This document shows, piece after piece, positions 1 to 64,000 of a stretch of 64,000 bases of DNA. Numbering within the stretch: the first letter of the stretch is position 1; every line of letters starts with the position of its first letter. Both the position numbers and the translations under genes were made by a program. Source of the DNA: an uncultured Chromatiaceae bacterium (GTDB lineage: Bacteria; Pseudomonadota; Gammaproteobacteria; Chromatiales; Chromatiaceae); NCBI GenBank assembly GCA_937923175.1, contig CALALB010000023.1, positions 1-64,000 on the forward strand, given 5' to 3'. The notes beneath the pieces were generated by a model that ran no database searches, was not told where the DNA came from, and saw nothing but the letters and a program-made list of their open reading frames with translations.

Positions 1-1
1 C

Positions 2-139
2 GCGATCAACGATTACGTGGCCCATCACAACATAAACCCCAAACCGTTCATCTGGACCAAGAGCGCGCGCGACATCCTGCAAAAGGTCATTCGGGCCAAT
101 GCGCGCTTAAGTTCCAAACAGAACGCAACACTACACTAG
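2..139 (+). CDS. IS630-family transposase, C-terminal fragment (truncated by window edge)
   Basis: Frame 2 reads AINDYVAHHNINPKPFIWTKSARDILQKVIRANARLSSKQNATLH*, matching the typical IS630-type transposase C-terminus (NPKPFxWTKSAxDIL). Confidence 0.75.
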   Translation, partial: AINDYVAHHNINPKPFIWTKSARDILQKVIRANARLSSKQNATLH

Positions 140-160
140 GCGCGATCTGCAACCCGCCCG

Positions 161-197
161 TCACCCCGGCGAAAGCCGGGGTCCAGGAGCTCCTGGA
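161..197. repeat. REP-like palindromic element downstream of recC
   Basis: CCCCGGC-GAAA-GCCGGGG hairpin (164-181) followed by the perfect palindrome TCCAGGAGCTCCTGGA (182-197). Confidence 0.6.
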
Positions 198-211
198 TGC
201 TGCAGGAGGCT

Positions 212-3200
212 TTAGGCGCTATCCCGGAGAGCGGCATAGAGATCACCGTATAGCCGATCTGCCCAATCGGCAAAGGCGCCCCCAGACCAAAGGGCGGGGA
301 AATCGGGATAGCAGCGTCGGAGATGGCGGCCATTGGCCAGATCCTGGTCAACATAGGCCTTAGCCGCCTTGCGCCAGGCGGGATGGGTGTGCCAGTCGGC
401 CTCAGTGGGTTTGGCCTCATGCCGCGGGACCTGCTCGGGCCCTGGGACTCGATGCTCGCCGCCAGATTCGATCCAGGCCCGACTGGCGTGCAAGGCAACC
501 GGTAAGGGTCTATGCATCCCCTGCCACCAGGCATCCAGCAGGTTTTCCAGACTGTCCTGAGCCTGTTCGGAGGCTATGGGGGCAAGGGTCAGGGAAAACC
601 CGGGGGCCAGCAGCCGGGTCTCGACCGGCTCGCCGGCGAGCTGGGCCGCCAGATGGCGCAACCAGGTGCCGATGGCATGTTTCCAGAGTGATCCGCTGTT
701 TCTATCCAGCCTGCTGGCTGTGACCAGAATCTGACCTGCACCCTGTTTACCCCTGCGTCGATCAGAGAGGCTGTCCTCTAGGCTCAATCGGCCGGCTGGT
801 GTCTCAATCGCCAGCCGGATGGGGAGCGGCTGGGCGCTGATCTCTGGCCACTCGGCCAGGGCCGCTGACCAGTCCTCATAGAGCGCCTCGAGTTCAGCGG
901 CGATTTGCAGACCCATCGTCTCGCCCAAGGGTCCAGTCATCAGCTCACCCTGGGCCTGGAGCCTGGTGATGGCTGCGCGCAGGCAGGCGCAGAGCTTGGC
1001 ATGGCTCAGTTTGGGGACGAAACAGCGGTCAATCAGCAGATCCCTAAGACGCCAAGCAGCGAGTCCACTGAGGCTGAAGGGCTCGACATCCGGCGGTACA
1101 TCCTCAGGGTGGGGGGAGGGGACGTGCAGACGCTGTTTGAAGAGTGCATCGACTGGCGACTTGAGAAAGGCTTCAAGCCCGTCTAAACCGAGCGGTGTCT
1201 CTGGTAGCCAGGGGATCAGGGGCTCTGTGCCTGGAGCGCCAGGGGTGAGCCGTCTCGCCATGTCCCTCTCGCCGCCATTGTCTGTCCCCTCAGCCCCTTT
1301 TCCCATCCCGGCATCGACCTGGATCCGGAAAGACCCCCAGTCTGTGCTGATGAGCGAGGATTTCTGGACTTCGGCTTGCGCCGCAATGACGGATTGATGG
1401 TCTTCGCCCAGATGCCTTCCCTCCCCCCCATCTGCCGAGCACCATTCCTGGGCATAGGTGAAGATCTGGGGGAGGGGATTGGCAACAAAATAGGACCGGC
1501 TGAAGGGTTGGAGCGGATAGACCGTGGTCAGGGCATCGATGAGTCTTCCTGGGCGACCCTCTGGGAGACGCCAGCCTGCAGCGAGATGATCCCGCAATTG
1601 GGTGACCAAAACCGAGGGCTGACGGGGGCTGTTGTCGCGGCTGTCGCGGCCCACCCAGCCAATGACGAGCTTATCCCGTGCCGACAGCAGCGCCTCGAGG
1701 AAGAGATAGCGATCGTCGTCACGTCGCGAGCGGTCACCGGGGCGGTAGTCATCGGCCATGAGATCGAAATCAGAGCGCAAACGCTGGCGCGGGTAGTCCC
1801 CATCGTTAAGCCCGAGGATCCAGATTTGACGAAAAGGGATGGCGCGCATCGGCATCAGGGTCGCGAAATTGACCGCCCCGCTGACAAAATGCTGGTTGAG
1901 ATGGGTCTGGTCTAGACGCGGCAGGAATGAGGCGCAAAAGATTTCATAGGGCAGGGATTCGCCGGCCAGTCCGCCCTGGGCACAGTCGGCAGCCCAGTCG
2001 TCGAGCGCCTGCATGACCCGGCCCAGGGTCAGTGCATCTGCTTCGTTCGTCTCGACAAGGCAGTCGTCGATCAAGGCCCCCACCAGCCCTACCCAATCCG
2101 ATGGGGGATGCGGCTTGCTTAGAATGTCCCAATAATGCCGCAGACGGTCGAGCAACTCGGCCAGGGGCCCCACAAGCGCTGCCTCGAGCCCGCCAATGGC
2201 CTCATAGGGTTCGATCCCCCGCCAGGGTCCAGAGGCACCATTGGCAAAACCCAGCAGCAGCCGATCGAGACCAAAACGCCAGGTATGCTGGGTCAACCCT
2301 TCAGTGAATCCCAGGGCAGTGCGGTGCTCGCGATCCAGCCCCCAGCGGACATTGGCGCCCGCGATCCAATGGCGCAGGGTAGGAAGACTTGCGGCATCGA
2401 TCCCAAAGCGGGTGTGAAACGCAGGGATATCGAGCCAGTCTAGGACCTCGCTGACGGTCAGACGCGCCTGCGGTAGCCGGAGTAGACGTTCGAGACCGAT
2501 CAACAATGGATTGCGGCGGCGCTCGCTTTGATCGGCGATCCGGAAGGGGATATAGCGCCGATCATCCCGATCCAGGCGCCCGAAGACCGCCTGGATATGG
2601 GGCGCATAAACCCCGATGTCCGGCACCATCACCAGCACATCGCGCGGTTCCAGCGGCTGCTCAGTGGTCGCTGCCTGGTCCAGCTCGGCAAGCAGCCGAT
2701 CGTGCAGGATCTCGATCTCGCGTTGGGGATGATGGGCGATGATGAATTCGAGACTGCGATCGCGATCGGGATCGATGACGGTCGCCAATTCCTGACGTTC
2801 CTTGAGCGAGCGCAGCTCCAGGATGTCTTCCTGGAGCTGATGGAGCAGACAGTCTTGGCCAGGCGAGACAAACAGATCGATCCCGCCCTGTTTGCCCGCA
2901 AGCCCGCTGAAATGGGCCTCATAGCGGGTGCGTTCGTCGTGCGCATCGAGCAGACGGAGATAATCGCGTCCTTGTCGCCCCCAGGCGGCCAAGAGCGGGT
3001 GGCCATGGAGATGGAGGGTCTTTGCATCCAGATCCTTGGGCAGTTGGCGCGGCGGATGGCGCCGATAGGGGCCTCGAAACAGCTCGCGCCCTTCGATGAG
3101 ATCACCCCAATAGTGACGGCTGGGATTGAGCACAAACAACAGCACCTGGGAAACCGGCGCCAGCGCCTCTAGGACCTCTAGGGTTTGCTGGGGCAGGGCG

Positions 3201-4132
3201 GAGATCCCGAAGACGATCACCCGGCGCGGCAAGCGAGCGGCTCGAAAGCGCGGCCTCTGAGCGCGCGCCTCCTCCAGAAAAGCGCAATGGACCAGAGCGC
3301 GGCTCGACTGCGCCAGATCTGGCAAGCCGGGGGATACGGGCAGCTGCGGGCCTGCACCCCCTCCGGACGCCCTCAGCGGGTCGCCGGCAGATCCCCTAGG
3401 GGGTACGGGAGGGGATTGTTCCAGGATTGACCACTGATGGTTAGGTCCGGATGAGGGGGGGGCGCCTACTCCTGTCATCCCCCATGCGTTGCTCGACTCC
3501 AAAAGCGCCCTCCACAAAGCTGGCTGCCAGGCCAGATCCGGGGGCAACGCAGTCCGTTTGCCGTCAGCGCGAATCAGTATATCCTCGCCCCTTGCCCAGG
3601 CGGCCAGCCAATCGGCCCGATAGACCTGGTATTGGTCGAACAGATCGGCCAGATGTTCGGCCAGCGCATAGCGCCGGCGTGGATCTGAGCTCGATCCATC
3701 CGGATTGAGCAGGGTGCGCAGGGGCGCCAGCGCCTCCAGGCTGGGACCCTGTTCCACTCGCCGCCCTGGATCATCAAGCTGCGCGAGCAGGCGATAGATG
3801 CGCCACACCAGCGGACCTTTGTCGAAAGGCGAGGTCTCGGGGAGCTCGCCGAGCACGGCCCGATAGACCCGCCAGACGAAACGCGCCGGCAGCATGATAT
3901 CCAGCGCTGCCGCGATCCCCTGACTGCTGGCGAATCCCTCTCTACGCCCAGAGGCCAAGGCCAGCTTGAGCCACTGGCCAATCCCATTGCTCTGGACCAG
4001 GATGACCTCGTTTTCAAGCGGTTTGAGCGGATAGCGTCCCATCCAGGCCACCATGAGCGCCCGCAGCTCTTCCATTCGGTTACCCTGGATCAGCATGAAT
4101 CCGGTTGGCCAATCGCGCCTCGTCTCGTCCAT
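212..4132 (-). CDS. recC: Exodeoxyribonuclease V subunit gamma (RecC)
   Basis: 1306 aa; N-term MLIQGNRMEELRALMVAW...ENEVILVQSNGIGQWLKLALA and internal FRQIWILGLNDGDYPRQ are RecC signatures. ATG at 4096 is an alternative start. Confidence 0.93.
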   Translation of the reverse strand: MDETRRDWPTGFMLIQGNRMEELRALMVAWMGRYPLKPLENEVILVQSNGIGQWLKLALASGRREGFASSQGIAAALDIMLPARFVWRVYRAVLGELPETSPFDKGPLVWRIYRLLAQLDDPGRRVEQGPSLEALAPLRTLLNPDGSSSDPRRRYALAEHLADLFDQYQVYRADWLAAWARGEDILIRADGKRTALPPDLAWQPALWRALLESSNAWGMTGVGAPPSSGPNHQWSILEQSPPVPPRGSAGDPLRASGGGAGPQLPVSPGLPDLAQSSRALVHCAFLEEARAQRPRFRAARLPRRVIVFGISALPQQTLEVLEALAPVSQVLLFVLNPSRHYWGDLIEGRELFRGPYRRHPPRQLPKDLDAKTLHLHGHPLLAAWGRQGRDYLRLLDAHDERTRYEAHFSGLAGKQGGIDLFVSPGQDCLLHQLQEDILELRSLKERQELATVIDPDRDRSLEFIIAHHPQREIEILHDRLLAELDQAATTEQPLEPRDVLVMVPDIGVYAPHIQAVFGRLDRDDRRYIPFRIADQSERRRNPLLIGLERLLRLPQARLTVSEVLDWLDIPAFHTRFGIDAASLPTLRHWIAGANVRWGLDREHRTALGFTEGLTQHTWRFGLDRLLLGFANGASGPWRGIEPYEAIGGLEAALVGPLAELLDRLRHYWDILSKPHPPSDWVGLVGALIDDCLVETNEADALTLGRVMQALDDWAADCAQGGLAGESLPYEIFCASFLPRLDQTHLNQHFVSGAVNFATLMPMRAIPFRQIWILGLNDGDYPRQRLRSDFDLMADDYRPGDRSRRDDDRYLFLEALLSARDKLVIGWVGRDSRDNSPRQPSVLVTQLRDHLAAGWRLPEGRPGRLIDALTTVYPLQPFSRSYFVANPLPQIFTYAQEWCSADGGEGRHLGEDHQSVIAAQAEVQKSSLISTDWGSFRIQVDAGMGKGAEGTDNGGERDMARRLTPGAPGTEPLIPWLPETPLGLDGLEAFLKSPVDALFKQRLHVPSPHPEDVPPDVEPFSLSGLAAWRLRDLLIDRCFVPKLSHAKLCACLRAAITRLQAQGELMTGPLGETMGLQIAAELEALYEDWSAALAEWPEISAQPLPIRLAIETPAGRLSLEDSLSDRRRGKQGAGQILVTASRLDRNSGSLWKHAIGTWLRHLAAQLAGEPVETRLLAPGFSLTLAPIASEQAQDSLENLLDAWWQGMHRPLPVALHASRAWIESGGEHRVPGPEQVPRHEAKPTEADWHTHPAWRKAAKAYVDQDLANGRHLRRCYPDFPALWSGGAFADWADRLYGDLYAALRDSA

Positions 4133-4451
4133 CGCATTGTCCTGCAGGGATTGAGCCTAGGTTGTGCCCAAGGTGTCTTGAAAAACCAGGATGGATCATT
4201 CTGCCGTCAGCCGGGATTCAGAATCCAGTAAACCGCCAGTAGCAGGTCTTGTTGGGATGGCTTGGCCAGACCTACCTAGGATCGGGCTGGCTGCTGGGAT
4301 TTTTATGTAGGATAACCGGGTGGGGAAGGCCGGGGCTGGGCCTGGAGCAAGGACCTCAATATCCGGCATCGTCCGCTTCCCAACCCTGTTTAGACCATGC
4401 ACCTGGATCCTGAACCCTCCTGAACACCTGCTTGCACTGAGCGGATCCTTC

Positions 4452-5108
4452 ATGAAAAGGTACATCACCCTGCCAGCGACGGATTGGCAGTCTGTCGAGG
4501 ATCGCTTGTCACTCGGTTTGACGGCGCTGGGTTTACCAGCCACAGACAAACAGCGCGCCTGTCTGATCGATCTACTCAAGCTGCTTGTGCGCTGGAATCG
4601 TGTTTATAGCCTCACGGCAGTCCGCGATCCGCTCGAAATGGTCGCTCGCCACCTGCTCGACAGCCTGGCGGTTGCCCCCTTTCTATTCGGCCCCAGGGTG
4701 CTTGATGTTGGCACGGGTGCGGGGTTACCGGGCCTGCCGCTGGCCATCCTGATGCCGGAGCGGCGTTTCTGGCTGCTCGATAGCAATGGCAAGAAGATCC
4801 GTTTTGTGCGTCAGGCGAGCCTTGATCTGGGTTTGCCCAATGTCGAACCGGTTCTTGCCCGGATCGAGATATATCAAACAGGGGAAAAATTCAGTACCAT
4901 TATCAGCCGCGCGGTGGCAGTCAAGGATGTCTTGCCTGCCTTCCATCGCAACCTCAGCGCGCAGTCGGGCCGGTTGTTGCTCATGAAAGGCCAGCTGGAT
5001 GAATCCGTAGATGAACTGATAAAGGCAGGATATGCGCCGATCATCCATCCGCTGCAGGTCCCTTTTTTGCAGGCGCCGCGCCATCTGATTGAACTCAGGA
5101 GCGCTTGA
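4452..5108 (+). CDS. rsmG: 16S rRNA (guanine(527)-N(7))-methyltransferase RsmG
   Basis: LLKLLVRWNRVYSLTAVRDPLEMVARHLLDSLAVAPFL...VLDVGTGAGLPGLPLAI is diagnostic; in-frame ATG at 4452 preferred over 4320. Confidence 0.93.
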   Translation: MKRYITLPATDWQSVEDRLSLGLTALGLPATDKQRACLIDLLKLLVRWNRVYSLTAVRDPLEMVARHLLDSLAVAPFLFGPRVLDVGTGAGLPGLPLAILMPERRFWLLDSNGKKIRFVRQASLDLGLPNVEPVLARIEIYQTGEKFSTIISRAVAVKDVLPAFHRNLSAQSGRLLLMKGQLDESVDELIKAGYAPIIHPLQVPFLQAPRHLIELRSA

Positions 5109-5115
5109 TTCGGGC

Positions 5116-5904
5116 ATGGCCACTCTGATTGCGATCGCCAACCAAAAGGGTGGGGTGGGTAAGACCACGACCGCAGTCAATCTCGCCGCTGCTCTGGCCT
5201 ATCTGCGCCGGCGCGTGCTTTTGATCGATCTCGATCCCCAGGGCAATGCGACCATGGGTTGTGGGGTCGATAAATATGGTCTGACCCAGACGACCTGCGA
5301 TCTCCTGTTAAACGAGGTCCCCTTTGCCCAATGTCTACAGCGCGTCCCCGAACCCGCGCCTGGCTTCGACCTGTTGCCGGCCAATGCAGATCTGACCGCC
5401 GCCGAGGTAGGGTTATTAGAACTCCCCGAGCGCGAGCGACGTCTTGGCCGACTCTTGGCCGACGCAGTCGGGGCCTATGAGTGGGTCATCATCGATTGCC
5501 CGCCCTCACTCAATATGCTGACCCTCAATGCCCTGGTCGCAGCGCAGGCCGTACTGATCCCGATCCAGTGCGAATACTATGCGCTCGAGGGTCTCTCGGC
5601 CTTGCTCGAAACCATCGAACAGGTGCGCGACAGCCGTAATCCAGGCCTTTATATCGCTGGCATCCTGCGCACCATGCATGACCCGCGCAATAATCTCGCC
5701 AATCAGGTCTCGGCCCAGCTCGTCGCCCATTTCAAGGACCAGGTCTATCACACCATCATCCCGCGCAATGTGCGGGTGGCCGAGGCGCCTAGCCATGGTC
5801 AATCCGTTCTGCTCTATGATCCCCAATCGCGCGGTGCCTTGGCCTATCTGGCCTTGGCCAGCGAGGTCTTGCGCCGGCATGAAAAACGCCGTCAGGCAGC
5901 CTAA
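5116..5904 (+). CDS. parA: Chromosome partitioning ATPase ParA (Soj)
   Basis: IAIANQKGGVGKTTTAVNLAAAL deviant Walker A; followed by parB. Confidence 0.95.
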   Translation: MATLIAIANQKGGVGKTTTAVNLAAALAYLRRRVLLIDLDPQGNATMGCGVDKYGLTQTTCDLLLNEVPFAQCLQRVPEPAPGFDLLPANADLTAAEVGLLELPERERRLGRLLADAVGAYEWVIIDCPPSLNMLTLNALVAAQAVLIPIQCEYYALEGLSALLETIEQVRDSRNPGLYIAGILRTMHDPRNNLANQVSAQLVAHFKDQVYHTIIPRNVRVAEAPSHGQSVLLYDPQSRGALAYLALASEVLRRHEKRRQAA

Positions 5905-5912
5905 TCGACCTC

Positions 5913-6848
5913 ATGGATACGACTGAACCCAAAGGCTCGGTTCGCCGACGCGGTCTTGGGCGTGGGCTGGATGCACTCCTGGGGGCGGCCAAGCTACCGC
6001 ATGCGCGCACCAGCCCTGATGACCGGGCAATGGGTGTCAGCGTCTCCAACCCGGATCTCGTGCGCTCCATCCCTCTTGAGCAGATCCAACGCGGTCGCTA
6101 TCAGCCGCGGCGCACCTTCGACCCTCAGGCGCTCGAGGAGCTGGCCGATTCTATCCGCGTCCAGGGCATACTCCAGCCAATCGTGGTACGCCCCCTGGCC
6201 GAGCCGGCCGCAAGCGGGGTGCGCTATGAGATCATCGCCGGCGAACGGCGCTGGCGTGCCGCCCAATTGATCGGTTTGACCGAAATCCCAGCCGTAGTGC
6301 GGCGAGTCGATGAACGCACGGCCCTGGCGATCGCCCTGATCGAGAATATCCAGCGCGCTGCCTTGAATCCCTTGGAAGAGGCCGAGGCGCTGGCGCGGCT
6401 GGTCTCTGAGTTTGAACTCACCCATCAAGAGGTCGCCGAGGCGGTAGGCCGATCGCGCGCGGCCGTGACCAATGCCTTGCGTCTTCTGGATCTGCAACCT
6501 GAGGTCAAGACGCTTTTGGCATCAGGACGCATTGAGATGGGGCATGCCCGCGCCCTGCTCGGACTGAAGGACTCCCTGCAAACTCAGGTCGCTCAGCAGG
6601 TGGCCGAGGCTGGACTATCGGTGCGGGCGACCGAGCGTCTCGTGCGTCGGTTGCAGCAATCCGACTGCAAGCAAACGAGGACATCGGCCGTCTTGGAGGA
6701 CCCCGATATTTGCCGTCTCCAGGCCGATCTAACCGAGCGTCTCGGCGCCCGGGTCCAGATCCGGCATCAGCGCAATGGCCGGGGGACCCTAGTCATCGCC
6801 TATGAGAGCCTGGATGAACTGGATGGCATCCTAGCCCGGCTTCGTTAG
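5913..6848 (+). CDS. parB: Chromosome partitioning protein ParB (Spo0J)
   Basis: RRGLGRGLDALLG N-term; IPLEQIQRGRYQPRR; YEIIAGERRWRAAQLIGL; ENIQRAALNPLEEAEA. Confidence 0.95.
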   Translation: MDTTEPKGSVRRRGLGRGLDALLGAAKLPHARTSPDDRAMGVSVSNPDLVRSIPLEQIQRGRYQPRRTFDPQALEELADSIRVQGILQPIVVRPLAEPAASGVRYEIIAGERRWRAAQLIGLTEIPAVVRRVDERTALAIALIENIQRAALNPLEEAEALARLVSEFELTHQEVAEAVGRSRAAVTNALRLLDLQPEVKTLLASGRIEMGHARALLGLKDSLQTQVAQQVAEAGLSVRATERLVRRLQQSDCKQTRTSAVLEDPDICRLQADLTERLGARVQIRHQRNGRGTLVIAYESLDELDGILARLR

Positions 6849-6861
6849 TGTGGTCTTGGCG

Positions 6862-6890
6862 TTGACCCTATATTCGCGGCTATTTATAAT
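6862..6890 (+). promoter_or_regulatory. Predicted sigma70-type promoter for the atp operon
   Basis: TTGACC (6862-6867), 17-bp spacer, TATAAT (6885-6890), 40 bp upstream of atpI. Confidence 0.65.
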
Positions 6891-6929
6891 CTTCGGGATT
6901 GCGAGTGCCGATACACTTGCGTTGCTCCA

Positions 6930-7304
6930 ATGCAACGACCGAACGCGCCTCAGGTCGGATCCATTCTGGGCTTACAGTTGATCATCGGCCTGAGTTTAGC
7001 CGTTATCACCCTGCCGTTCGGAAGTCCAGTTGCGATCTCAGTCCTCGTCGGGGCCGGAACGTGCTGGCTGGCAAATACTGGACTAGCCGCCTGGATTCTG
7101 CGCGCGTATCGCGCCCAGGCGCCGGAGCGGTTGGTTGCACGTTTTTATCTGGCAGAGCTGGGCAAACTTGTCTTGGTCCTCGCGCTTTTTGCCGCAGCAT
7201 GGACCTTTTATAGCGAACTGAATATCCCGGCTGTGCTCGTTGCCTATGTCTTGGTCCAGGTGATCCCGACCCTGATAGTTGCGCAGGGTGATCGCATGAT
7301 GTAG
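6930..7304 (+). CDS. atpI: ATP synthase subunit I
   Basis: Small hydrophobic protein immediately upstream of atpB; AtpI-like profile. Confidence 0.8.
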   Translation: MQRPNAPQVGSILGLQLIIGLSLAVITLPFGSPVAISVLVGAGTCWLANTGLAAWILRAYRAQAPERLVARFYLAELGKLVLVLALFAAAWTFYSELNIPAVLVAYVLVQVIPTLIVAQGDRMM

Positions 7305-7315
7305 TTGAGAGATGA

Positions 7316-8531
<1,216 letters not shown>

Positions 8532-8600
8532 GGGGCGCAGCCGGGTCTGGATCTTAGACCCTGGTCTGGGTTCATCCCGAAGAGGTCTTCAGGCAACGCC

Positions 8601-9071
8601 ATGAACATCAATCTGACGCTTTTTGCCCAGATGATCACCTTTGCGGTGTTCGTCTGGTTTTGCATGCGATATATCTGGCCACCCATCATAAAGGCACTGG
8701 CTGAACGCAAGGCCAAGATCGCCGAGGGACTCGCCGCCGCGGAACGCGGTCATCAGGAGCGGTTGCTCGGCGAGCAGCGCGCCCTGGAGCTGATCCGTGA
8801 GGCCAAGTCCAGTGCGGCTGAGATCGTCGGTCAGGCGCAAAAGCGTGCCGCCGAGATCATCGAAGAGGCGAAGTTGGATGCGCGCGCTGAGGGCGACCGG
8901 CTGCTGGCCGCTGCCCGCGCCGAGATCGAGCGCGAGACCAATCGGACGCGGGAAGAACTGCGCGAGAAGGTGGCGCTGCTTGCGATCGCCGCTGCCGAAA
9001 AGATCCTGCAAAAGGAGATCGATCTTGCGGACCATCGCGCCCTCGTTGAGGACTTTGCCAAGCAGCTCTGA
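8601..9071 (+). CDS. atpF: F0F1 ATP synthase subunit B
   Basis: MNINLTLFAQMITFAVFVWFCMRYIWPPIIKALAERKAKIAEGLAAAERG. Confidence 0.96.
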   Translation: MNINLTLFAQMITFAVFVWFCMRYIWPPIIKALAERKAKIAEGLAAAERGHQERLLGEQRALELIREAKSSAAEIVGQAQKRAAEIIEEAKLDARAEGDRLLAAARAEIERETNRTREELREKVALLAIAAAEKILQKEIDLADHRALVEDFAKQL

Positions 9072-9080
9072 GTGAAGATT

Positions 9081-9620
9081 ATGGCCGGAGAACTTACCAC
9101 CATCGCGCGCCCCTATGCCAAGGCGGCCTTCGAACATGCCAAGGAAACCGGTCAGATCGATCGCTGGTCGGCAGCCTTGGGTCTTTTGGCTGTGCTCACC
9201 TCAGATCCGCAGATCGCTGCCCAGATCAACAATCCAACCGTACCGCGTGAGCGGCTCTGCGAGTTGCTGCTCGATCTTGGCGGCGAGACATTAGGGTCTG
9301 GGCCGGCCAATCTGGTACGCCTGCTCGCTGCCAAGGGTCGCCTGGCCGCCATCCCCGAGATCGCACGTCTCTTTGAGGAGCAGCGGATTGCCGACCAAGG
9401 GGTGCGCCAGGTCCTGGTGCGCACCGCTTTCGCCATCGATGAGACGCAACGCGAAACCCTGGCTGCGGCCTTGGCAAGGCGTTTTGGCAGCCAGGTCGAT
9501 CTCAGATTCGAGATCGATGAGGGGCTTTTAGGGGGGGTTGAGGTACGTTCCGGCGACCTGGTGATCGATCACTCTGTGCGCGGCAGGATCAAGCAACTGG
9601 CAAACGCCCTGCAATTTTGA
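9081..9620 (+). CDS. atpH: F0F1 ATP synthase subunit delta
   Basis: ELTTIARPYAKAAFEHA...; operon position. ATG at 9081. Confidence 0.95.
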   Translation: MAGELTTIARPYAKAAFEHAKETGQIDRWSAALGLLAVLTSDPQIAAQINNPTVPRERLCELLLDLGGETLGSGPANLVRLLAAKGRLAAIPEIARLFEEQRIADQGVRQVLVRTAFAIDETQRETLAAALARRFGSQVDLRFEIDEGLLGGVEVRSGDLVIDHSVRGRIKQLANALQF

Positions 9621-9635
9621 ACACTGGATACGGCC

Positions 9636-11177
9636 ATGCAACTGAATCCATCCGAGATCAGCGATCTCATTAAACAGAAGATCGAGCAGTTCGAGCTTCA
9701 GACCGAGGCCCGCACCGAGGGGACGATCGTCAGCCTCACCGACGGGATCGTGCGCATCCATGGGCTCTCTGAGGCTAAGTACTATGAGATGCTCGAGTTC
9801 CCGGGCAATACCTATGGCCTGGCATTGAACCTGGAGCGCGATTCGGTCGGCGCCGTGGTGCTCGGCGACTATACGCATCTTTCCGAGGGCGACTGGGTGC
9901 GCTGCACTGGGCGCGTCCTAGAGGTACCCGTCGGGGAGGGGCTCTTGGGACGGGTCGTTGACGCCTTGGGGCGTCCGATCGATGGTAAAGGACCTATCCA
10001 AGCCGCTGGGACCTCCCCGATTGAAAAGGTCGCGCCTGGGGTGATTACCCGGCAATCGGTCAGCCAGCCCTTGCAGACGGGTTTGAAGGCCATCGATACC
10101 ATGGTGCCCATCGGTCGTGGCCAGCGCGAGTTGATCATCGGCGATCGTCAGACCGGTAAGACCGCCGTGGCCATCGATACCATCATCAATCAAAAGGGTA
10201 CCGGCGTAAAATGCATCTATGTCGCCGTGGGGCAAAAAAACTCCTCGGTGGCGGCCATCGTCCGTAAGCTTGAGGAACATGGGGCGATGGAGCATACCAT
10301 TGTGGTTTCAGCCCCAGCCGCTGATTCGGCAGCGATGCAATTCATCGCCCCCTATGCCGGCTGTACTATGGGCGAGTATTTTCGTGACCAGGGCGAGGAT
10401 GCACTCATCGTTTATGACGACCTGACCAAGCAGGCCTGGGCCTATCGGCAGGTGTCGCTTTTGCTCAGGCGCCCCCCGGGGCGTGAGGCCTATCCAGGCG
10501 ATATCTTTTATCTGCATTCCCGTTTGCTTGAACGCGCCGCGCGGGTCAATGCCGATTATGTCGAGAAGATCACGGGCGGCAAGGTCAAGGGCAAGACGGG
10601 TTCGCTGACCGCGCTTCCGATCATCGAGACCCAGGCGGGCGACGTCTCGGCCTTTGTCCCGACCAATGTGATCTCGATCACCGATGGACAGATCTTTCTA
10701 GAGACCAATCTGTTCAATGCCGGTATCCGCCCAGCAATCAATGCAGGTCTATCGGTCTCGCGCGTCGGCGGTGCGGCCCAAACCAAGATCATGAAGAAAT
10801 TGGGTGGTGGGATCCGCCTTGCCCTTGCCCAATACCGTGAACTTGCGGCCTTCTCGCAATTTGCCTCTGACCTTGACGAGGCCACCCGCAAACAACTCCA
10901 GCGCGGCGAGCGGGTCACCGAGCTGATGAAACAGACCCAGTATTCGCCGATGAGTGTCGCCCAGATGGCAGTCTCCTTGTTTGCGGCCAACGAGGGTTAT
11001 CTCGATGATGTCGAGGTCAAGAAGGTCGTCGATTTTGAGCGCGCCCTCCAGACCTATATGAAATCCGCGCACGCCGATCTATTGGCCAAGATCGATGCAA
11101 CCGGCGACTATAACGACGATATCGCCCGGGCCTTGCATGCTGCAATCAAGGACTTCAAGACCAATAACACCTGGTAA
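9636..11177 (+). CDS. atpA: F0F1 ATP synthase subunit alpha
   Basis: [19 protein letters not shown]; full-length 513 aa. Confidence 0.98.
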
Positions 11178-11310
11178 CTAGCCATTGGCGACCAGTCTTT
11201 AGTCAAAACGAGAGGGACAGGGGTTGGGAGGCAGGGTTCCGACTTCGGTGGGGCCTGCCAAGCACTTGTCGATTGACTAGCGGCTGGGCGCTGCAGGCGG
11301 GGAGCGATAG

Positions 11311-12174
11311 ATGGCAGGCGCCAAAGAAATCCGCACCAAGATCGCAAGCATCAAGAGTACGCAAAAGATCACCAAGGCCATGCAGATGGTTGCGGCCTCT
11401 AAGATGCGCAAGGCCCAGGACCGAATGGCATCCTCCCGGCCATACGCCGAAAAGATGCTCCAGGTGATCAATCATCTGGCCCATGCCACACCTGAATATC
11501 GGCATTCATTTATGGCCCAGGAGCGCCCCTGCAAAAGGGTTGGCTATATCCTGGTGTCATCCGACCGCGGCCTGTGCGGGGGATTGAACAATAATCTATT
11601 CCGCCGGCTGGTTGCTGAACTGAAGGAACAACGGGCTGCGGGCATCGAGCCGATCTTTTGTACGATTGGCGCCAAGGGACTCGCCTTTTTCAAGCGCTTC
11701 GGCGGCGAGGTCAGGGCCCAGGTGACCCATCTGGGCGATCACCCCCATGTCGAGGATCTGATCGGACCGGTTAAGGTGATGCTCGATGCCTTTGAGGCAG
11801 GCGAGATCGATGCGCTCTATGTGGTCTATAACGAGTTCGTCAACACCATGACCCAGCGCCCCAGGATCCGCCCATTGGTCCCGATCGTCATCAGTCAAAA
11901 AGAACCGCTGCCCTATCATTGGGACTATCTCTATGAACCCGATGCCAAGACGGTCCTGGATGCCTTGCTGACCCGCTATATCGAGTCGCTGGTCTATCAG
12001 GCTGTGGTCGAGAACGGTGCCTGTGAACAGGCGGCGCGTATGGTGGCGATGAAGGCGGCCTCGGATAACGCCGGCAACCTGATCCGTGAGCTTCAGCTCG
12101 TATACAACAAGGCGCGTCAGGCAGCCATCACCCAGGAAATCTCCGAGATCGTCGGCGGCGCAGCTGCTGTGTAA
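11311..12174 (+). CDS. atpG: F0F1 ATP synthase subunit gamma
   Basis: [36 protein letters not shown]. Confidence 0.98.
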
Positions 12175-12216
12175 ACAGACTCAGCGCGCCGCAGGTGGAT
12201 CTCAGTACAGCATTGA

Positions 12217-13623
<1,407 letters not shown>

Positions 13624-13634
13624 GGGTTCATCCG

Positions 13635-14060
13635 ATGGCCATGACCATCCGTGTCGATATTGTCAGCGCTGAGGGCGCTATCCACTCAGGACCCGCCACC
13701 ATGGTCTATGCGAGCGCCGAGCTCGGGGAGGTGGGGATCGCACCGCGGCATACCGCCTTTATCAGCCGGCTGCGCCCAGGTGAGGTGCGGGTTGAGAACG
13801 AACAGGGTGAACAGGAGCATTTCTATGTCTCCGGCGGCATAATCGAGGTCCAGCCCCATGTCGTCACTATCCTGGCCGATACCGCCATCCGCGCCCGCGA
13901 TCTCGATGAGGCAGCGGCGCTCGAGGCCAAGCGACGGGCTGAGGATGCGCTTGCTGGGCAAAAGGCGGAGTTCGAATATGCCAAGGCCCAGGCCGAACTG
14001 GCCGAGGCAGTAGCGCAGCTGCGGGCGATCGAACGGTTGCGTAAGATGAAGCGGGCCTAA
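13635..14060 (+). CDS. atpC: F0F1 ATP synthase subunit epsilon
   Basis: Epsilon-like sequence ([36 protein letters not shown]); operon position. Confidence 0.95.
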
Positions 14061-14107
14061 ATCTTAAAGAAACACCCGCGTCGGTCTCTGATAGTAGAGC
14101 GGAGAGC

Positions 14108-14123
14108 GCCGGCACTTGCCGGC
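14108..14123. repeat. Short hairpin in atpC-glmU spacer
   Basis: GCCGGC-ACTT-GCCGGC; no T-run, so not called a terminator. Confidence 0.35.
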
Positions 14124-14221
14124 ATAAAGGGGTTATTCATACGCCTCCCTTACGCCTGGATTAGGATCAGGCTGGAAGACGGGGTGTTTTGCTTGAGGGA
14201 CACAGATTCGGGAGTCTGGTT

Positions 14222-15586
14222 ATGCAAACCGCCGCTGTGATCCTCGCTGCCGGTCTTGGCAAACGCATGCGTTCGCGTCTGCCCAAGGTCTTACATCCCC
14301 TGGCTGGGCGGCCCTTGCTCGCCCATGTCTTGGAAACCGCTCGCTCCTTGAATCCTGCGCGTTTGCTCGTCGTCTATGGTCACGGCGGCGATGCGGTGCG
14401 CTCTGCCTTTACCGAGCTAGATTGTCTCTGGGTTGAGCAGGCCGAACAGAGGGGCACAGGGCATGCGGTGATTCAGGCATTGCCAGCGCTTACCGGGATC
14501 GATCGGGTCCTGGTGCTTTATGGTGATGTCCCCTTGATTCAAGCCGAGACACTCAAATGCCTGCTTGAGCTTGCCCAGGAGATGCCCTTGGTCTTGTTGA
14601 CCGCTGAGCTTACTGACCCCTCGGGCTATGGCCGGATCCTGCGCAATGAAGTTGGGCAGGTGGTGGGGGTGGTCGAGGAGCGGGATGCGACCGAGGCTGA
14701 ACGGGCCATCCGCGAGGTCAATACGGGGTTTTTGGTCGCTGAACGTGCCTCTTTAGAGCGCTGGCTCAGCCAGATCGGGAATCGCAATGCCCAAGGCGAA
14801 TATTATTTGACGGACCTGGTGGCGATTGCGGCGCGCGAGGGGGCGCGGATCGCCACTGCCAGACCTCAGGAGGTCCACGAGATCATCGGGGTCAATGACC
14901 GGGTACAATTGGCCGAGCTTGAGCGGATCTATCAAGGCCGCCAGGCAAGGGCGCTGATGCAGTCGGGCGTCACCCTGGCCGATCCCGATCGCTTTGATCT
15001 ACGCGGGCGGCTCGTCGCTGAGCCCGATGTCTTTATCGACATCGATGTGATCATCGAGGGTGAGGTTCAACTGGCATCTGGGGTCAGGATTGGGCCCTAT
15101 TGTTTGCTTAAGGATTGCGCGATCGGCCCAGACAGCGAGGTCCTGTCCCATTCAGTGATCGATGGGGCCAGGATCGGCGCCCAGGTCCGCATCGGTCCCT
15201 TTGCCCGCATCCGGCCTGAGACCCAGCTTGCCGACAGGGTCCAGGTCGGGAATTTTGTCGAGATCAAAAAGGCCCACCTTGGGGAAGGTAGCAAGGCCAA
15301 TCATTTGACCTATCTGGGCGATGCCGAGATCGGGCGGGGGGTCAATATCGGTGCCGGCACCATCACCTGTAACTATGATGGTGCCACTAAGCACCAGACC
15401 CGCATCGAGGATGGCGCGTTCATCGGTTCGAATACCGCCTTGGTGGCGCCGGTGATCGTCGGCGCTGGCGCCACCATCGGCGCCGGTTCAGTGATCACCC
15501 GAGCTGCCCCGCCCGAGCGGCTGACGCTCGCTCGGGCACAGCAGGTGACAGTAGAGGGTTGGCGCAGACCCAAGCCTCCTGCCTGA
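14222..15586 (+). CDS. glmU: Bifunctional UDP-GlcNAc pyrophosphorylase / glucosamine-1-P acetyltransferase
   Basis: VILAAGLGKRMRSRLPKVLHPLAGRPLL; LbH repeats; EIKKAHLGEGSKANHLTYLGDAEIG. Confidence 0.97.
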   Translation: MQTAAVILAAGLGKRMRSRLPKVLHPLAGRPLLAHVLETARSLNPARLLVVYGHGGDAVRSAFTELDCLWVEQAEQRGTGHAVIQALPALTGIDRVLVLYGDVPLIQAETLKCLLELAQEMPLVLLTAELTDPSGYGRILRNEVGQVVGVVEERDATEAERAIREVNTGFLVAERASLERWLSQIGNRNAQGEYYLTDLVAIAAREGARIATARPQEVHEIIGVNDRVQLAELERIYQGRQARALMQSGVTLADPDRFDLRGRLVAEPDVFIDIDVIIEGEVQLASGVRIGPYCLLKDCAIGPDSEVLSHSVIDGARIGAQVRIGPFARIRPETQLADRVQVGNFVEIKKAHLGEGSKANHLTYLGDAEIGRGVNIGAGTITCNYDGATKHQTRIEDGAFIGSNTALVAPVIVGAGATIGAGSVITRAAPPERLTLARAQQVTVEGWRRPKPPA

Positions 15587-15587
15587 C

Positions 15588-18473
15588 CTAAGGTCCCCCC
15601 ACTTGGGCCACCATCTCGGCGATGGCCTGATCGACGGCGCCCTGCGTCGCTGGCACCGAGGTGGTGATACCCCCCAGGAAATCTCGGGCCATCCCTCGAC
15701 CCGCATCGGTCGCAAATGCAGCCAGCTCTTCTGGGGTATTTAGACTGTTTGTCCACAGCCGAGCCGTCTCTCGTTTGGCGTCGAGAACAGCCAGATCCTG
15801 AGTAGCTGCATTATAGGCAATGGTATAGGCTGCAGCCGGCAGGCTGATCGCGCCGCTATTGATCAGACCCTCCCAGTAGTCCAGACCTGCTGGCAAGGCA
15901 TGACGACCGAAGAGATTGAGGTAAACGCTATCGATCCGCTCGCGAACCGATAATGTCGGCGGATAGAGCACTTGCGATTCGGGCGAATTCCAGAAATCAT
16001 CGGCAATGATCCCCCAATTGCCCTGGCTTTGTTCCATCTGTTGGGTGTAATAACTTAAGCCAGCAGGGGCAGGCGGTCGCCCAAAATAACCGATATAGAG
16101 GGTCAAGACCTGCTGCTCATAGCCTTTGGTCGCCTGAGACGTATAGCCGATAATCCGGAAGTTTTGATGTGGCTCAGACCATTGCAGACTGAGTGTATCG
16201 CCCGGATAGGGGAAGTCCTTGACCTCATGACGTTTTTGCTCGCCCGTCACATATCCCAAACCGCCTGGGCTAGCGAGATAAAAGCCCCGGCTCTCGATGG
16301 GATTGCCGTCGCGATAGAGGGTGATGCGATGGAGACCATCGCTATAAAGGCTCCAATTGATCGCCGCAGCAAATCCATTGTCGATATCGCCACAGACCCC
16401 CTGGGTATCAGGCCGATCGCTGCCATAGGCTAGGTCGATCCTTTGACCATCCAGATCGGCGCTGACGCTCTGGGCAGTACAAAACCAACCGCGGATGGTC
16501 CCCAAACCGCTCTCGAGGCCGCCCTCCAGCGGGCTTTCCCAATAGCCGCTGTTTGGACCGGTCTGCTCCCCGATCTGGTGCGGGACAAAGAGATCGGAAG
16601 CGACGACAAAGTTCTGATAGGGCTCTGACCACACCAAGGGGGTACTGAGACCCTGTCTTGGGAAGTCCATGACCCTGGTGCTACCCCGCAGTCCAGTGAG
16701 GAACCGCGCCCCTAGGGTGGTGACCCTGACCTGAACACTGGTCAAGGCCTTGTCATCGGCGATCAGCTTCAGGGTATGTTGCCCGTCGCCATATTCGGAC
16801 CAGTTGATTGCGGCGGCAAACCCATTGTTGGTATCGCCGCAGATGCTTGCACTCTCTGGCTGCACCGTCCCATAGGAGGTCGCAATAGGGGTAAGGTTAT
16901 CGACCTGGACGCTGACCCGCTTGGCCTCGCATACCCAGCCATAGACGATGCTGATCCCGCTCTCGAAGCTGCCATTGATCGGCGCATCGAGCTGATAGCG
17001 AGCCGTTGATCTAATGAAATTAGCAATGACCTGAGTGGGACCCTGAATGGTCAGGGTACAGGTAGAGGTCCCAGTACAGGCCCCGCCCCAGCCTGCAAAC
17101 TCCCAGCCCTGTCCTGGGGTGGCAGTCAGGCGAACCGTTGTTCCAATCTGGAAGAGCGCCTCGCACACCCCAGGGCAAGCAATCCGGCCGAGTTCATCTT
17201 CCACCAGCCCTGAACCCGTAATCTGGACGCTCAAAGGCACCTCGGTGGGTTGGGTCTCCAGGTTCAAAATACCATTGTCCGTCTCATCATGGACGAATAC
17301 CGGCCTAAAGAACGGATCAAGCTGTGAATCGCCTTGACCGAGCTGGCCTCTGGCGCCCGCACCGGTGGCATGGACTCTGCCGTCGCTGGTCATGAGCAGG
17401 GTATGAGAGTCACCGGCAGCGATCGCCTGGATGGGGACGAGCTCACCACCAACAGAGAACCAAGTCTCTCCGGGATAGGGGAGAAACTTAATCTCGGGAT
17501 TATTAATCCCTAGCTGACCGACCCCATTGCTGCCCCATATGGCGACCTTGCCATTGGCCAATTGGGCGAGGCTATGGAGATTTCCCAGGGCAATGGCCTG
17601 GGGGGTGCTGCCGCTGGGCCATGCCAAGACGGGCTGCGGCATTGCACTCGGCTCGGTCGTGCCATTGCCGAGTTGGCCGTAGTCATTGTTGCGGCCCCAG
17701 GCCCAGATGCCATCGGGGGTCTGGGCCAGGGCGTGCCATTCGTTGGCTGAGATCCGCATCACCCCGAACCTACTCAAGGAGGTGACCTCGACCGGTCGGG
17801 TCTCGATACCGGTAACACTCCCTAGACCGAGCTGACCTTCCTCATTATTGCCCCAGGCCCAGAGCCTGCCATCGCTGGTGATGGCGAAGCTTTCGGCATA
17901 ACCAGCGGCTGCGGCGATGACATTGGCAAGCCCTGGCACCTGGACTGGAACCGCTGACCACTCGCCCCGACCCTCGCGTCCGTTGCCAAAACGCCCCGAG
18001 TCGGCCAGACCCCATACCCAGAGGGTTCCGTCTGAGCGTATCGCAAGGCTATGAAAATGACCGGTTGCGATTGCAACGACACCGGTCAGCCCGCTCACTT
18101 GAACCGGGAGCGCCCGATTCAGCCGTGTCCCATCGCCAAGCTCACCCCAGTCGTTTCGACCCCAGGCCCAGACCGTACCATCAGCCTTTAAGGCAAGCGT
18201 ATGCTCGCCGCGCGCCGCCAGCGCGACGATGTCGCTGAGACCCTGGACCCGGACAGGTAGCCCACTATACTGACCACTCCCTGACCGGCCATTGCCGAGC
18301 TGGCCATAGTTATTATCCCCCCAGGCATACACTGTCCCGTTGCGATGGAGTGCCACCGAATGAGCAGAGCCTGCCGCAAGCTGCGGGGTGGCAGCTCGGG
18401 AGGCTACTGACCCTAGACCAGCCAGCAGCACTGCACCCAGCAGCAATCGCCAGAACAATGAACGCCCTAACAT
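15588..18473 (-). CDS. Exported RCC1-repeat protein with a Cys-containing bacterial-repeat domain, a duplicated ~100-aa module and C-terminal DUF4214-like domain
   Basis: Signal peptide; many VAAGxxHSLAL...G.VWAWG.N..GQLG repeats; GWEFAGWGGACTGTSTCTLTI; two copies of GW-C-...-CGD-NNGFAAAINWS-Y-DG-H; C-term YIGYFGRPPAPAGLSYYTQQM. RBS AGGGAGTGG precedes ATG at 18473. Confidence 0.8.
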   Translation of the reverse strand: MLGRSLFWRLLLGAVLLAGLGSVASRAATPQLAAGSAHSVALHRNGTVYAWGDNNYGQLGNGRSGSGQYSGLPVRVQGLSDIVALAARGEHTLALKADGTVWAWGRNDWGELGDGTRLNRALPVQVSGLTGVVAIATGHFHSLAIRSDGTLWVWGLADSGRFGNGREGRGEWSAVPVQVPGLANVIAAAAGYAESFAITSDGRLWAWGNNEEGQLGLGSVTGIETRPVEVTSLSRFGVMRISANEWHALAQTPDGIWAWGRNNDYGQLGNGTTEPSAMPQPVLAWPSGSTPQAIALGNLHSLAQLANGKVAIWGSNGVGQLGINNPEIKFLPYPGETWFSVGGELVPIQAIAAGDSHTLLMTSDGRVHATGAGARGQLGQGDSQLDPFFRPVFVHDETDNGILNLETQPTEVPLSVQITGSGLVEDELGRIACPGVCEALFQIGTTVRLTATPGQGWEFAGWGGACTGTSTCTLTIQGPTQVIANFIRSTARYQLDAPINGSFESGISIVYGWVCEAKRVSVQVDNLTPIATSYGTVQPESASICGDTNNGFAAAINWSEYGDGQHTLKLIADDKALTSVQVRVTTLGARFLTGLRGSTRVMDFPRQGLSTPLVWSEPYQNFVVASDLFVPHQIGEQTGPNSGYWESPLEGGLESGLGTIRGWFCTAQSVSADLDGQRIDLAYGSDRPDTQGVCGDIDNGFAAAINWSLYSDGLHRITLYRDGNPIESRGFYLASPGGLGYVTGEQKRHEVKDFPYPGDTLSLQWSEPHQNFRIIGYTSQATKGYEQQVLTLYIGYFGRPPAPAGLSYYTQQMEQSQGNWGIIADDFWNSPESQVLYPPTLSVRERIDSVYLNLFGRHALPAGLDYWEGLINSGAISLPAAAYTIAYNAATQDLAVLDAKRETARLWTNSLNTPEELAAFATDAGRGMARDFLGGITTSVPATQGAVDQAIAEMVAQVGGP

Positions 18474-18550
18474 ATCCACTCCCTTTACCTTAAATTTCGG
18501 TAGATTAATCATAGTTCACTAATCCTAAAATTTTCTGATCAGGATCCGCT

Positions 18551-21500
18551 GTGACAAAACCAAACAGCACTCAACTTGCTGAACCTGAGATCCTGATCCC
18601 GGTCTTTAATGGCTATGAATCGGTCAGGCGTTGTCTAGATAGCGTCTTGCGTTATACGCCAGAGAGCTGTCCCATCCGGATCCTGGACGATGCCAGCACA
18701 GATTTGCGGTTATTGGGCTGGTTAGACGAACTGGAGCGCCAAGAGCCGCGGGTTCAGCTCAGGCGCGCCGATGAGAACCTGGGGTTTGTCGGCAATGTCA
18801 ATCGAGGTCTAGCGAGTGCGCAGGGCGATGTCATCGTTCTGAATTCGGATACCCTGATTACCCCCGGCTGGGTCGAGCGCTTGATAGGCTGTGCGGCAAG
18901 TGATGAGCGGATCGGGATCGTCTGTCCGCTGTCGAACAATGCCACCATCCTGTCGGTCCCCTGGATGAACGAGGACAACCCCATCCCAGATGGGTTAGGG
19001 ATCGAGCGTTTTGCCGCTCTGATCGCTGCGTCCAGCGCCCGCCGTTATCCGCGCCTACCAGTCGCAGTGGGTTTTTGCATGCTGATCCGCCAGGCGGTGA
19101 TCCGACGCATCGGACTCTTACATCGCGCCTATCGGCACGGCTATGGGGAGGAGTGCGACTATTCATTGCGTGCCTGGGAGGCCGGTTTCGAGGTCGCTTG
19201 TTGCGATGATGCCTTTGTCTATCATCAAGGCGAACAGAGCTTCGGGGCAGTCCCAGGTCTAGCCAAACTTAAACAACGCAATGAAGCGGTTTTATTGAGC
19301 CGCTGGCCATTTTATCATGGCCTCATCCGGCGTTTTTGTCAGCTCAATCCGCTGCGCGATGTCCAAGAGCGGATCTTGGCTGGCCTGGCCCAGGCCCGCG
19401 GCGACCAGGCCCCCCATCTGCTGTATGTCCTCCACGAATATCACAGTCTGGGTGGAACCGAGATCCATGCGCGCGCCCTCATGACAGGGCTCGCCGATGA
19501 TTACCGGATCAGCCTGATCTTTCCTGGCGAGACCGACCCCTATCGCGATTTCCAATGTGTCGATGAGGACGGGCGCTGGCGGGTATTGGCCTATCAACGC
19601 GCCCTGATTGAAACAGGCCCCAAGCTCTTCGGTTATCCGGCCGCCTTGCGCAATCCGAGCGTCGAGGCAAGCTTTGCGCGTTTGTTGGCAGGCGGGGCGG
19701 TCAGACTCGTCCATTTTCACCACCTGCTGGGCTGGGGTAGCCTGGAATTGCCGTTGATTGCGCGCCGTCTGGGCGCGGCAGTGATCCTGAGCCTGCACGA
19801 TTATTTTCTATTTTGCCCGGTGTTCGACCTGTTGAGCCCGCAGGGGCTTCCCTGCGGCAGGGATTGCGTCGATCCGGAGGATGATCGCTGTCTCGATTGT
19901 CTGTTGCACTATCCCAACACCATCGAGGATCGCGATGAGTTGCGGGCCTATCTCGGCCTGCGCCAGCAAAAGATCCTGGCAATCCTCGAGGCCGCAGAGG
20001 CGATCGTCGTGCCCTCCGGCTTTGTGCTGCAACGTTTCCTGAGTGCTTACGGCCCAGAGCTTGCACTCAAGGTCCGAGTCATCCCCCATGGTCTACCCCA
20101 GCTCGGTTCACCGATGGCGCTGCGGCCGAGTGATTCTTTTCGGCTGGGTGTTTTTGCCAACCTGACTCGGCGCAAGGGTGCCGAGCACCTTATCGAGGCC
20201 ATCAGGTTGCTCAAACACCGGAGATCTCTGCAGGTCCTGCAGTTCGGCGGGGTGGAGCCGGGCTACCGCCAGGCCCTGAGTGCAGCCGGTATCCAGATGC
20301 GGGGTACCTATCGGCATCTAGACCTCAAACGCCTGGTCGCCGAGGTCGATCTCGCTGTGGTGCCTTCGGTCTATGAAGAGACCTTTTGTCTGACCATCGC
20401 CGAACTGCAGGCACTTGGGGTGCCGGTTTTGGCCTTTGCAGTCGGCGCCATCCCGGAGCGGATCACGGATGGACAGTCTGGCTTTTTGGTCGAGGAACTC
20501 AGCGCCCGCGCCCTGGCCGAGCGGATCCAGGCGCTTATCGCCAACCCGCGGCAACTCCGGCAGGTGCGCACCTATCTACGCCAGCAGCGCCCTAAGCGGC
20601 TAGAGGACAATCTCAAGGATTACGCCGCCCTTTATGAGCAGTCGCTTGGCGTAGGGGCAAGATCCAAGTCCGATCTGCAAAAGGTGCTTGCCGAGCTGCA
20701 GACCGGCCCAGAGGGCGCACCCCTAGAGATGGGGTACGCCTTGCTGAGCTCTGTGTTGCCAGACTGGGGCAATGGACAGGGGCGGCATCATCCTGACCTG
20801 GATCCTGGGCTTGGCTGGGAGAAGGGCGGCATTGAACCCAGGGTCCTAGCGCCTCAGTCAGGATTGGACTCTTGGTCAGGTGCAAGGACTCAAAGGAGAC
20901 CTCTTGCCTATGGCTCGGTCTCGGAGCGGCGCTGGCTCGAGTCAGCAGGCCGCTATGCGCCGCCGTCTTGTTATGGTCTAGAGGGGACGGCCAAGGACCT
21001 GGACCTGGTGTTGGTCATCCTCGAGCCTATGGCCGAAACCGGTTCACTGAGCAGGACGCTCGACTCGATACCCCTGCCTCAGGGTAGACTCCAGCTGCTT
21101 GTGGTCAGCAACTCAGATGATTTGCCCGCCCATCCGCGCTGTGTTTGGTTACGCCCAGGACCCGGCCAATCGGTGGCGCGGCTGATCAACCTCTGGATTG
21201 CGGAGCACCCCAGCGACTGGATTGGCTGGATCACGGCCGGCGATCAGCTCCATCCCTCTGCCTTTGACCTCATCGCCAGCTGGATTGCCCGTCATCCGGA
21301 TTGGCGGTTCGTCTATACCGACGAAGACCGGATCGCTGAGGATGGCCGGCGTTATCGGCCCTGTTTCAAGCCGGATTTTGACTTGGATTTGCTGCGCTCC
21401 CGGGATTATCTCGGCGGCCTCTGTCTGATCCGCCGCGATGCCTTTTTGGCATGCGGGGGGCTGATCCCGCAGCCTGCGGTCGCCCAGCTCGATCTGTGTC

Positions 21501-23611
21501 TTAAGGTCGCCGATCGTTTCGGTGAGGGAGCAGTCGGTCATATCCCCCAGGTACTCTATCACCGCGCCGACTGGCACCTAGAGGTAAACCCTGATTTTGA
21601 GCTGATCAGCAAGGTTTTGGCATCCCATCTCAAACGGCGCCGACTGCGTGCCCGGATTTGTCCGACCTCGGTAGCCGGGATCCAATGGCTCGATTTTCCC
21701 CCCTCGCCCGGGGTGCAGACGGCACTGGTGCTGCTCACCCGCAGCGATCCCCAGGCAATTGCGGTAACACTTGACTCGATTCGCTCGCAGCTCGATCTTG
21801 CCGAGATCCTGATCCTGGACTTCAAGCGTAAGGGCGCGCGGGAACCTCTGGTCAGCCGTGCTCCAAACATCCGTTGGCAGCGAGCCGAGGGATCCCTGGC
21901 CCGGGCGCTCAACCGCGCCCTGCGCGCCCTTAAAGCCGAGCGGGTCTTGGTGATCCATGATGGGCTAAGCGCCCCCCCGCATGCAGGTCTGGTGTTTCTC
22001 CTCGGCTTGATCGATCGACCCGAGGTCGCCCTGGTGGGGCCCTGTATCCTGGATCCAGGGGGGCGTATCCTCCAAGGCTATCCCATCCTGGGGTTTTGGC
22101 CGCTCGGCGCCCTAGGCCAGGTCCATCGCGGCCAGAGGTTGGCCGAGACCGGTGGCCTTCTCGACCGCCATCTGTGCGTCCAACGCTGTGCGACAGTCTC
22201 GGAGCAGGCCTTTATCTTGTGGCGACCGGCGTTCATCGAGACCGGTGGATTCGATGAGACGCATTATCCAGACGCCTGGTTTTTGCTCGATCTGGGGCTG
22301 CGGCTGCGTGCCCTGGGCTATCAGACACTCTGGACACCCCATGTTACCCTGGTGGCCGAGGCCAGGGGTAGCTTTCAGCTCTATCGCCGGCGAAGCCTCC
22401 GCGATCTTGAGGTCGCAGAGGAGACAGCCAGGCTGTATGAGCGTTGGTTGCCACAGCTTGCCCGCGATCCGGCCTACAACCCGAATCTCAGCCTCCGCCG
22501 CTTTGACGCTGCACCTGAAACCGAGATCCCTGTCTCCTGGGACCCAGAACTGGGCCAACACCCGCGTATCCTCGGTTTTCCAGGCGACCTGACAGGCAGT
22601 GGTCATTACCGGGTGATCGACCCGCTCTCGGCCCTGCAGGGGAAGGGTCTGGCCTGTACTGCCTGGATCGACCCCGCTCCATCGGTCCGTCCACCAAGCC
22701 CAGTAGAGCTCGAGCGGATGGCCCCTGATGTCTTATTGCTCCATAATGCCCTCCATGATCGGCATCTCCAGGCGCTTGCCTTGTATCGGCGCTACAACCA
22801 GACCAGATTGCTCTTCTCGCTCGATGATCTGCTCACCCATCTTCCCCCCTGGAACCCCTTCAGACAGACCAATTATCCTGATCTCGAGCGGCGGCTCGAT
22901 CAGGCCTTGACGCTGTGCGACCGGCTCTTGGTGAGCACCCCAATGCTTGCCGAATGTTATAGCGAGAAACATGGCGACATCCGGGTGATCCCTAATCGCC
23001 TGGTACGCGCCCGTTGGCAGGGTCTGGCTGAGAAGGCTGCAGCCATGAGGCACAAGGCCAAGAAACGGCGCCCGCGGATCGGTTGGGCGGGGGCGGCGCA
23101 GCATCAGGGTGACCTGGAATGGCTTGCGCCCGTGGTCGAGGCGCTGGCTGGCGAGGCCGAGTGGTATTTCTTCGGGATGTGTCCGGAGACGCTCAGGCCC
23201 TATGCCGCCGGTGTCTGGCCAATGGTCGGGTTTGCTGAATATCCAAAGACCCTAGCTAGCCTAGGATTTGATGTTGCCATTGCCCCTTTGGCGTTGCATG
23301 ATTTCAACCGTTGTAAAAGCAACCTCAAGATCCTGGAATACGGCGCCCTCGGGATCCCAGTTATCTGCACTGATATCGAGCCTTATCGCATGGCCCCTGT
23401 CGAGCGTCTGCCCAATCGACCAGGCCCGTGGATCGAGGCGTTGCGGGCGCGTCTCGCCGATCTTGAAACCGCTGAGCAAGAAGGCCAGCAACTCAGACAC
23501 TGGGTGGAAAGCCACTGGATGCTTGAGGATCATCTGGCCAGCTGGAACGAGGCGTTGGTCTTTTCAGACAAGGGTTCACCAGAGATAGCAACAAGGGGGC
23601 AATCGTCATGA
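18551..23611 (+). CDS. Giant multi-domain glycosyltransferase (GT2-GT4-GT2-GT2-GT4 modules), 1686 aa
   Basis: PEILIPVFNGYESVRRCLDSVLRYTP GT2 start; LLYVLHEYHSLGGTEIHARALM...EETFCLTIAELQALGVPVLAFAVGAIPE GT4; FVYTDEDRIAEDGRRYRPCFKPDFDLDLLRSRDYLGGLCLIRR GT2; C-term IGWAGAAQHQGDLEWLAPVVEAL...LGIPVICTDIEPYR GT4-like. Confidence 0.85.
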   Translation: MTKPNSTQLAEPEILIPVFNGYESVRRCLDSVLRYTPESCPIRILDDASTDLRLLGWLDELERQEPRVQLRRADENLGFVGNVNRGLASAQGDVIVLNSDTLITPGWVERLIGCAASDERIGIVCPLSNNATILSVPWMNEDNPIPDGLGIERFAALIAASSARRYPRLPVAVGFCMLIRQAVIRRIGLLHRAYRHGYGEECDYSLRAWEAGFEVACCDDAFVYHQGEQSFGAVPGLAKLKQRNEAVLLSRWPFYHGLIRRFCQLNPLRDVQERILAGLAQARGDQAPHLLYVLHEYHSLGGTEIHARALMTGLADDYRISLIFPGETDPYRDFQCVDEDGRWRVLAYQRALIETGPKLFGYPAALRNPSVEASFARLLAGGAVRLVHFHHLLGWGSLELPLIARRLGAAVILSLHDYFLFCPVFDLLSPQGLPCGRDCVDPEDDRCLDCLLHYPNTIEDRDELRAYLGLRQQKILAILEAAEAIVVPSGFVLQRFLSAYGPELALKVRVIPHGLPQLGSPMALRPSDSFRLGVFANLTRRKGAEHLIEAIRLLKHRRSLQVLQFGGVEPGYRQALSAAGIQMRGTYRHLDLKRLVAEVDLAVVPSVYEETFCLTIAELQALGVPVLAFAVGAIPERITDGQSGFLVEELSARALAERIQALIANPRQLRQVRTYLRQQRPKRLEDNLKDYAALYEQSLGVGARSKSDLQKVLAELQTGPEGAPLEMGYALLSSVLPDWGNGQGRHHPDLDPGLGWEKGGIEPRVLAPQSGLDSWSGARTQRRPLAYGSVSERRWLESAGRYAPPSCYGLEGTAKDLDLVLVILEPMAETGSLSRTLDSIPLPQGRLQLLVVSNSDDLPAHPRCVWLRPGPGQSVARLINLWIAEHPSDWIGWITAGDQLHPSAFDLIASWIARHPDWRFVYTDEDRIAEDGRRYRPCFKPDFDLDLLRSRDYLGGLCLIRRDAFLACGGLIPQPAVAQLDLCLKVADRFGEGAVGHIPQVLYHRADWHLEVNPDFELISKVLASHLKRRRLRARICPTSVAGIQWLDFPPSPGVQTALVLLTRSDPQAIAVTLDSIRSQLDLAEILILDFKRKGAREPLVSRAPNIRWQRAEGSLARALNRALRALKAERVLVIHDGLSAPPHAGLVFLLGLIDRPEVALVGPCILDPGGRILQGYPILGFWPLGALGQVHRGQRLAETGGLLDRHLCVQRCATVSEQAFILWRPAFIETGGFDETHYPDAWFLLDLGLRLRALGYQTLWTPHVTLVAEARGSFQLYRRRSLRDLEVAEETARLYERWLPQLARDPAYNPNLSLRRFDAAPETEIPVSWDPELGQHPRILGFPGDLTGSGHYRVIDPLSALQGKGLACTAWIDPAPSVRPPSPVELERMAPDVLLLHNALHDRHLQALALYRRYNQTRLLFSLDDLLTHLPPWNPFRQTNYPDLERRLDQALTLCDRLLVSTPMLAECYSEKHGDIRVIPNRLVRARWQGLAEKAAAMRHKAKKRRPRIGWAGAAQHQGDLEWLAPVVEALAGEAEWYFFGMCPETLRPYAAGVWPMVGFAEYPKTLASLGFDVAIAPLALHDFNRCKSNLKILEYGALGIPVICTDIEPYRMAPVERLPNRPGPWIEALRARLADLETAEQEGQQLRHWVESHWMLEDHLASWNEALVFSDKGSPEIATRGQSS
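20714..20740. repeat. Palindromic repeat-like hairpin inside the glycosyltransferase linker
   Basis: GGCGCACCCC-TAGAGAT-GGGGTACGCC, 10-bp stem with one mismatch, inside coding sequence. Confidence 0.45.
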
Positions 23612-25026
23612 GTCGGAGCAAAGCAGGGCACGCCGCAATCAGCGCGGCGATCTTGGGGCTTGCCTGCTATGGGCAGGGGGGTGAAACCACAGCGGATGAG
23701 CTGATCGGCGGGGGGTGGCTTGTCGTGCCCGCTTCGACCCCAGCGGACCAACCAGCGACTGCACTCGCAAGCGGTGCGCCCATCGAGCAGGCTGCGGGTT
23801 CGACTGGAAATACCAATACGCAGAGCCTTGCCGGAACTGTGTATGACATCTGTCGCAGCGAGGGTAATGCCGGAACCCTCTTCCAGAACGACTGTAGCCT
23901 ACTGCTCGGCGGTGCAGCCCAGGACCCGGCGGGTACCGCCCAGGCGTTGATTGCGCTGACCCCCGACCAGATCCTTGCCCCGCGTAATGAGTCAGTACAG
24001 CAGGTCCAGGCAGGGCTTGGGGTCCTTGCCATGCGGATGGAGGGATTACGCTCGGCCGGGCGTGCCACCACCCCTGAGCGCATTGCGGCTCAGATCCTGC
24101 GCCAGGCCACCGGCGGGGGGGCGAGCGCTGATCTTGACCTGGGCCGTGGCGGGGCATTTTTCAATCTCAAATATCTGGACACCGAACAGGATCGCAACCG
24201 CTATACCACAGGCTATGATCAGGACGGTGTGCGCTTAACCTTGGGCGCCGATTATCGGCTCCAGGACAATCTCATCCTGGGTCTATTCGCCAACTATGCC
24301 TCAGCTGAGACCAGCTATTGGCTCAAAAAGGGCAATATGGATACCCGGACCTGGGGTCTGGGTCTTTATGGAACCTATTATTGGGACGGTGGCGGCTTTA
24401 TCGAGGGCTCGGTCGGGTATGATACCCATGATTATGATCTGACCCGCCGAATCGATTACAGCATCGTGGTCAATGGGGTGCAGACCGATGTGCGCCAAAA
24501 CGCCACCTCAGACCCCGATGGACGGACATTTTATGTAAGCCTGGGTGGCGGTTATCAACTCGAGCAACAGGCATTCACCCTAACGCCGAGCCTGAAGTTC
24601 AATTATCTGCGTACCCATCTGGACTCATATAGCGAGCGTCTATCCAATCCCAATGCGCCCGGTGGGGGTATGGGTATGGCCTTTGAGTCACAGACCCATG
24701 AATCATTCACCTCGCGTTTGGGGTTCACGATTGCTCGTGCCTTTAGTTCAGGGAGCGGGGTCTGGGTCCCGCAATTGAGCCTTGATTGGGTGCATGAGTT
24801 CTTGGGCGATCAGGAGGCCCTGCAGGCGCGATTCATCGATGATCTTGCCGGCACCCCATTGCTCCTAACCACCATGAGCCCAGACCGTAATTACTTCGAT
24901 CTGGGGGTGGGTCTCTCCGGTCAATTTGCCCAGGGACGCTCGGCGTTCATCTCGATCAATAAGCTCTTAGGCTACGAGGACATCGAGCATTACACCATCA
25001 CAGGCGGGGTACGGATGGAATTCTAG
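23608..25026 (+). CDS. Autotransporter-type outer-membrane beta-barrel protein
   Basis: 472 aa with alternating-hydrophobicity barrel strands, terminal aromatic Phe (VRMEF*), short N-terminal region; overlaps upstream GT stop by 4 bp (ATGA). Confidence 0.75.
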   Translation: MSRSKAGHAAISAAILGLACYGQGGETTADELIGGGWLVVPASTPADQPATALASGAPIEQAAGSTGNTNTQSLAGTVYDICRSEGNAGTLFQNDCSLLLGGAAQDPAGTAQALIALTPDQILAPRNESVQQVQAGLGVLAMRMEGLRSAGRATTPERIAAQILRQATGGGASADLDLGRGGAFFNLKYLDTEQDRNRYTTGYDQDGVRLTLGADYRLQDNLILGLFANYASAETSYWLKKGNMDTRTWGLGLYGTYYWDGGGFIEGSVGYDTHDYDLTRRIDYSIVVNGVQTDVRQNATSDPDGRTFYVSLGGGYQLEQQAFTLTPSLKFNYLRTHLDSYSERLSNPNAPGGGMGMAFESQTHESFTSRLGFTIARAFSSGSGVWVPQLSLDWVHEFLGDQEALQARFIDDLAGTPLLLTTMSPDRNYFDLGVGLSGQFAQGRSAFISINKLLGYEDIEHYTITGGVRMEF

Positions 25027-25040
25027 GGGCAATGCACCTG

Positions 25041-25079
25041 CCCTAGGGGACGCGATGCGTACCCTAGGGCTTTGTTTCT
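25041..25079 (+). terminator. Bidirectional rho-independent-like terminator
   Basis: CCCTAGGGGACGC-GAT-GCGTACCCTAGGG (13-bp stem, 1 mismatch) followed by CTTTGTTTCT on +. Confidence 0.65.
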
Positions 25080-27769
25080 ATCCCCCGGATGGCTGCGACC
25101 AGCGCTTGGAGCCGTGCTGTCATCTCAAGGGTGCGCTGCGGGCGGCTGATGAGCGCCTCCCTGTTCCACCGCCAAATCCAGCCCTCTGGGATCAGATCGA
25201 GTTCCCTGAAGACCCGCTGCGCCTCGGACTCGGGGTCTTGGGCCAGCTGTTCATAGATCACCCGCACCGGCTTGATGCCATAGAGCGTAAAGAGGTTGTT
25301 AAACTGGCCTTGGGCAAAGGTGATCGTCTCGAGGCGGGCGATCAGATCCTCTGGAGTCAGCTCGGCAAGCACCCTCTTCAGGTGTTTTTCTGGATAGGGT
25401 CCGCTCCAACAACCAGTGCGCTCGGCAACCAGATAGGACATGGCTTGGGCCAAGAGGTCCTGGCGCTCGATCCAGATGAACCTGACCCTGGGCCAATAGT
25501 TGGGGATTACCCCAACGCGCCATAAGAAAAAGAGCTGGTCCCAACTGAGCTTGACCGCAAACCTGGGCCCAAGCTCGGTCCTGAGATGGGCCAGATAACC
25601 CGGCAGATCCTGGATCCCTCGGGTCTCGCAGATCTCGATCAGGCGTTGGCTATCGAAGAGCTCTTCGGCGCGATTGATCAAACCGCTGGCGGCGAGCGAC
25701 TCGGCGAGCAGGTTCGAGCCGCTGCGGTTGGTAAAGGCGATGACTATGACCAGCTCAGGGCACTCGCGCAGGGAGGGCGGTCGAGGTGGGGGACGCTCGG
25801 GTAGATAGCGGGCAAAATAACCCAGGATCTCCTGCTCGTGGATCCCTGGTCGATAATCGATCAGCCAGGGCGAGGGAGTGGATGGCTCTGGTAAGTCGGC
25901 CAGGGGCGCCTCGGGGTCGGTCTCCGCGAGTCTGATCCGCCCGAGCAACCACTGCGTATCAGCGAGATAGACCGCAAGCGACTGAGCCTTCGGTAGCTGA
26001 GCGACGGTCAGGTGGAAGGCATAACGGCCATCGCCCTTGCCTGCCTGCACCAAATCCTCGCGCAGGCCATCGGCGCGCAGCCGCTGCCAGGGCTGATCAT
26101 CGAGCCTCAGCTCAACCCAGAGGCGTAGATGCGGGTATCGCGGCGCCCAGATCCAGCCGTGCAGGTCCCCCCTGATGAGCCCATCGAGATGGCCCTCGAT
26201 CAGCTCGCTCGGGGTGTCGGGGCCCAGCCGCCGCACCTCAGCGAGCAAGCGAGCAGAGGTCTCAGGGTCATTGGCGCGCCAGCGTTCGATGATTTGACGA
26301 TTGCTCAGGGTTGCCTCTGGCAGCTCAGGCAAGAGACGTTCGCCCCAGGCCGCCTCCAGCCAGGCGCGATACTGGGCGAGCTGATCAGGGATGGAGTGCT
26401 GATGGGGTCCGTAGCCATGCTTGAGACAATGGGCGCAAAGCGCCTGGGGATAATGCTGTTCGCTGATCCCAGAGCGGATCGCCCGGAATGGCAGGCCTTG
26501 CCAGATGGCGCGAGCATTGGCTTCATGGAGATTGCCGAGCGAGGGGCCGCCTTCATAGGCAAAACAACAAGGCTTGGTGTGACCGCTGCGCCGGACATAG
26601 AGCGTCTTGAAGGGCTCAAGACAATAAAAGGGCTCGGTGCCCTGATACGGGCCGAAGGCCAACGCCTGCTCGAGAGACTCGCCCTCTAACTGCCAGGTAT
26701 TGAGCAAGGATCCTGTCCGATAGCCTGGCGGCGGCTGATGGGGAATCAGCCGGCGGGCAGCCTCCGGCAGCTCGGCCAGAGTCAGGGTGGCGCTGACATC
26801 GCCGCGCGCTGTTCTCCAGGCCGTTTCATCTGCAACCGCGGTCTGGCGATACTGATCGGTCGATAGGATGACCCCGTGCGCCCTTGCCCGCCGTTCGGCC
26901 TCCTCGAGGATCGGCCCATCGATCCAGGGGCGAAAGATTGCCCGATGCCCAGCAAGCTCCTTGGTGGTTTCAAAGGTCTGGAGCGCCTTGAGATGGATCA
27001 CCTCGACCCCCGCAGTAGCCATCAGATCCACAAAGTCAGGCAGTTCCCTGACCTGGTGTTCGAAGGCGATGGTATTGACCTCGAGGCGCGGATAAGGCCG
27101 ACCCGCGGCCTTTTTACCCGCAGCCAACCGCTGAATGCCTGCCAGAAGCCTTTCAAACCCTCCGCCCAGATAGATCGACTCATACTCCTTGGCAGTGGTG
27201 CCCGAGACGCTGACCGTGACGCTGAAGACCCAGTGCTCGACCAAAAGGGCACAGAGCGCCTCATCGAGATGCATTCCATTGGTAAAAAAATCGATCAGTA
27301 CCCGATATTCGCCGAGCCGCTTGATGAGAGTGGCAAAATCCGGATGCAAAGTGGGTTCGCCATAGCCAAAACAGTGGACGCTGATCACCTGGGGCAAGAG
27401 GGGGACAAGGCTTGGCCAGAGTCGATCGAGGTCGATAAACCCCCGTTCCTGTTCCTTGATAGAGAACAAGCGGCTGGGGCTTAGCCCCGAGAAGGTCGGG
27501 CACATGGCGCATTTGAGGTCGCAGACATTGCTAACCTCGAGGAAAAGCTCGGCTGGGCACTCGGGCAGAGGCCCTCCCTGAGACCAGCTGGCAAGACGCG
27601 CGAGTGCGGCAAGCCGCTCAGGCCACCAGGGTGGATCGATGTTATCCCCTGGTTCAGCCGTGGCCATTGCCTGGGCAGTGCGTGCTCGATCAGTACCAGG
27701 CTGGAGGGCATGGGTGGAAGACCCGATCTGGGGCGCAAACCGCTCAGGGGTAAAGGGATCGGTGGTCAT
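25064..27769 (-). CDS. Radical SAM/SPASM domain protein fused to a beta-sandwich domain and a C-terminal Stf0-like sulfotransferase
   Basis: EVSNVCDLKCAMCPTF (CX3CX2C); SPASM-like EPFYCLEPFKTLYVRRSGHTKPCCFAYEG...CAHCLKHGYG; GHLDGLIRGDLHGWIWAPRYPHL...GKGDGRYAFHL; IAFTNRSGSNLLAESLAASGLINRAEELFDSQRL...FAVKLSWDQLFFL. Confidence 0.82.
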   Translation of the reverse strand: MTTDPFTPERFAPQIGSSTHALQPGTDRARTAQAMATAEPGDNIDPPWWPERLAALARLASWSQGGPLPECPAELFLEVSNVCDLKCAMCPTFSGLSPSRLFSIKEQERGFIDLDRLWPSLVPLLPQVISVHCFGYGEPTLHPDFATLIKRLGEYRVLIDFFTNGMHLDEALCALLVEHWVFSVTVSVSGTTAKEYESIYLGGGFERLLAGIQRLAAGKKAAGRPYPRLEVNTIAFEHQVRELPDFVDLMATAGVEVIHLKALQTFETTKELAGHRAIFRPWIDGPILEEAERRARAHGVILSTDQYRQTAVADETAWRTARGDVSATLTLAELPEAARRLIPHQPPPGYRTGSLLNTWQLEGESLEQALAFGPYQGTEPFYCLEPFKTLYVRRSGHTKPCCFAYEGGPSLGNLHEANARAIWQGLPFRAIRSGISEQHYPQALCAHCLKHGYGPHQHSIPDQLAQYRAWLEAAWGERLLPELPEATLSNRQIIERWRANDPETSARLLAEVRRLGPDTPSELIEGHLDGLIRGDLHGWIWAPRYPHLRLWVELRLDDQPWQRLRADGLREDLVQAGKGDGRYAFHLTVAQLPKAQSLAVYLADTQWLLGRIRLAETDPEAPLADLPEPSTPSPWLIDYRPGIHEQEILGYFARYLPERPPPRPPSLRECPELVIVIAFTNRSGSNLLAESLAASGLINRAEELFDSQRLIEICETRGIQDLPGYLAHLRTELGPRFAVKLSWDQLFFLWRVGVIPNYWPRVRFIWIERQDLLAQAMSYLVAERTGCWSGPYPEKHLKRVLAELTPEDLIARLETITFAQGQFNNLFTLYGIKPVRVIYEQLAQDPESEAQRVFRELDLIPEGWIWRWNREALISRPQRTLEMTARLQALVAAIRGIETKP

Positions 27770-27988
27770 CGGGGTCTGTCGGCCAAATGGAACTCAGGTC
27801 GGTGCTCCGCACGGGTTGCGGCTATCCTTTCGCAGCTCTATTGTCCATCCCAGGGAACATCACCCCGACGAAAGTCTGGGACCGAAGGCTTCCCTTCGAT
27901 TTACAGGGCGTCTTTAGACCGTTAGTCTTGAGCACAACAACCAGGCTTGCAAGACCATTGACCCTCTAGATGAGCGGGTGATGAGCAA

Positions 27989-29821
27989 ATGTGCGGGATC
28001 GTCGGTGCCATCGCGCAACGGCCGGTCGCGGCCATCCTGATGGAGGGGCTGCGCCGGCTCGAATATCGCGGCTATGACTCGGCGGGGATCGCCGTGCTCG
28101 ATGATTCGGGTAGGCTCAAGCGCGTGCGGGTGCTCGGCAAGGTGGCGCGTCTGGCCGAGGCGCTCGCTGCCGATCCGCTGCCGGGGACGCTCGGGATCGC
28201 CCATACCCGCTGGGCGACCCATGGCGAACCTGCTATTCACAATGCTCACCCCCATCTCAGCGCCGAGCGTTGCGCCCTGGTCCATAACGGGATCATCGAG
28301 AATCACGAGGCGCTCAGGCAAGAGCTGCGCGCTGCCGGTCATGTCTTTACCTCTCAGACCGATACCGAGGTCGCGGTCCATGCCATTCAGTCCGCCTTGG
28401 CAGGCGGTTTGCCCCTAGTCGAGGCGGTCCGCACGACTGTTCAGCAGCTGCGCGGCGCCTATGCCTTGGCGGTGATCGATGGCCAGGACCCCGACCACCT
28501 GGTGGCGGTGCGTCAGGGCAGCCCCTTGGTGATCGGGGTGGGCTTTGGTGAGCATTTTATCGCCTCGGATGCCTGCGCCCTGCTGCCGGTGACCAGCCGC
28601 TTTATCTTTTTGGAGGATGGCGATCTTGCTGAGCTAAGACGCGACGGCCTGCAGATCTGGGATCGCGCCGGTCAGTGCGTCGAGCGCCCCCTGCGGACCC
28701 TGTTTCTACCCGTCGAGGCGACCGAGCGCGGACCCTATCGGCATTATATGCAAAAGGAGATCCTAGAACAGCCGCGGGCCATCGCCGATACCCTCGAAGG
28801 TCGGATCCTGGGCAATCGGGTGCCGCTCGAGATCTTTGGCCCCTATGCCGCTGAGGTCCTGGGTCAGAGCCAAGCGGTCCAAATCGTCGCCTGCGGGACG
28901 AGCCATCATGCCGGTCTGGTCGCACGCTATTGGATCGAGGCCCATGCTGGACTGCCCTGTCAGGTTGAGATCGCCAGCGAATATCGCTATCGCCGCGCGG
29001 TGGTGCGACCGGGGACCCTGTTTGTGGCGATCTCCCAGTCGGGCGAGACGGCCGATACGCTCGCCGCCCTGCGTCATGCCAAGGGGGCAGGATATCTCGC
29101 GACCCTCGCCATCTGCAATGTACCTGAAAGCGCCCTAGCCCGCGAATCCGACCTGGTCTTTTTGACCCATGCAGGTCCAGAGATCGGGGTGGCCTCGACC
29201 AAGGCATTTACCACCCAATTGGTCGCCCTATTGCTTTTAACTGTCGCCCTTGGGCGCTGTCACGGCCTGACGCCTGAGGCCGAGGGTCATATCGCGGATC
29301 TCTTGCGCCGTCTGCCTGGCCGGATGGAGAAGGTTTTAGCCCTTGATCCGGCGATCGCTGAGCTTGCCGAGATCTTTATCGACAAACAGCATACCCTATT
29401 CCTAGGGCGGGGTGAGCATTATCCCATTGCCTTAGAAGGGGCCCTGAAGTTGAAGGAGATCTCCTATATCCATGCCGAGGGCTACCCAGCAGGCGAGCTC
29501 AAGCACGGACCCTTGGCCTTGATCGATGAACAGATGCCAGTGGTTGCAGTCGCGCCCAATGATACCTTGCTGGAAAAGCTCAAATCCAACCTCGAAGAGG
29601 TTCGGGCACGCGGGGGTCAGTTGGTGGTCTTCGCTGATCAGACTGTGCCCCTGGTCGAGGCCCCAGGGATTCGGGTGGTGCGTCTGGCAGCGACCAATGA
29701 TCTCGTTGACCCAATGCTTTTTACAGCCCCTTTACAGCTGCTAGCCTATCATGTTGCAGTACTCAAGGGGACCGATGTGGATCAGCCGCGTAACCTAGCC
29801 AAGTCAGTGACAGTGGAATAG
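27989..29821 (+). CDS. glmS: Glutamine--fructose-6-phosphate aminotransferase (isomerizing)
   Basis: [34 protein letters not shown]-term [11 protein letters not shown]. Confidence 0.98.
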
Positions 29822-29901
29822 GCTTGGTTGATGCCTCTAGGCGACCAGGGCTTGACGAGTGAGCGAAATCCCCCAGCCTCTTGCTCAGGATCATACTTAT
29901 A

Positions 29902-30052
29902 CTAAGGAAGCTCTGCCTAACCCGGCGAGCGGGATAGAGGGCCACGCGCCCGGAGCGCGAGCCGCGAGACATCACATAGCGTTAGGCGAGGGAGCGAGCA
30001 CCGCGCAACGCAGCGATGCGCCCGCGCAGTCAGTGATGCAGAGCTTCCCTAA
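29902..30052. mobile_element. MITE-like element (143 bp plus 4-bp target duplications)
   Basis: CTAA-GGAAGCTCTGC (29902-29916) ... GCAGAGCTTCC-CTAA (30038-30052): perfect 11-bp inverted repeats with CTAA direct duplication; internal GCCTAAC/GTTAGGC inverted pair; no ORF. Confidence 0.75.
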
Positions 30053-30115
30053 ATTCAAGACCCTCCGCCCAAAGACGGATCCAGGATCCGCTGATCCAGT
30101 CCTCAGGGATTGCCT

Positions 30116-32434
30116 ATGGCCAAATCGCAAGATTCGAATGTCATCCATCTGGTGACCAGGGAAGACAATAACGGTCAACGCACCCCGGATCTGACCCTGT
30201 TGCAGAGCTGCCGGGATCACCTGATCGATAGCCTGCGGGCCGTCTTTACGCGCCAGGTGGGACGGGCCAATGAGGAACTCCTGGCCATGATGGATCAACC
30301 GATCGATCAGGCCCAGCGCCAGCTCTGTATCGATGCCCTGTCATTCCTGGCCAAGCGCACCCCAGCGATGTTGCAGCGCTTTCGGGAGTCTTATCTAGAG
30401 ATCTTTGACCAGACCATCGCCCAGCTGGGGTCTCCGCGGGCATCCTCTACAGCTGCTTTATCTGGCGAGCTGAGCCTGGTCGATGAGGCGGACTTCGAAT
30501 TGGACCTGACCCTCACCAAACTGACAACGCGTTCCGCCTACCATTGCGCCCAGTCGATGGTGGCGCTCGATCGGCGCGTAGCCACCCTCCTGGGCCTACC
30601 GCGTCTCGCCCAGGAGGAGGATCCCTTTTATCCGATGACGATCTATCGGGCCCTGTTTCAGGCCCTGACCGCCATGGAGGTGGTGCGCGATCTGGCGATC
30701 TTTTTATTGCAGGTTTTTGAGCGTCAGGTTGCCGGCGATCTGCCGGTGATCTATGCCGAGATCAATCGCCAGTTGGCCGAGTCCGGGATTCTGCCCCAGA
30801 TCCCCTTGACAGAGGTCCAAACCAAGGTTGGGCAGCCTGATCGGGCTCCCGATTCGGGAGCAGACCGGGTCATGGGCGCACCCTCTGCAACGACCGCCGG
30901 CGTTCAGACCGGGGATCTCTTTGAACAGCTCTGGCAATCCTGGCAGCGTTCGACCCTGGTGCCTGCAGGGTCAGGTGCAGCCTTAGGTCTTCTAGGTATG
31001 CCAGCGCTTGTCGGCATGACCCCGCCCGCAGGTGGGACCGCAACCCCAGCCATCTCCCCACCGCTGAGCCGGGATCAACTCATCCAGACCCTGGCTGGCC
31101 TGCAGCGGTGGGCGCCGGATACAGGGTCTTGGCCGGAATTAGGGGCACTGGGTCTCGATCCGACCGCAGTGAATGTGATCGCCCAGCTGCGCAGTACCCC
31201 AGAGCTGCGGAGTACCTCAGCGCTCGATAGCATGGTCATGGATGTCGTGGCCATGCTTTTCGATGCGGTCTTCAAGGACCCGGATCTGCCCGATGCAGTG
31301 CGGGCCGAGATCGCCAAGCTGCAGATTCCCATCCTCAAGGTCGCCTTACTCGATCGATCCTTCTTTTCCGACCGCAAACATCCAGCACGGCGCTTGCTCG
31401 ACGTCCTGGCCGAGTCCTATCTGGGCCGCGATGAGCGGGAGATGCAGCCCCTGTTGGACAAGATCCGGTCGGTCGTCAAGACGATACTCGAGGACTTTGA
31501 CTCAGACATTGGGGTCTTGGTCGCCCAGGTTGAGCAGTTCGAGTCCTTCCTGGCCGAGGAGGAGGCCAAGGCCAAGGCCAAATCCGAGGCCCTGTTGGCC
31601 GATCTCGCGCGGCGCGAGCGTCAAGGGCTTGCGGAGCAGCGGATCTCATCCGAGATCGAAAGACGGGTTAAACGTGCCGGTGTCCCGGCTCAGATTAGCG
31701 ATTTCCTCGAACGCGGCTGGCGACCGGTCCTAAAAGAGACCTTTATCGAACAAGGCGACAACTCGCCTGAATGGGGTCAGGCGCTGCAGCTCATGGATGA
31801 CCTGATCTGGAGCGTTGCACCTAAGACCAATGCCACCGAGCGCGAGCGTCTGATCGCAATGCTGCCGGGGCTGATCCAGGGGTTGCGTTCAGGTCTGGCG
31901 CGTCTGGGGTTGGAGAGGGATTGGGATGGGTTTTTCAGTACCCTGATCCAAAGCCATGTTGCCGCCATTCGCGGCGAATCTGCCGGTGAGCTTCCAGACA
32001 AGGGTGAGGGGGCATCCGCCCGACTGCCGCCGCGTCCCGAGCCGCTCACCATCCCACTGACCCAACAGCGCAACAAGGAGCCAGCCGCGGCCCAGATCAC
32101 CCCGCAGCTTGAGCTCGTTCAGTCCTTAAAGCCTGGTGCCTGGATCGAGTTTCAGACCGAACGGGGGACGCGCAATACCCTGCGCCTGAGTTGGGTCAGC
32201 GAATTTAAGGGCGTCTTTTTGTTTACCAATCGCCAGGGTGAGAATGCCATGACCCTGGCCGCAGCAAGCCTGGCTGAGCATCTGCGCAAAGGGAGCGCCC
32301 GTCTGCTCAGTCAGAATCCGCTGACCGAGCGGGCGGTGGCGCGGGTGATAGAGCAGATGCAAAACCGAGCTGCTGGACCAAACGCTCAATCTCAGAGCCC
32401 AGATCATAGCGCGCCGCAAAACCCAGACGCCTGA
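30116..32434 (+). CDS. DUF1631 family protein
   Basis: LLQSCRDHLIDSLRAVFTRQVGRANEELLAMMDQ...; C-term LVQSLKPGAWIEFQTERGTRNTLRLSWVSEFKGVFLFTNRQGENAMTL. Confidence 0.82.
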   Translation: MAKSQDSNVIHLVTREDNNGQRTPDLTLLQSCRDHLIDSLRAVFTRQVGRANEELLAMMDQPIDQAQRQLCIDALSFLAKRTPAMLQRFRESYLEIFDQTIAQLGSPRASSTAALSGELSLVDEADFELDLTLTKLTTRSAYHCAQSMVALDRRVATLLGLPRLAQEEDPFYPMTIYRALFQALTAMEVVRDLAIFLLQVFERQVAGDLPVIYAEINRQLAESGILPQIPLTEVQTKVGQPDRAPDSGADRVMGAPSATTAGVQTGDLFEQLWQSWQRSTLVPAGSGAALGLLGMPALVGMTPPAGGTATPAISPPLSRDQLIQTLAGLQRWAPDTGSWPELGALGLDPTAVNVIAQLRSTPELRSTSALDSMVMDVVAMLFDAVFKDPDLPDAVRAEIAKLQIPILKVALLDRSFFSDRKHPARRLLDVLAESYLGRDEREMQPLLDKIRSVVKTILEDFDSDIGVLVAQVEQFESFLAEEEAKAKAKSEALLADLARRERQGLAEQRISSEIERRVKRAGVPAQISDFLERGWRPVLKETFIEQGDNSPEWGQALQLMDDLIWSVAPKTNATERERLIAMLPGLIQGLRSGLARLGLERDWDGFFSTLIQSHVAAIRGESAGELPDKGEGASARLPPRPEPLTIPLTQQRNKEPAAAQITPQLELVQSLKPGAWIEFQTERGTRNTLRLSWVSEFKGVFLFTNRQGENAMTLAAASLAEHLRKGSARLLSQNPLTERAVARVIEQMQNRAAGPNAQSQSPDHSAPQNPDA

Positions 32435-33344
32435 GTGCCGATCCATCATAGCAGGCGTCCTGGGTGAGTTTGGCGAGTGTCTCGAGCGTTAAGGGGAGAG
32501 GGCGTCTCAGCAGGCGCTCGCCGAGCGAGCCACTGGCGGCAGCGAGCCGTAATGCCCATAGGGGTACGGTCCAGCGCGGCAGGGGTCGTCCCAGGGAGTG
32601 CAGGATCTGCTCATAGATCCAGCGGGTGGAATAGGTCTGGCCATCGGTGGCCACATAGAGCTGTCCGCTGGTCTCCGGGTGGCAGGCGATCAGGAGCATG
32701 GCGGCAACCGCATCCTCGACATGGATGGCTGAACGCCGCTGCTCAAGACGCGGCCAGGGCGGAAAACGCCGGGCGGCGACCGCTCGTACCAGACGCTCGA
32801 GGTTACCGGCGCCATCCAGCCCATAGACCATCGGCAGACGCAGCACGCTGACCTTGCTGCCGTATCGTTGGCCGAATGCCAAGACCTGCTGCTCGGCGGC
32901 GTGCTTGGCGCGGCCATAGACACAGGGTGGGGGGGAGGCCGCTGCCCTGACTGAACTGACATAGACCAGGCGTTCAATGGGGGAATCGGCAAGTGCCCTG
33001 AGCAGATGCCCGGTCCCCTCGGCGCTGACCCGCCAGTGATCCGGGGCATTGTAGAGATCAGGTTCATCCGGGCCCGGATGGTGGCTGGCCAGATGGAAGA
33101 CCGTCTGGATCGCATCGCCTAGTCCGCCTAGGCTGCCAGGGTCGGTCAGATCGCCGCAATGGACCCTGATCCCAGCGTTCGGCCAAAGGGCCTGGACCCG
33201 CCTGGGCGAGCGGGTCAGGATGCTCACCGAAAGCCCCTGGGCAAGCAAGGCCTGCACGAGCCTTTGACCCACCGGACCGGTCGCCCCGGTGACCAGGATC
33301 GCGCCCAGATCAGGGGCACAGGTATCAATGACCCTCAGGTTCAA
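32307..33344 (-). CDS. NAD(P)-dependent epimerase/dehydratase (extended SDR)
   Basis: ILVTGATGPVGQRLVQALLAQG; YVSSVRAA...YGRAKHAAEQ (YxxxK). Overlaps DUF1631 3' end convergently. Confidence 0.88.
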   Translation of the reverse strand: MNLRVIDTCAPDLGAILVTGATGPVGQRLVQALLAQGLSVSILTRSPRRVQALWPNAGIRVHCGDLTDPGSLGGLGDAIQTVFHLASHHPGPDEPDLYNAPDHWRVSAEGTGHLLRALADSPIERLVYVSSVRAAASPPPCVYGRAKHAAEQQVLAFGQRYGSKVSVLRLPMVYGLDGAGNLERLVRAVAARRFPPWPRLEQRRSAIHVEDAVAAMLLIACHPETSGQLYVATDGQTYSTRWIYEQILHSLGRPLPRWTVPLWALRLAAASGSLGERLLRRPLPLTLETLAKLTQDACYDGSALRRLGFAARYDLGSEIERLVQQLGFASALSPAPPPARSADSD

Positions 33345-33360
33345 CCCTCCCCTGGCCTGT

Positions 33361-34269
33361 TTATCGGGGGCCCCGGCGTTTCGCCAGCGCCCCCAAGATC
33401 ATCTGCCCTGACTTGAGCGCCAGATGTCCCCAGATGCCTGCAGTCACCAGCGCGCGAAAGGGCGCCGGATAATCCTGGGCCTGATGTTTGCGAAAGAAGC
33501 GCAGCATTCCTCGATGTTTGTGATATTCGACCATCCAGGGGTTTGCGGCGCTACAGGTGCCCTTGTGATGGGTCACCGCGACATGGGGGGCAAACAGGAT
33601 CATCCAACCAGCCTGACGGATCCGCACGAACCAATCCAGATCTTCGCAATGGAGAAAATAGCCCTCATCCAGCGTCCCGACTGACTCCAAGACCGAGCGG
33701 GCAACCAACATGAAGGCGCCTGAGACCGCTTCGACGGGTACTGGACCCTCTGGCAGCGGCTGATGGCGTTGATCCAGGGTCTTGGCACCGCGTCCCAGCA
33801 GCTGGTCCAGGCCCAGGAGATGGGTCAGCGCCTGTCCAGGCCTGGGAATGGCGCGCCGACAGGCGATCTGTTCGCGTCCGTCGGGGTCGCACACCAGACA
33901 GCCGATCAATCCGACCTGGGGCCAGGACTTAAACAGGGGCAGCAGACGTTCGAGGGTGTCGGGTGCGATCAGACAATCTGGGTTGAGGAACAAGACGTAC
34001 TCGCCGCGCGCAAGCGGCAGGGCACGGTTATTGGCCGCGGCAAAGCCGAGATTGGCGCCGTTTTCCAGGATTTTGAGTCGGGGATCGGCGCCATAACGCG
34101 CCCGTACCTGGATGAGGCTGTCATCCTCCGACCCATTGTCGCTGATGATGACCTCGACCGGCACGCTGGATGCCAAGGCCGCACCCACAGACTCAGCCAA
34201 TAGCCTGCCGGCGTTGTAATTGACCAGGATGATGCTCACGGACGGCAGGCTCGGCGAGTCAAGGCTCAT
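33361..34269 (-). CDS. Glycosyltransferase family 2 (rhamnosyltransferase-like)
   Basis: VSIILVNYNAGRLLAESVGAAL...VIISDNGSEDDS...GANLGFAAANNRAL...LFLNPDC. Confidence 0.9.
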   Translation of the reverse strand: MSLDSPSLPSVSIILVNYNAGRLLAESVGAALASSVPVEVIISDNGSEDDSLIQVRARYGADPRLKILENGANLGFAAANNRALPLARGEYVLFLNPDCLIAPDTLERLLPLFKSWPQVGLIGCLVCDPDGREQIACRRAIPRPGQALTHLLGLDQLLGRGAKTLDQRHQPLPEGPVPVEAVSGAFMLVARSVLESVGTLDEGYFLHCEDLDWFVRIRQAGWMILFAPHVAVTHHKGTCSAANPWMVEYHKHRGMLRFFRKHQAQDYPAPFRALVTAGIWGHLALKSGQMILGALAKRRGPR

Positions 34270-36338
34270 GCGGATATTCCCAGACCCAAGGCGGCGCGAA
34301 CCGCCCGCTCAGCCGCAGCAAAGCTGAAATGGCGCTCCATCACTGCGAGCCCGGCCTGGGATAGGCGTTCCCAGAGCGTATCGTCCTGATAAAGCCGGAT
34401 CACTGCCTCGGCGAGGTCCTCAGGGGTATCGGCGATCAGGACAGATTCGCCATCGATCAGGTGCATCCCTTCGACCGCAATGGAGGTGGCCACCACAGGC
34501 ACGCCATAGGCCAGGCTTTGGTTGATCTTGCCCTTAACCCCTGCGCCATAGCGCAGCGGGGCGACCGAGAGCCGGCAGCTTGCAAAAAAGGGCGCCACAT
34601 CCGGCACATGACCGAGGATCTCGATATCCCTGCCGGCACGTGCTCGGACCTCAGGCGGCGGATCAGCGCCGATCACCTTGAAACGCACATCGGGTAGACG
34701 GCTGCGCAGCAGCGGCATGACTGCATCACAGAAAAAACAGACCGCATCGCGGTTGGGCGGGTGGGAGAAGGCCCCAATGAACAAGAGATCGCGCCGCGCA
34801 GCGGGCGGATTGGCTGAACCGAAGATCTGATGGATATTTGAAACCACCTGGACCTGGACCTCTGGGGCCTCGAGCGCTAACAGGTCGCGCTCAACCTCGC
34901 TCACAACCCAGGTCAGATCGGCCTGACGCATCAGATTGAGCTCTTGCCGCTTACGCGTCTCGGCCAGCAGACGCATGCCGAGATCCCCGACCAGCGCAGC
35001 CAGCCTGGATTCACGCAAGAAATGCAGATCCACGGTATCAAAGATGATGCGCGCCCGCGGGCAATGGCGCCGGGCGCTCTCCATCGCCTGACTCGCGGCA
35101 TCGGCGCGGCTGAGGATCACCAGATCATAACGCTGGCCCAGGATCGAGAGATGTTCGTCAAGGGAACGGACATAAGGGCGATAAAGCACCTCGATCCCTT
35201 GGCGTTGCAGATCGGCGACATAGGGTTGAGGCGCCTCCAGATTGGCCGCGGCAAAGGTCACCTGATAGCCGAGCCTCTGGAGAAGGCGAAACAGATTGAG
35301 CATGCGCAGTGAACCGGATTCCCGATCCGGGGTGATCATATAATTGTCCACGACCAGCACCCGCCGTATCCGAGAGGGCGTCAGGGGGATCGGTGCTCCG
35401 GGCGAGTAGTAACCACTGGCCTGCATCAGGTTCAGGCGCAAACCACGCCCCACTTGGGTGCGGCGCATGGGTGGCTCATCTGCCCCAAACCAGACCACCC
35501 GCGCCAATGGTTGGCCATAGACCCGATATCCCAGCTCAGCAAGACGCTGGCTGAGCTGGGCCGCAAGCCCATCCGCCGCGGCAGTTGCGGATGGAAACCC
35601 CCCGACCGTTCGAAAAAGATCGGTGCGGATCGCCAGCGCTGCCAGCGAGCAGGCGGAGAGGGGACGGCGATAGTTACAGGCCGGATGCTCCGGATCGGCG
35701 AGATGGCCGAGCGGGCGCAGCAGTCCTTCGGGTCCGGTACGCCAGCCGAGCTCGCGCTGACGTCCGTCAGGATAAAGCAGACGACTGGCGACAATACCTG
35801 CGTCCGGGGTCTCGGCAAAGGTCTGGGCCAGTACATCCAACCAGCCCGGCTGAACCTGGGTATCATCGCTCAGAAAGATGATGAACGAGCCGCTCGCCTC
35901 CCGGGCTCCTTGGTTGAGCCGGTCAGAGAGGGCGCTGTCCGGTGTGGCCTGGACCAGCCTGACCCCTGGATAGCGGCCAAGCTGCTGCCCCCGTTCATCA
36001 TCGATCGCGATCACCAGGATGACCTCGAATGGGGTCCGGGTCTCGGGATGGGCCAATGCGGCCAGACAATGATGAACGGCCGATAGGGGGTGCTGGACTG
36101 GGATGATGATCGAGACCAGGGGTGCAGTCCGCTGATCAAAGGCGATCGGCTCGAAGGGCTCGGCGAGGCGCAACAGGGTTGGCGGACCCTTAGCGGCAAG
36201 TGGATGATTGTACAAACGCCGGCGCAGTTTGCGCACCAGGACCCGCGCGCCTTCCGTGCGCAATACATGCAGCATCCGCGGTAGATAGCGGATGAGATTA
36301 TCGAACAGGCCAGCTCTAAGGGTGCGCGCGATGGTCAT
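34266..36338 (-). CDS. Bimodular glycosyltransferase (GT2 + GT4)
   Basis: PLVSIIIPVQHPLSAVHHCLAAL... then RRVLVVDNYMITPDRESGSLRMLNLFRLLQRLG...GAGVKGKINQSLAYGVPVVATSIAVEGM. ATG at 36338 preferred. Confidence 0.88.
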   Translation of the reverse strand: MTIARTLRAGLFDNLIRYLPRMLHVLRTEGARVLVRKLRRRLYNHPLAAKGPPTLLRLAEPFEPIAFDQRTAPLVSIIIPVQHPLSAVHHCLAALAHPETRTPFEVILVIAIDDERGQQLGRYPGVRLVQATPDSALSDRLNQGAREASGSFIIFLSDDTQVQPGWLDVLAQTFAETPDAGIVASRLLYPDGRQRELGWRTGPEGLLRPLGHLADPEHPACNYRRPLSACSLAALAIRTDLFRTVGGFPSATAAADGLAAQLSQRLAELGYRVYGQPLARVVWFGADEPPMRRTQVGRGLRLNLMQASGYYSPGAPIPLTPSRIRRVLVVDNYMITPDRESGSLRMLNLFRLLQRLGYQVTFAAANLEAPQPYVADLQRQGIEVLYRPYVRSLDEHLSILGQRYDLVILSRADAASQAMESARRHCPRARIIFDTVDLHFLRESRLAALVGDLGMRLLAETRKRQELNLMRQADLTWVVSEVERDLLALEAPEVQVQVVSNIHQIFGSANPPAARRDLLFIGAFSHPPNRDAVCFFCDAVMPLLRSRLPDVRFKVIGADPPPEVRARAGRDIEILGHVPDVAPFFASCRLSVAPLRYGAGVKGKINQSLAYGVPVVATSIAVEGMHLIDGESVLIADTPEDLAEAVIRLYQDDTLWERLSQAGLAVMERHFSFAAAERAVRAALGLGISA

Positions 36339-36439
36339 TGGGGCGAGTTGCAAACATTCTCTGGCGCACCGGTCTGGGATGAAGCATTGGATCCAGGGCC
36401 AACCGGATGCCCGGCCCAAGCGGTACCGGGCGGCTGGGC

Positions 36440-36919
36440 TTATGGATTCATGGGGCGAAATCCTGGCATGGTCGGCCATTCAGGGGCCTGCTGACCCTGA
36501 TATTGACCCTGGGGCGGAGGCAGCTGGGATTGCTGGCGCGATTCAAGCTGATCAAGCCGCCGCTTGAGCGTCTCGATCTCCTTGGGATCGACCCGATTCG
36601 CCCCAGAGGATTGGGCTTGAGCCGGCGCATATCCCGGCGCTATCCCATAACCTAGGGGGGGGACACCGAAGCCTGGCCAGCCATAGGGCCCACCATAGAA
36701 ACCTGGATAGCCATAGGGTCCATAGGGACCACCCCAGGGACCGCCGTACCAGTCATCATAATAGCGGTCATAGCGATCCCTGCCCCCGAACCAGCGGCTG
36801 GGGTTCATCATATTGCCGAAATCAAAGGCAAAGGCCGTTGAGAGATCACCCAGGCCGACGAGACATAGGCTGAGTGACATGACAGATGTTGCAAGCTTAC
36901 GAACGATAGAGATTGACAT
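36440..36919 (-). CDS. Secreted Gly/Tyr/Pro-rich protein, sulfur-globule-protein-like
   Basis: Signal peptide ending STAFA; FDFGNMMNPSRWFGGRDRYDRYYDDWYGGPWGGPYGPYGYPGFYGGPYGWPGFG; GGAGG RBS before ATG 36919. Product name by composition only. Confidence 0.6.
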   Translation of the reverse strand: MSISIVRKLATSVMSLSLCLVGLGDLSTAFAFDFGNMMNPSRWFGGRDRYDRYYDDWYGGPWGGPYGPYGYPGFYGGPYGWPGFGVPPLGYGIAPGYAPAQAQSSGANRVDPKEIETLKRRLDQLESRQQSQLPPPQGQYQGQQAPEWPTMPGFRPMNP

Positions 36920-37080
36920 AACTCCTCCACAGCTGTCACTCCCGGAAACCCGGGTGTTGGATTGGTTTGATGGCGATTCCATGTCATGAAACCCGGCGCT
37001 CCCTGCCTTGCGGCGGGGCGACCCTATGTCGGCCGGGGCATCCGGTATCCTGGGTTCCCCTCACTGGCAGCAACCAGACC

Positions 37081-37920
37081 CTAAACATGCGCATGTCTCG
37101 GCCCATGGGTATGACCTGGGATTGCACCCTCTCGATCTGCCTGAGGTTCGCTTAGCCCCTGGAGGTTTGGGCGAGTGGTGTGACCGGCGTGTAGACGCTC
37201 ACGCTGAGCTCGGAGCTCATCCCGCAGCCATTGCAGCCAGGACGTTAGGGTTTCTGGCTGGCGCGCCGAGACCAGGAGGAAGGGTGCGGCATTGGCGAGT
37301 ACCCGCAGATGCTGCTCAGCGCGTTGCGGAGCGAATTCGGTCATAAAGGGCAATAGATCCGCCTTGGTGCAGAGTATTAGGTCTGAGGCGCGAAACATGA
37401 CCGGATATTTGGCGGGTTTGTCGTCTCCCTCGGGCACCGACAACAGGGTCACATTGCGATGCTGACCGAGATCAAAGCTTGCAGGACAAACCAGATTGCC
37501 GACATTCTCGATGAATAGGAGATCGATCCCCTGCAGGTCCAACCGATGTAAGGCGCGGTGGACCAGTTGGGCGTCGAGATGACAGGCAGTGCCGGTGGTG
37601 ATCTGGATCGCTGGCACGCCCTTGGCGCGGATACGCTCGGCATCGTTTTCAGTCTCAAGATCACCCTCGATCACCGCGATCCCCAGCTCCCCCTTGAGCG
37701 CCTCGATCGTCGCCTCAAGCAGACTGGTCTTGCCAGCCCCCGGCGAGGACATGAGATTGATCGCGAAAACACCGCAGGCATCCAGATGCGCCCGATTATG
37801 CGCGGCCTGATGGTCGTTTTCGGCCAGGAGCCCTCGCATCACCACTTCCTTGCTGGCGGGCGCGGCCTGGATGGTTTGAACCTGATCCGTCGTCTGTCCG
37901 CAGCCGCAGGTCGTGCACAT
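37081..37920 (-). CDS. hypB: Hydrogenase nickel incorporation protein HypB
   Basis: MCTTCGCG N-term; INLMSSPGAGKTSLLEATIEAL; IEGDLETENDAERIRAKGVPAIQITTGTACHLDAQLVHRAL; GGAGGTGGACC RBS. Confidence 0.96.
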   Translation of the reverse strand: MCTTCGCGQTTDQVQTIQAAPASKEVVMRGLLAENDHQAAHNRAHLDACGVFAINLMSSPGAGKTSLLEATIEALKGELGIAVIEGDLETENDAERIRAKGVPAIQITTGTACHLDAQLVHRALHRLDLQGIDLLFIENVGNLVCPASFDLGQHRNVTLLSVPEGDDKPAKYPVMFRASDLILCTKADLLPFMTEFAPQRAEQHLRVLANAAPFLLVSARQPETLTSWLQWLRDELRAQRERLHAGHTTRPNLQGLSEPQADREGAIPGHTHGPRHAHV

Positions 37921-38277
37921 GGTCCACCTCCGATTGGGGCTAGTTAGGGTTAGATTGGGTCGGCTTGGGAAGTCTAGCCAGGAACGCTAGAGTCTTGCGG
38001 GCAGCGGCTGAGTGGCTTGGCCTTCGTTCACCCTGCCGGTTCGTCTATTCGTCCCAAAGACCCTTTCGAAATGGATGTCCATCTTGGCGGCAATGCCGCA
38101 AGCCTGCAAGCCTGTCTTTAGCTCGGCCAACGCCGGCAGCTTGCCAAACTCCAGCATCTTGAGCCCTGTGCCTGGATCGGGGCCAGGGCAGGGTCTCCCC
38201 GGAAAGGGATCGGCGGCGAGACAGCGCGAGCAGCTCCCTGAGCAGACCAGGGCGAACTGATCCTGGGGGCCATGTCC

Positions 38278-38622
38278 TCAAAAGGTCCCCTTGTTCCAGC
38301 CAAACAATTGGCGCGGGGGGCTGGCAAACTCGATATAGACCCGCTGGGCTGGGATGGCGAGTCTGGCCTCAAGCCAGTCGCCCAACTGTCTGGAGAGCTC
38401 GGCGGTCTGGGTCTCAGCGAGCCCTAGGCTTTTAAGCTCAAGATAGGCCGCAGGTTCAGCACTGCCGGCAAATAGAAGCTCGCGCCCAGGCTCTAGGATC
38501 ACCATCACATAGGATTCGGGTTTGCCGAGGAGTTCGGCAACCCGCTTGGAAAGCTCAGCCAGCACAGCCCGGCGACTTTCAGCCGCGATCTCGACGTTGG
38601 TCAATAGGCGCAAGGTCGGCAT
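38278..38622 (-). CDS. MIF/phenylpyruvate tautomerase-like protein
   Basis: 114 aa from ATG 38622 with AGGAGG upstream; MPTLRLLTNVEI...LLGKPESYVMVILEPGRELLFAGSAEPAAYLELKSLG; IEFASPPRQLFGWNKGTF. Confidence 0.82.
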   Translation of the reverse strand: MPTLRLLTNVEIAAESRRAVLAELSKRVAELLGKPESYVMVILEPGRELLFAGSAEPAAYLELKSLGLAETQTAELSRQLGDWLEARLAIPAQRVYIEFASPPRQLFGWNKGTF

Positions 38623-38881
38623 CGATCGATTCCTCCTCAGACTCGGTCGTTCGATCAGGCCGTTTGCAACCCGGCCCTGATCAACGGGCGTTTGACCTGC
38701 CCTTGGTATAGCATTCAGTTCACTCCAGCATTCTAGGACAATCCAGATATAAAAACCCCCACTGCCCCACCCAAGCTGGCCTTGAGTCCGGGTGGGCGCC
38801 ATGCGATCTCTCAGCGGTCTGCCCTGTTCCTGAACCTTAAAATCCTGGTATCTCACCTCTTGGGTCCGAGGCCTTTCCGTT

Positions 38882-41800
38882 ATGCGTTTATTCAATCTCT
38901 TGCGCCTTCTGTGGCGGGCGCTCCCTTTGAGCCCCAGATGGCGGCAGCGAATCAAGCAAGCCCTGCTCGCTGGGCCCTGGGCGCCTCTGAGACAGGCCCC
39001 GGTATTTGATCTGACTGCCTGGAACGGCGACTGGCAGGGGTTTTTGCCCCCCTTGGATGAGCCGGTGGATCGGATCTTGATCATCGATTGGCAGCCGCCG
39101 ACCCCCGATCTGGACTCGGGATCAGTGCGCCTGTGGTCGATCTTAGAGCTCATGCTAGAGCTGGGTTTGCAGATCGATTTTATCGCCGACCGCAATCCCC
39201 CAGAGCCGCGCTATCTCGAGTCATTGCAGTCGCTTGGGATCCAGACCTGCATTGGCCGAATCGCGGCATGCAACTGGCTCGCTGCCTCTGGATACCGTTA
39301 CAGCCATGTCTGGATCTCGCGCCCTGAGATCGCCGAGCATTATCTGCCCCTGGCGCGCGCCTATGCCCCCCAGGCGCGGGTGATCTATGACACCGTGGAT
39401 CTGCATTGGGTGCGTTTTGCGCGCGGGGTCCCTTATGCCTCAGATCCCGAGGCCATGCGCCAGCAGGCCGAGCGGTATCAGCGGCTTGAGCTTGCCAATG
39501 CCCAGGCCGCCGACCGGGTGATTGCGATCACCGAGGATGAACGCGCGACTCTGCTCGCCGAGGATCCGACCCTCGAGGTCTTTGTTCTACCCAATATCCA
39601 TCCGGTCGCTGAGAAGATCCCCCCGTGGGAGGCGCGCCGGGACCTGTTGTTTATCGGCGGCTTTCAGCATGCCCCGAATGTCGATGCCATGCATTATTTC
39701 GCCGCCGAGATCCTGCCCCTGATCCGCGCCGAGCTTCCCGAGGTGCGCCTGATCATCGCTGGAAGCCAGGTGCCAGAATCGATCCGTGCCCTGGCCTCCC
39801 CGGCAATCGAGCCGGTCGGCTATATCCCGGAGGTGAGGCCCTATTTCGACCAGGCCCGGGTCTTTGTCGCCCCGCTTCGACAAGGGGCAGGGATGAAGGG
39901 CAAGATCGGGCAAAGCCTGGGCTTTGGCTTGCCGGTCGTGACCACTGCGATCGGCGCTGAGGGGATGGGGCTCATCCCTGAATGCCACGCCCTAATCGCC
40001 GATGACCCTGAGTCATTTTCCCAGGGGGTCATCCGGCTATATCGCGACCGCGAGCTGTGGCAGCGTCTATCCGATGAGGGGCGCAGGTTGGTGCAGGCGC
40101 GTTATACCAAGGCGGCAGTCGGCGACCGGTTGCGCGCTGTTTTGGCCTCAAGCGAGCCAAGCCAGACAGACCCATCTGGGACAGCCGAGAGGTGCAGATC
40201 TCGGTCGCCCGTCACCCAGGTGCAGGCCAGGGATTCCGCTTTGGCCGATGCCGGAATGATGCGCCGGAATCAGGGTGCCGGAATCCCAACCCCTTCTTGC
40301 CACCGGGATGGCGAGACCAGCGAGGGAAAGGCGCTGGGGAATGAGGGAGACGGTATCCCAACCCTTCCTGGTCATCCCAGCGAGGGTCTCGGAGCTGCGT
40401 CCGCTGCCGACCGCCGCGTCCTGATCCTGGGGATCTATCTGGCCGAGGCCCCAAACCATGCGCTCGCCATCAGCTGCGAATTGATGAGTGCCCGCGATTG
40501 GCAGGTCGATCTGCGCTGGGCGGCGATCGGCGGGCAAGAGATGCCTGCCTCCCCGACACCTGTCCAGCTGGGAGAGACGGGAGCGGCCACCCGCTTGAGC
40601 CTTGGGCTCGAGGGTGAGTGGGCCCCAGGCCCCTGGATGCGTTCCGCCGACCCGGTGGCTTGCGGCCGTGGATGCGCTGGGACAAAGACAGGGGCGCTAG
40701 GCAGGACGATCAGTGGGCAGCCTCCAAGCCAGGAGTTAGCCGCACTCACCTGGATCTATAGCCCCGAACCCAAGCCGAAGTTTGTTTTGCTCAATCGCCT
40801 ACTGGCCGGGGTTAGGCTTGCAGACTATCGGTATCTGGTGGTCGTGGACGATGACATCGAGCTTCCGGCTGGTTTTTTGGACTGTTTTCTGGCGATTCAG
40901 GAGCGGCGCGGTTTCACCCTGGCCCAGCCGGCGCGCACTGGGGATAGCTTCATCGACCATCATTTCGTCATGCAGCTTGTCGGGGTCGAATCCCGTCAGA
41001 CCCGTTTTGTCGAGATCGGACCCCTCTTTGCCCTAAGGCGCGAGGGGTTTTCGGCAATCCTGCCGTTCGATGAGTCTGCGCCCATGGGCTGGGGGTTAGA
41101 CTTTGTCTGGCCGCTTCGCCTCGAACGACTGGGCCTCAGCCTGGGGATCATCGATGCAGTGCCCGTGAGACACGCGCTGCGCCCGCCGGTGAGTACCTAT
41201 GACTATGCCAAGACCCAGGCGGCGATGCAGGGATTTCTTGGCCGCCAACCGCATCTTGGGCCTCTCGAGGCCTGGGTGGCGTTTGTCACCTATCCTTCAG
41301 CGAATGCCGGCGCGATACCATCCCCTTGCAAGAGACCAGCGCTCCAGGGGAATGAGCCGCAGCAAGGCTCGGCGAGGGGTCTGAGGGTTAAGCCGACACC
41401 TTGGCTTAGCGCCATCCTCTGCACCCGTAACCGCGCCCAATTGCTCAACTGTGCCCTGGTGGCACTCTGTGCCCAAACCCTCGACCCCGAACGGTTTGAG
41501 GTCATCCTAGTCGATGATGGCTCAACCGATGAAACTGCCCAGGTTGCCGAGCGCTTCACCGCCTTGCTTAACCTGCGCTATGTTTGGCAACCGCATGCGG
41601 GTCTGGCCGCGGCCAAAAACCACGGGATATCTCTGGCGCGCGCGCCCATCCTAGTGTTTGTCGATGATGATGATGTGCTCGACAGCCGCGCGCTTGCGGA
41701 ACACCTCGCTGCCCATCGGCGCGAGCCGGATCCCGCGGTCGCTGTACTGGGTTGGACCGGCCTGGCTGGAAAGGCCGCGCGCTCGCCTCTGATGCGCTAT

Positions 41801-42409
41801 GTCAGCGAGGTGGGTTGTCAGCTTTTTTATTATCCAGCACTGCGAGACGGCCAGGAACTCGACTTCAGCTTCTTTTGGGGCGGGCGTTCATCCTGCAAAC
41901 GCGAGATTCTGCTGAGGGAGGGTCTGTTTGATCCCCAGTTTCGCTTTGGTGCAGAGGATATCGAACTTGCCTTTCGGCTGCGTCGGGTAGGTCTACGGGT
42001 GCGTTATCACGCGCGCGCCAGGAGCTATATGATCCGGGATCTTAGCGTCGATGACTTTGCCCGACGCAGCGAGCTTCAGGGTCGGGCCAACTGGGCCTTT
42101 TATCGCAAACATCCGCACCCCCTGGTCTGGGACTGGGCGCAGCTTGAGGGTGTCGAACAGGAGTGGGCGCGGATTGCCGAACACTATCCGCGGCTCTTGA
42201 AGTCTGCGCGCGACCTCCACCACTGGGCCATGGCCAGGATCGAGCAAGGGCTGCCCCTGAGCGCCATCGAGTCGCCTTCTGGGCAGATCGATTCATCCTC
42301 TCTCCAGAAGGGCGAAGGTCTGGAATTAAGGCTATTGCACCGCGCCTATGCCGCGCTCTTTCGCGCCAGCCGGATCAAGGGTACGGTTGAGCGAATGGGC
42401 GAGGGGTGA
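38882..42409 (+). CDS. Multi-domain glycosyltransferase (GT4 / DUF707-like / GT2), 1175 aa
   Basis: GT4 AGMKGKIGQSLGFGLPVVTTAIGAEGMGL; middle YLVVVDDDIELPAGFLDCFL...IDHHFVMQLVGVESRQTRFVEIGPLFALRREGF...PMGWGLDF; GT2 WLSAILCTRNRAQLLNCALVAL...VDDGSTDET. Confidence 0.85.
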   Translation: MRLFNLLRLLWRALPLSPRWRQRIKQALLAGPWAPLRQAPVFDLTAWNGDWQGFLPPLDEPVDRILIIDWQPPTPDLDSGSVRLWSILELMLELGLQIDFIADRNPPEPRYLESLQSLGIQTCIGRIAACNWLAASGYRYSHVWISRPEIAEHYLPLARAYAPQARVIYDTVDLHWVRFARGVPYASDPEAMRQQAERYQRLELANAQAADRVIAITEDERATLLAEDPTLEVFVLPNIHPVAEKIPPWEARRDLLFIGGFQHAPNVDAMHYFAAEILPLIRAELPEVRLIIAGSQVPESIRALASPAIEPVGYIPEVRPYFDQARVFVAPLRQGAGMKGKIGQSLGFGLPVVTTAIGAEGMGLIPECHALIADDPESFSQGVIRLYRDRELWQRLSDEGRRLVQARYTKAAVGDRLRAVLASSEPSQTDPSGTAERCRSRSPVTQVQARDSALADAGMMRRNQGAGIPTPSCHRDGETSEGKALGNEGDGIPTLPGHPSEGLGAASAADRRVLILGIYLAEAPNHALAISCELMSARDWQVDLRWAAIGGQEMPASPTPVQLGETGAATRLSLGLEGEWAPGPWMRSADPVACGRGCAGTKTGALGRTISGQPPSQELAALTWIYSPEPKPKFVLLNRLLAGVRLADYRYLVVVDDDIELPAGFLDCFLAIQERRGFTLAQPARTGDSFIDHHFVMQLVGVESRQTRFVEIGPLFALRREGFSAILPFDESAPMGWGLDFVWPLRLERLGLSLGIIDAVPVRHALRPPVSTYDYAKTQAAMQGFLGRQPHLGPLEAWVAFVTYPSANAGAIPSPCKRPALQGNEPQQGSARGLRVKPTPWLSAILCTRNRAQLLNCALVALCAQTLDPERFEVILVDDGSTDETAQVAERFTALLNLRYVWQPHAGLAAAKNHGISLARAPILVFVDDDDVLDSRALAEHLAAHRREPDPAVAVLGWTGLAGKAARSPLMRYVSEVGCQLFYYPALRDGQELDFSFFWGGRSSCKREILLREGLFDPQFRFGAEDIELAFRLRRVGLRVRYHARARSYMIRDLSVDDFARRSELQGRANWAFYRKHPHPLVWDWAQLEGVEQEWARIAEHYPRLLKSARDLHHWAMARIEQGLPLSAIESPSGQIDSSSLQKGEGLELRLLHRAYAALFRASRIKGTVERMGEG

Positions 42410-42461
42410 GAGGGTCTGCGCCCTTCAAGAACAAGGGTTAGGGGAGCAGGGGCTCTACAGT

Positions 42462-42899
42462 TTAGGTCTCTAACCAAAAGGTCACTGGGCCATCGTTGAT
42501 GAGATAGACCTGCATCTCGGCCCCGAAGCGCCCAGTAGCGACCTCCGGATGGACGAGGCGTGCCTGGTGGGCCAGATAGTCAAATAACCTATTCCCTTCC
42601 TCGGGCGGGGCGGCTGGGGTAAAGCTTGCGCGCGTCCCCTTGCGGGTATCCGCAGCCAGGGTGAATTGCGGCACCAGCAAGAGCCCCCCGCCGATATCCT
42701 GCAGGCTCAGATTCATCCGCCCTTGGGTATCGGGAAAGACCCGATAGCTTAACAGGCGTTCAAGCAGGCGCTCGGCGCGCGTCTCAGTATCGCCTCGTTG
42801 CAAGCCGACCAGGACCAGGATCCCGCGTCCGATGGCGCCAATCGTCTCGCCATCGACTACAACCTGGGCCGAGCGGACCCGCTGTAAAAGACCGATCAT
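42462..42899 (-). CDS. dtd: D-aminoacyl-tRNA deacylase
   Basis: [60 protein letters not shown]. Confidence 0.95.
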
Positions 42900-43099
42900 C
42901 AGGTTCACCCTTTCAGAAGGTCACCCCAAGGAGGGCGGGGTAGGTGAGGTCTGGACCCTGTGGTTTGGGGTTCAATTGAGGATCCAGCGGCTGCCCTTCA
43001 GAGCCGGCTTTGGCAAGCCGACTGGCAGAGACTGATGGCCCAAGGATAGCCAGGTCTGCCGTTTCAATCATCGCCGCTCTTTAGAGATGGATGGACTCA

Positions 43100-43132
43100 A
43101 TAGACAAGGGGGTACAGATCTCTGTGCCCCCC
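43100..43132 (-). terminator. Terminator of the soxXAKL operon
   Basis: GGGGGTACAGA-TC-TCTGTGCCCCC near-perfect 11-bp inverted repeat (one G:T); on the - strand followed by TTGTCTATTG. Confidence 0.65.
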
Positions 43133-43156
43133 TAGAGTGAACACCTGGACGGTTCG

Positions 43157-43828
43157 TCAGGGCTGCACGGCGGTCAGACCGACGCTCAGCCAATCCTGCA
43201 TCCCACCGCGATACCATTTGAGCTTATGCCGCGGATAGCCGATCCCAAGCAAGGTTTTGATATTCATGGTCGATTGCGGGCACCAGATCCCATTACAAAA
43301 CAGGACCAGGGTCTTGGCTCGGCTAAAATCCCAGTTGCCACTGGGATCACGCTTGACACCAAAGTGTTCGCTTAGGATCTGGTCAAAGGTCTCGCGCTCC
43401 TGCGGGGTTTCGAAGGTCCCGCCGCTGTCTCGGCTTAGGCGGTTCCAGGGGATATTGATCGAGCCGGGGATGGTTCCGCGTAGGACCCAATCCGGGGTGC
43501 GCGAATCGATCACCAGGATGCTGTCATCGCCTTCGCTCATCCGCTTGAGGTAGTTCAGCACCTCGAGCTCGCCGATGGTCTCAACCCCATCGGCAGCGAT
43601 CATCGGCTGCACGCAAAAAGGCGGACAGCCCCGGTCGGTCTTTTGATAGACCTCGGGTAAGACAGCGTTCGGGTTATTGCCGCGGCGGATGGTGACAACC
43701 TGGCCATTGTGTTTGACCTGGACACTCTCCAGGGTCGGGGTGATCCGATTCTCAGCAGCGCTAGCCGATAGGGCGATCAACAGACAGACCGACAAGGCAA
43801 GGGGGCGCACTGATCTAGGCATGGGCAT
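43157..43828 (-). CDS. soxL: Periplasmic rhodanese-like sulfurtransferase SoxL
   Basis: Signal peptide; rhodanese fold ILVIDSRTPDWVLRGTIPGSINIPW; active-site-like VLFCNGIWCPQS; position after soxK. Confidence 0.8.
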   Translation of the reverse strand: MPMPRSVRPLALSVCLLIALSASAAENRITPTLESVQVKHNGQVVTIRRGNNPNAVLPEVYQKTDRGCPPFCVQPMIAADGVETIGELEVLNYLKRMSEGDDSILVIDSRTPDWVLRGTIPGSINIPWNRLSRDSGGTFETPQERETFDQILSEHFGVKRDPSGNWDFSRAKTLVLFCNGIWCPQSTMNIKTLLGIGYPRHKLKWYRGGMQDWLSVGLTAVQP

Positions 43829-43864
43829 TGAAAGAACCTCCTGAACGTAAGGCCGCGGTTGCGA

Positions 43865-44200
43865 TTAGGGCTTACCAAAGACATAGGCCGGGAAATCGGC
43901 GTTTTGCTCGCGCAAGGCCTGTTCATAGCCAAGCTCGCCTTGACGTCTAGCCCGATTGGCAAGCGCGATCGCCTCCTGGATCTGCCCGGCCTGGGCCAGC
44001 TCTTTCGCCTTGGCGATCAGCTTAGCGGTATCGCGCCACTCGCCACCCACTGAGGCCGCCTGTTGGCGCGCCCCTTCGGCAGCAGCGATCGCCTGCTCCA
44101 CCTCGGTGTTCTCCTCGGCCCAGGCGCTGTTCGTTGCCACCAGCAGGATGATCGATCCGATCCGAACCCAATCGATGTATCCCATCTGCAAAGCCCTCAT
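43865..44200 (-). CDS. soxK: SoxAX-binding protein SoxK
   Basis: Small exported helical protein (ATAKLIAKAKELAQAGQIQEAIALANRARRQGELGYEQA-type) between soxA and soxL; ATG overlaps soxA stop. Confidence 0.8.
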   Translation of the reverse strand: MRALQMGYIDWVRIGSIILLVATNSAWAEENTEVEQAIAAAEGARQQAASVGGEWRDTAKLIAKAKELAQAGQIQEAIALANRARRQGELGYEQALREQNADFPAYVFGKP

Positions 44201-45027
44201 TTACGCGCCCCCGGACCATTGAGCTCTTGGCCGTTGTTCATATAGGTCAGAAAGTATTCGAGATTGCGATATTCCTCGCTCTCTAACGGAAAGGCCTTGG
44301 CCCGGACCTGTTCATTACAGCCGGCAAAACGCCGATGCAGGGTGCCGACCTCGCCCCATTCGGAGCGATAGACTGGCCAATGGGTGGTATGTCCAAGGGC
44401 CGGGCTGAGGGTCTCGGTGCGCAGCTTGGCGCCTGAATTGGCAAAATGACAATGGGCGCAGGAGAAGTTCAATTGGCCGCGCCGGGCAAAATAAAATCGC
44501 TTGCCCTTAGTATAGGCCTCTAGCGCGCGCGGATCGTCCTCCGGTATCTCAACCTGGGTGATCTGCCCGCGCGACTGATAGGCGATATAGGCAAGCAGAT
44601 CGACGAGCGGACCCTTGTTGTAGGGCAGGGGCTCCTCGCCATTGGCCTTGCGGCAGTCGTTGAGCGCAAGCGATAGGGTCACCACTGTCCCGTGCTCGCG
44701 ATCCCAGCGCGGATAGCGGTTGGCGATCGCTGGGCCATCCGGGAAGCAATCGGCATAGGTGCGCCCATTGGCGAAGGGTGTTTTCCACAGCTCCTCGCCC
44801 CGGGCAATCGCCTGTTCATAAGGGGGGAACTCCTCGATCGCCTCCCAGTTGGCGCGCATCACCGGGTCGATCGCATAGACGCCGTTTTTGAATTCATTCT
44901 CGGGAACGCTGGGAAAGCGACGTTTGAAATAGCCTTGAAAGGCTGCCTGTTCCTCGGCAGGGGTTGCAGCCAGGGCTAGGGGGGCGATGAAACCGAGGAT
45001 TACCCAAAACAGGATCAGGCGTGGCAT
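44197..45027 (-). CDS. soxA: Sulfur oxidation c-type cytochrome SoxA
   Basis: Signal peptide; single CAHCH motif (NFSCAHCHFANSGAKLRTETLSPALGHTTHWPVYRSEWGEVGTLHRRFAGCNEQ), active-site Cys in RFAGCNEQ. Confidence 0.95.
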   Translation of the reverse strand: MPRLILFWVILGFIAPLALAATPAEEQAAFQGYFKRRFPSVPENEFKNGVYAIDPVMRANWEAIEEFPPYEQAIARGEELWKTPFANGRTYADCFPDGPAIANRYPRWDREHGTVVTLSLALNDCRKANGEEPLPYNKGPLVDLLAYIAYQSRGQITQVEIPEDDPRALEAYTKGKRFYFARRGQLNFSCAHCHFANSGAKLRTETLSPALGHTTHWPVYRSEWGEVGTLHRRFAGCNEQVRAKAFPLESEEYRNLEYFLTYMNNGQELNGPGARK

Positions 45028-45044
45028 CGTGAAACCTCGACCGG

Positions 45045-45443
45045 TTAAAGTGTCCAGATAAAGCTCACCACATCGGCAAACTCCTTGGGCGTAAAGATCT
45101 CATGTTTGCCAAAGGGAGGCATCACGGCATCTGGATTGCGCACGGTGGGGTCCCAGATCTGTTTGGCAAGCTCGTGCTTGCTGGGAAAACGGGTCTGGAT
45201 CGCGGTGAGGACTGGACCGATCGACCCTGGGCTGGTAGCACCGGCGATGACATGACAGGAGACACAGTTGCCCTTGGCGCGATCAAAGGCGATCTGACGC
45301 CCAGACTCCGGGTCACCATCGAGATTGATGGCCTCAGGGAGTTCTGCACCCGCCAAGGGGGCAGTCAGCGGTATGAGACAGGCCAGGAGACCAGCCAAGC
45401 GGCGCCAGTAGGCCGTTTGGTCAGAGAACAACGACATCTGCAC
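45045..45443 (-). CDS. soxX: Sulfur oxidation c-type cytochrome SoxX
   Basis: GNCVSCHVIAGATSPGSIGPVL; PDAVMPPFGKHEIFTPKEFADVVSFIWTL. Confidence 0.94.
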   Translation of the reverse strand: MQMSLFSDQTAYWRRLAGLLACLIPLTAPLAGAELPEAINLDGDPESGRQIAFDRAKGNCVSCHVIAGATSPGSIGPVLTAIQTRFPSKHELAKQIWDPTVRNPDAVMPPFGKHEIFTPKEFADVVSFIWTL

Positions 45444-45490
45444 TCCTCCTTATTTTGTTAGGGCCAAATAGCGGCAAGGACGTATTTACG

Positions 45491-45505
45491 ATTGACTCGG
45501 TCAAT
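45491..45505. promoter_or_regulatory. Inverted repeat in the divergent soxX-soxB promoter region
   Basis: ATTGAC-TCG-GTCAAT in the 140-bp divergent spacer. Confidence 0.4.
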
Positions 45506-45583
45506 AAAGATAATCAACCGGCCCATATCTTTGCGGCAGCATCCGGTTCATTTCAAGTATCCTGATCACCTGAGGGGGGTTTC

Positions 45584-47356
45584 ATGTTGCTCTCAAGGCG
45601 CGCATTTATCCGCTTGCTGGGGATTGCGGGTACAGCTGGGCTTTGGCCCGCCCTGGGCCGGGCGAGCGAGGATCCTTATGAGCTGCCATTGTTCGGTCAG
45701 GTGCGGCTTTTACATCTCACTGACACCCATGCCCAGTTGCAGCCGGTCTATTATCGCGAGCCCAATGTCAATCTCGGGATCGGCCCAGCCTGGGGTCAAC
45801 CGCCGCATCGGGTCGGCCAGGCATTGCTGGATTATTTCGCAATCGCGCCCGACAGCCCAGAGGCCCATGCCTTTACCCATCTAGACTTTGTCTCGGCTGC
45901 CGAACGCCTCGGCGCGGTCGGCGGCTTTGCCCATTTGAAGACCCTGCTCGATCGGCTCCGTGCCCAGGCAGGGGAAGGCAGAAGCCTCTTGCTCGATGGC
46001 GGGGATACCTGGCAAGGCTCGGGCACCGCCTATTGGACCCGGGGCCAGGACATGGTTGGCGCCTGTAACCTGCTGGGGGTCGATGTCATGACCGGGCATT
46101 GGGAGTTTACCCATGGCGATGCGCAGGTCATTGCCAACCTGGCGGCCTTTAAAGGCGACTTTGTGGCGCAAAATGTCCAGGTGCGTGAGGAGGCATTGTT
46201 CGATTATCGCTTTGCCAACTTTCCCGGCTTTGATGGCGATACCGCACTTGCATTCAAGCCCTTTGTCATCCGCGAGCTTCAGGATGCCAAGATTGCCATC
46301 ATTGGTCAGGCATTTCCCTATACCCCCATTGCCAATCCCGCCCGTTTTATCCCTGACTGGACCTTTGGCATCCAAGAGGAGCGGCTCCAGCGGCTCATCG
46401 ACCGGATCCGCGCCCGCGAGCGCCCCCATGCGGTGATTTTACTGTCGCATAACGGCATGGATGTGGACCTCAAGCTGGCCGCGCGGGTGCGGGGGATCGA
46501 TGTGATCCTCGGCGGTCATACCCATGACGGAGTGCCGGCGCCGATCCCGGTCAAAAACCCCGGGGGTGTCACCCTGGTCACCAATGCCGGCTCAAACGGC
46601 AAATTCATCGGGGTGCTGGATCTCGAAATCCAGGAGGGGAGGGTTAGCAACTATCGCTACCGCCTGCTTCCGGTCTTTGCCAATCTGCTTGCGCCCGATC
46701 CCAGAATGCTTGCCTATATCCAGCAGGTCCGCGCCCCCTATGCCGAGCGGCTTGCTGAGCCATTGGCGGTGACCGAGAGCCTATTGTATCGGCGCGGCAA
46801 CTTTAGCGGCACCTTCGATCAGCTCATCTGCGATGCCTTAAGGCGGGTACATGATGCCCAGATCGCCCTCTCGCCTGGATTCCGCTGGGGGACGAGCCTG
46901 CTTCCAGGCCAGACCATCAGCATGGAACAGGTGCTCAACCAGACCTGTATCACCTATCCCGAGACCTATCGCCGTACCCTCAAGGGCTCTGAGATCAAAA
47001 TGATCCTTGAGGATGTCGCCGATAATCTGTTCAATCCCGATCCCTATATCCAGCAAGGCGGTGACATGGTGCGGGTCGGAGGGCTTGATTATGTCTGCGA
47101 TCCCACCGCCCCCATGGGCGAGCGGATCCAGGACCTGCGCCTGTCCGATGGCACACCAGTTGCGCCGGATAAAGACTATGTGGTAGCGGGTTGGGCAGTA
47201 GTAGGCAGCCAGGCCCCAGGTGAGCCGATCTGGGAGACGGTTGCGACCTATCTGCGCGATCTCAAAACCGTCCGGATCGATCGGCTCGAGACCCCGCGCT
47301 TAAAGAATGTCAAGGACAATCCAGGGATTGCCGATTACACTGGACAATTCATCTAA
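45584..47356 (+). CDS. soxB: Thiosulfohydrolase SoxB
   Basis: Tat-like [59 protein letters not shown]. Confidence 0.97.
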
Positions 47357-47382
47357 ATCGCTCCCAGAAGAAATATTCAGCA

Positions 47383-50300
47383 ATGCGCAGCGAGACGGAT
47401 TTAGAGAAGAGCCGTGATCCAAAAACTGATGATCAAATGGCGCTAGGGACAACCGCTGCGCTTGCCAAGATCTTCCAATATGCGGAGCACCTCTTTAGCG
47501 CCGGTCCGCTGATGCTCTGCGTCTGGTCAGCAGAGACCGGTTGGCCGATCCTGTATATCTCCCCCAATGTCGAACGCATTCTGGGTTATTCTCAGACCGA
47601 TCTGTTATCAAGGCAGCAATCCTTTGGCGAGTTACTCACCCTAGATGATCGGGATCTATGGCAAACCGCCTTGACTGAGGCTCTGGAAACAAAGCGCCCG
47701 TTCATTGAATTAAGCCTACGGGTACTCACCCCAAACGGCACTGAACGTTGGTGTTATCAATATGCCATTTTAGAGCTCGATAACCAGGGCCGCTTGCAGG
47801 GGCTCCAAGGCTATCTATTGGATCAACATCTTGAGGTCGAAACTCGCCGCCGGTTGGAACAACAGGAATATCGTTTCCGAACCCTGTTTGAGTTCTATCC
47901 GGATGCGACACTATTGATCGACCCGAATGACTATTCCACCCTTGAATTCAATCGCGCTGCCTATGAGCAGCTAGGTTATACCCGGGAGGAGTTTAAAAGG
48001 CTGCGCATCCCAGATTATGAGGCGAAGGAAACAGCCGAGGATGTCGCAATCCATGTCCATAACATTGTGACCCAAGGCTTTGACAGCTTTGAGACCCAGC
48101 ATCGGCATAAGACTGGGCGGGTTTTGGATATCCATGTGACAGTGTCGCGGGTGGTTTTTGAGGATCAGCCTTTATTGCTTGCTGTCTTTCGCGATATCAC
48201 CCGCCGTAAAGAGGCCGAGCGCCAGTTGCGTCAAAGCGAGGAACGACTGAAGCTTGCTGCCGATGCCGCCCATCTCGGGATCTGGGACTATGATGTCCAA
48301 TATGATTGGCTCTTTTGGGACGAGCGGATGTTTGAGCTCTATGGCGCCGCGCCTGAGGGCTTCGGTCATCGATTAAATGATTGGCTGACCCTGCTCACCC
48401 CTGAATCGATCCCAGAGGTTGATGCGGGGCTAGCAGCCCTGATCACCTCGGATCAACCCTTTGACATCGAGTTTCAGATCCGTCGCGCCGATACCGGAGA
48501 GATCCGTACCCTGCGTGCCCTAGCCCGGGCAATCCGCGATGACTCTGGACAGGCGCTGCGGATCGTTGGGGTCAATGAGGACATTACCGGGCGCATCCTG
48601 GCCAGTCGCCGGCTTCAGGCCGAAGAGGCGAAGTTTCGCGGTCTATTCGAACTCTCGCCGGTAGGGATTGCGATGAACGATTTTCAAACCGGGAAATTTT
48701 TGGAGTTTAATCGCGCCGTCAATGAGCCGGCCGGTTATACGCGCGATGAATTTGCCCAGCTTACCTTTTGGGATATTACCCCCAAGGAATATCTCCCCAA
48801 AGAGCTCGAGGCCTTGGAATCACTCAACAAGACAGGCTATTACGGGCCCTATCAAAAGGAATATATCCGTAAGGATGGAACCCGCTATCCTGTCCTATTG
48901 AATGGTTTTAAGGTAACCACACCTGAAGGGCGCGAGGTCATTTGGTCGATCATCCAGGATATCTCGGCGCTGGAAGAGGCCCAGCGCGAGATCCGCGATC
49001 GCGAGCAGCGTCTGCAACAGCTTGCCGAACACAGCCGTACTGTGACCTGGGAGGTCGATTCCAAGGGTCTGTTTACCTATGTCAGCCCAGTCTCTGAGCT
49101 GGTCTGGGGCTATCAGCCGGATGAGCTTGTCGGTCAAAAGTATTGTTATGACCTGCACCCGGAAGCAGGGCGAGAGTCATTTAAAAACGAGATCTTTGCG
49201 GTTGTCGACCGAGGCGGCGCCTTTCAGAATTTTCTCAATCCGGTCCAGCGCAAGGACGGGCAGCTGATCTGGGTTTCGACGAGCGGTCTGCCCTTTTTCG
49301 ATGGGGAGGGGCGGTTACTCGGTTATCGCGGCAATGATGTCGATGTCACTCAGGCCAAGCTCGCCCAGGATGCCCTTGCGGCCGAACGCGAGCGTTTTCG
49401 CGGGATCTTCGAGCGGACCGCGAGCGGGGTCGCAGTCTATCGCCCAACCGAGGATGGCGAGGATTTTATCTTTGTCGATTACAACCCAGAAGCCGAACGG
49501 ATGGATCAAACCCCGCGCGAGCGGGTGATTGGACGACGGATCACCGAGTGTTTCCCAGCTGTTGCCGAGATGGGTCTGCTTGCAGTGATGCGTCGGGTCA
49601 ATCAGACGGGTCAGACTGAGCATCTGCCTTTGGCCTATTATCAGGATGATCGCCTTCAGGTCTGGCGCGAGAATACCATCTTTAAGCTTTCATCGGGCGA
49701 AATCGTCTCAGTCTATAATGATCTCACCGAGATTAAGCGCGCCCAGGAGGCCGCTGAGCGCGCCAGCCAAGCCAAAAGCGAGTTTTTGGCCAATATGAGC
49801 CATGAGATCCGCACCCCGATGAATGCGGTGATCGGTCTCAGCGAATTGCTTTTGGATACGCCGCTGGATGAGCGCCAACGCGATTATGTCACCAAGATCC
49901 GCAATTCATCGCGGATATTATTGGGGATCATCAATGATATCCTAGATTATTCCAAGATCGAGGCGGGTAAACTCGAATTAGAGATCAAACGCTTTTCTTT
50001 TGAAGAGCTGCTCGATCAATTGCGCGCGCTTTTTGCCAATGCCGCCGCTGCCAAGAATCTGGAGCTTATCTTTGATCTGGATATGCCGCCCCACAAAACG
50101 GTTGAGGGCGATATGCTGCGCTTGGGGCAGGTCTTAACCAATCTATTGAGCAATGCCATCAAGTTCACCGAGCAGGGTCAGGTGGTTTTGACCATCCGCC
50201 AGCTTGCTGAGGATGATGGGATCATACGGCTGCGTTTTGCGGTGCGCGACACCGGCATCGGGATCGATCCGCAGCAACAACAGCGACTCTTTCAACCCTT

Positions 50301-51951
50301 CACCCAGGCCGATCCCTCCACAACCCGCCGTTATGGGGGGACTGGTCTTGGGCTTGCCATCAGTCGCCGGCTGGTGGATAAGATGGGCGGGATCTTAAGG
50401 CTTGAATCGACCCCAGGCGTAGGAAGCTGTTTTTATTTCGACCTCGATCTACCCCTTGCGCCCAAGGAGACCCATGCAGTGCTCAACCCCTTCCCGCCGG
50501 GTACCCGGGTCTTGGTGGTCGATGATCATCCGGAGTCAAGGTCAATCCTACGCGCCTTGCTTGAGAGTCATCGATTTGCGGTTGAAGAGGCCGAGGATGG
50601 CCAGGAAGCAATTGCTGCAATCAAGGCGGCTGAGGCCGAGAATCACCCCTTTGATTTCATCCTGATCGACTGGAAGCTGCCGGGTGAGCTGGATGGGGTT
50701 CAGACCCTCAAGACCATCCATGAGCTGCGCGCCCAGGGTATCATCCGCCACCCAGATGTTCCCGCCTTGATCGTGAGCGCCTATCGCCAACAGGATATCA
50801 CTGAGCATCAGGGTCTCTATGGCGCCTTTTTGAATAAACCAGTGACGGCAAGCGTTTTGCTTGAGTCCATGCTCCAGGCCCGCGCCCAATACCTGGGGGG
50901 GATTCATCAAACGCCCTTATCCCAGTCCATTCCCTATTTCGACCATCAAACAGTCCTTTTGGTTGAGGATAACCCGCTCAATCAAGAGGTTGCAGTCGAG
51001 ATGCTCAAAAAGGTCGGTCTTCGGGTTGTGATTGCCCACAATGGTCAGGAGGCGCTCGAGCGGGTGAAAGAGCACCCTGTGGCTCTGGTGCTGATGGATC
51101 TCCAGATGCCGGTCATGGATGGCTTCGAGGCAACCTGCAGGCTGCGCGCGCAGTATCCCCAACTTCCCATCATCGCCCTATCTGCTGCAGTCATGGAATC
51201 CGACCGCGCCCGCGCCCAAGAGGCCGGCGCCAATGGCCATCTCGCCAAACCGATCGACGGCCAGGAACTCTATGGCATCCTGGCCCAGTGGCTGCCGGTC
51301 AAGGGGTATCGCCAACTCGCTAGACCCTATGGGAGGACTCATCCTTTGTCTTTGGAACAGCTCACCGCTTTTGATATTCAGCGGGGTCTTCGGTCATTCG
51401 ACGGGGATGTGGTGCTCTACCAGCGCACCTTGCGTCTGTTCTACGGGCAGCTGGTTGCCGAGTTTGCGCCCCTGCTTGAACCCGTTGCCGCCTTGTCTAC
51501 CGAGACCCAGCAACGTCTCCTGCATACGCTCAAGGGGGTTGCGGGGACGGTCGGCGCCTTACAACTGGCTGAGGCTGCGGCACGTCTTGAGTCCAGATTG
51601 CGTCAGGGTCAGCCGATCTCCGAGACCGATCGCCACTCCTTTGCCGAGTCCTGGCGCAGGGTCATGACCCAGCTGGCCAACTTGATGCAGGGGGATCTTG
51701 CTGCAGAGTGCCCAAGCCCCAGGGATACAGCAGAGACAATCGCCCCACGGATGGCTGAACTATTAAGATATTTAAAGGCTGGCGAGCTCATCGATGATGA
51801 TCAACTCATCAAAGAGGTGACCGATTTCATCAGCGTTCAAACCGATCCCGGGGCAGGTGCGACCCTGCGGCGGCTGATCGAGACCTTTGAGCATGATCAG
51901 GCGGCTGCGTATCTGCAGTCTATCGCCGAACAGACAGGGGTGAGGCTCTAA
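47383..51951 (+). CDS. Multi-PAS hybrid histidine kinase (PASn-HisKA-HATPase-REC-REC-Hpt)
   Basis: Repeated PAS/PAC segments; [37 protein letters not shown]; two receiver domains; [14 protein letters not shown] Hpt. Confidence 0.92.
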
Positions 51952-51952
51952 G

Positions 51953-52900
51953 GTGGTAGAAAAGACCGCGACTGTTTTGATTGTCGATGATCAGCCGGCC
52001 AATATCCACACCCTGGCCGCCTTGCTCAAAAGGGAGTATCGCATTCTCACCGCGACCCGGGGGGAAAAGGCCTGGGAGCTTGCCACTGGGGATCATCCGC
52101 CCGACCTGATCCTGCTCGATATCCTTATGCCCGATATGGATGGTTATGAGCTGTGTCGGCGGCTCAAGAACCATGAAGCGACCAAGACCATCCCGATCAT
52201 CTTTGTGACCGCCCTGGGCGAGGAGCGCGACGAGGCCTATGGCCTGGATCTCGGTGCTGCCGATTACATCACCAAACCCTTTAGCCCAGCCATTGTGCGG
52301 GCGCGGGTGCGCAATCATATCCAGCTGAAGCTCAAAACCGATCTGCTCGAGCAGATCGCCATGCAGGATGGGCTCACCCAAATCCCCAATCGGCGCTGTT
52401 TTGATCAGCGGTTCCAGGAGGAATGGGCGCGTTTGAGCCGTAGTGCTCAGACCCTGGCGCTCCTCATGATCGATATCGATCATTTCAAGGCCTATAACGA
52501 TCACTACGGGCATGGGGCGGGGGATGAGTGTCTCAAACGCGTTGCCCATGCCATCCATCAGGTACCCAACCGCCCGATGGATCTGGTTGCGCGCTATGGT
52601 GGAGAAGAGTTTGCTGCCCTCCTTCCCGAAACCGATGAGGAAGGCGCCCTGCATCTAGCCTACCAGATGCTCGCGTCGGTGCAGTCATTGGGGATCGAAC
52701 ATGCCTATTCCGGCGCCGCACCCTGGGTCACGATCAGTATCGGCCTAGCGGTGCATTCAGCAACCCATCCCAAATGCAGTGCCGAGCATCTGAGGGAGGC
52801 TGCAGACCAGGCCCTCTATCGCGCCAAGATAGAGGGACGCAATCGGGTGGTAAACGAGCTCTCGGGGTCACCAGGCCAAGAGGGTTTGGTATCCCTTTAG
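51953..52900 (+). CDS. Response regulator-diguanylate cyclase (REC-GGDEF)
   Basis: TVLIVDDQPANIHTLAALLK; LILLDILMPDMDGYEL; ARYGGEEFAALLPET. GTG start 2 bp after the kinase stop. Confidence 0.92.
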   Translation: MVEKTATVLIVDDQPANIHTLAALLKREYRILTATRGEKAWELATGDHPPDLILLDILMPDMDGYELCRRLKNHEATKTIPIIFVTALGEERDEAYGLDLGAADYITKPFSPAIVRARVRNHIQLKLKTDLLEQIAMQDGLTQIPNRRCFDQRFQEEWARLSRSAQTLALLMIDIDHFKAYNDHYGHGAGDECLKRVAHAIHQVPNRPMDLVARYGGEEFAALLPETDEEGALHLAYQMLASVQSLGIEHAYSGAAPWVTISIGLAVHSATHPKCSAEHLREAADQALYRAKIEGRNRVVNELSGSPGQEGLVSL

Positions 52901-53177
52901 TCCTCGAATGAGAGTGTCTTGTCACTTGGTTAAACCGGTCGAAGCACCATCCCGGGGGATTGGATGGCCGCCCCTGGATCCCTTTAAAATTCAGCTGGCC
53001 AGGCCTATGAAGGTTGCCCGCGCTCGAGGATGGCAGATCCGGGATGGATGGCTCCTGTGACATAGTCGCCGCCCAAGGTCGGGTCCTGTCTGCAGTCAGG
53101 CGCTGCCAAAGGCGCGATAAAACCTTCAGATGATCCCTCTGGTCTAATTTTTACCCTAATCGATTCCGGATATCTCC

Positions 53178-53831
53178 ATGGCCTTTGCTGCAGGATCTCC
53201 ATCCCTCTCTATGTGGGCAGGCTGGTTCAGCTTGGTGCTTCTCAGCAGTATCTGGTCCAGTATATTTGCCGAGACAGGCGCCCAGCGCATCGATGCCTAT
53301 CTGAAGGGTCTCAATAGTCTGAAGGCCGATTTTGAGCAGTTCACCTTCAACGCCGAGCGAACCCGCATGCTCGAGGCGCGCGGGACCTTTTATCTCCAAC
53401 GGCCGGGTCGTTTCCGCTGGGAATATCAAACCCCTCAGCGCCAGATCATTATCGCCGACGGCCAGCGGGTCTACGTCCATGACCTCGATCTGAATCAGGT
53501 TTCCCATCAAAGCCAGGCCAAGGCATTACGCGGGACACCCGCCTTATTGTTGGCCAATGCCGAGCCGATCGAGACCCATTTTACGACCCGTTCCCTAGCC
53601 AGCTCAGACGGGCGCGACTGGGTGGAGCTGCTCCCGAAGGACCCAGAGACCGAGGTGGTACGCATCGAGCTTGGGTTTAAAGGCGACCGACTCGAGAGCC
53701 TGATCATGGCCGATAGCTTCGGTCAGGAGACAAGATTGAATTTCAGCCGGATCGAGGCCAATCCCCCACTGGATTCCAATCTGTTCAGGATCGATCAGCG
53801 GGCAGTCAATGAGTTTTTGTCGTTTGATTAG
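53178..53831 (+). CDS. lolA: Outer membrane lipoprotein carrier protein LolA
   Basis: YLKGLNSLKADFEQFTFN...ARGTFYLQRPGRFRWEYQTPQRQIIIADGQRVYVHDLDLNQV. Confidence 0.92.
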   Translation: MAFAAGSPSLSMWAGWFSLVLLSSIWSSIFAETGAQRIDAYLKGLNSLKADFEQFTFNAERTRMLEARGTFYLQRPGRFRWEYQTPQRQIIIADGQRVYVHDLDLNQVSHQSQAKALRGTPALLLANAEPIETHFTTRSLASSDGRDWVELLPKDPETEVVRIELGFKGDRLESLIMADSFGQETRLNFSRIEANPPLDSNLFRIDQRAVNEFLSFD

Positions 53832-53927
53832 CGGCGCAATCAGCAAGGCAACGGGCAGGAGTAGGCTGCGCGTTACCTGCCTTCTCAAACCCTTCCCCTC
53901 TGGCTTTATTGAACACAGGGTCCCGTG

Positions 53928-55040
53928 ATGTCGCAACTGCTGTGGTTACTCCTTCCCTGGTCGCTTGCCTTTTTCTTCCTGGGACGCTTGCGCCCCTGTC
54001 CGCCTACCTCCCAAGACTCCAGAACCCCGCGGGTGTCGGTGATCATCCCCGCGCGCAATGAGGAAAAACGCTTAGGGCCCTTGTTGACCTCACTGCAGGC
54101 CCAAAACTATCCCGATTTCGAGGTTATCCTGGTCGATGACAACTCAACCGATCGCACCGCAGAGCTCGGGCAGGCAGCAGGCTGTCAGATCCTGCGTCTA
54201 AAGGAGCCTGAACCCGGCTGGCTTGGCAAACCGCATGCCTGCTGGGCCGGGGCCCAGGCTGCCCAGGGCGAGATCCTGATCTTTCTCGATGCCGATACTG
54301 TGCTTGGGTCTGGGGGCCTCGAGCGGATCGTGTCAACCCACGCCCGCTATGGCGGCCTGGTCTCGATCCAGCCCTATCATCGGATGGAGCGGGCCTATGA
54401 GCGTCTCTCAGCGGCATTCTCATTGATCATGATGGCCGGGATCCGGTCATTTACCCTGGCTGGCGCACGCCTACCGGCCAATGGTGCCTTTGGCCCTTGT
54501 CTGGTGTGCGGGCGTGCCGATTATTTTCGTACCGGCGGCCATTGCCTGGTACGCGACGAGATCATCGATGATGTCGCATTGGCCCAGGCGATGGCGCGGC
54601 AGGGGATTGGGGTCCACAACTTCATTGGTCAGGGGGTCATCGCCTTTCGCATGTATCCGCACGGGATCAGTGATCTGATCGATGGCTGGACCAAGAATTT
54701 TGCGCGCGGCGCTATGACGACCGATCCCTTGCTGCTGATCCTCATTGCCGCCTGGATCGCCGGTGGTATGGCCTCTTTGGACGCCACCCTCGATTGGGCG
54801 CGCGCTGGCGCTGTCTGGACACCCTGGGCTATTGCTGGCGCCATCGCCTACAGCGCCTATGCCCTCCAGATCTATTGGCTGTTGCGCCGGCTTGGCAACT
54901 TTGGCTGGCTGACGGCCGTGACCTATCCGTTGTCTTTCATGTTCTTCATGGCCGTCTTCGTTCGTTCCCTGTATTTGACCCTGATCCGCCAGCGGGTCTT
55001 TTGGAAGGGCCGATCGATCCCCCTTCGGGCAACGGGCTAG
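53928..55040 (+). CDS. Membrane-associated glycosyltransferase family 2 (CrtQ/HpnB-like)
   Basis: RVSVIIPARNEEKRLGPLLTSLQAQNYPDFEVILVDDNSTDRT; C-terminal TM helices. Confidence 0.85.
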   Translation: MSQLLWLLLPWSLAFFFLGRLRPCPPTSQDSRTPRVSVIIPARNEEKRLGPLLTSLQAQNYPDFEVILVDDNSTDRTAELGQAAGCQILRLKEPEPGWLGKPHACWAGAQAAQGEILIFLDADTVLGSGGLERIVSTHARYGGLVSIQPYHRMERAYERLSAAFSLIMMAGIRSFTLAGARLPANGAFGPCLVCGRADYFRTGGHCLVRDEIIDDVALAQAMARQGIGVHNFIGQGVIAFRMYPHGISDLIDGWTKNFARGAMTTDPLLLILIAAWIAGGMASLDATLDWARAGAVWTPWAIAGAIAYSAYALQIYWLLRRLGNFGWLTAVTYPLSFMFFMAVFVRSLYLTLIRQRVFWKGRSIPLRATG

Positions 55041-55049
55041 GCATTTGCC

Positions 55050-56069
55050 ATGCATGATCCATATCCGGTCATGGCGCAGGTGCTCCCCGAGCATGGAGGA
55101 CAGCTGCACGCCTGGGCGGAGCGGTTTGCCCGACCCCTTGCCGAGTGGCTCGATCTTTCAACCGGCATCAACCCCAACGGCTGGCCGGTCCCGGCGGTTC
55201 CCCCAGGGATCTGGCAACGCCTGCCGGAAGAAGAGGATGGTCTGGCATCCGCTGCAGCCGAATACTATGGGGTAGACTGGGCGGTGCCGGTTGCCGGCGT
55301 CCAGGCTGCCATCCAATTGCTGCCCCAGCTTCGCCCATCCTGCCGGGTTGGGGTTTTGGCCATCGGCTATGCCGAGCACGCCTATCGCTGGCAGCTTGCG
55401 GGGCATCAGGTCCTTAAGCTCCCCGAGGATGGATTGGAGGCCGCGATCGGCGAACTCGATGTCCTGGTCGTCATCAATCCTAATAACCCCACGGGCCGGC
55501 GTTGGCCCGCGGCGCGTCTTCTCGACTGGCATGCAGGATTGGCCGTGCGCGGCGGCTGGTTGGTGGTCGATGAGTCATTCATCGATCCGACCCCAGAAGA
55601 CAGCCTGGTTCAGGCAGCGGATCGGCCCGGCCTAATCGTGTTGCGCTCGCTAGGCAAGTTTTTTGGGTTGGCCGGGGCGCGTCTCGGTTTTTTGTTCGCC
55701 GAGTTAGGGCTTGCCCAACAGATCAGACAGCTCCTGGGTCCCTGGCCGATCAGCAATCCAGCGCGCTGGATTGCCCGGCTCGCCCTGCTGGACCATGCCT
55801 GGCAGGCGCGGGCGCGGACGGAACTCGCCGTAGCCAGCGCCCGACTTGCCGAATTGCTGCACCAGCATGGGCTGAGCCCAAAGGGCGGTACAGCGCTTTT
55901 TCAATGGGTCCTGACCCCAGATGCCGAATCCATCCAGGGGCAGCTGGCAGCTCAGGGGATCCTGGTGCGCCGGTTTGCCGAGCCACTGAGCCTGAGATTC
56001 GGCCTGCCCGCGGATGCCGAGGGCTGGGGTCGTCTGGATCAGGCATTGGCCTCGCTGAGCCAGCGGTGA
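55050..56069 (+). CDS. cobD: L-threonine-O-3-phosphate decarboxylase (cobalamin biosynthesis)
   Basis: GGQLHAWAERFARPLAEWLDLSTGINPNGWP; VVINPNNPTGRRWPAARLL; VVDESFIDPTPEDS; LRSLGKFFGLAGARLGFLFA. Confidence 0.9.
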   Translation: MHDPYPVMAQVLPEHGGQLHAWAERFARPLAEWLDLSTGINPNGWPVPAVPPGIWQRLPEEEDGLASAAAEYYGVDWAVPVAGVQAAIQLLPQLRPSCRVGVLAIGYAEHAYRWQLAGHQVLKLPEDGLEAAIGELDVLVVINPNNPTGRRWPAARLLDWHAGLAVRGGWLVVDESFIDPTPEDSLVQAADRPGLIVLRSLGKFFGLAGARLGFLFAELGLAQQIRQLLGPWPISNPARWIARLALLDHAWQARARTELAVASARLAELLHQHGLSPKGGTALFQWVLTPDAESIQGQLAAQGILVRRFAEPLSLRFGLPADAEGWGRLDQALASLSQR

Positions 56070-56755
56070 CCGCTCTACCTGGTTGGCTGACCGTCCCGGT
56101 CGCGCACCCGCCTGACCCTGCTGCTCTACGCCACCCGGAGGCCGGGCGGATCTGCGCCCTGATCGAGGCCGCCGATGCACCCTGCGCCCGGGAGGCTAGC
56201 CGGCGTGACCCCTCGGCCTCGATCCTGGCCGGTTGGGGCCGCCGAGAGTGCTGGGAGTGGATCGAGTTAGGGCCCCTGTCCACCGCTGTTTTCCCAGTCA
56301 AGCGCCTCGAGCCTCACCAGCTCGATGTGGCATTGAGCCGCGGGCGGCAGGCAGCTGAACGTCTGAAGCTCGACGGTTGCCAAGGTCTAGTGCTGTTCTG
56401 CTGGGGGGAGGAGGGCGGTGCGCTGGCAGCTGAGGGTTGCTGCCATTACCCTGCGCCTACCGTCTATCGCTATCTCCAAAAGCTTGGCGATCCCAAGACC
56501 GCTGCCTTGACCGGGGCCGTCATTGCCTCTGCCCAGATGGGGCTTTGGATATATCCGGCCAGCCAAGGCGCTCGGTTTGCTGCCCGTCTGGCCTCTGGGC
56601 TCAACCCAGGGGTGCGCCTCTGGTTGGCGGCGGCAGAGGATCAACGCTTCAGGGATCCATGGCCAATGGATCGAGCGCCAGGGTGCCAGGATTCAGCGAA
56701 TCATTCGGCCGCGAGACCAGGCGAAGCGAGCTGGCAAGGGCTTGAACAGTGTTGA
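56066..56755 (+). CDS. Compact CobT-like (nicotinate-nucleotide-dimethylbenzimidazole phosphoribosyltransferase-related) protein, probably degenerate
   Basis: GTG at 56066 overlaps cobD stop (GTGA); region LQKLGDPKTAALTGAVIASAQMGLWIYPASQGARFAARLASGLNPGVRLWLAAA resembles the CobT GGxEIAALTGAILAAAQ...DGFIASAAALLA segment. Confidence 0.45.
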   Translation: MTALPGWLTVPVAHPPDPAALRHPEAGRICALIEAADAPCAREASRRDPSASILAGWGRRECWEWIELGPLSTAVFPVKRLEPHQLDVALSRGRQAAERLKLDGCQGLVLFCWGEEGGALAAEGCCHYPAPTVYRYLQKLGDPKTAALTGAVIASAQMGLWIYPASQGARFAARLASGLNPGVRLWLAAAEDQRFRDPWPMDRAPGCQDSANHSAARPGEASWQGLEQC

Positions 56756-57067
56756 GGAGGCGCCGGCATGATCCTCGCCCCCAGGACTGCGCTCGACCCA
56801 AACAATTGGCTGCGTCTCAAGCGGCTCTGCGGCAAGTTCCGCCGGATGTGAGGCCTGGGGAGAGTCAGGCGCTGGTCGCAGCCGCAAGAACGCGACGACA
56901 CCGGCCTCGGTGAGGCAGGAGGCAGGCAGCAGATCGAGTAAGTAATGGCGAGCTCTGCGGAGGTATTGCGGGGCAGTGAGCTGCCGAAGAGGCCGCTCAG
57001 CAGCTATCCCCAAATCCGCGCTCACCAAGCTACCCAAGCCAGTAGGCAACACTTGGCCAGTGTGGTC

Positions 57068-57087
57068 ATTCCGGCGCAAGCCGGAAT
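57068..57087. repeat. REP-like hairpin (same family as 161-197)
   Basis: GGTC-ATTCCGGC-GCAA-GCCGGAAT, compare TCACCCCGGC-GAAA-GCCGGGG at 161-181. Confidence 0.6.
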
Positions 57088-57133
57088 CTAGATTTCCCAA
57101 CCCACTGGGATCATTCATAGAGATCCCCGCAAG

Positions 57134-57242
57134 TAAACCCGCGACTGAAGTGGCGGGTTATTTACTCGGTCTCGATGCCACCTGCGCAGGCCGAGATGCT
57201 CGGCAAGGGCGCCGAGTAGATTATTTAAATCTCGATGCTCGA
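57134..57242. other. Dense array of short hairpins (structured RNA or IS-end candidate)
   Basis: AACCCGC/GCGGGTT, TACTCGG/CCGAGTA, CCTGCGCAGG, GCCGAG-ATG-CTCGGC, AGATT/AATCT, TCGA-TGC-TCGA in ~110 bp. Confidence 0.45.
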
Positions 57243-57313
57243 AAGCGGGGGTTTCAGACAGTCCTCTAAATGTCTTACGCCTCCTCAGCAGCCAGATTAG
57301 GACCGGGTGGTAT

Positions 57314-58282
57314 TCAAGCCGCTGGATGCTTGGCCCGCCGTTTCAGCCAGACCTCTAGGCCCTGGGCATTGAGCTCAATATCGAGGCTCAAGAGATTCAG
57401 GATTTCAGACTCGGCAAGGGTGACGCCATGCGCCTGCGCCTGGGCGAGCAGATAGTCCCTGACGGCTGTCCTAAGCCGGATTTCTCGTCCACCCTCAGGC
57501 TGGTCCTCCTCGCGCAGGGCAAGATCGGCAAGCGCCCGGATGCCTCGGCGCAAGGTCTCGACCTGCCGATCGGGTCGGTCGAGGCGTCCATAATGGGTCA
57601 GATACATCGCCTGCGGCCGATAGCCCATGAGTTTATCAAGGCTTAACAACCAGGCATCCGGATCGAAGGCTACAGGTGTGGTGGGTGCAAACAGCCAGGG
57701 ACCCTGGGTGTTGGTAAAGGCTTGATAGGCGATACCGAAGGTATCGCCGCTGAAGATCCCTTGGGTAGATCGATCCAGGAAACAGCCATGATGATTGGCA
57801 TGACCTGGGGTATCGATGAAGGTCAATGACCGCCCAGCAAGTTCAAAGGTCTGGCCATCCTCGGCAGAGATAACCCGTTCCGCCGGGACGGGAAGCGGTA
57901 GGCCAAAGAGCGCGCGAAAGTTGTCCTCACCATAGACCGAGCTGGCACCGGCGATCAACCTACTCGGATCGATCAGATGGGGTGCACCCTTGGGATGGAT
58001 CACCAGATAGGCGCGCGGACAGGCAGCCATCAGATGCCCGGCTGCCCCCGCATGATCGAGATGGACATGGGTAGGCATGATATAGGCGATCTGCTCTGGG
58101 CCAAGTCCTAGCGCATCGAGTGCAGCGAGCAACAAGGGAACGGCCTTGGCTGGCCCAGTATCGATTAAGGCCAGCTGCTCGCCCGAGCGGATCAGATAGG
58201 CCGCTGCAAGACCGGGGCGATAGAGACCGGTCTCGATACAGTAGATCCCCTCGGCGACCTCTTGGAATAGGGACTGGGCCAT
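57314..58282 (-). CDS. MBL-fold metallo-hydrolase
   Basis: IMPTHVHLDHAGAAGHLM (HxHxDH); TFIDTPGHANHHGCFLD; ATG 58282 preferred. Confidence 0.9.
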   Translation of the reverse strand: MAQSLFQEVAEGIYCIETGLYRPGLAAAYLIRSGEQLALIDTGPAKAVPLLLAALDALGLGPEQIAYIMPTHVHLDHAGAAGHLMAACPRAYLVIHPKGAPHLIDPSRLIAGASSVYGEDNFRALFGLPLPVPAERVISAEDGQTFELAGRSLTFIDTPGHANHHGCFLDRSTQGIFSGDTFGIAYQAFTNTQGPWLFAPTTPVAFDPDAWLLSLDKLMGYRPQAMYLTHYGRLDRPDRQVETLRRGIRALADLALREEDQPEGGREIRLRTAVRDYLLAQAQAHGVTLAESEILNLLSLDIELNAQGLEVWLKRRAKHPAA

Positions 58283-58324
58283 GCGCGCTCTCCAGAAATC
58301 AGTGCAGGGTCTTTGGGATGATCG

Positions 58325-58345
58325 CTGCCGGCTGGAAACCGGCAG
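58325..58345. repeat. Intergenic hairpin, REP-like
   Basis: CTGCCGG-CTGGAAA-CCGGCAG. Confidence 0.5.
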
Positions 58346-58356
58346 TCCCATTGTTG

Positions 58357-59019
58357 CTACTTCTGATCAAAGCGATAACCAAAAAGCTCGATGTCGCGGG
58401 CAAAATGGCGGGCGACCAACTCTGCAGTCTCATCGGTGTAATAGGTCCGCCAATCGCGTTGGCGATCCTTGGCCTGCCGGCGATGGGGTAGGGGAGGGGG
58501 CTTGATCCCGAGCCGTTTGCAGATCTCTAAAAAGTCCTCCTGGAGGCGTTCATAGCGTCCCACATAGTCAACAATGATCCTGCCCTTGAGGTCGATCAGA
58601 TAATCGCTCTGGGGGGTGATCGAGGTATCCAGGTGATATTGATAGGGTCGATTGGGATCGAGCTTCCAGCGCAAAAAGTCGGTGAAATCCCCATGCACTC
58701 CGAGATATTGGGGGCGCTCGCGACGGATATGATGGAATGAGCTGACCTGTAGATCCCAGGGATTGCGGACAAAGGCGAATTTAAACAGGCGGTCGAAATA
58801 TTCCTTGGGCAGAAGCTCTTGCGCTAGGATGATCTTGGCATGGCGCGGTAGCTTAGTCCCGAGCCGATGGCCAGTGAGATGGCTCAGCCGCCCGCACAGC
58901 CACATCGGATAGTACCAAGGGTCGCGCCAAAGCAAAGGTTTAAGTGCTGCGCGCACGCTGGTCCCGCCGGTTTTGGCAATATGGACAAAGAGAAAACGAT
59001 GACGGTGGGAGAGCAGCAT
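58357..59019 (-). CDS. Sulfotransferase family 2 domain protein
   Basis: RFLFVHIAKTGGTSVRAAL 5'-PSB-type motif; FKFAFVRNPWDLQVSSFHH 3'-phosphate motif. Confidence 0.85.
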   Translation of the reverse strand: MLLSHRHRFLFVHIAKTGGTSVRAALKPLLWRDPWYYPMWLCGRLSHLTGHRLGTKLPRHAKIILAQELLPKEYFDRLFKFAFVRNPWDLQVSSFHHIRRERPQYLGVHGDFTDFLRWKLDPNRPYQYHLDTSITPQSDYLIDLKGRIIVDYVGRYERLQEDFLEICKRLGIKPPPLPHRRQAKDRQRDWRTYYTDETAELVARHFARDIELFGYRFDQK

Positions 59020-59062
59020 CGCAAGTCCAGTTGGTTAGGCTAGCTGCACTGGAATCTCCAGT

Positions 59063-59980
59063 TCAGAGATCCTTTTTCTTGCGCGCCCGCGGATGCGCCT
59101 GGTCATAGACCTGGGCAAGGTGCTGGAAGTCCAGGTGGGTGTAGATCTGGGTGGTGCCGATCCCTGCATGACCCAAAAGCTCCTGGACGGCCCGGAGATC
59201 ACCGGATGATTCAAGAAGATGGGTGGCAAAGCTGTGTCTGAGAAGATGGGGATGCAGGTGTTGGCCGGCGCCGCGTGCGAGCGCCCAACGGGCTAGGCGT
59301 TGTTCGACCGTGCGCGGATGAATGCGCCGACCGCGTTGGCTGACAAAGAGCGCGGGTTCATCGGGGGCAGCGAGACCGGCGCGGATCCTCAGCCACTGGC
59401 GGATGGCCGCGCACGCCTTGCTGCCGACCGGCACCTGTCGTTCCTTACTGCCCTTGCCAACTACCCGGACCTCGCCTGCTTGCAGGTCGATATCGCTGAG
59501 ATTCAAACCTACGAGCTCGGCAAGACGCAGGCCAGATGAATACAAAAGCTCGACCATGGCGGTATCGCGGAGACTGAGCGGATCCTCCGCAGGCATGTCG
59601 AGCAAGGCACTGAGCTGATCGGCATCCAGGATCTTGGGCAATGAGCGGGGCGACTTGGGGGCACGCACCCCAGCAGCCGGATTGGCCTGGGTCTGATCCT
59701 CGCGGATCAGCCAGCGATAAAAGGTCCGCAAGCTAGACAGCTCGCGTTGCAGGGTCTTGGCGCTAAGACCCTGCCGATGCCGCCAGGCCAGATATCCTCG
59801 AATGCTGGTCTCGTCGATCCGGGCAAGGGGGCTGTGGCCGTATTGGGTTAGCCAGCGGTCGATCTGGATCAGATCGCGCCGATAGGCCGCTACTGTGTGT
59901 TTAGATAGGCGACGTTCCTGGGCCAGATGCTCGCAAAAACGGGCCAGGGTTGGAGACAGGGTTTCAGGGATGTCCGTCAT
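59063..59980 (-). CDS. xerC: Tyrosine recombinase XerC
   Basis: LSKHTVAAYRRDL; MVELLYSSGLRLAELVGL; HPHLLRHSFATHLLESSGDLRAVQELLGHAGIGTTQIYTHLD. Confidence 0.95.
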   Translation of the reverse strand: MTDIPETLSPTLARFCEHLAQERRLSKHTVAAYRRDLIQIDRWLTQYGHSPLARIDETSIRGYLAWRHRQGLSAKTLQRELSSLRTFYRWLIREDQTQANPAAGVRAPKSPRSLPKILDADQLSALLDMPAEDPLSLRDTAMVELLYSSGLRLAELVGLNLSDIDLQAGEVRVVGKGSKERQVPVGSKACAAIRQWLRIRAGLAAPDEPALFVSQRGRRIHPRTVEQRLARWALARGAGQHLHPHLLRHSFATHLLESSGDLRAVQELLGHAGIGTTQIYTHLDFQHLAQVYDQAHPRARKKKDL

Positions 59981-60696
59981 TGGCAATGACCGATGGGAAC
60001 AGTCCTTAGTTTTTGGCTGAGGAGCTCGCCGAGGCGACTCAAGATATCGATGTTTGCATCAGGGGAAAAGTGTCCCGGATCGGTATTGCCAAGGGCAATC
60101 ACCCCCCATTGCTCCTCGGTCTGCAGGGGAATGATGGCGGCGGATTGAATGATTGCCCCGGTCTCACCAAATAATATCTGAGCCTGTTTGGCTTTTAAGG
60201 GACCGCACAGGGCGCGGTGGTGGTCGATAAACTCCTTGAAAGAGGCTGCCAACGGATCTGAGATGACATTAGCCGGTCCATGTCGGGCAAAGAGCTTGAG
60301 CATCATGGCATCGGCGCCAAACGCCCGGGGTAAGGTCTCGCGCACTAGGTGACAGAACTGGTCAGGCCGCTCGATGGCAATCAGCCGAAGGCTGAGGGCA
60401 TGCAAGCGATTGACCAAGGTTTCATATTCGCGCGCCCGGGCGATCAGGTGCGCCAGGCGCCTGCGCTCGGTAGCAAGCTGAAGGCGCAGGCGTTGGGCCT
60501 GATACTCAATCAATGAGGCCACACCGGCTGGCAGGCGATGAGGTACATCGATGACCGCCAGGACCTCGGGGTGGTTGAGCAAAAAGTCGGGATGGGCGAG
60601 TAGATAGGCAACGACCTGGCGTTCCTGAATGGGTCTACAACCCTGATCCTGTTCTGTCTGGTGGCTCATCGCGGCTGACTCAGCGCTCGATTTCAC
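59977..60696 (-). CDS. DUF484 family protein
   Basis: [26 protein letters not shown]...; located between dapF and xerC. Confidence 0.92.
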
Positions 60697-61510
60697 CCTC
60701 GAAGACCCGCTCGGCCGGGCCTGTCATCCAGACTGGCTGATCTGGACCCTGCCATTCAATCCACAGGCTACCGCCTGGCAGGCTGACCTGGACACACTGG
60801 CCCAGCAAACCGAGCCGTTGTCCACTAACTGCGGCAGCACAGGCGCCGCTGCCGCAGGCAAGCGTCTCGCCGACCCCCCGCTCATAGACCCGCAGGCGGA
60901 TAGCGTCTGACCCCAAAATCTGCATAAAGCCGACATTGACCCGCCTTGGGAAACGCGGATGGCGCTCGATTAAGGGTCCAAGCTCAGCGACCGGTGCGCT
61001 GTCCACATCCTCGACCACCAGGACCGCATGCGGGTTGCCTAGCGAGAGGGCGCTCAGATGTAGGCGCTGGTTTATCAGCTCGATCTCGTAGATCAAGGCA
61101 GGTGCCTCGGCGATGAAAGGGATCTGGGGCGGATCGAAGACCGGAATGCCCATATCGACCCGCACCTGCCCGTCCGGTTCCAGAGAGAGGCGAATCACGC
61201 CAGCGGCGGTGCCAACTGGAATCTCATCCTTGGCGGTTAAACCCTGATCGCGGACAAAACGGGCAAGACAGCGCGCACCATTGCCGCATTGTTCGACCTC
61301 GCTGCCATCGGCATTGAAGATCCGGTAGTGAAAATCCGTTCCAGGCAAGCGGGCAGGCTCGACCACCAGGACCTGGTCGCAGCCGATCCCAAACCGCCGG
61401 TCGGCGAGACGGCGGATTAGGGCAGGATCGAGGTCGAGCTGCTGGCGTATCCCATCGAGGACCACGAAATCATTGCCCAGACCCTGCATCTTGGTAAAAC
61501 GTAACCTCAT
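60680..61510 (-). CDS. dapF: Diaminopimelate epimerase
   Basis: [58 protein letters not shown]. Confidence 0.97.
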
Positions 61511-62181
61511 GCCGGCAAAAACCCCATGACCGCCAGATGTCGATCGCTGACCACCGCGACCTCCAAGCATTCCAGATCCGCTGCCCGAAGCTGGGCGCTA
61601 ACCTCGGCCGGTTCAAAGGCAGCGTAGAGTGAGTTGCGAAAGTCGCGTTTGAGGATCTCGGACTCAGCTCCAGCGTAGGTCTCAACCAGGGCCTCGACCC
61701 AGCCCGGCGAGGCGGGACGCATCAGATCCATAATCAAAACCGGCGCACCTGCTTTGGCGGTCGCCCGGATCGTCCGCCAGAGTACCTGGGGGTCGGGCAG
61801 ATGATGGAGCAGGCTGTTGGAGATCACCAGGTCATAATAGGCGTGCGGCAGGCGTTCAGAGGGGATGCGATCCCAGAGTAAACGGATGCGCGCCTTTAAG
61901 GCCGGTTCGGCGGCAAATGCCTGCGCAGCAAGCGCCAACATGGCCCGGGAGCCATCGAGCGCATCGCATTGGGCATTCGGATAGGCGCGCAGGAAACGGA
62001 TTGGGATATCCGCCGGGCCGCAACCGAGATCAAGCGTCTGCAGCGCTCGCTGTGACTCAGGCACTAGCCTCTGCAGAAGACGGATGAACAGGGTATTGGA
62101 CTCGGTGAAATCGGCCTCGGCATAGGCACGGGCCTGATCCTCAGCCTCCATGAGCTCCTCAGGTTCGGGACGGCGTTGCAT
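61507..62181 (-). CDS. Class I SAM-dependent methyltransferase
   Basis: [43 protein letters not shown]. Confidence 0.88.
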
Positions 62182-62186
62182 GGGTG

Positions 62187-63446
62187 TTATGCTGGGTCAG
62201 CAGGCAAGAGATGTTCATTGGCATAAAGCTCTAAGAGCATTTCGCGCGAGCGCACCAGATAGGCGCGCCCGCCATCGACCATAACCTCGGCGGCGCGCGG
62301 GCGGCTGTTATAGTTTGAGCTCATGCTAAAGCCGTAGGCGCCGGCGCCGCGGATCGCCAAGAGATCGCCCTCCGCAAGCGCCAGATAGCGGTCCTTGCCG
62401 AGAAAATCGGCCGTCTCGCAGATCGGCCCGACGAGGTCGTAGCGCAATGGCTCGGCATCGGTTTCTTGGATAACCCGCACGATCTCCTGTTGGGCCTGAT
62501 AGAGCGCGGGGCGCATGAGGTCATTCATCGCTGCATCCAGGATCGCAAAATGCCGATGCGGGCCCTGTTTGAGATATTCGACGCGGGTCAGCAGCACCCC
62601 GGCATTCCCTGCAATGGCACGCCCAGGCTCAAGTAGCACCGTATAGGGGCGCTTGGCGAGCAAATGGCCTAAGGCTGCTGCATAGGCCGCAGGCTCAGGC
62701 GGATGCTCGTCCCGATAACGGATCCCCAATCCCCCGCCGAGATCCAGCTCGCGGATGGGGATACCGATCCCACAGAGACGGTCGGCTAGCGCCAAGACCC
62801 GTTCGGCGGCCGCGATGAACGGGGCCAGGTCGGTTAACTGCGAGCCGATATGACAATCGACCCCGATGACCTCGAGGTTCGGCATGGCCGCCGCAAGGGC
62901 ATAGAGATCCTCAGCCTCATCGATCGGCAGTCCGAATTTGTTTTCCTTCAGCCCAGTGGCGATATAAGGATGGGTTTGGGGGTCAACATCTGGATTGACC
63001 CTTAAGGCGATTGGCGCCCTGAGTCCGAGTTCCCCAGCGATCCGGTCGATCCGCACGAGCTCGGACTCGGATTCGACATTGAAGCAGCGGATACCGACCT
63101 GGAGCGCACCCTGGATCTCATCGACGCGTTTGCCTACCCCTGAAAAGACCACCTTGCCCGGATCGCCACCCGCAGCCAGCACCCGCTCGAGCTCACCGAC
63201 CGAGACGATATCAAATCCAGAGCCTAGGCGGGCTAATATGTTCAATACCGCCAGGTTTGAGTTGGATTTGACCGAAAAACAGATGAGATGCGGATGATCG
63301 CGAAAGGCGCGATCGAATGCCCGCCAATGGTGCTCAAGCGTAGCGCGCGAATAGACATAACAGGGGGTGCCAAAACGCTCGGCGATCTCAGTGAGGGGGA
63401 CATCCTCAGCATACAGGATGCCATTGCGGTCGTTGAAATGATCCAC
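62187..63446 (-). CDS. lysA: Diaminopimelate decarboxylase
   Basis: TPCYVYSRATLEHHWRAFD; CFSVKSNSNLAVL; GLGIRYRDEHPP; CETADFLGKDRYL. GTG start at 63446 likely. Confidence 0.95.
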   Translation of the reverse strand: MDHFNDRNGILYAEDVPLTEIAERFGTPCYVYSRATLEHHWRAFDRAFRDHPHLICFSVKSNSNLAVLNILARLGSGFDIVSVGELERVLAAGGDPGKVVFSGVGKRVDEIQGALQVGIRCFNVESESELVRIDRIAGELGLRAPIALRVNPDVDPQTHPYIATGLKENKFGLPIDEAEDLYALAAAMPNLEVIGVDCHIGSQLTDLAPFIAAAERVLALADRLCGIGIPIRELDLGGGLGIRYRDEHPPEPAAYAAALGHLLAKRPYTVLLEPGRAIAGNAGVLLTRVEYLKQGPHRHFAILDAAMNDLMRPALYQAQQEIVRVIQETDAEPLRYDLVGPICETADFLGKDRYLALAEGDLLAIRGAGAYGFSMSSNYNSRPRAAEVMVDGGRAYLVRSREMLLELYANEHLLPADPA

Positions 63447-63465
63447 CTTGGATAGCCCTGGATAC

Positions 63466-63651
63466 TCAACCCAGGCCTGCCGAGGTCTTGGGCATGGCCG
63501 GAGGTAGGTTTGGGAGATCCTCGCCGCGCGGCGGTGGTGCTGTCGGTTCGGGACGATAAAGCTCGCCCTTCTGCCCACATGCATTGAGCATGGCAGTTGT
63601 CCCAAGCAGGACAATCAATGCGGTCAATAGGGTACTAGCCCAGCAGCGCAT
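63466..63651 (-). CDS. lptM: Small LptM/YifL-type lipoprotein
   Basis: MRCWASTLLTALIVLLGTTAMLNACGQKGELYRPEP lipobox with CGQKGxLYxP; upstream of lysA. Confidence 0.85.
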   Translation of the reverse strand: MRCWASTLLTALIVLLGTTAMLNACGQKGELYRPEPTAPPPRGEDLPNLPPAMPKTSAGLG

Positions 63652-63724
63652 GGTCTTCAAGGATTCCGCCTGGATGATCCGCCAAGTATATCGATTGGAC
63701 GCTGGCCTGTCCTGGCTGCTGAGC

Positions 63725-64000
63725 TCAGGGGCCAGCCGGCGCAACGGCGCGCAGCTCGATCAGCACCTGTCCAGCGGCGTCGAGCAGGCTGAGGCGGTCG
63801 CCGAGGACCCGATAGGTCTGTACGCGTCCCAGAGTTTGGCGATACCCCTGAGCCTGGCGCTCCCGATCTGGGCCCGCTGGACAGGCCATGGAGGTGACGC
63901 CGATGGGTCCAAGGCTGAGCGACTGGCCGGAGCGCACGAAACCGCTCAGATAATGGTTACAGCCATCGAAGCCGCTGATCCGCCCCTGGGGGTCAAAGGT
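63725..64000 (-). CDS. META/HslJ-like domain protein, C-terminal part (truncated by window edge)
   Basis: Open frame continues to window end; GRISGFDGCNHYLSGFVRSGQSLSLGPIGVTSMAC is META-like. Confidence 0.65.
   Translation of the reverse strand, partial: TFDPQGRISGFDGCNHYLSGFVRSGQSLSLGPIGVTSMACPAGPDRERQAQGYRQTLGRVQTYRVLGDRLSLLDAAGQVLIELRAVAPAGP

Follow-up and report, generated by a model that had tools for sequence, protein, structure and literature searches.

A radical SAM enzyme fused to a Stf0-family sulfotransferase in Chromatiaceae and its possible role in glycan tailoring

Within the window, meaning the whole 64,000-nucleotide stretch of Chromatiaceae DNA analyzed here, a single open reading frame (ORF) of 901 amino acids joins a radical SAM enzyme to a sulfotransferase of the Stf0 family. 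On balance, we favor the view that this fusion is a bifunctional glycan-tailoring enzyme that oxidizes or epimerizes a sugar and sulfates the same glycan, with a sugar or glycoprotein of the cell surface as its probable target. An earlier note on this DNA had described a radical SAM-SPASM-Stf0 fusion at the same coordinates. The coordinates proved correct, the fusion is borne out by Pfam, profile, fold and orthologs, and the strand, unstated at the time, is minus. The features of the fusion are as follows.

25064..27769, minus strand: fusion ORF, 901 aa, radical SAM / Twitch-SPASM / middle beta domain / Stf0 sulfotransferase
26714..27550, minus strand: radical SAM core, aa ~74-352 (Pfam PF04055, AlphaFold, Foldseek)
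27500..27523, minus strand: CX3CX2C motif C83-C87-C90 (CDLKCAMC), invariant in 23 family members
26426..26623, minus strand: Twitch-type short SPASM region, C383...C401C402...C445xxC448 (Pfam PF13186, invariant cysteines)
25910..26263, minus strand: middle beta domain, aa ~503-620 (modeled strands; homologs in GT2 proteins and a sulfotransferase)
25067..25849, minus strand: Stf0-family sulfotransferase domain, aa ~641-901 (PF09037; 1TEX by profile and by Foldseek)
25694..25735, minus strand: 5'-PSB loop FTNRSGSNLLAESL, aa 679-692, aligned with the 1TEX P-loop
25661..25663, minus strand: E703, counterpart of Stf0 Glu36 (1TEX alignment; invariant in 6/6)
25400..25480, minus strand: 3'-phosphate-binding segment FIWIERQDLLAQAMSYLVAERTGCWSG, aa 764-790, aligned with 1TEX

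The N-terminal half carries two Pfam domains above their curated cut-offs, namely Radical_SAM (PF04055; aa 78-216, 4e-10) and SPASM (PF13186; aa 383-448, 9e-9). All eight cysteines concerned, C83, C87, C90, C383, C401, C402, C445 and C448, are invariant among the 23 aligned family members. The auxiliary set follows the pattern C383-x12-G-x4-C401C402...C445xxC448, with no cysteine between C448 and the C-terminal third of the fusion. A full seven-cysteine, two-cluster SPASM domain as found in RiPP maturases was considered and rejected; since the set is limited to C383, C401, C402, C445 and C448, the region is assigned to the Twitch type and is predicted to hold one auxiliary cluster. Both the ligation of a Twitch cluster and the presence of a single auxiliary cluster have been described for BtrN (PMC9012708). 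The CX3CX2C core that had been recognized earlier is thus supported by the three cysteines, the Pfam score and the fold match, and the Cys-rich SPASM-like segment reported beside it stands as an auxiliary-cluster region, its form being the short five-cysteine Twitch.

In the AlphaFold model, most of the radical SAM half lies at pLDDT >90, and its Foldseek matches include SuiB, BlsE, DesII, SkfB, PqqE, BtrN and others. By sequence and fold, the radical SAM part resembles BlsE, DesII and BtrN, which act on sugars or cyclitols, as well as peptide enzymes, and the peptide maturases SuiB, SkfB and PqqE reach Foldseek E-values equal to or better than those of the sugar-acting enzymes. Judged from the model, the fold of this half does not by itself tell sugar from peptide substrates. 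The rank of SuiB and SkfB among its best matches is one point in favor of a protein as the substrate: the radical SAM half would alter residues of, for example, an autotransporter passenger or barrel, and the sulfotransferase half would sulfate tyrosines or a protein-borne glycan. Taken with the evidence below, we regard this explanation as rather unlikely. No NCBIfam equivalog is matched above its cut-off by the fusion, the best scores being those of remote radical SAM maturases and of trehalose 2-sulfotransferase, far below. The top-scoring family, the tungsten cofactor oxidoreductase maturase (TIGR04317), reaches 76.6 bits vs a cut-off of 380 bits and was set aside; apparent molybdate-transport genes do lie near the Thiospirillum copy, in a neighborhood that is not conserved.

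Turning to the C-terminal domain, Pfam places it in the Stf0 Sulphotransf family (PF09037) above the curated cut-off, with the best stretch at aa 762-858 (1.7e-12). When a profile of five orthologs was searched against PDB sequences, the sole match was Stf0 (1TEX, E 1.6e-8), and the alignment takes in both the 5'-PSB loop and the 3'-PB segment. Glu36 of Stf0 is the proposed catalytic base, and its counterpart E703 is invariant in all six Stf0 fusions, as are R682, S683, G684 and S685 of the PSB loop and R769, D771, Q775, S778 and W788 further on. Stf0 has an arginine in its PSB loop where other sulfotransferases carry a lysine (PMC11625862), and by alignment R682 would fit that arginine. Because the matches listed by Foldseek for the whole chain are radical SAM enzymes only, the domain was also modeled separately, from two sequences (mean pLDDT 70.6). 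The top four Foldseek matches of this modest model are 1TEX chains (E down to 3.6e-7, TM ~0.5), which supports the Stf0 family and not fine detail. The Stf0 assignment, first made by eye from short motifs, is therefore upheld by Pfam, profile and fold, and at the C-terminus, where the earlier note had allowed for the absence of a PAPS-binding fold, the predicted fold is that of a PAPS-type sulfotransferase with Stf0 as its best match. Tyrosylprotein sulfotransferases rank next after 1TEX, as might be expected if a protein were sulfated; Stf0 itself, however, sulfates a disaccharide. The disaccharide trehalose is not the predicted acceptor here, since the score against trehalose 2-sulfotransferase (NF047724) is 45.9 bits vs an equivalog cut-off of 400. 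All ten genomes tested encode an APS kinase, so the sulfate donor PAPS can be made.

Between the two catalytic halves lies a domain modeled by AlphaFold with about seven strands. It has no homolog by sequence among solved structures. Matches to its profile are L084 and L085, both GT2 glycosyltransferase proteins, the short L086, which is encoded between other genes, and L087, which is Sulfotransfer_3-like. The GT2 matches agree with the earlier suggestion that this domain resembles those attached to glycosyltransferases, and by homology the domain points to a glycan context. That it is common to glycosyltransferases also weighs against a protein substrate.

The fusion occurs as one ORF in six genomes of the family Chromatiaceae, representing three genera (G000, G004, G005, G007, G026 and G365). 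Identity to the fusion of the window is 72% in G004, 63% in G005, 62% in G007 and about half in G026, Thiospirillum jenense; for the sulfotransferase domain of the orthologs it is 46-72%. Every catalytic residue is kept in all six. Across the six, the linker is divergent in sequence and preserved in reading frame, and in four of the genomes the gene sits on a contig of 2.9-5 Mb with the frame uninterrupted across the domain junction. It had been proposed that separate genes in related genomes would reveal a frame artefact; close relatives carry a single ORF. That an annotation or assembly error made two adjacent genes read as one is hardly credible, given an uninterrupted frame through the junction in six genomes, which already refutes it, and no support for it was found. 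Since five other genomes conserve the single ORF, frame artefact and chance are both excluded. In the AlphaFold model of the whole chain (pTM 0.58), the relative placement of the domains is not confident. This low value would suit another explanation, that the halves have separate target molecules, for instance a nucleotide sugar and the finished glycan, and are joined only so as to be co-expressed or co-localized within a complex for glycan assembly. We consider it improbable, and the pairings described below bear on it from both sides.

The genes that accompany the fusion offer further clues to its substrate. In the window the two immediate partners are as follows.

18551..23611, plus strand: 1686-aa multidomain glycosyltransferase (GT2 + GT4 domains)
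23608..25026, plus strand: 472-aa autotransporter beta-barrel outer-membrane protein (PF03797, 5.6e-51)

The start of the barrel gene lies inside the stop of the glycosyltransferase gene (ATGA overlap), the barrel gene converges with the fusion gene, and the cluster is flanked by genes reading as glmU and glmS. Among 195 genomes of the order, full-length orthologs of the glycosyltransferase are found in six, exactly those that have the fusion; one further genome holds the second half only, at 38%. The fusion lies beside the glycosyltransferase and the autotransporter-barrel gene in five of the six genomes. The trio stands together in G004, G005 and G007 as it does in the window, and in G365 the fusion gene is divergent and adjoins the glycosyltransferase. 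In Thiospirillum (G026), the glycosyltransferase-barrel pair is on another contig than the fusion. A naive estimate puts the chance of this six-of-six co-occurrence at 1.4e-11, a figure that makes the case look stronger than it is, since four of the six genomes belong to one genus. More telling are the joint absence of fusion and glycosyltransferase from four genomes of that same genus (G001, G002, G003 and G006) and their joint, unlinked presence in Thiospirillum. For the barrel protein, the best six matches are the six fusion genomes, with weaker homologs in 15 more. If the fusion modified a protein, the barrel whose gene adjoins it in the genomes of the genus would be a candidate, but the barrel family reaches beyond the six fusion genomes (21 of 195 at E<=1e-60), whereas the distribution of the glycosyltransferase is exactly that of the fusion. 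Of the two kinds of substrate named in the earlier note, a glycan is favored over a peptide.

Several other features of these loci deserve mention. In G004 (L013), the trio cluster is bracketed by two direct copies, 97% identical, of an apparent IS630-type transposase (1561-2538 and 13182-14187), a layout resembling a composite transposon that could explain the patchy distribution. In G005 (L015, 2270-7262, plus strand), the giant glycosyltransferase is split into two overlapping ORFs of 940 and 961 aa, by a frameshift or a sequencing error. A 974-aa RCC1-repeat protein with a DUF4214 stretch adjoins the glycosyltransferase in the window (15588-18512, minus strand) and is present in G004 (L013) as fragments only. 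The window also holds a second glycan-related stretch (33361-42409), in which a hypB-like gene is surrounded by an epimerase-like gene and by glycosyltransferase genes encoding 302, 737 and 1175 aa, and, away from the fusion, a separate gene of the Sulfotransfer_2 family (58357-59019, minus strand; E 5e-15).

The association of this kind of radical SAM enzyme with sulfotransferases extends beyond the Chromatiaceae. A scan of 84,980 species genomes yielded 18 loci of the radical SAM subfamily of the fusion, and pairing was surveyed within this subfamily only. In Thiotrichales (L021-L024, including Thiomargarita), a sulfotransferase domain stands N-terminally, ahead of the fused radical SAM module. 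It is Sulfotransfer_1 (PF00685) by Pfam in L021, L022 and L023, and in L024 by similarity to these. In L021 and L022 a methyltransferase domain separates sulfotransferase and radical SAM, and in L021-L023 the radical SAM module is followed by a Methyltransf_24 domain. The L023 protein (8465-13861, plus strand) is 1798 aa long and carries two radical SAM/SPASM modules in tandem besides a sulfotransferase and a methyltransferase domain. In a Sedimenticola MAG (L027), genes for a glycosyltransferase, a Sulfotransfer_3 protein and the radical SAM protein form a co-directional row, with the last two only 2 bases apart. Other Sedimenticola MAGs, too, have sulfotransferase genes next to the radical SAM gene. 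At L025, L029, L031 and L060, this gene is convergent with one that carries the sulfotransferase motif FLHIPKTAGT and whose Sulfotransfer_2 score, where found, is under the cut-off; as pairings, these neighbors are suggestive only. Near L029 there is also a clear Sulfotransfer_1 gene (E 1.9e-36), with a homolog in L025. In two Sedimenticola loci (L060, 140-1378; L031, 7962-9881), the radical SAM gene begins where a gene of the sulfatase fold ends, beside the sulfotransferase-like genes. No sulfotransferase was seen among the genes examined at L026, L030 and L032-L035, so the radical reaction would not always need sulfation.

In a tree of the radical SAM domain, the Stf0 fusions, the Sulfotransfer_1 fusions and the neighbor-gene group occupy three separately supported places, the Thiotrichales group including one radical SAM paralog that has no sulfotransferase domain. 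Since the different sulfotransferase families sit at opposite ends of the chain, the comparison indicates that the Stf0 and PF00685 fusions arose by separate joining events. Split-gene and N-terminal versions imply that a fixed geometry is not needed, as co-localization of two independent activities would allow, yet recurrent pairing with sulfotransferases of different families points to one pathway with a shared product, without by itself proving that both halves act on the same molecule. A protein substrate gains little from these loci, as no barrel gene was seen among the genes examined in the Thiotrichales and Sedimenticola pairings. Because the subfamily pairs repeatedly with several sulfotransferase families and with glycosyltransferases, the earlier note's idea that both chemistries act on one substrate is strengthened, and such a substrate is likely for the fusion.

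For tailoring of a single glycan, the likely course of events may be sketched as follows. The 1686-aa glycosyltransferase would build the glycan, and the middle beta domain may hold or position it, or else a partner enzyme. The N-terminal half would cleave SAM at the C83/C87/C90 cluster and take a hydrogen atom from a sugar carbon, with the electron passing to the single auxiliary cluster. The product would be an oxidized sugar, or an epimerized one where a hydrogen donor is available. In a further step, the Stf0 half may move a sulfuryl group from PAPS onto one of the hydroxyls of that same glycan, E703 acting as the base and R682 lying at the sulfate ester. The finished glycan would end up on the cell surface, with the adjacent autotransporter-barrel protein as a possible carrier, a role that we propose less firmly than the rest. 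More tentatively, the loci could represent a recurrent system for tailoring glycans, built on the coupling of one radical SAM subfamily to several sulfotransferase families by fusion or by neighborhood, which in purple sulfur bacteria would yield an oxidized or epimerized sulfated glycan on a dedicated outer-membrane autotransporter.

As far as titles and opening lines of abstracts in the literature on 'radical SAM' and 'sulfotransferase' indicate, no description of a protein combining radical SAM, SPASM and sulfotransferase was found. Each domain belongs to a known family, and on that reading their union and its recurrence seem to be undescribed. Little is known of bacterial surface sugars that carry sulfate, and, to our knowledge, very few enzymes that perform radical chemistry on assembled glycans have come to light. 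A natural bifunctional radical SAM-sulfotransferase offers a single expressible protein in which both chemistries can be studied, and its recurrence with several sulfotransferase families gives a way to mine genomes for a class of modified sulfated glycans.

The fusion can be compared with several known systems. With Stf0 (1TEX), the C-terminal domain shares the family by Pfam, profile and fold, the PSB-loop arginine, the conserved 3'-PB segment and the Glu36 counterpart; it differs in being covalently joined to a radical SAM enzyme. BtrN has in common the short SPASM region of Twitch type, with a four- or five-cysteine set, one auxiliary cluster and the Cx12Gx4C...CxxC pattern. It matches the fusion in sequence and fold, although remotely (phmmer E 0.33), and the fusion differs by a long insertion ahead of the auxiliary cysteines and by being fused. 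BlsE, a cytosylglucuronate decarboxylase, and DesII are the best sugar-acting matches of the radical SAM half, the former in sequence and fold and the latter in fold, but both stand alone without a sulfotransferase partner, and the fusion scores below the equivalog cut-off for BlsE. The glycosyltransferase genes of TibC and Aah are paired with those of the autotransporters TibA and AIDA-I. The arrangement in the window, where the autotransporter gene directly follows the glycosyltransferase gene, is comparable by analogy only; here, as known from the genes alone, the glycosyltransferase is instead a multidomain GT2/GT4 protein and the passenger is short. A further parallel is provided by the Thiotrichales giants, including that of Thiomargarita, in which the same radical SAM subfamily is fused to a sulfotransferase that is PF00685 and not Stf0, lies at the N-terminus, is accompanied by extra methyltransferase domains and belongs to a separate branch of the tree.
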